The notes under the pieces are model-generated. The model did not search any database and was not told where the DNA came from. It saw only the letters and a program-made list of their open reading frames with translations. Position numbers and translations under genes: made by a program. Of a stretch of DNA of 29,127 nt, positions 1 through 29,127 are shown one piece after another; position 1 is the stretch's first letter; each line of letters begins with the position of its first letter. The DNA is from Zygnema cylindricum (Eukaryota > Streptophyta > Zygnematophyceae > Zygnematales > Zygnemataceae), in assembly GCA_037447655.1 (NCBI GenBank), contig JBBHKE010001783.1:1-29127 (forward strand), written 5' to 3'.

Positions 1-2224
1 CAACTACATTAAGAATAGAGTCCTTACCTCAACTGTAAAGAGAGTGACACCTTATGAGAGATGGGTTGGGAGGAAACATGATATCTCACACCTTAAAGTA
101 TTCGGTAGCCAAGTTTACAGTCTTGACACGGATAGGAAAAACTGGAAACTAGATGCTAAGGGAAAACTTGGATACTTTGTGGGATATGATGAGGATGTTA
201 AGGGATATAGAGTCTATGACTTAGCAAAGAAAGATATCATTCTGGTCAAACACTTAGTTCTCATGGATGAAGGGAAGTCATTTGACCCCTTCAAATATAC
301 AAAGAAGATAAGAATCAGATTTGAGTCCGAAAGTGAGGAGAACTCGGTCGTTCCCGAAAGGGACATGAGTGAAACCGTGATTGCAGATTCAGGGGAGATC
401 CAAGATGCAAGAGACTCACCGGAAACCTCACATACTCCTATGGACTTCGAGGAGATAGAAGAAGCGGGACAAGAACCGGCTTCCATGGACAGGGGAGCCG
501 ATGAGACAGTGAGAAGAAATCGAAGACTTCCATCTATTCCAGCTTCGGAGTTTGAGGGAGGAAGGAGGAGCAGCAAAAGGATACAAGAAAAACAAGCCGC
601 GCATAAGGTAACTAAGCTATCTCACCCAAATGAGCCTCAGTCTTACTCAGAGGCAGTGAATAGTCCAGAGAAAGAAAGATGGATTAGAGCCATAAATGAT
701 GAGATGGCTTCTATCATAGAAGCAAATACTTGGGAACTAGCGGAATGCCCTCCAGATAGAAATCCTATAGGGTTTAAATGGGTATTTAAACTAAAACTGA
801 ACCCAGATAATACCATTGAGAGATATAAGGCTCGATTCTTAGCGAAAGGGTTTACCCAAAAAGAGGGGATTGAATGTGAGGAGACCTTTGCTCCAGTTGT
901 TCGGTTCCCCTCAGTAAGGATTCTCCTTAGTCTGGCAGCAGCGGAAGACATGGAAATCCATCAGATGGACATTAAGACATTTTTTCTCAATGGTGAGTTA
1001 GAGGAAGAAATTTTCATGAGGCAACCCGAGGGGTTAGTGGAAGAAGGAGAAGAGAGCAAAGTCTGCAGGATCATAAAATCCTTATATGGACTGAAGTAGG
1101 CTCCCCGACAATCGAATAAGAAACTAGATGAGTTTCTCACCAATCTAGGATATATCTGTATCAGCTCTGACCATTCTATCTATATGTTTGAAGATGAGAA
1201 TAGTGTCATTTTTATTGCAATTTATGTGGATGATCTGCTTGTGTAATAAAGTCTTTCGAGAAGATCAATATGCTAAAGAAAGATCTTAGGGGCAGATTTG
1301 ATATGAAGGATTTAACGGAGGCAAAATATATTTTGGGGATCCAAATGGAGAGAGATAAAGGGAAGAAGATCATCAGACTTACTCAAAAAGAAGGAATAGA
1401 AAATATGCTTGAGAAATTCCAGATGGAAAATGCTAATAGTTGTACTACTCCCATAGACTTGAAAATAGTAAATGATGGGAGTGTAGAAGGAGGTGTGATG
1501 ATCTTAGACAATTAGATGAGTCCAGAGGAGAGAGAGTTTATGAAGTCTATCCCTTATAGACAGGTCGTAGGAAGTTAAATCTATTTTATGAACTGTACCA
1601 GACCGGACATAGCGGAAGCAGTTGGAGTACTCACTAGGAGTCTTAATGATCCTAGAAAGAGAGATTGGGAGGCAGCCAAGAGAGTCATGAGATATCTGGT
1701 GGGAACTAGAGAGTTATGGTTGCATTTGGGAGGGGAGCACACTGACATCACTACTTGGAGTGATGCCAGTTATGGGGACGCACCTATGAGACGATGCACT
1801 TCTGGGTATGTGTTGTATGTTGGGGAAGGTGCTTGCTGTTGGAGCAGTAAGCAACAAAAGGTGGTTGCTCAGTCCACTATGGAGGCTAAGTACATGGCCT
1901 CTTGTTCTGCTTGTGAAAGAGTTGATGTGGGTCAAATCCTTGATGGAAGAATTGGGGTATATGAAGGAGGGAGTTCATGAAGTGTTTTGTGATAAATAAG
2001 CGGCCATAGCAATAAAAGCCAATCTAAAACACCATTTTAAGGCTAAACATATGGACATAAGATTAAGTTCTGTAAGAGAAAAAGTGGAGAATAAAATAGT
2101 GAATCTTATATATAGATTTGATGAGGAAATGGTGGCTAACATGATGACCAAACCTGTGCCCTCTCCAAAGTTAAAATATTGTACGGAAAAATGTGGAATA
2201 AAAGAAAAGTTAAAATTAGACTAG
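1..2224 (+). pseudogene. E1: decayed Ty1/copia pol (integrase C-terminus, RT, RNase H)
   Basis: The reading starts inside the integrase C-terminal region (TPYERW, then HLKVFGSQVYSLDTD) and runs through a long acidic linker into the copia reverse transcriptase (KWVFKLKLNPDNTIERYKA, FAPVVRFPSVR, DIKTFFLNGELEE) and RNase H. The RT box YVDD lies at 1223-1234; RNase H shows TWSDASYGD near 1757 and the end motif KHMDIR near 2047. The frame from 44 is open to a TAG at 1097-1099, where related copies have Gln in GLKQAP. It continues in the same frame past YVDD to a double TAA at 1244-1249, then is frameshifted. Further nonsense codons sit at 1513-1515, 1576-1578 and 1996-1998, and there is a frameshift near 1910. 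RNase H has EAKYMA where copies EA and EB have EAEYMA. It ends at a TAG (2222-2224) just before the polypurine tract. It is non-functional; the 5' part lies outside the window. Confidence 0.92.
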
Positions 2225-2237
2225 AAAATAAGGGGAG
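2225..2237 (+). promoter_or_regulatory. E1 polypurine tract
   Basis: AAAATAAGGGGAG lies directly before the 3' LTR. This is the usual plus-strand primer site of LTR retrotransposons. The identical 13-mer occurs at the same place in E2, EA and EC. Confidence 0.85.
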
Positions 2238-3277
2238 TGTTGAAATAAGTAGTTTTGTATTTTCTAGGTCTAAATTAATTAGTGGAAAAACATATAAAGA
2301 AAATGTAGGCAGCCTGCCTCCATCTCTTCTCTCTTACCCCCATACTTGTTGTAGTCAGTGAAGGAGAGAGAGAGCGATGGAGCCATGTCTGCCTCAGCTC
2401 TATAGGAAGGACTAAAGAGTGACTTTAAGTCACTCTCAACAAAAGGTTGAGTCCGGCAAAACTCGAACCCCCGACCGGCAGAGCGCGGCGTAGCCGTTAG
2501 CTCTAACAAGTCTGTCGTAGAAGTCCGTTAGGAGATATAGGGTTTCATTAACATTTAAACTATTGTATAATGCATAAATCATTTAACTAAAACTCTTTAC
2601 GACACGCATAGATACAGTTTTACGATATGAGAAGTACTGTACTAAATTGAAACGGATATTGTGTATTTTGTTTCGATAGCGAAACAAATATTTCACAAGT
2701 ATTTATTACGGCTCTGATTTCATTTCGCGTCAAATCTAACGGTGCACATCATCACCGAAATCCCAGAATGGTCACTTTGGCATTTAGTGACGTGGCATGA
2801 CCTGGCGCCACGTGGAGAGATGACATTCGGTGCAGGAAATCCGAGAAACGTACGGACGAGTGGAAAATAGACACGCGTCCACCTAATGGCCTTGTCGTAC
2901 AAAGGCCGTACAGAAAGTACATCAACAGTAGTACTTTTTGGTACTACCTTGTTTTGATTGGTTCTTACGGGTAGTAGATAGGGGTTGTGAGAGAGAACTA
3001 GGAAAAAATAGGACTTAGGAAAAATTAGGTAGTCACCTCTCTCTTTGAGAGTTTGTATAAAACTGGCATTTTCGCCGGCTTATAACTTATCGCCTGGTAG
3101 GGCGTTTTCAGAGATTCTTTTTCCTACGGACTCACGAGAGTCAAGGTTGCACATGGTTGCATACAGATTTTCAGCCTGACTACTTGGGTAGCAGTGGCTG
3201 TGGCTTAAAGTGGGCTAGTTAAAAACTATCTAGAGCCTTCCTGTATTTTGTAGTCCAATGGAGAAGACAAAATTGCA
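2238..3277 (+). repeat. E1 3' LTR (about 1040 bp)
   Basis: It starts with TGTTGAAATAAG straight after the polypurine tract and ends with ...ATTGCA, set by alignment to the EB, E2 and EC LTRs. It contains a TATA box (TATAAA, 3056-3061) after a CTCTCTTTGAGAG stretch, a CACGTG G-box near 2808, an antisense tRNA-like module at about 2454-2520, and an ATG near 3259 that begins the LTR-encoded gag N-terminus (MEKTKLQ). The 3' boundary is uncertain by a few bases because the terminal CA is followed by AAATC, as in E2. No 5' partner LTR is in the window. Confidence 0.85.
2454..2520 (-). other. tRNA-like module antisense in the E1 LTR
   Basis: On the minus strand, GGTTCGAGT matches the T-loop/B-box of tRNA genes and is preceded by a GC-rich stretch with GGCTACGCC. 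No matching acceptor stem closes it, so it is not a working tRNA gene. The same module is found at the matching place in the other LTRs. Confidence 0.5.
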
Positions 3278-4372
3278 AAATCCTATGCCCTACGTTACAG
3301 AATCTATAAACTACGGATTTGAACCCTTCCTAACTACATGTGAATGCATGAACCTCCAAATGGTTCTCGACTTAAAATAGTCCAATGAAGTCGCTTCATC
3401 AGAATTGATAGCCGATCTGTATGTCATTTGCATCGACGATCCAGATGCGATGTAACAAAGATTTCATATTCGGCGTTGACGGCCGAGATGCTCCCTCGCG
3501 TGAGATGATTCCAAATTGTCGTCGGCTGGGATTTCGGGAAATGAAAGTAGGTACAGTAGGACTGAAGGTCCGATCCAATTTACGATCGCGGAAATTATAG
3601 ACAAAAGTAGTCGTACGGTCAACATGAAAAATCGAATTCACCGTCGGCGGAAATCCTGAGAGAATGTATGTCGTACGGTCGGTTCATTTGTACCGACGTG
3701 AATTGGAACATAAGTTGTCGACGAAAAATCCTAGAGCAATAAATAAGTTTGTAAAGTACAAGTCGTCGTCGGTGGAAAACTCGGGAAATCAAAACAGGTA
3801 CGGCATGACCGCAAGTACGGTCCAATTCGTGGCCGCGGGAATTCCGATCAATGTATGCCGTACGGTCGACGCAAAATAACCAAATCAACTATCGGCGCGA
3901 TTTCGGAAAATATACGTCGTATGGGAGGACCGCGGGTACGGTCCAAATGGTCATCCCGAGAATTACGGAAAATGTAAGTCGTACGGTACATGTCCTACGG
4001 TCTTGCGAAACCCAAATAACACCCACATACAAATTAGTGTAGCGGGTGCCCGTCCTAACACCAAAATATAAACAACTAAAATGTCTGACGTCATGCGGCA
4101 TGACAAAACAGATTAGATTTCAAAAACCTATTCCTTAAGCATCAAAAAATCCGCAAACAATATAAGTTGTTGTCTCAACGTTTCGCGAACTGAAACGTAA
4201 ACTTGAAAAGATGTCAAGACCAACACGAATTCGAATGCACAACTACAACCACAAAGGATGTAGATGAACTAACGGTCCAAATTCAGACTGCACACAACAA
4301 CGCCATTTTTCCAATGCCTAAGACCTTGGACGTCTCAAGAATTCACACGTAGCGTAAGAGGGGTTTCATATG
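3278..4372. other. Non-coding DNA between E1 and EA
   Basis: There are no credible genes here; the short ORFs that exist fall inside repeats. From about 3480 to 4020 it is a degenerate tandem repeat, annotated separately. 4020-4372 is AT-rich and shows nothing I recognise. Confidence 0.6.
3480..4020 (+). repeat. Degenerate ~60-bp tandem repeat, core GTCGTACGGTC
   Basis: Cores GTCGTACGGTC or one-base variants occur at 3610-3620, 3670-3680, 857-867 of the 3 kb (3857-3867) and 3978-3988. The spacings of 60, 187 and 121 are close to 1, 3 and 2 units. Weaker units fill the gaps near 3550 (GGTACAGTAGGAC), 3798 (GGTACGGCATGACC) and 3917 (GTCGTATGGGAGGAC). Between the cores a GGCGGGAATTCCGA-like block recurs. 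About eight to nine diverged units are visible. Confidence 0.7.
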
Positions 4373-4377
4373 CAGGC
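4373..4377. repeat. EA target site duplication, left (CAGGC)
   Basis: CAGGC directly flanks the 3' LTR end of EA and is matched by CAGGC at 8160-8164 on the other side. Confidence 0.85.
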
Positions 4378-5425
4378 TCAAACTCTAAGACCTCCATAAG
4401 TCCTCAGAGTGGACAGCTTCCAAGAAGCCTCTAGGATAACCCTGAACCCGTTGTGTTTCGGCAAAAATAACTGCCACCCTGACAGACAAAAACTCTGACG
4501 AACTTCACCCTTGTGAAGATAAGACTCCCCTGAGTCGATAGCAAAAAGAATCTCTGAATTTGCTCCCCTGAGCAGTAAGTTATGGAGGGTCAAAGTTGAC
4601 CTTTTGTACAGAAGCTCTCTGGGAGAGAGGGTCCTATCTTCTAATTTTTCTAAGTCCTATCTCTCTCACAGACTTTATCTACTGATGTACGGAACCAATC
4701 AAAATACAGTTCCGTACGCAAAAGTACAGTTGCCGGTGTACTTTATGTACGAACATTGTACGACATGGCCTAAATGTCCACACGTCGAATATCCGGATTC
4801 GCTCCTTTAATCCTCGGAGATGCTGCGCTAAAATATAACATCGCCACGTGTCATCCGATGTGGCGATGCCCACAAACCGCCGATTTCTTCTTCCGCGATC
4901 TCGGCGCTAATTCCGGCCGTCCGATTAAACTCGCATTTGATCGTAGCCGTAATAAATACATGCGCAGTATTTGTTTCGCTTACGAAATCAATGCGCGGTA
5001 TTGATTTCTTATCCGTACCGCAATTCGTACTTTTACACTACCATATCTATGTATCCCGTTAACAGTTATAGTTAAATGATTTATCCTACGTGTACATGTT
5101 TAAATCATTATCGTACTATATACTATGTAAGACTACTTCTAGACTTAACGGCTAAGGCTACCGGCTATCTACTCTCTTACGGCCGCCAGGTACCAGGATC
5201 AAATCCTGTCGCCGGCACAAACCTTTTAGTAATTAACTCCTTGACTAATATAAATTTCCCATAAACCTCAGGATAGCCTAGGTAGCCATGGCTCTAGCTT
5301 CCTCTCCAATTTCTGAGTGACTGCGACAAGTTTGAGAGTTGGAGAGAGAAGTTAGAGGTAGACTGCCTCGGCTTCTTTATTTCTATTCAGACCTAGAAAA
5401 TTCTTAAAAACCATTAATTTCTACA
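4378..5425 (-). repeat. EA 3' LTR (1048 bp)
   Basis: Read on the minus strand it starts TGTAGAAATTAATGG next to the polypurine tract and ends ...GGTCTTAGAGTTTGA. The end matches that of the EC LTR (GGTCTCAGAGTTTCA) with CA changed to GA. An ATG about 17 nt before the end could encode an N-terminus MEVLEF, like EC. It contains an antisense tRNA-like module and a CACGTG-bearing hairpin near 4838-4868. The TATA region is degenerate (TGTACAAAAGG). Confidence 0.88.
5141..5218 (+). other. tRNA-like module antisense to the EA 3' LTR
   Basis: On the plus strand, GGCTAAGGCT (A-box/D-arm-like) is followed about 55 bp later by CAGGATCAAATCCTG, a perfect 5-bp T-arm-like stem with a B-box-like core, and then CGCCGGCA. 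The opposite acceptor strand is not clean. The second copy is at about 7869-7952 in the truncated 5' LTR. Confidence 0.5.
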
Positions 5426-5438
5426 CTCCCCTTATTTT
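5426..5438 (-). promoter_or_regulatory. EA polypurine tract
   Basis: The reverse complement reads AAAATAAGGGGAG immediately before the 3' LTR, identical to E1, E2 and EC. Confidence 0.85.
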
Positions 5439-7573
5439 CTAGTCAATCTTAAATTTCGGACCACACTTCTCCCTGCAGAAAATTAGCTTAGGGGAAGGCA
5501 CAGGTTTGGTCATGATATCTGCTACCATCTCACTATTTGGTCGGTACTCTAAACTGATTATTTTATTTTCTACTTTCTCTCTAACAAAGCTGAGTCTGAT
5601 GTCCATGTGTTTGGCTTTAAAATGATGTTTAGGATTGGCAGAAATAGCAATTGCTGCCTGATTATCACAAAATATTTTCTACACACCACTCTTAAGATGA
5701 CCAAGTTCACCAAGTAAAGACTTGACCCACATTAATTCTTTTATAGCAGAGTAAGAAGCCATATACTCAGCCTCCATGGTGGACTGAGGAATAACCTTTT
5801 ACTGTTTTCTACTCCAACAGCAAGCCCCATCACCCACATATAATACATATCCAGAAGTACATCTCCTCATCGAAGCATCACCATAACTGGAATCACTCCA
5901 ACTAGTGATGTCAGTATTCTCCCCACCCAAATGCAACCATAGATCCCTAGTTCCTATCAAGTATCTAAGGACTCTCTTAGCTGCCTCCTAATCCCTCTTA
6001 GTGGGAGCATTTAGACTTCTACTCAGCACTCCTACAGCTGCAGCTAAATCCGACCGGGTACAGTTCATAAAATAGATTAGACTTCCCATTACTTGTCTGT
6101 AAGGAATAGTCTGCATGAACTTCTGTTCTTCAAGAGATAATTCCTCGTCTAAGACTATGACTCCTTCTTCCTCACTCCCCTCACTTCCCTTCTTCAACTC
6201 CATTGGAGTTGTACAACTATTAGATTTATCCATTTGAAATTTTTCAAGCATGTTCCCTATTGCTTCCTTTTGAGTCAATCTTATAATTTTTCTTTTTCGG
6301 TCTCTCTCTACTTGAATTCCCAAAATATATTTTGCTTCCCCCATATCCTTCATTTCAAATCTCCCCTTAAGATCGGTTTTCAGTTTATTAATTTTTTCCA
6401 TTGATTTACTTAAAACAAGCAAATCATCAACATAAATTGCAATAAATATAAAACCTTCCTCATCTTCGAAAACATAGATTGAGTGATCTGAGTTGATCCA
6501 GATATATCCTAGACCGGTAAGAAACTCATCAAGCTTCTTATTCCACTATCGAGGCGCTTGTTTCAAACCATAAAGAGATTTAATCAGCCGGCATACCTTA
6601 CTCTCCTCTCCTTCTTCCAAAAACCCTTCGGGTTGTCGCATGAAGATCTCCTCTTCCAATTCTCTAAGCAAAAAGGCTGTTTTGATGTCCATCTGGTGCA
6701 CTTCCATGTCTTCCGCTGCTACCAGGCTGAGAAGTATGCGGACGGAGGGAAATCTGACCACCGGGGCAAAGGTTTCCTCGTAGTCAATTCCCTTCTTTTG
6801 TGTAAATCCCTTTGCCACTAATTGGGCCTTGTAACGCTCGATTGTGTTATCTGGGTTCAGTTTTAATTTGAAAACCCACTTACAACAGATTGGTTTTGGG
6901 TTAGGTGGACAATCCACCAGCTCCCAAGTATGGGCTGCCATAATTGAGGCCATCTCCTCATTGATGGCTGTCTTCCACCGGTTTCTTTCCGGACAAGTCA
7001 TCGCCTCTCCATAAGTTTGAGGTTCATCTTGATGAGATAGTTTAGTTACCATGTTAATTACCTGTTTTTTTTGCAGTCTTTTGCTACTTCTCCTCCCCCT
7101 CTCAAAATCTGAGGCCGGAATAGATGGTTCTCGTGGATTCTTTCGAACAAACTCGGCTTCTCCCCTATCCCTTGATTCCGAATCGATTTCCACCACGTCT
7201 TCCGCTTCGAGTAGAGTTGTCACTAGAGTTTCCACAGCCGAGTCTTTTTCGGTCTGATTTGTTCTTGCAAGAATGTCATCTTCTCTAAAACCTGGATAGT
7301 TAGGAAGCTCAAAGTCATCGGAATTTTCTGACTCAAATCTGATTTTTACTGACTTCGTATATTTGAAGGGATCCACAGACTTTCCTTCATCCATAACTAC
7401 TAGATGCTTTACTAAGATTATATCTTCCCTTTTTAGATCATAAACTCTATATCCTTTAACATCTTCATCATATCCTAATAAGTATCCCGGTTTTCTTTTA
7501 GGATCTAGCTTCCAATTAGACCGATCTGTATCTAGACTGAATACTTGACTGCCGAAAACCTTTAAATGAGATA
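5439..7573 (-). pseudogene. EA: copia pol remnant (integrase C-terminus, RT, RNase H)
   Basis: A single reading frame runs from the LTR-pol junction at 7573 to a final TAG at 5439-5441, broken only by stops at 6546-6548, 5988-5990, 5799-5801 and 5679-5681. The four stops sit where relatives have Gln, Trp, Gln and His or Gln. Integrase C-terminus: SHLKVFGSQVFSLDTDR. RT: WVFKLKLNPDNTIERYKAQ, DIKTAFLLRELEEEIF and YVDD at 6423-6434. RNase H: SWSDSSYGD, STMEAEYMA, CDNQAAIAI and KHMDIRLSF. The catalytic Asp and Glu residues of RNase H are present. With no gag, protease or integrase core it cannot move alone. The upstream end is fused to LTR sequence, which supplies an ATG at 7605-7607 and makes an open 353-codon frame. 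Confidence 0.92.
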
Positions 7574-8159
7574 ATCGCCACGTGTCATCCGATGTGGCGA
7601 TGCCCACAAACCGCCGAATTCTTCTTCCGCGATCTCGGCGCTAATTCCGGCCGTCCGATTAAACTCGCATTTGATCGTAGCCGTAATAAATACATGCGCG
7701 ATATTTGTTTCGCTTATGAAATCAATGCGCGGTATTGATTTCTTATCCGTACCGCAATTCGTACTTTTACACTACCATATCTATGTATCCCGTTAACACT
7801 TAAAGTTAAATGATTTATCCTACGTGTACATGTTTAAATCATTATCGTACTATATACTATGTAAGACTACTCCTAGACTTAATGGCTAAGGCTACCGGCT
7901 ATCTACTGTCTGACGGCCGGCAGGTATCACGATCAAATCCTGTCGCCGGCACATACCTTTTAGTAATTAATCCCTTGACTAATATAAATTTCCCGTAAAC
8001 CTCAGGATAGCCTAGGTAGCCATGGCTCTAGCTTCCTCTCCAATTTATGAGTGACTGCGACAAGTTTGAGAGTTGGAGAGAGAAGTTAGAGGTAGACTGC
8101 CTCGGCTTATTTATTTCTATTTAGACCTAGAAAATACTTAAAAACCATTAATTTCTACA
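7574..8159 (-). repeat. EA truncated 5' LTR (586 bp)
   Basis: It corresponds base for base in length to 4840-5425 of the 3' LTR. The LTR start (TGTAGAAATTAATGG on the minus strand) is intact at 8159. The downstream part, with the promoter-proximal region and LTR end, is missing because the sequence jumps into pol at 7573/7574. Confidence 0.9.
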
Positions 8160-8164
8160 CAGGC
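8160..8164. repeat. EA target site duplication, right (CAGGC)
   Basis: CAGGC follows directly after the LTR start of EA and matches 4373-4377. Confidence 0.85.
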
Positions 8165-10239
8165 TATAGACTTTGTTACGCAAGGCAGGTGATTGTGATC
8201 TCCTATTGGTGAGAATCCAAATAAGGCTAAGATAACTACATAGATCTCTTGTATACAAGTTAGGTTAAGCACTCAGCTGTAGTTTTGATACTTAATCAAT
8301 TTTAAACGAATTTTCTGCTCATAATTCCAAGAGCACAGGAATTCTTTTGGAAGATTTGACCTTTGCTTTCAATATTTTCATGTGAAATTATCACGATAGT
8401 TTCAATGGTTATTTTCCTTGCTATTAAGCATTCTGTTGCCTAGCTCTTACTTTCCTTTCTTCTGTAAAACTGCCTTGCAATTTAATCTACACAGCTCACA
8501 TTGTGGCCTAACCGATTTTCCTTTCAATTCTTCTCTCGTCCTATCAAGTGGATTGTTGGTCAACCTTCGCTCTCAGGCTCTTGCTGAACTTGGGACTGTG
8601 ATTGAACAATTTTGGGTTTGCTCCTGTGGTTTGCTTGGTGATAGTGGGTAAGGGATGACTCTCTTTGTTTGTTTTGTGTGTGGCTAAATCGAGTTATCTT
8701 AGATTTTCTCGTGGGTTTCTACATTTTCAATTTATTTGTTGTGAAATGTAGGTTAGATCTTTATTAATTGAACTTCTGTAAAGAATATAAACTGACCAAG
8801 GAGCCTAGTGGCTATCCTTTGGCTTAATATTCTTCTGCTCTTGAAACTGTCTCCTTTCCCTATTTTCTGCAATTTGATATTTTTGTTTTTTCTATTTTAC
8901 TGCAAATTGACATTCTCAGTTTTTTCTCTATTTTTTGCATTTAAAAATTTTCAATATTTCTTTATTTTTTGCAATTTCAATTGATAGTTTTTCCTTTAGT
9001 TTTTCTGCAATTTGAAAATAGATCCTTGCATTTTGAATTTTTTCTGCCAAGTAATTGTTTGGTTTAAAAGAAAAACTAAAAAAAAACAAATATATACATA
9101 TATATATATTAACTAACTTTGCAGTTTTAGTCACTATTTGTTTGTTAGTTAACATTATTATTTCCTGGCCAGCATTTGGCAAAAAATGCTTTACATTATC
9201 TTAGGTATTTGGTTTTATTTATAGTCAAACTCTAGGTGATTAAGAGGCATTGATTGCTCACATTGTGACATACCTCACTAAGGAGTGGAGTTAATGGAGC
9301 GCATCTATTTTTAGCACCTCTGTAAAACTTTGGTTGCAGCGAACAACCATAGTTCACACTTGGCAATCACCAGATTGCTAAGAGTGGTTTGTAAGTATCA
9401 CAATGCATTGCGGGTGCAGCCGCGTGTCAGGTTAGTTTGTTGATCATGTAGAGGGTACGTGTGTGGATTGGGTTCAGTCGGACCTAAATGTATTGAGCAT
9501 TTGCATTATCAAACGTTTTCTATGCTTGCCATTGGACCTAATTGTATTGAGCATTTGCATTGTCAAACGCTTTCTATGTTTGCCATCTGGCCTTTGGTGG
9601 CCTTGTGTTGGTGTATGTTTGGAGTGGAATTTTTTGGTTTGATCTGGCCGTTGGTGGCCTTGGATAAAACTATTTTCTGCCTGCGGAGCTTTAGATCTGC
9701 ACTTCCAGGTGCTTGTTTAGCAATTTTGTGCTTTTATAGATGTATTCCTTTGGCCTTGCCCACTCGTTTACAGGGAAGAGGTTTCGGTTAAAGCGGTTGC
9801 CTGATTAGATTTGGCCATCGTGGCCTTGCTAGAGACTTTTTGAGATTGTTGCCTACGTGTGTGGCGTGGTTTGACATTCGATGCATTTCGTTTAAGGCGT
9901 ATCCGTTAGTCAATTATTTCTCATCTCCGTCACTTTTATGCCCACTGAATCTTGACTACCCATCCGGATCTACACGTAGTGGTGGAACTTTTCGTTCGAC
10001 CAATTTCGATCAAAAAAATCTGTTGAATTCAGTTCCTTTGCCGTCAAGTCGTACAATTTCATTTAGAGTGTCGTTTACTCACTTATATTTAACCTTCGTC
10101 TCATCTTTGTCATCCACTTCATCCACGCTATCTATGGAAGAGGTTGATAACGAAAGGGAAACCGATTCGGATTCTTTTTCCTTTTTGGTCTACGTTAGTT
10201 CGTAGTCAGGTTTCGACTTTGACTCACTCATTTCGTTTG
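8165..10239 (+). other. Region upstream of the methyltransferase-type retroelement; no gene recognised
   Basis: This is AT-rich and T-rich sequence without a supported gene. From about 8830 to 9060 a T-rich stretch repeats TTTTCTGCAATTTGA-like words. At 9480-9587 there is a 54-bp tandem duplication. An open frame at 9840-10205 ends in a Ser-rich, then acidic stretch and may be part of the gag N-terminus, but I see no domain. This could be the LTR and leader of the element starting at 10240; I could not find LTR ends or a primer site. Confidence 0.4.
9480..9587 (+). repeat. 54-bp tandem duplication
   Basis: Two copies, 9480-9533 and 9534-9587, both begin GGACCTAA and contain GTATTGAGCATTTGCATT. 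They differ at only a few positions. 54 is a multiple of 3, and the copies lie in one open frame (9459-9791), but the frame is not recognisable as protein. Confidence 0.75.
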
Positions 10240-11260
10240 ATGGCGTCCACATCGGAGGGCCCTCTAGGTAAACTTCATTTCTTATTTCCAGAAATGAAGG
10301 ACACTATGAGTTTATCCCATTTTTGAATGTTATTTGATACTGAAATGCGACATCTCGCTTTCCGTTATCAAGACCGATTTGACATGCATATCACTTTCTC
10401 ACTTCTAGGACGGTACCTTCGCGGTTCCGACCTTAAATTATATTCAGACAAGTATGATGGCATACTTGCAATTACTGAATTTTCTCCACCGTTTGGTGGT
10501 ATGCCTTAGGTCATAGGTCAAGCAAAGTTCCTTATCAAGCTGCCATTCCCAAGGTTTTAGATGCACAAGACAATGTTGTTTATGCCGCGATTGTAGAGGT
10601 TCCCCATCAATATGCCATTGCACCACGTGTTGTCGTCTCGGCACGTCCTGGGATGATAATTTCGTTATAAGACCATTTGACAATCATATTTGATCTGTTA
10701 CAAGAGGAGTATCGTATGCAAAATCCGGACCAAGTTAGGGAATTAATGATTTTTTAGCGTAAACCGTGCGAAATTGCCTTCGCTTTACGAGCCCGCATGG
10801 AGACCTTGCAGGAAGCTTAAGCCAATCTAATGTCGGATGCTAAAGTTCTTCAAAAGTTTGTTGGACAGTTTCCTTTCCAGCCTAAGAAATTTTTCCAAAC
10901 TCACTTTACTCAAACATACGGTCTCAAATTCACTTTTGACCAAGCAACTCAATACGCGGTTGAATACGAGATGACAAATTGTTGGTGGGAAGCTCACGAT
11001 CGACCAAAAGCACCTTAAAAGAAACCAACTCCTTTCAATCAACCAAATCCTTGTAAGCTAGGGCCAAACAATCGGCCACTGAGGGTTCCTGCTATGGGAA
11101 CTCCTCCAAATCAACCATTAAATCGAATTTGTTTTTGATGTGGCAAAACCGAGCATGATGCCCGGATGTGTCCGAACAAATTTGCAACCTGTACACAGTG
11201 CAAATGGATCCGTCATTTTTGTATCGTTGCCACATTAATAACTCTAAATTTTCAAATCAA
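10240..11260 (+). pseudogene. Decayed gag with zinc knuckle (MTase element)
   Basis: The reading begins at ATG 10240 (MASTSEGPLGKL), with in-frame stops at 10324 and 10507 and later frame changes. The best preserved block, about 10780-11018, reads RARMETLQEA, then LMSDAKVLQKFVGQFPF and FDQATQYAVEYEMTNCWWEA, a helical capsid-like segment. A proline- and asparagine-rich linker follows. The zinc knuckle is at 11130-11171: Cys-X2-Cys-GKTE-His-DARM-Cys, the CX2CX4HX4C pattern of nucleocapsid, with a TGA replacing the residue before the second Cys. A second Cys/His cluster (CTQCKWIRHFC) follows at once. Calling it gag rests on the knuckle and its place before protease; the capsid part is not matched to a named family. 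Confidence 0.6.
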
Positions 11261-12290
11261 AATCATATTCGAAATGGCGGAATCCCAGAAAGATTTGCCT
11301 AGCTAGTCTAACTGGAAAAAGAGCCAGAAAAAGATTCTCCACCTAAAGTGTCTTGGAGAGGAAATGCAAACTCAAATGGCCGCCATGATTAAAGACCAGT
11401 TTGCAGCCCTTATGGCTCAAATGAAGCCGCACACTCACCTAATTGGTATGGCCTGTACAATTGTCCATCTTCCGACGCTAGCTGGTCGAGTTTTCTTAGA
11501 TTCAACCATCCAAAAACGGGCAACCACGTTTGAAAAGGGCACAGTTAACCACAATCGCAAGGGTTAACAATGTAGCACTCGTTTTTTTTTATCATTTTCC
11601 AAAGAGACACTAACTAATTAGCCCAAAACAGCTTCCACCATCACGGCGGAAGCACTCACTATTCTTAACCGCTCTATTCAGGACAGTTATAGGGTTAAGG
11701 AAATATTGTGTATTTTATCTACTATGATTTCCGATTCCCCCAACCGTAAAATTACCCTCTCATCCGTCACATCTGCAACTTTACAAGCTTTGCAAATGAA
11801 TCCTAATCTGGAAGCTCTTAGGCCTATCGTTGCTGAAGAGCGTAGTTCATTTGACCCACACATCAATTTTATGGATAATGAGAAAGGTGTTTTTTTTGTC
11901 AATAGTGTCATACCGTCATTACCACTTATGGACACCGCTGCAAAACTAGTTTTTTTGGGGTCATCTTTTGCACTCAAACAAGGTCTGACAGCTAATAAAC
12001 TTCAGTCCACTGCTACACGTTTACTCACCTCAGCGGGAATAACCAAACCATTTGTAAGCGTTACACAAGATCCACTCTGTTTTAGGTTCCATAATGTTGT
12101 AGAATCTAATCTTGCAGAGGTCTGTGCTCACGTATTGGTGACCAAATGTAGTGATTTCGAGTGTCTAGTGGGGCAAGATGTGATTTTTATATTAGGAGGA
12201 GGCGTTGACATGTATGATCAAACATTTTCCTACCGTTCTACCAACTATCTGAAAAAGAATAATTGTCTACCTCTAATTTCCGCCTGACAA
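11261..12290 (+). pseudogene. Aspartic (retropepsin-like) protease of the MTase element
   Basis: The frame 11706-12287 (193 codons) is open. It contains PLMDTAAKLVFLGSSFALK around residue 76 (Asp codon 11931-11933), the place of the LDTGAS active site, followed by the usual ALKQGLTA helix. The end reads CLVGQDVIFILGGGVDMYDQ, like the LLGxDxL...IDxxxQ end of retroviral-type proteases. The catalytic Asp is kept, but Thr-Gly-Ala-Ser has become Thr-Ala-Ala-Lys, so activity is doubtful. Upstream, 11261-11700 holds a linker with KDQFAALMAQMK and several stops. The next domain, the methyltransferase, follows within about 100 bp and would be cut from the same polyprotein. Confidence 0.65.
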
Positions 12291-12369
12291 CCCAAACCCA
12301 TTATGGCTCACGCAGCCAAATTTGTTCCTACTTCCTCTCAAAATTCGGTAGGATCTGACATTTTCCATT

Positions 12370-13520
12370 CTCTTTCAACAGAGGAATTTTTTTTCCGACA
12401 TCCCCTCCTTGCCGGAAATTTTCGATAATCTAGGATTTGTGATTGATTCTCGCGAATTTGATCACATTTCTAGACACACACTTCAGATTCCCCTATCCCA
12501 AGTCCCTCATTTTCTCGTTTCAGTGGATCCTTCAGGTTTTCTTCTAATTTATTGGAAACCAGTACATCTTAACCCTCACCAAGACGGTCTAGTCATTTTA
12601 GATATATTTGCAGGCATAGGTACTTCCCTCGTTTCATGCCTTCGCAACGGATTACTCAGTCAACACTGACCCTTTAGCTCGGAAAGCCCAGCTACACCAC
12701 TATAACCTTTTAGACAGACAATATCCGCATCTGTTTCCTAAATCCGCATTTACTCATATGCACACAGCCTTACCTTAAGACATTCGCCTGATAAGTTATC
12801 AACACCTTCTTGAGGTGGAACCAATCGTTCTTTTCTTTGCCGGTTGGGAGTGTCAAGAGATGTCACCACCGAGCAAAGGTCTCGGCTTGGCTGATCCTCA
12901 CACTAAATTTTTCTTTGAACTAATTCGCATTATGCATTTTCTTCAATTTTTAGATGGATCATTGGGATCTTTTTAGAAAACGTGCCAGCACACAACAATC
13001 CTTGACCTACAGTTTTAGCTGATTACAAGCAGATAAAGCAATAATTGGTCCTCCTTTTATAATTGATGTCGTTTGTCAGGGTTCCTTTGCCCATCGAGTT
13101 CAATTTAAATGCACCAACTTGATTGATATTGGTCGCCTAAGAGAAGGAAATATTTGAATCACACCCCCTTTTACAGATATTCAAACAACACTTATCCCTT
13201 TCCATAAACATGTCTGCAGCCTGATCACCCGCCCAATTACAACATTAACGTCTCGAGTCTACCACTGAAAGTTCTTCCCACTCTAGTGTCTTACCCACAC
13301 TCTGACGCTTTTTCCAACGATGGGCCCGGCTTGCTCAAAAATATTCACACCGGCGGCTTAGATAAGCCTACAGCTAAAGAACGAGAACATCTCATGCATT
13401 TCCTTCTAAACACTACAGTTGCTCACGGTCTCACAGAACGATAACGCTGCATCCTTTTAGGTCGTGATATGGACCCTCAATCTCTCTCATTTATCTTAGG
13501 CTTTGGATTTGCAGCAGGTC
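12370..13520 (+). pseudogene. C5 cytosine DNA methyltransferase domain, decayed
   Basis: The conserved C5-MTase blocks appear in order across three shifting frames. Motif I (S-adenosylmethionine binding) is LDIFAGIGTSL at about 12598-12630. Next comes NTDPLARKAQLHHYNLL, an acidic ribose-binding-like region. Motif IV with the catalytic Cys is AGWECQEMS, Cys at 12851-12853, then GKGLGLADP and FFFELIRIMHFLQ. Motif VI is FLENVPAHN, Glu-Asn-Val at 12976-12984. A motif VIII-like block, GSFAHRVQFKCTNL, is at 13080-13121. Motif IX/X-like ends are REHLMHFLLNTT, LTER and LLGRDMDPQSLSFIL at 13379-13488. The product would transfer a methyl group to cytosine C5 in DNA. Stops (for example 12777, 12974, 13442) and frameshifts near 12640, 12960 and 13020 show it is dead. 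Motif IV has Glu-Cys instead of the usual Pro-Cys. It sits between protease and RT, so it was part of the polyprotein. Confidence 0.82.
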
Positions 13521-14153
13521 GTTACACACAAACCCATCCATCTCAACCACCAAAGGGGGGAATGCATCATCATCAATTGTAACCTCTAAACACATACCTA
13601 CACGATCTCCTATCACACTCAGAGGGACACGTTCTCAATTTTTCATATTGCCATCCCCCTATACAACCTTCACCAAAGGTCACAATCTACGACTTTTTAA
13701 ATCCAAGTCATAGTCCATCCCGGCCAATAGTGTTGCCCAATTTGCTTCCACAAGTCATACATCAACAGCTTATTACCTGATTACAACCTTTTTTACTCGT
13801 AGCTGGCATCATTGGACAAATTGTTTACAGCAAACACCTATCAATTACTCGTTAGGTCAATCGCTTATCACAGATGAACAGTTGTCTTTTGCACAGGCCA
13901 TGGAAGCGATGAAAATTAAAATTTCGAAACCTCCTAAATGGAAATTTGGGGCTAATCTCTCTCAATTTGAACATAATTTACTGAACAAAGTGATTCTCCA
14001 AAAAATCGATGCTTTCGCTTTCTCTATTAATGATCTTTGTCGCCATACAACCTACAAAATGTTTATAGATCTTGAAGATGATCGTCCTATTATCAAACCA
14101 AAACACCGTTTATCTAAAACAGAATGGAATTAGTGGATCGACCTTGCGCTGAA
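13521..14153 (+). pseudogene. Linker and reverse transcriptase N-terminal region (MTase element)
   Basis: After a Pro-rich, stop-filled linker, an open stretch from about 13850 to 14133 reads LSFAQAMEAMKIKISKPP, then INDLCRHTTYKMFIDLEDDR and PIIKPKHRLSKTEW. This resembles the segment ahead of the fingers of Ty3-type RTs (an acidic-Pro-Ile box, then a K/R-x-R-x-S block). A one-base loss at about 14130 shifts the frame; the shifted frame continues ELVDRPCAEC and stops at the EB LTR at 14154. The palm with its YxDD box lies beyond the break and is absent. Assignment as RT is by position and these short blocks only. Confidence 0.5.
14149..14153. repeat. Expected EB target duplication, left side only (CTGAA)
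   Basis: CTGAA abuts the EB LTR end (TGCAATT... at 14154). The matching copy would be beyond the EB 5' LTR, which is lost at the 15930 junction. Confidence 0.35.
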
Positions 14154-15151
14154 TGCAATTATGTGTCCTCCATTGGACTACAGAATACTGGAAGCCTCTA
14201 GATAGCTACTAGCTAACCCACTTTCAATGGCAACCAGTGCTACCCAAGCAGACAAGCAGACAATATAATTGCACCCTTGGGCAGCCTAGACTCCCCTGAG
14301 TCCGTAAGAAAAAAAATCTTTGAAAACGCCCAACCAAGCGATAAGTTATGAGGCATTAAAAATGCAAATTTGTACAAACTCTCAAGGAGAGAGGTGACTT
14401 CCTACCAAAATTTTCTAAGTCCTGATTCCCTCTAATAACTTCTATCTAATGAAGTACGGACCAATCAGATTATTGTACCGTACCAAAAAAGTACTACTGC
14501 CGGTGTACCTTTTGTACGACCTATGTACGACAAGGCTATTAAGCGGACGCGTGTCCACTTTTCACTCGTCCGTTTTTCCTCGAATTCCCGCGACCGAATG
14601 TTATCTCTCCACATGGCGCCAGGTCATGCCACGTCACTAAACGCCAAAGTGACCATTCCGGGATCCCGGTGATGATGTGCGCTATCGGATATGAACCAAA
14701 ATGCAATCTCATCTGTCATAAATACTTGCGTGGTATCCGTTTCAAAATAGTATCGTACTTTTACTAAACTGTATCTATGCATGTCGTATACACTTTCACT
14801 TAAATGAATTCGTTTACTCCTAAATAAATATATATCTATCATACCCTACAACATTTAGCATTGGTCCTAGTCTAATAAGATATAGCTAACTGCTATCGGC
14901 CAACTTGACGAACGGTAGGTAACGGGATCAAATCCCGGGTCTGTCATGTATATTTTTAGTAACCTACTAAAAATAAATGCTTGTTAAACTTAGGCAGCCA
15001 TGGATCAACCAACCTGTCTATCCTTCAGTGACTACAACAAGTATAGGGGCTAGAGAGAGCAGGTGGAGGCAGGATGTCCATCCTTTTCTTTTCCTTTTAT
15101 ATTAACATATTTAAACCTAGAAAATACTCTAAAAATCTATTAATTTCCACA
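14154..15151 (-). repeat. EB 3' LTR (about 998 bp)
   Basis: On the minus strand it starts TGTGGAAATTAATAG and ends ...CACATAATTGCA. Its end aligns with the E1 LTR end (CCAATGGAG...AATTGCA), including an ATG at the gag start position. It carries the tRNA-like module (about 14880-14948 on the plus strand), a TGGCGCCAGGTCATGCC block with a decayed G-box, and a degenerate TATA region. It interrupts the RT region of the methyltransferase element. Confidence 0.86.
14880..14948 (+). other. tRNA-like module antisense to the EB LTR
   Basis: TAGCTAACTGC (A-box-like) is followed by ACGGGATCAAATCCCG (T-arm-like, B-box-like) and GGTCTGTCA on the plus strand, which is antisense to the LTR. No paired acceptor stem is seen. 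Confidence 0.45.
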
Positions 15152-15164
15152 CTCGCCTTATTTT
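15152..15164 (-). promoter_or_regulatory. EB polypurine tract, one base changed
   Basis: The reverse complement is AAAATAAGGCGAG, one substitution from the tract of the other four elements, directly before the LTR. Confidence 0.75.
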
Positions 15165-15930
15165 CAAGTCTAAATTTACCTTAAGTTTTAGTCCACATTT
15201 TTTTCTAAAATATTTAAAATTTAGGAGATGGTACAGGTTTTGTCATCATATCAGCCACCATTTCCTCATTAGCTCTATGTACAAGATTCACAATCGTATT
15301 CTCAACTTTTTCCCTCACAAAACTCAATCTTATGTCCATATGCTTAGCTTTAAAATGATGTTTTGGATTAGGTACAATTGATATGGCAACTTGATTATCA
15401 CAAAACATTTCATGTACTCCCTCCTTGATATACCCCAATTCTTGCAGCAAAAACTTGACCCACATCAACAATTTCACAGCAGAACAAGATGCCATGTACT
15501 CGGCCTCCATAGTAGACTGAGCAACCACCTTTTGTTGCTTACTGCTCCAACAGCATGCACCTTCCCCAGCATGCAACACATACCCAAAAGTGCATCCTCT
15601 CATTGGTGCGTCCCCATAACTGGCATCACTCCAAGTAGTGATGTCAGTGTGCTCCCCTCCCAAATGCAACCATAATTCTCTGGTTCCCACCAAATATCTC
15701 ATGACTCTCTTGGCTGCCTCCTTGTCTCTCTTCCTTGAATCATTACAACTCCTACTGAGTACTCCAACTGCTACCGCTATATACGGCCTGGTACAGTTCA
15801 TAAAATAGATTAAACTTCCTATGACCTGTCTAAAAGGGATAGACTTCATAAACTCTCTCTCCTTTGGACTCATTTGATCATCTAAGATCATCACTCCTCC
15901 TTCTACACTCCCATCACTTAGTTTTTTCAT
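15165..15930 (-). pseudogene. EB: copia RT tail and RNase H remnant
   Basis: An open frame of 238 codons (15930-15214) begins in the RT tail (KKLSDGSVEGG, SPKEREFMKSIPFRQVIG, SLIYFMNCTRP) and covers the whole RNase H: TTWSDASYGDAPMRG, SSKQQKVVAQSTMEAEYMA, FCDNQVAISI, KHMDIRLSFVREKVE, ending MTKPVPSPKF. All the RNase H acidic residues I expect are present. It stops early at 15214, before the usual CxxKC end. The RT palm (YVDD) and everything upstream are missing because homology ends abruptly at 15930, where a copia protease in the opposite orientation begins. The ATG at the start is simply internal sequence. Confidence 0.9.
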
Positions 15931-18900
15931 GTAAATGATAGATCATCGATTCAGGTGCATCCATGCATATGTGTCATGACAAGTACCACTTTACCAAGCT
16001 AAGAAAGATCCCCACTATAGAGATAAAGTACGGGGATGGGAGAGTAGTTACTACAGGTCTTGTTGGATCGGTAAATCTAAAAGTCTTAGTAAAAGGTAAG
16101 ACTTCCATACTCACTTTCTCACATGTAGTTTATATCCTTCAGTTGAGCAAAAATCTTGTCTCTACTTCTATATTAGATGATAAAAAGTTTGATACCTTTA
16201 CTAGAAAGGGGGTCTTTACAGCTAAGTATGGGGTTGAAGTCTACTTTATAGCAGATAAGGGTAGCCAAGGAATGTTTAGGCTTAACTTGAACAATAAAAA
16301 GAATAATGCTTACTATGTTGGTGTCCCAAAATTGATGATTTGGCATAAGCGGTTGGGGCATGTGCACTTTGTTAGGCTAAGGGAAATGAAGAAGCTTCGT
16401 GTAGTAGAAGGCATTTAGCTTGGGGATAATAAAATGGTGGATGATTGTAGTGGCTGTGCCCAAGGTAAGGTTCACAGACTTCCATTTCCCAAAATTGCCA
16501 CATATAAAGCAGAAGAGTACTAGATGTGGTCCACACAGATATCACGGGACCAGCAAAATTACCTTTGGTAGGAGGTAAGAGGTTCATAATGACAATTAGT
16601 GATCACTGGTCGAGAAACTCTAGAGTCTACTTTTTAAAAACAAAGTCTCAAGCACCAAGTTACTTCAAAGAATACAAAGCTTGGAGTGAGAAGTTGCACG
16701 AAACCCCCATTAAGAGAATAAAAAGTGACTATGGGGGAGAATATACCTCTTACTAGTTTGAGGAATATGTGCGGGATGAAGGAGTTCAGCATCAGAAAAC
16801 TGTACCTTATAATCCAAAACAAAATGGGGTAGTTAAGAGGTTGAACCGGACTCTAGGAGATAGCGTATGTAGTATGATGGCTGACAAAATGATAGGAAAA
16901 AGTTTTTGGGTTGAAGCCATGAACTGCACTAACTACATTAATAATAGAGTCCTTACCTAAGCTGTGAAAGGAATGACACCTTATGAGAGATGGGCTGGAA
17001 GGAAACCAAATATCTCTCACCTGAAAGTATTTGGTAGTCAAATTTAGAATCTTGACACCGATAGAAATAACTGGAAACTAGATGCTAAAGGATAACCAGG
17101 ATACTTTGTGGGATATGATGAGGATGTCAAGGGATATAGAGTTTATGATTTGGCTAAGCAAGATATCATTTTGGTAAAACATATAGTTGTCATGGATGAA
17201 GGTAAGTCATTTGATCCTTTCAAATACACAAAAAAGATAAAAATCAGCTTTGAGTCCGAGGGTGAGGAAGACTCAGATCTTCCCAGAAGAGACATGATTG
17301 AAAAAATGATTGCAGATTCAGAGGAGATCCACGATGAAAGAGATAAACTGGAATTTGCCGATATCCCTACAAACTTCGAGGAGACAAAAAAGGAGGAGAT
17401 AGAACCAACTTCCGTGGATAGGGGAGACGATGAGATTGTGAGGAGGAACCCCAGACTTCCCTCCATCCCACCTTCGGACTCTGAAGGAGGACAAAGGAGG
17501 AGCAAAAGGTTGCGAGAAAGACAATCCGCTCACAAGGTAACTATGTTGTCTCACCATGATGAGCCTCAGTCATACTCAGAGGCAATGGATAGTCCGGAGA
17601 AAGATAGATGGGTTAGAGCCATAAATGATGAGATGGCATCCATCATGGAAGCAAATACTTGGGAACTAGTGGACTCCCCTCCGAACACAAAACCGATCGG
17701 GTGTAAATGGGTGTTTAAGCTAAAACTAAACCTAGAAAATACCATTGAAAGATATAAGGCTCAGTTGGTATCAAAGGGGTTCACTCAAAGATAAGGGATA
17801 GATTATGAAAAGACCTTTGCTCTTGTGGTACGGTTCTCATTAGTAAGGATTCTCCTTAGTCTAGCGAGAGCGGAAGACCTGGAATTACACCAGATGGATA
17901 TTAAGACCGCCTTCCTCAATGGTGAACTAGAGGAAGAAATCATCATGCGCAAACCAGAAGGGTTTGTAAGGGAAGGTGAGAAGAGCAAAGTCTACAAACT
18001 TATAAAGTCCTTATTTAGACTAAAGCAGGCTCCCAAGCAATGGAATAAGAAAATAGATGAGTTTCTCACCACTCTGCGATATATCCGGATTAGTTCAGAC
18101 TAATCTATTTATATGTTTAAGGATGAGAATGGTGTTATTTTCATTGCAATTTATGTGGATGATTTGCTGGTGTTAAGTAAATTTATGGAAAAGATCAACA
18201 AGTTAAAGAAATATTTTAGAAGAAGGTTTGATATGAAAGATCTAATAGAGGAAAGATATATCTTGGGCATACAAATGGAAAGAGATAAGTGGAGAAGGAT
18301 TATCAAACTTATTCAAAAAGAAGCTATAGGGAATATGCTCGAGATATTCAAAATGGGAAAGGCAAACAGTTTTACCACTCCCATGGACTTGAAAAAAATA
18401 AGTGATCGGAGTGTACGAGAAGGAGTGATAATCTTAGATGATCAGATGAGTCCCGAAGAAAGACAGTTTATGAAGTCTATTCTTTACAAGCAGGTTGTAG
18501 GAAGTTTAATCTACTTTATGAACAAGACTAGGCCGTATATAGCGGTAGCTGTTGGAGTTCTAAGAAAGAGTCATAATGATCCTAGAAAGAGAGACTTGGA
18601 GGCAACAAAGAGAGTCATGAGATATCTGGTGGGAACAAGGGAATTATGGTTGCAATTGGGAGGGGAGCACACTATCATCACCACTTCGAGTGATGCAAGT
18701 TATAGATATGCACCTATGAGAGGATCCACTTCTGGTTATGTATTGTATGTGAGGGAAGGTGCTTGTTGTTGGAGTAGCAAGCAACAAAGGTGGTTGTTCA
18801 GTCCACTATGGAGGCTGAGTGTATGGCCTCTTGTTCTACAGTGAAAGAATTGATGTGGGTAAAGTCTTACATTACAAGAACTGTTACAAGAACTGGGGTA

Positions 18901-19166
18901 CATGAAGAAAAGGGTGCATGAAGTCTTTTATGATAATCAGGTTACAATTACAATTGCAGCCAATCTAAAACATCATTTCAAAGCTTAACACATGAACATA
19001 TGGATGAGTTTTGTGAGGGAAAAAGTTGAAAACAAAATTGTGAATCTTGTGTATAAACCAGATGGAGAAATGATTGCTAATATGATGACAAAAACCTGTG
19101 CCCTCACCCAAATTGAAATATTGTAGAGAGAAGTGTGGACTAAAAGATAATTTTAAATTAGACTAG
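15931..19166 (+). pseudogene. E2: decayed copia pol (protease, integrase, RT, RNase H)
   Basis: It starts within protease: IIDSGASMHMC, with Asp-Ser-Gly-Ala-Ser at 15948-15962. Integrase follows with its His2-Cys2 zinc site (HKRLGHVHF, DDCSGCAQGK), a first Asp in HTDITGP, a second Asp in IKSDYGGEY, and a Lys (AAG, 16835-16837) where the third catalytic acid, Glu, is expected in VVKRLNRTLGD. RT has YVDD at 18152-18163; RNase H begins TTSSDASYRYAP and is then frameshifted near 18790. A frameshift between 16418 and 16526 and in-frame stops at 16416, 16754, 16958, 17792 and 18101 (among others) inactivate it. The final TAG is 19164-19166. There is no gag, primer site or 5' LTR on its left. Confidence 0.92.
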
Positions 19167-19179
19167 AAAATAAGGGGAG
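19167..19179 (+). promoter_or_regulatory. E2 polypurine tract
   Basis: AAAATAAGGGGAG lies directly before the E2 LTR. Confidence 0.85.
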
Positions 19180-20179
19180 TGTTGAAATTACTAGATTTAT
19201 GAAGTATTTTTTAGGGTTGAATAGGTTAGTGAAAACAGAAAAAAAAATCATAGACAGTTTGCCTTCACCTCCTCCCTATATCCCCTATACTTGTCGTAGT
19301 CACAGAAGGAAAGAGAGGGTGGTGGAGCCATGGCTGCCTTCGCTCCTTAGGCAGGTCAGAAGAAGTGACATTCTAACAAAAAGGTTAAGTCCGGCAAGAC
19401 TCGAACCTCTGACCGACAGAGCAAGGCGTAGCCGTCAGCCTTAGCCAGTGTGTCGATCAAGTCAGTTACAGTACATCGGGTATAATTAGTAATTAAATGT
19501 GTCAGAGATCACTAATCCGATTAAGTGATTTACAAATAAGTAACATAAAAATAAATTGGATTAAAGTGCGAACATGAAACCGCACGAAACAAATTTACCG
19601 GACATCGATTTTCAACGGCTAGCATTCAAAGTACTTTTGGATCAGACGGCGCGTATCATCGCCGAGATCGCAAAATGGTCGCTTTGGCAATTTTAGGGCT
19701 AGACATGACCTGGCGCCACATGGCGAGATAACATTGGGAAGCGGGAATCTCGGAGAGCATAAAGGCGAGTTCAGAGTAGACAAGCGTCTATTCAATGGCC
19801 GAGTCATACAAAGACCGTATAAAAAGTACATTGGTCACAGTACCTTTTTGTACTTTACAGTTATATGATTAGTTCGTACATCAGTTGAAAGGGGTTGTGA
19901 GAGGGGTTTAGGACTTAGGAGATTTAGGAGGTAGCCGCCTCTCTCCGAATGAGCTTGTATATATTTTGGCATCTTTGCCACTTGATAACTAATTGTCTGG
20001 TTGGGCATTTCTATTTATTTCTTTTGATGTGGACTCAAGGGAGTCCAAATTGCACAGGGGTGCAGTGAGATTGTTTGTTTGCGTACTTGGGTATTTGTGA
20101 TCCTAGCTGAAGAAGTGTTAGTCAAATACTATCTAGAGGCTTCCTAAATTTTGTAGTCTAATGGGGGACACAGAATTGA
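19180..20179 (+). repeat. E2 3' LTR (about 1000 bp)
   Basis: It starts TGTTGAAATTACTAG and ends near ...ACAGAATTGA; the expected terminal CA has lost C. Related end sequence includes an ATG at 20161 (MGDTEL). It holds an antisense tRNA-like module (about 19388-19455), a TGACCTGGCGCCACATGG block and a TATA-like TATATA at 19958-19963. The exact right end is uncertain by about 6 bp. Confidence 0.82.
19388..19455 (-). other. tRNA-like module antisense in the E2 LTR
   Basis: On the minus strand CTGGCTAAGGCTG matches a Pol III A-box (TRGCNNAG) and GGTTCGAGTC matches the B-box (GGTTCGANTC), about 40 bp apart. This is the best preserved instance of the module. The acceptor stem is absent. Confidence 0.55.
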
Positions 20180-20193
20180 AAATCATAGCACCG

Positions 20194-20198
20194 TACCG
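20194..20198. repeat. EC target site duplication, left (TACCG)
   Basis: TACCG directly precedes the EC 5' LTR and is repeated at 24567-24571. Confidence 0.95.
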
Positions 20199-21391
20199 TG
20201 TTGGAATTCAAGTATTTTCTAGGTCTAGAGATTGCAAAATAAAAAGCAAAATAGTAGATATTGACAGCCTGCCTCTAACTCCTCCTCAAGTCCCCACACT
20301 TGTCGCAGTCACTGAAGACTGAAGGAGGAGTTAGCCATGGCTGCCTGTGCTGTCTAGAGGGAGACAGACAGTTGTTTTATAGGGGGTTTTCTGTAAAAGA
20401 TAGTTTCGCCAGGTCCAGGATTTGATCCTGGTACCTGCCACTTGTCAAACCGACAATAGCCGGTAGTCTTATCCAGATAGTCTTAATTATATTAAATATT
20501 AGGAGGTATGATATTTATTTAAATAGTTACTATAAGAATAATTCATTTAACTAGAACTATATGGATACTGCATAGAAACAGTTGTGGAAAGTACGACGTA
20601 CGGTACGATTACGAAATAAATACCGCGCGGTTTGTTTGACGCCGGAAAGAATACCGCGCAGGTATTTATGACGGCCACGATTGAAATCCAAATTGATCGG
20701 ACGGCCGCGAAGGATGCCGAGATCGCGGCGTACGATTTTGGCGGTTTGCGATCACCGCCACATTAAGTGACACGTGGTAACACTACATTGGATTGCGGCA
20801 ACTCCGGAGATTACGGGAACAAATCCGGATATGACACGTGTCGACATTTTTGCCATGTCGTACAGTGGCCGTACATAAAGTACACCGGCACGTGTACTTT
20901 TATGTACGATACAGTAATTTGATTGGTGCCGTACTTCAGTAGATAGAGTTTCAGAGAGGGAATAGGACTTAGATAAATTTTGGGTAGGCAGCTGCCTCTC
21001 CCAGAGAGCACCCTGTATAAATGGCAAACTTTGGCCAGCCATAACTATCAATTTACTTGACCATTTTCAGTGATTCTTTTTGCTGCGGACTCAGGGGAGT
21101 CTAGGCTACACAGGGGTGTAGTCGGTCAGAGTTTTTGTCTGCCAGGGTGGCTGTATTTCTAAGGGAAAGTCAAAGTGGGTGAATGTGTCCAAATCTCATA
21201 TTCTAACTTTGCATTCTGTGGTGGAACTGAGCACACAGAAAGTGTTATTTCACAGGGGTGAATCTATATTGGGGTTCTGACTGTCAAGGGGTCAGTCACT
21301 TGGGTTTATATTAACTTGGAGTCGGCACTATCTAGATTAGCTTCTTTTGGATCTGCATACTCTGAGGGCCAATGGAGGTCTCAGAGTTTCA
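20199..21391 (+). repeat. EC 5' LTR (1193 bp)
   Basis: It runs from TGTTGGAATTC to ...GAGTTTCA. It has a TATA box (TATAAA, 21016-21021), a CACGTGG G-box near 20771, an antisense tRNA-like module (about 20400-20480), and the gag ATG at 21372, 20 nt before its end. Compared with the 3' LTR it lacks one T in a CCAAAT(T)TGATC run. Confidence 0.95.
20400..20480 (-). other. tRNA-like module antisense in the EC 5' LTR
   Basis: CCAGGATCAAATCCTGG on the minus strand forms a perfect T-arm-like stem-loop, preceded by TACCGGCTATTG shared with the EA module. An identical copy is at about 23575-23655 in the 3' LTR. Confidence 0.45.
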
Positions 21392-23354
21392 GGTTATGGG
21401 CCCACCATCTAGGGTGCCTATGTTTGATGGAACAGGCTTCACGTATTGGGCGTTTACAATGGAGGGATTGCTTTTCGAGAAGCACTTATGGGGAATTGTT
21501 GCGGGACAAGTGAGATGTCCGCCACCTAGCTTTGGAGGAGCTTACTACGGAGAATCATCTGAGACTGTCCAGAATATCACCCGGAGTTCAGATGCAACGG
21601 AAGGTGAAGGGAAAAACCTTTCCGTGGATGGGGAAATAGGGGAGAAGGAAAAAGGGACACCTATGGTGAGGGGAGCTAGGCTCTCAGCTATGGTACCACA
21701 TGTAGGGATTAAAACTGAAGAAAATGACAGGAAAATATGGGAATACAAAAACACTATAGCAAAACATCTCATACTTAGATATGTGTCTAAGTCGATAGCT
21801 ATCACTCTTTTAAGTCTAACCAAGTCTTCGGAGATATGGGAAGCACTAACTCAGATTTATAAGAGTGAGACTATTCAGAGGCGGCAATTAGTAAAACAAG
21901 AAATAGATGCCTACGTTTATAAAGGCGGTAGCATGATAGAGTTTTGTAATGATATTGCTGCGTTATATGTTGAGCTTACTAGTGCGGGATATGTAGAATC
22001 TGAGGAGAGTAAGATTAATACACTAATTATGAAACTCCCAGATGAGTACGAAAACATAATTTGTCGTATGCAGGCAATGGATGGCTCCTCATGGACTTGG
22101 AGCTTTACCATGGGGATAATTCTTGTGAGGGAAAGCACTTTGGAGCTTCGTAGGGGAAAGGACAGGGTCAATGCATTTTCAGCTGGTGGTGATTGGCGGA
22201 ATCGTGATGAGAGGAACGGCGGTGACGAGCGGAAGCGTGATGAGAAGAACGGTGGTGACGAGCGGAAGCGTGATGAGAGAAAGAAAGACAAAGGTAAACC
22301 TTATCGGAACTTTGGTGGAAAGAGAGGGAGAGGAAAAGGCACGGGAGCTTTGAAAAAAGGGGTTTGCTTCTTTTGTAGGGAACCGGGTCATTATATGGAG
22401 GAATGCCCTTGTTTGGAAAAACTTAGAAGTTGGAATGTGGATGAGGAGGACGAAGAGGAAGAGGAGAAAGAGGATGAAGAAAAATTGGAGCTTCTTCACA
22501 TCGGTAGAATGGGGAAGAGAGAAAAGTACACAGAAATAGGACGAAGGCAACAGTGTGCTTTTGGAGGTATAAGGGAAGTAAAGAGAGAGGAGATACTTGA
22601 GGATGTCAAGGAGTGTAGAGTATATGATTTAGAAATGAGAAAGTCAGATCTAGGATCCATAAGTGAAAACGGGAAAGATAAAATTAATGAGGATAATTTT
22701 ATACACAATAGGGAAACAGAAAACTGGTCGGAAAGGGAGACTTCAACGGATTCCGAGGAAAGGGGAGAAGTGAAACTCGAAGAGGTTTTAAAGGATAGGG
22801 GAGAAGAGAAATATTTGATTAAAGGTTTAGGGGAGAAGAAATATTTATTGGGAACTAAATTAGAAAGTAATAGTGGAAAGAATTCCATGGAAGAGAGTGA
22901 GGGAAGTTCAGAAAATGGGGTAATTATCATGGATAAAAATATGAGTACGAAAGATATAGATCTTATGAGGAACTTAGTGGGGACTAGTGGTTTTTGGGAA
23001 TATTTGGGGGTGGATGGATTTGACATCACTACTTGGTGTGACGAAGATGTGCCTGTAAAAGGGTTAGCATCTAGGTGTATGTTGCAGATTGGAAATGGGG
23101 CTGGCTATTTGGATCGCAAGAGGGAAATCGGTTTGTGTGTGGATGAAAGAGTGATGAAGTGGATAAAATCTTTGCTTGAATTTAAGAAAAATGGGATGTT
23201 AAATAAAATGTGTGATATAATTATCATTTCAGTTCATTTAATGCACTGTGTTAAATACTTAAGTTTTATGAAAGGAAAAGGAAAAAGGAAAAAGAAAAGG
23301 AAAAAGGGGAGGGGATGTTTGTTTACTTGTTTGTGGGAGTTGAAAGAAAAATAG
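21372..23354 (+). CDS. EC Gag fused to a condensed, inactive Pol remnant (660 aa)
   Basis: The ATG is in the 5' LTR and the frame crosses the primer site. Residues about 16-45 (VPMFDGTGFTYWAFTMEGLL) and 115-240 (KIWEALTQIY-like helices, RRQLVKQEID, MIEFCNDIAALY, MKLPDEYENI) are the copia capsid (UBN2-type) region. An RDERNGGDERK 11-residue unit repeats at about 278-303. The CCHC zinc knuckle CFFCREPGHYMEEC is 332-345. An acidic Glu-rich stretch follows. Then come short in-frame pieces of pol: EDVKECRVYDLE (410, integrase end), IKGLGEKKYLLGTKLE (483, RT), NGVIIMDKNMS (RT tail), LVGTSGFWEYLG and DITTWCDE (535 on, RNase H) and KWIKSLLEF. DSGAS, DDE, YVDD and EAEYMA are missing. A basic tail, KGKGKRKKKRKKGRG, has no match in relatives. 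No stop or frameshift interrupts it, which argues for selection on the protein or a very recent origin. Confidence 0.9.
   Translation: MEVSEFQVMGPPSRVPMFDGTGFTYWAFTMEGLLFEKHLWGIVAGQVRCPPPSFGGAYYGESSETVQNITRSSDATEGEGKNLSVDGEIGEKEKGTPMVRGARLSAMVPHVGIKTEENDRKIWEYKNTIAKHLILRYVSKSIAITLLSLTKSSEIWEALTQIYKSETIQRRQLVKQEIDAYVYKGGSMIEFCNDIAALYVELTSAGYVESEESKINTLIMKLPDEYENIICRMQAMDGSSWTWSFTMGIILVRESTLELRRGKDRVNAFSAGGDWRNRDERNGGDERKRDEKNGGDERKRDERKKDKGKPYRNFGGKRGRGKGTGALKKGVCFFCREPGHYMEECPCLEKLRSWNVDEEDEEEEEKEDEEKLELLHIGRMGKREKYTEIGRRQQCAFGGIREVKREEILEDVKECRVYDLEMRKSDLGSISENGKDKINEDNFIHNRETENWSERETSTDSEERGEVKLEEVLKDRGEEKYLIKGLGEKKYLLGTKLESNSGKNSMEESEGSSENGVIIMDKNMSTKDIDLMRNLVGTSGFWEYLGVDGFDITTWCDEDVPVKGLASRCMLQIGNGAGYLDRKREIGLCVDERVMKWIKSLLEFKKNGMLNKMCDIIIISVHLMHCVKYLSFMKGKGKRKKKRKKGRGCLFTCLWELKEK
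21392..21407 (+). promoter_or_regulatory. EC primer binding site: internal initiator tRNA-Met (half-tRNA)
   Basis: GGTTATGGGCCCACCA follows the LTR end without a gap. It is the complement of the anticodon-arm region of plant initiator tRNA-Met (TGGTGGGCCCATAACC, recalled), not of the tRNA 3' end. This matches the half-tRNA priming known for Drosophila copia. The site lies inside the gag reading frame. Confidence 0.8.
22203..22279 (+). repeat. 33-bp in-frame tandem repeat in EC gag
   Basis: The unit starting CGTGATGAGA begins at 22203, 22236 and 22269 (the third partial). It encodes the charged RDERNGGDERK repeat just before the zinc knuckle. Confidence 0.85.
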
Positions 23355-23359
23355 ACTAG

Positions 23360-23372
23360 AAAATAAGGGGAG
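23360..23372 (+). promoter_or_regulatory. EC polypurine tract
   Basis: AAAATAAGGGGAG lies directly before the 3' LTR. A second, longer purine run lies at about 23270-23315 and codes for the basic C-terminal tail. Confidence 0.9.
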
Positions 23373-24566
23373 TGTTGGAATTCAAGTATTTTCTAGGTCT
23401 AGAGATTGCAAAATAAAAAGCAAAATAGTAGATATTGACAGCCTGCCTCTAACTCCTCCTCAAGTCCCCACACTTGTCGCAGTCACTGAAGACTGAAGGA
23501 GGAGTTAGCCATGGCTGCCTGTGCTGTCTAGAGGGAGACAGACAGTTGTTTTATAGGGGGTTTTCTGTAAAAGATAGTTTCGCCAGGTCCAGGATTTGAT
23601 CCTGGTACCTGCCACTTGTCAAACCGACAATAGCCGGTAGTCTTATCCAGATAGTCTTAATTATATTAAATATTAGGAGGTATGATATTTATTTAAATAG
23701 TTACTATAAGAATAATTCATTTAACTAGAACTATATGGATACTGCATAGAAACAGTTGTGGAAAGTACGACGTACGGTACGATTACGAAATAAATACCGC
23801 GCGGTTTGTTTGACGCCGGAAAGAATACCGCGCAGGTATTTATGACGGCCACGATTGAAATCCAAATTTGATCGGACGGCCGCGAAGGATGCCGAGATCG
23901 CGGCGTACGATTTTGGCGGTTTGCGATCACCGCCACATTAAGTGACACGTGGTAACACTACATTGGATTGCGGCAACTCCGGAGATTACGGGAACAAATC
24001 CGGATATGACACGTGTCGACATTTTTGCCATGTCGTACAATGGCCGTACATAAAGTACACCGGCACCTGTACTTTTATGTACGATACAGTAATTTGATTG
24101 GTGCCGTACTTCAGTAGATAGAGTTTTAGAGAGGGAATAGGACTTAGATAAATTTTGGGTAGGCAGCTGCCTCTCCCAGAGAGCACCCTGTATAAATGGC
24201 AAACTTTGGCCAGCCATAACTATCAATTTACTTGACCATTTTCAGTGATTCTTTTTGCTGCGGACTCAGGGGAGTCTAGGCTACACAGGGGTGTAGTCGG
24301 TCAGAGTTTTTGTCTGCCAGGGTGGCTGTATTTCTAAGGGAAAGTCAAAGTGGGTGAATGTGTCCAAATCTCATATTCTAACTTTGCATTCTGTGGTGGA
24401 ACTGAGCACACAGAAAGTGTTATTTCACAGGGGTGAATCTATATTGGGGTTCTGACTGTCAAGGGGTCAGTCACTTGGGTTTATATTAACTTGGAGTCGG
24501 CACTATCTAGATTAGCTTCTTTTGGATCTGCATACTCTGAGGGCCAATGGAGGTCTCAGAGTTTCA
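23373..24566 (+). repeat. EC 3' LTR (1194 bp)
   Basis: Near-identical copy of 20199-21391, starting TGTTGGAATTC and ending GAGTTTCA. TATA box at 24191-24196. Visible differences: one extra T, CGTACAATGG for CGTACAGTGG, GGCACCTGT for GGCACGTGT, and GAGTTTTAG for GAGTTTCAG. Confidence 0.95.
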
Positions 24567-24571
24567 TACCG
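24567..24571. repeat. EC target site duplication, right (TACCG)
   Basis: TACCG directly follows the EC 3' LTR and matches 20194-20198. Confidence 0.95.
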
Positions 24572-25354
24572 CTAAAGTTACAACCGTACAAAGAAATGAC
24601 AAAAAAATTGAGTTCAATTTGCGTCATGTTTGAATTTAGGAAGTACGACAAGTTGTCGTCTTGCCTTTTTCTAGCCCACAATCACGTTATCTTTGAACAA
24701 ATCTTAAAACACTTCGGCGATGGGTTCTAAATAAAGTAACACCGCTTTCAAAAATAGAAAAACATATTCGCACATGTCAAAAAATTTCAAAAGTTTTTGA
24801 CGACAAGAGGTTAAACATTAATTAACATTGAAAAAACATGAAGGAAGCAATCCGGTTATACCAATGTAATTAAAATATTTGAATGAAATAGAAATCTAAA
24901 AAGGAAATTCAAATATACAGATGGAATGAAATTATACTAATATAAATGGAATGAAAGATTATAAGCGGAATACAGTCCTATAAATGAAATACAAATCTAC
25001 AAATGAAAAAAGAAATATGACATCGGATAAACATAACGTGCTTAAATATAACATTTACTGTTGTAATATTGAGAGAGTCTCCACATTTTTTTTTCGAATA
25101 TTCAATATACTTATTATTTTTTTTCTAATTACCGATGTGATCGTGTCTTTCACCTTAAATGCGTCCATTTCCTTTGTTGCTCACATGATAGAGAGTTAAT
25201 ATTGGTTCACAAAACTATTCCTGACACTGTTGGTACTATCGCTAAGTGGGATATTTTGTTTGATAAGAGGTTTCACATATTATTATTTCATCTCGTATTG
25301 ATAGTTTTTTACTCGGTGGTGCCTGTTGTATATTTGGTGACATTTTTTTAGTTG
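24572..25354. other. AT-rich non-coding DNA right of EC
   Basis: I see no gene here. 24811-25012 is one copy of a dispersed direct repeat (annotated separately). The remainder is low-complexity AT-rich sequence. Confidence 0.55.
24811..25012 (+). repeat. Dispersed direct repeat, copy 1
   Basis: It shares TTAACATTG, CATGAAGGAA and then CGGTTATACCAATGTAAT with 27510-27692, followed in both by stretches built of AAATGAAATACAAAT-like words of about 15 bp. Confidence 0.8.
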
Positions 25355-25730
25355 ACCTTGCCGATTAAAGTAGGTCAAGATGCACAACATGTTGGAGTAG
25401 CCCGACGTGATAGGATTAATGAAGAGCGAGATGTGTGCACATTGAGGTACTATGGATGACTTTATTCCAATGGAGGTTAAGATATTTGGTTGCCTAGGAG
25501 TAACTTTGGACGATTTTTTTTTACTTGTGGTCGGTGCTCTTTCGAGAGCGAACCTTAGGAGTCCTGCTTCGTTCCTTATATCTTTTTATCATCCACGTTT
25601 ATTCCCGGCTTTACAACAAGTGCAAGCTTCTATTCTTCTTCCATCCTCTTTTGTTGTTTTAGGTCACAAACATGTTACAAAATTCCCTCCACATGCTCCC
25701 CCGAGCTTGTGGAACTTACAAGGTTGATTT
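25355..25730 (+). pseudogene. Decayed coding remnant, not recognised
   Basis: One frame reads IKVGQDAQHVGVARRDRINE up to a stop at about 25458. An overlapping frame opened at 25452 continues MDDFIPMEVKIFGCLG, ALSRANLRSPASFL, SFYHPRLFPALQQVQASILL and VTKFPPHAPPSLW. The composition (amphipathic helix, charged and hydrophobic alternation, Pro-rich end) looks protein-like rather than random, and the two frames join sensibly by a frameshift. I cannot name the family. Confidence 0.4.
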
Positions 25731-25756
25731 TAGGTGTTTATCTAGGTTGTGTATGT

Positions 25757-25990
25757 GGTGTAAGGTTCATTGTGTCTTTGTTAGTGTTAACGTCTTTTTC
25801 GCCAATTAGAACATCTTCTCTCCGTGCACACTTGTCCGATTGTCAATCTGATGATAAGACTGAAAAGGTGACAATTGTCACCTTCCGTTTGACAGTGTTT
25901 AATCGAATTTTGGGCGATTGTGCCGTAAAAAGATGTATTAAGTGGCGAAATAAATAGAACATTTATAACAATTCGTGGTGTAGCTCACCC
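25757..25990. repeat. MITE-like foldback element, copy 1
   Basis: The left side has GTGTTAACG then TTCGCCAATTAGAACATCT; the right side, reverse-complemented, has TTTCGCCACTTAATACATCT. A perfect 20-bp palindrome (25865-25884, AAGGTGACAATTGTCACCTT) sits near the centre. Its arms resemble those of the element at 26099-26320. Ends are approximate. Confidence 0.5.
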
Positions 25991-26098
25991 AAAACACATC
26001 ACAATATGATATCATTATTTGTTAGGTCGAGGCTCCTCCTTTTGACGTGAATATGACAGGTGTAGCAAAACCGGATATTCCCGCAAAATGGTATAAAC

Positions 26099-26320
26099 AC
26101 TACACCCTGTATCACTATTAGTGTTAATAATTTTTCGCCACTTAAAACATCTTTTCTGTGTACACACTTCTCTGATTTTCAAATGGGCACGGTCAATTGA
26201 AGGCTAAGAATCTTACCTTTCAATCACAGTTGTCAACTCCTTCAATCCGACATGTGTGTACGAAGAAAGGATGTTTTAAGAGAGAAAAAACATTAACACT
26301 AATAACGATACACAGTGTGG
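26099..26320. repeat. MITE-like foldback element, copy 2
   Basis: The left arm (CTGTATCACTATTAGTGTTA then TTTTTCGCCACTTAAAACAT) matches the reverse complement of the right arm (GTGTATCGTTATTAGTGTTA, then CTCTTAAAACATCCTTTCT), over some 60-70 bp per arm. No ORF inside. Its arms resemble copy 1. Target duplication not resolved. Confidence 0.65.
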
Positions 26321-27277
26321 CTCAACACTAGTTAAAGCCTTATTAAGCATAGGCAAAAAAATTGCAACTACATGTCGCCGACTGTTCCTGTTGGATTTGT
26401 CGAATTTAAGTTGCGACTTATTCGAATCGTTTAAAGAACTAACATAAAGAAAAAAACAATTAATACAAGTGCCATTTTTTGTCAAAAGGGTAAGAGAAAA
26501 CCGGCACCGAATTAGTGTCACTAATGCTAAAGGCGTCGCAAAATTGTGACATTATGACATTTGTGGTCAACAAAAACGACATTCCTCTTGAAATCTTTTC
26601 AAAAGAGAGATAATGGGACATGACCTTTCAAAAAAACAACTCTTCAAAACTCTTTCGAGCAAAGGTCAGCTGCGAAACAAACGTCCATTACAAAAAACAA
26701 AAATACAAACATTTACAGAAAATGAGAAGAAACAACCAACACAAGAAATTAATATTGTTGAAACAACGACATTGAACAATATTGGATGTGGGAAAACATT
26801 TTATGGTATTTTGACCAAAATAAAATACGTACTTTGTACTATACGTACTTCACTTAAATTAGCACTCAAAGCGTATGAAAAAGGAATTGTTATTTGTTTA
26901 TTAAATTGCTAATCCGGCAAATTTATTTTGACACAGCACAAAGCCTGGTGGCCTTTCTGGACAGAAAAATAGTTGGCAAAAAAAATGGAAACTTTGCCCA
27001 AAATACGGTCCACCCTTCATACTATACGTACTTGAAAGAACGTACAGTACACAGTAAAGAACATACAGAAAGAAATATATTACGTACAGTATGGAATAAA
27101 GTACAATGCGAAATGAGGTACGGTAGATACAGTTTATTCTATGATTCTGTTACAGCGATGAGACCTCCGGGCCGGTCGGGACAAGGCTTTAGAAATGGGA
27201 ATTCGGGAGATGAATTAACCAGCCAAACGAGTTTCTCGCGAAGTGTGAGAGGTTTCCTGCAGCACAACCGCATTTAC
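26321..27277. other. Non-coding DNA, no gene recognised
   Basis: Two A-rich open frames (26613-26912 and 26894-27304) look like chance frames. From about 26820 to 27140, TACGTACTT and GTACAGTA words are dense, similar in flavour to the LTR promoter regions, but I could not align it to an LTR. Confidence 0.45.
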
Positions 27278-27540
27278 ACATTGATTAAGCATCAATTAAC
27301 ATAGATTAACATTAATGAACATTGATTAAACATCATTTTACATAGATTAAACATTAATGAACATTGATTAAACATCAATTAACATAGATTAACATTAATG
27401 AACATTGATTAAACATCAATGAACATAGATTAAACATTGATGAACATTGATTAAAATGGATTAACATAGAATAAACATTAATGAACATTGATTTAACATC
27501 AATTAACATAGATTAAACAATAATTAACATTGATTAAACA
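27278..27540 (+). repeat. Minisatellite, ~41-42 bp unit, six copies
   Basis: Units begin ACATTGATTAAACATC and continue AATTAACATAGATTAAACA, then TTAATGA. Six fairly regular units plus a partial one run into the dispersed repeat at 27510. A shorter sub-period of about 14 bp (ACATNGATTAA) is visible. Confidence 0.9.
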
Positions 27541-27692
27541 TGATGGAAACAACTCGGTTATACCAATGTAATGGAAATATATAAATGAAATGAAAATCAA
27601 AAAATGAAATGCAAATAAAACGATGAAATGAATATATCCAAATGAAATAAAATCTACAAGTGAAATACGAATATACCGATGAAATAAATACT
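27510..27692 (+). repeat. Dispersed direct repeat, copy 2
   Basis: It matches 24811-25012 in the same orientation, including CGGTTATACCAATGTAAT, with a downstream array of ATGAAAT words. Confidence 0.8.
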
Positions 27693-28260
27693 CCATTGCA
27701 GACATTTTTTTATAGATTTGGCTTTTCTTTTTTTTGCTACTATTATTTGGTTGAGGAAAAATAGTATTATTAATGCCTTTTTAAAAATAATTTATATTAG
27801 TAAAACATTATAAGGAGGGGGGTCTTTTTTCTTACCCGCACTCGAGGAGGGGGGGAGGGTAGTGGAAGCAAGGTTCAGTTCCTAAAGTTTGAAAGCAAGT
27901 TGGTCTGTAAAAAAACAAAACAGAAAAACAATAAAAAAACAAAACAAGAGTACAAAAAACAAAAGAAAAATGAACAATGAAAATCGTTAATAGAATCATA
28001 AGGAAGCACACAAAACAAAAAACCACGAAAAACAAAATACTCACAATTTTTTTTTTCTTAAAACCGAAAGCTCTATTGACAGCTTGATCTTTAACCAAAA
28101 CCTTTTTTGATTTAAACGGAAAATAATAGGATCAATTTCAAATAATTTATGGAATTTCGACCGAAACCACGATATTTCCGATTGATTTTATTCAAGACGA
28201 TTGAGATTTTCTTAAAAGGATAAGTGGAGAAAAGACACGGAACAATTCGGTGATAATATG
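27693..28260. other. Low-complexity A/T-rich DNA
   Basis: Includes a G-rich patch near 27815-27860 and an AAACAAAAC-type stretch at about 27905-28045. No gene is seen. Confidence 0.6.
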
Positions 28261-28267
28261 ATAAACG

Positions 28268-28355
28268 GCTTTGGGGAGAGGGAGAGGGAGGGAGAGAGGG
28301 AGAGAGAGGAAAAGAGAGGGAGAGGGAGATGAAGGGGCAAGGAGAGAGAGAGGGG
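28268..28355 (+). repeat. GA-rich microsatellite
   Basis: Imperfect GGGAGA/GAGAGG repeat of about 85 bp, ending directly at the probable LTR start TGTTAAGGG. Confidence 0.85.
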
Positions 28356-28421
28356 TGTTAAGGGTAATTTCCGGAAATTTTCCATACGTCAACCATAGTT
28401 TCATTTTGTCTTAGGTCAACC

Positions 28422-28581
28422 GAGACCGTACTCCACTTATTCAAGTACGGTCTCGTCCACTTAGTCTTTTGTCCTACGAGAACAAAGACCGTACTCCACT
28501 TATTCGAGTGCGGTCTCGTCCACTTTAGTCTCATTTGTCCTATGTGAACAAGACCGTACTCCACTTATTCAAGTGCGGTCT
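28422..28581 (+). repeat. Three tandem hairpin units (63-65 bp) in the probable LTR
   Basis: Each unit has arms AGACCGTACT and AGTRCGGTCT around CCACTTATTCRA: arms at 28423-28432/28444-28453, 28486-28495/28507-28516 and 28551-28560/28572-28581. They sit about 150-300 bp upstream of the TATA box, a place typical for enhancer repeats. Confidence 0.85.
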
Positions 28582-28727
28582 TATAATTGTACTTTTGGTC
28601 TTATTCTTTCCTTTTCTTTTCGTCAGTCAACTTTGTCTAATAGATTTGGTCTTTGTGTAGCCGCCCAAATCTACTTTGTGTAGCGTAGTTCAGTACTACG
28701 CACAGTAATTAGCATTTTGTAACTTTG

Positions 28728-28734
28728 TATAAAA
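28728..28734 (+). promoter_or_regulatory. TATA box of the right-hand copia element
   Basis: TATAAAA in TTTGTATAAAAGG, the same TTGTATAAA context as in the E1 LTR. Confidence 0.6.
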
Positions 28735-28808
28735 GGATCTCGTTTCATAATGAAATTATCAATCTCGATCACACAATTCAAATGTTTTGACTCTCTCTAT
28801 CTTTTATT

Positions 28809-29127
28809 ATGGCGTCCAATAATCCTACTCCTATAGGTTATGGGCCAAACCATGCAACTTCCAATAATATTCAGAAGTTCGATTGTTCAAATTTCTATGA
28901 TTGGTCATTTTCTGCCATGCATCTTTTTAAGTTAGAGAAAATTTGGGATTTTTTCACTGGCACATCTAAACCACCAGTCATTAATACTACAGATGACGCC
29001 GCGACCAAAACAACAAAAACTCAAGAAATCGCGGAATGGAAAGTCAAGGATGACAACGCTCACGCGCGCCTAGTAATGGCACTAACGACAGAAAAAACGC
29101 GACTCATTCGAGGCCCCCTCACGTCGG
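28809..29127 (+). CDS. Copia Gag, N-terminal part, runs off the window
   Basis: Open for 106 codons to the window end with no stop. The start MASNNPTPIGYGPN is followed by FDCSNFYDWSFSAMHLFKLE, the substrate-like GSNFxxW block at the N-terminus of copia gag proteins (DUF4219-like), then KIWDFFTGT, and at the end AEWKVKDDNAHARLVMAL, typical of the gag capsid start (UBN2-type). ATG 28809 is the first in frame after the TATA box. The reading frame is intact, so this may be a functional element; the rest is outside the window. The family differs from E1/EA/EB/E2/EC in sequence and LTR. Confidence 0.85.
   Translation, partial: MASNNPTPIGYGPNHATSNNIQKFDCSNFYDWSFSAMHLFKLEKIWDFFTGTSKPPVINTTDDAATKTTKTQEIAEWKVKDDNAHARLVMALTTEKTRLIRGPLTS
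28836..28846 (+). promoter_or_regulatory. Probable half-tRNA primer binding site
   Basis: GGTTATGGGCC is identical to the first 11 nt of the EC primer site. As in EC it lies a short distance (27 nt) after the gag ATG. Confidence 0.6.

Follow-up and report, generated by a model that had tools for sequence, protein, structure and literature searches.

How does a cytosine methyltransferase (MTase) come to lie amid retrotransposon debris in a streptophyte genome, and does it belong to the element or to the host? The question is raised by a 29,127-nucleotide stretch of Zygnema cylindricum DNA (contig JBBHKE010001783.1, our C1335; hereafter the window). An earlier note had read in it a fossil element with a captured MTase and the order gag, protease (PR), MTase and RT, with C5-MTase motifs lying on one strand between an aspartic protease and the start of an RT. 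Translation of 12280-13620 recovers the motifs at the positions claimed for them: DIFAGIG, AGWECQ, FLENVP, AHRVQFKCTN and LLGRDMD follow in order over three plus-strand frames with stops. Motif I, the catalytic Cys, ENV and HR are linear, rather than permuted as in DRM, both here and in two genomic relatives, L012 and L016.

The window's own letters carry the identification part of the way. A single-frame Pfam scan gives DNA_methylase an E-value of 0.16 at best, and a frame-by-frame comparison of 8160-14155 with Pfam returned no DNA_methylase at E <= 1, zf-CCHC (0.87) being the sole match. Read-through queries, in which frames were joined and X was placed at stops, bring the MTase to E = 0.0033 and 17.3 bits against Pfam DNA_methylase (cut-off 22 bits) and to E = 0.0012 and 18.5 bits against NCBIfam dcm (cut-off 100.65), in both cases below the cut-off; PHROG_116 'DNA methyltransferase' (E = 1e-5) and PHROG_363 (6.5e-5) are matched as well. 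Hence, the expectation of a DNA_methylase match in the window itself held for the read-through query, below the cut-off, and failed for single frames. The PDB gave 19 matches: DNMT3A takes the first 16 places (E = 0.014-0.1), DNMT3C comes 17th (0.7) and the final two are unrelated. Decisive is tblastn with the domains of L012, a copy with one open frame: its MTase finds 12478-13561 at E = 5e-85, the longest piece containing nine stops, its PR matches 11844-12260 without a stop (62% identity, E = 4e-58), and its domains together lay out gag, PR, MTase and RT in this order on a single strand.

A phage origin was considered and rejected. Phage sequences gave no blastn match to 12300-13600 and distant tblastn matches only (72 records, the best 20 of 72 at 21.7-29.2% identity). 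Those of the best 20 with an annotated function are DNA methylases, which supports the identification as a C5 MTase and not close kinship. Three IMG/VR loci encode C5-MTase-like ORFs with 37-41% identity over a short piece; the other IMG/VR scans and both GTDB scans yielded no relative.

The element itself, judged by its stops, frameshifts and tblastn matches, is a dead and truncated retrotransposon copy, a fossil as the earlier note had held. About 6.0 kb remain on the plus strand (~8161-14154), in the order partial terminal repeat, gag, PR, MTase and RT start (Table 1). The counterpart of the partial repeat in L030 lies 3' of the coding part (blastn). Of the gag zinc knuckles, one is clear and interrupted by a stop and the other has decayed. 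On the right, homology to L019, L027 and L030 ends at 14154 (blastn). Self-blastn pairs 14154-14728 with 3277-2696 and 14989-15932 with 2397-1457; Copia LTR homology stops at 8160 and resumes at 14154, a Copia element thus adjoining both ends. As Copia takes over at these two points, what survives is a remnant without most of the RT, the RNase H, the integrase and the 3' end. Searches of the window for tRNAs and Rfam families found nothing.

Table 1. Features of the MTase-bearing element and its right-hand neighbour in the window
Feature	Coordinates	Strand	Evidence
Partial terminal repeat A (putative)	8161..8523	+	blastn, 76% over 369 bp to L030:9537-9901
Element 5' leader	9066..9890	+	68-69% to leaders of L017, L021, L022, L029
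Gag remnant	10240..10973	+	tblastn, L012 gag query: E 9e-57 and 2e-31, 5 stops
Gag CCHC zinc-knuckle remnant	11130..11222	+	Translation; Pfam zf-CCHC E 0.008, below cut-off
Aspartic protease within 221-aa open stretch	11622..12287	+	ORF list; tblastn 11844-12260
DNMT3-type C5 cytosine MTase, frameshifted, with stops	12352..13561	+	Motifs, profile and PDB searches, tblastn
RT start	13960..14130	+	tblastn, L012 query: 72% identity, E 6e-22
Neighbouring Copia LTR and pol, outside the element and bounding its cut end	14154..15932	-	Self-blastn

Other elements crowd the window. A minus-strand Copia at 4465-8160, with an LTR pair 96.4% identical, abuts the MTase-bearing element at 8160. In 14154-19340 two Copia pieces of opposite orientation join near 15932-15942, a junction that appears to be a rearranged or nested insertion. 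At 20198-24566 a young element has repeats 99.7% identical on either side of a single 662-aa ORF; read by eye, this ORF is a Copia gag fused to Copia pol remnants, and the element resembles a non-autonomous derivative.

Could the MTase instead be a pseudogene of a host DNMT3 that came to rest beside retrotransposon debris? The window PR and RT, queried alone, have no match in Pfam (E <= 1) or the PDB (E <= 10), which would suit such a reading. Structure prediction for this PR without an alignment is uninformative (pLDDT 36). The source assembly (352.8 Mb, 2689 contigs) speaks against it. The window DNA from 11600 to 14150 has at least 41 other genomic matches (40 of 488 candidates were scored), of which 23 cover at least 2471 of the 2551 bases at 77-80% identity, the remainder being shorter pieces; the PR-MTase-RT linkage therefore recurs, up to the RT start, in other copies. 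A PF00145 profile search found at least 123 C5-MTase matches, many in long open frames (123 of 782 candidates were scored, and some matches may be parts of one element); the window's decayed MTase is absent from these 123. We sampled the copies as 20 stretches of 9.9 kb, ten of 2.5-2.8 kb and ten flank pieces, and L012 runs in a single frame through all domains. The recurrent linkage, this ORF and the tblastn matches to its domains refute a host pseudogene, which we regard as scarcely credible.

To elaborate on the open-frame copies, L012 (contig C1344) is a single 2395-aa ORF encoding Gag-PR-DNMT3-RT-RNase H-integrase-PHD finger. Its Pfam matches, all above cut-off except zf-CCHC and zf-H2C2, include DNA_methylase (2e-11), RVT_1 (1.4e-29), RT_RNaseH (2.6e-34), Integrase_H2C2 (4e-15), rve (1.7e-11) and PHD (1.5e-9). 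Its gag has two CCHC knuckles, and its protease, which reads LMDTGAK...CLVGQD, matches nothing in Pfam at E <= 0.01; Asp_protease_2 appears below cut-off in L013, L014, L017 and L022. The Ty3/gypsy order of gag, PR, RT, RNase H and rve integrase, in which PR is assigned by homology and motifs below the Pfam cut-off, is found in L012 and others, and the window retains gag, PR and the RT start. A further 13 ORFs keep their domains in the L012 order. Searching the genome for intact copies and asking whether MTase, PR and RT are linked, as the earlier note had proposed, thus bore out its reading: DNA_methylase, RVT_1, RNase H and rve all score above the Pfam cut-off in open-frame copies. Beyond that note lie the A-B-A-B repeats, the two subfamilies described below and three domains that the window copy has lost, namely RNase H, integrase and PHD finger.

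These subfamilies, A and B, are deeply separated and share a common coding layout; the window belongs to A. Over the longer pieces they are 37-43% identical in the MTase, ~46-50% in RT, 58-66% in RNase H and 53-58% in the integrase (IN). The common layout suggests that the MTase was captured once, before A and B split. Among the 13 ten-kb loci of subfamily A, 11 have the PHD finger, which is absent from the sampled stretch of L018 and L019. A related finger occurs in 5 of the 7 ten-kb subfamily B loci (L015, L016, L024, L028 and, with a stop, L026) and was not found in L023 and L025; its Pfam scores of 21.5 bits (L015) and 17.5 bits (L016) lie below the 24-bit cut-off. The L012 finger matches 87 PDB sequences at E <= 0.001, the best of 60 of these 87 being PHF12 (3.7e-16). 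In a midpoint-rooted PR-MTase tree of 23 sequences including the window (L031, too short, was omitted), the window groups with L033, L032, L034-L040, L019 and L030 on an older branch and pairs with L033 at a support of 0.87; L012 and L014/L021 stand on branches of their own.

As to its class, the MTase is, on the evidence of similarity, kin to DNMT3, because DNMT3 ranks first in the PDB for the window, L012 and L016. DNMT3A/B/C make up the best 29 of 44 matches for L012 (E from 1.4e-10), followed by bacterial HhaI at 0.0028, and DNMT3 the best 29 of 56 for L016 (E from 1.3e-14), followed by HhaI at 4e-5; permuted plant DRM2 matches L016 at ~0.001. To our knowledge, a Pro before the catalytic Cys is near-invariant in C5 MTases. 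It is present in B, where all nine stop-free loci printed (six distinct places) read GWPCQ, and in the three IMG/VR relatives (FPCQ, YPCQ, FPCQ), and it is absent from A, where all six stop-free copies printed and the window read GWECQ. Since a Glu precedes the catalytic Cys in A, catalysis in this subfamily may be altered.

Codon models drew on those 14 of 37 MTase-match loci in which a single stop-free piece covers 80% or more of the domain; the other 23 were dropped. The resulting omega values are free estimates from IQ-TREE: for subfamily A, 0.083 in the MTase (seven sequences, two nearly identical), 0.035 in RT, 0.025 in RNase H, 0.038 in IN and 0.154 in PR; for subfamily B, with a B reference, 0.308 in the MTase (four sequences) and 0.042 in RT (three). 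Hence, the MTase appears to be under purifying selection in both subfamilies, although its rate of evolution in these models is higher than that of RT, RNase H or IN. Most A pairs are saturated at synonymous sites, and ratios from pairwise counts exceed the codon-model omega: 0.21 for the A MTase (2 usable of 15 pairs), 0.35 for A IN, a median of 0.38 for A PR (one pair at 1.07) and a median of 0.31 for the B MTase (28 of 36 pairs, three places counted twice). CpG observed/expected ratios of 0.63-0.87 amount to moderate depletion, and those of younger and older copies overlap, a measure that does not bear on self-methylation either way.

The Glu of the subfamily A motif is also the starting point for another explanation, namely that the MTase has been kept for a non-catalytic role, such as binding nucleic acid or a structural one, above all in A. 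The uniform GWECQ of A as against the GWPCQ of B would agree with this, as would the gypsy DNMT of Klebsormidium, which gave no methylation in yeast, a result its authors call inconclusive (de Mendoza et al. 2018, PMC5890265). Set against it are the catalytic Cys, conserved in every copy printed, the motif I, Glu of ENI/ENV and HR motif retained in L012 and L016, and the low omega of the subfamily A MTase. We consider such a role improbable and retain a catalytic MTase as the preferred reading.

The repeats show how these elements might integrate. All three subfamily A elements examined (on C1344, C1915 and C829, in this order throughout) have direct repeats in the arrangement A-coding-B-A-B, with A repeats of 931, 1475 and 1388 bp (100, 99.5 and 99.6% identical) and B repeats of ~243, 192 and 190 bp (99.5-99.6% identical). 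In each, A starts with TGTCATGCCG and B finishes with GCACGACA; the TG...CA ends are flanked by 4-bp target duplications (TTGG, CCCT and AAGG). Short duplications of this kind, here of 4 bp, are as made by an rve integrase. At the inner B-A junction, GCACGACA-GC-TGTCATGC, the element ends meet with GC between them, and a G-run 5' of B1, found in the same three elements, could be a polypurine tract. These elements thus have A-coding-B-A-B in place of the two complete terminal LTRs of gypsy elements. They also depart from DIRS retrotransposons, having an rve integrase, no tyrosine recombinase and 4-bp duplications, whereas DIRS elements, as far as we know, make no target duplication. Subfamily A is, to judge from its sequence, a DIRS repeat layout joined to retroviral-type integration marks. 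Terminal repeats were not found in the two subfamily B elements searched (C1374 and C544, ~15 kb each). In L018, A repeats lie inverted on either side of a broken copy (1-797 and 8145-8934), as if two elements stood head to head.

How does this family compare with known systems? Chromodomain gypsy elements, or chromoviruses, likewise carry a chromatin reader at the integrase C-terminus, but it is a chromodomain, not a PHD finger, and they are not known to carry an MTase. DNMT retroelements have been described in Symbiodinium and Klebsormidium nitens (PMC5890265). The closest, KnitGypsy-Dnmt3 of K. nitens, shares with the Zygnema family (i) a DNMT3-type MTase in a gypsy Pol ORF; (ii) DIRS-like repeats despite gypsy domains; and (iii) purifying selection on the MTase. 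The comparison is with its description in the text, and the differences are provisional: a terminal PHD finger is part of the Zygnema polyprotein and PHD occurs 0 times in the main text of that paper; TG...CA ends with 4-bp duplications mark Zygnema subfamily A, and the text mentions target duplications for a LINE only; and Zygnema has two deep subfamilies, one with GWECQ. SymbioDIRS-Dnmt3 of Symbiodinium resembles the Zygnema family in its DNMT3-type MTase in Pol and its A-coding-B-A-B repeats but has a tyrosine recombinase where the latter has an rve integrase, whereas SymbioLINE-Dnmt shares a retrotransposon-borne C5 MTase but is a LINE without LTRs and not of the DNMT3 class (PMC5890265). 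Elsewhere, DNA-methylase transposons are stated to be absent from land plants (PMC6338049), and some DNMT3 members to lie within elements termed LTR Copia and DIRS, in keeping with earlier reports from streptophytes and dinoflagellates (PMC12344493). At the level of titles and abstract openings, the open-access matches listed held no other report of gypsy elements with a PHD finger, or of bryophyte or zygnematophyte elements with a DNMT. Hence, as far as the published text shows, the kind itself is known, and what is new are the PHD finger, the integration marks, the WECQ subfamily and the depth of the family; the Zygnema elements could nonetheless match the published Klebsormidium ones in every respect.

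What, then, might the MTase do? When expressed in yeast, the DNMT domains from two copies of SymbioDIRS-Dnmt3 methylated CG sites (PMC5890265), a precedent for activity of the Zygnema enzyme. In L012 the MTase is fused between PR and RT in one frame, and thus would be physically coupled to reverse transcription. We propose that it methylates the element's own cDNA, through the following steps: (i) the MTase would travel with RT inside the particle; (ii) it would methylate the newly made cDNA de novo; (iii) incoming element DNA would thereby carry host-like methylation before integration; (iv) the PHD finger on the integrase would bind histone H3 tails and so tether the integration complex there; and (v) host enzymes would maintain the methylation of the element after integration. 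The earlier note had suggested that a transposon able to methylate DNA could mark its own copies or evade the control of its host, which may be so. Alternatively, the MTase might act chiefly in trans, with the host genome or other elements as its targets. The retroelement DNMT3 domains active in yeast were freely expressed (PMC5890265), and the copy number of the family is high, with its 123 or more scored matches, both of which would favor action in trans; against it stands the very fusion of the MTase between PR and RT, and we hold it to be unlikely. The explanation that we favor as a whole, a dead copy with Ty3/gypsy domains from a Gag-PR-DNMT3-RT-RNase H-IN-PHD family with the above steps of cDNA methylation and tethering, is in our judgment quite probable.

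DNA methylation is the usual means by which transposons are kept silent, a relation that elements carrying an MTase reverse. Here the family is large, some of its members are young, its two subfamilies have diverged and it bears a histone-reader finger, which makes the role of the captured enzyme directly testable. Such a family also suggests that PHD fingers and DNMTs of retroelements may be tallied by annotation pipelines among the regulators of the host. More tentatively, the several peculiarities may belong together, although we would not expect all parts of this to hold: an rve-integrase lineage would unite a chromatin writer, the DNMT3-type MTase, with a chromatin reader, the integrase PHD finger; its split-repeat form would replicate, with the integrase opening the internal B-A junction; subfamily A would have undergone the WECQ shift; and the fingers would be linked to an expanded PHD family in the host. 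The 360-Mb assembly of Zygnema cf. cylindricum SAG 698-1a has 73.3% repeats (Copia 29.8%, Gypsy 5.9%), and its PHD family, counted among the transcription-associated proteins, is at least 9-fold larger than in other Zygnema strains (PMC9915684, preprint). If SAG 698-1a is the host and this combination is true, the PHD fingers of the elements would explain that excess of at least 9-fold.

Finally, some observations concern the assembly at large. It contains no match for rbcL, though 5 of 14 control genomes were matched, and thus probably does not include the plastid genome. A search for Dirigent matched neither the assembly nor any control genome. The light-harvesting proteins are those of a green plant, probably a streptophyte. 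Chlorophyll a/b-binding proteins give 88 matches, with LHC gene clusters on both strands of contigs C519, C2590 and C1116. One light-harvesting exon is CP24/Lhcb6-like, its best PDB match being CP24 (E = 5e-95). An LHCII exon matches first a multi-domain LHCI-2 chain and then 8htu_U and 7xqp_a, which we take to be chains of moss photosystem I, with pea LHCII close behind (1e-100 versus 8e-98).
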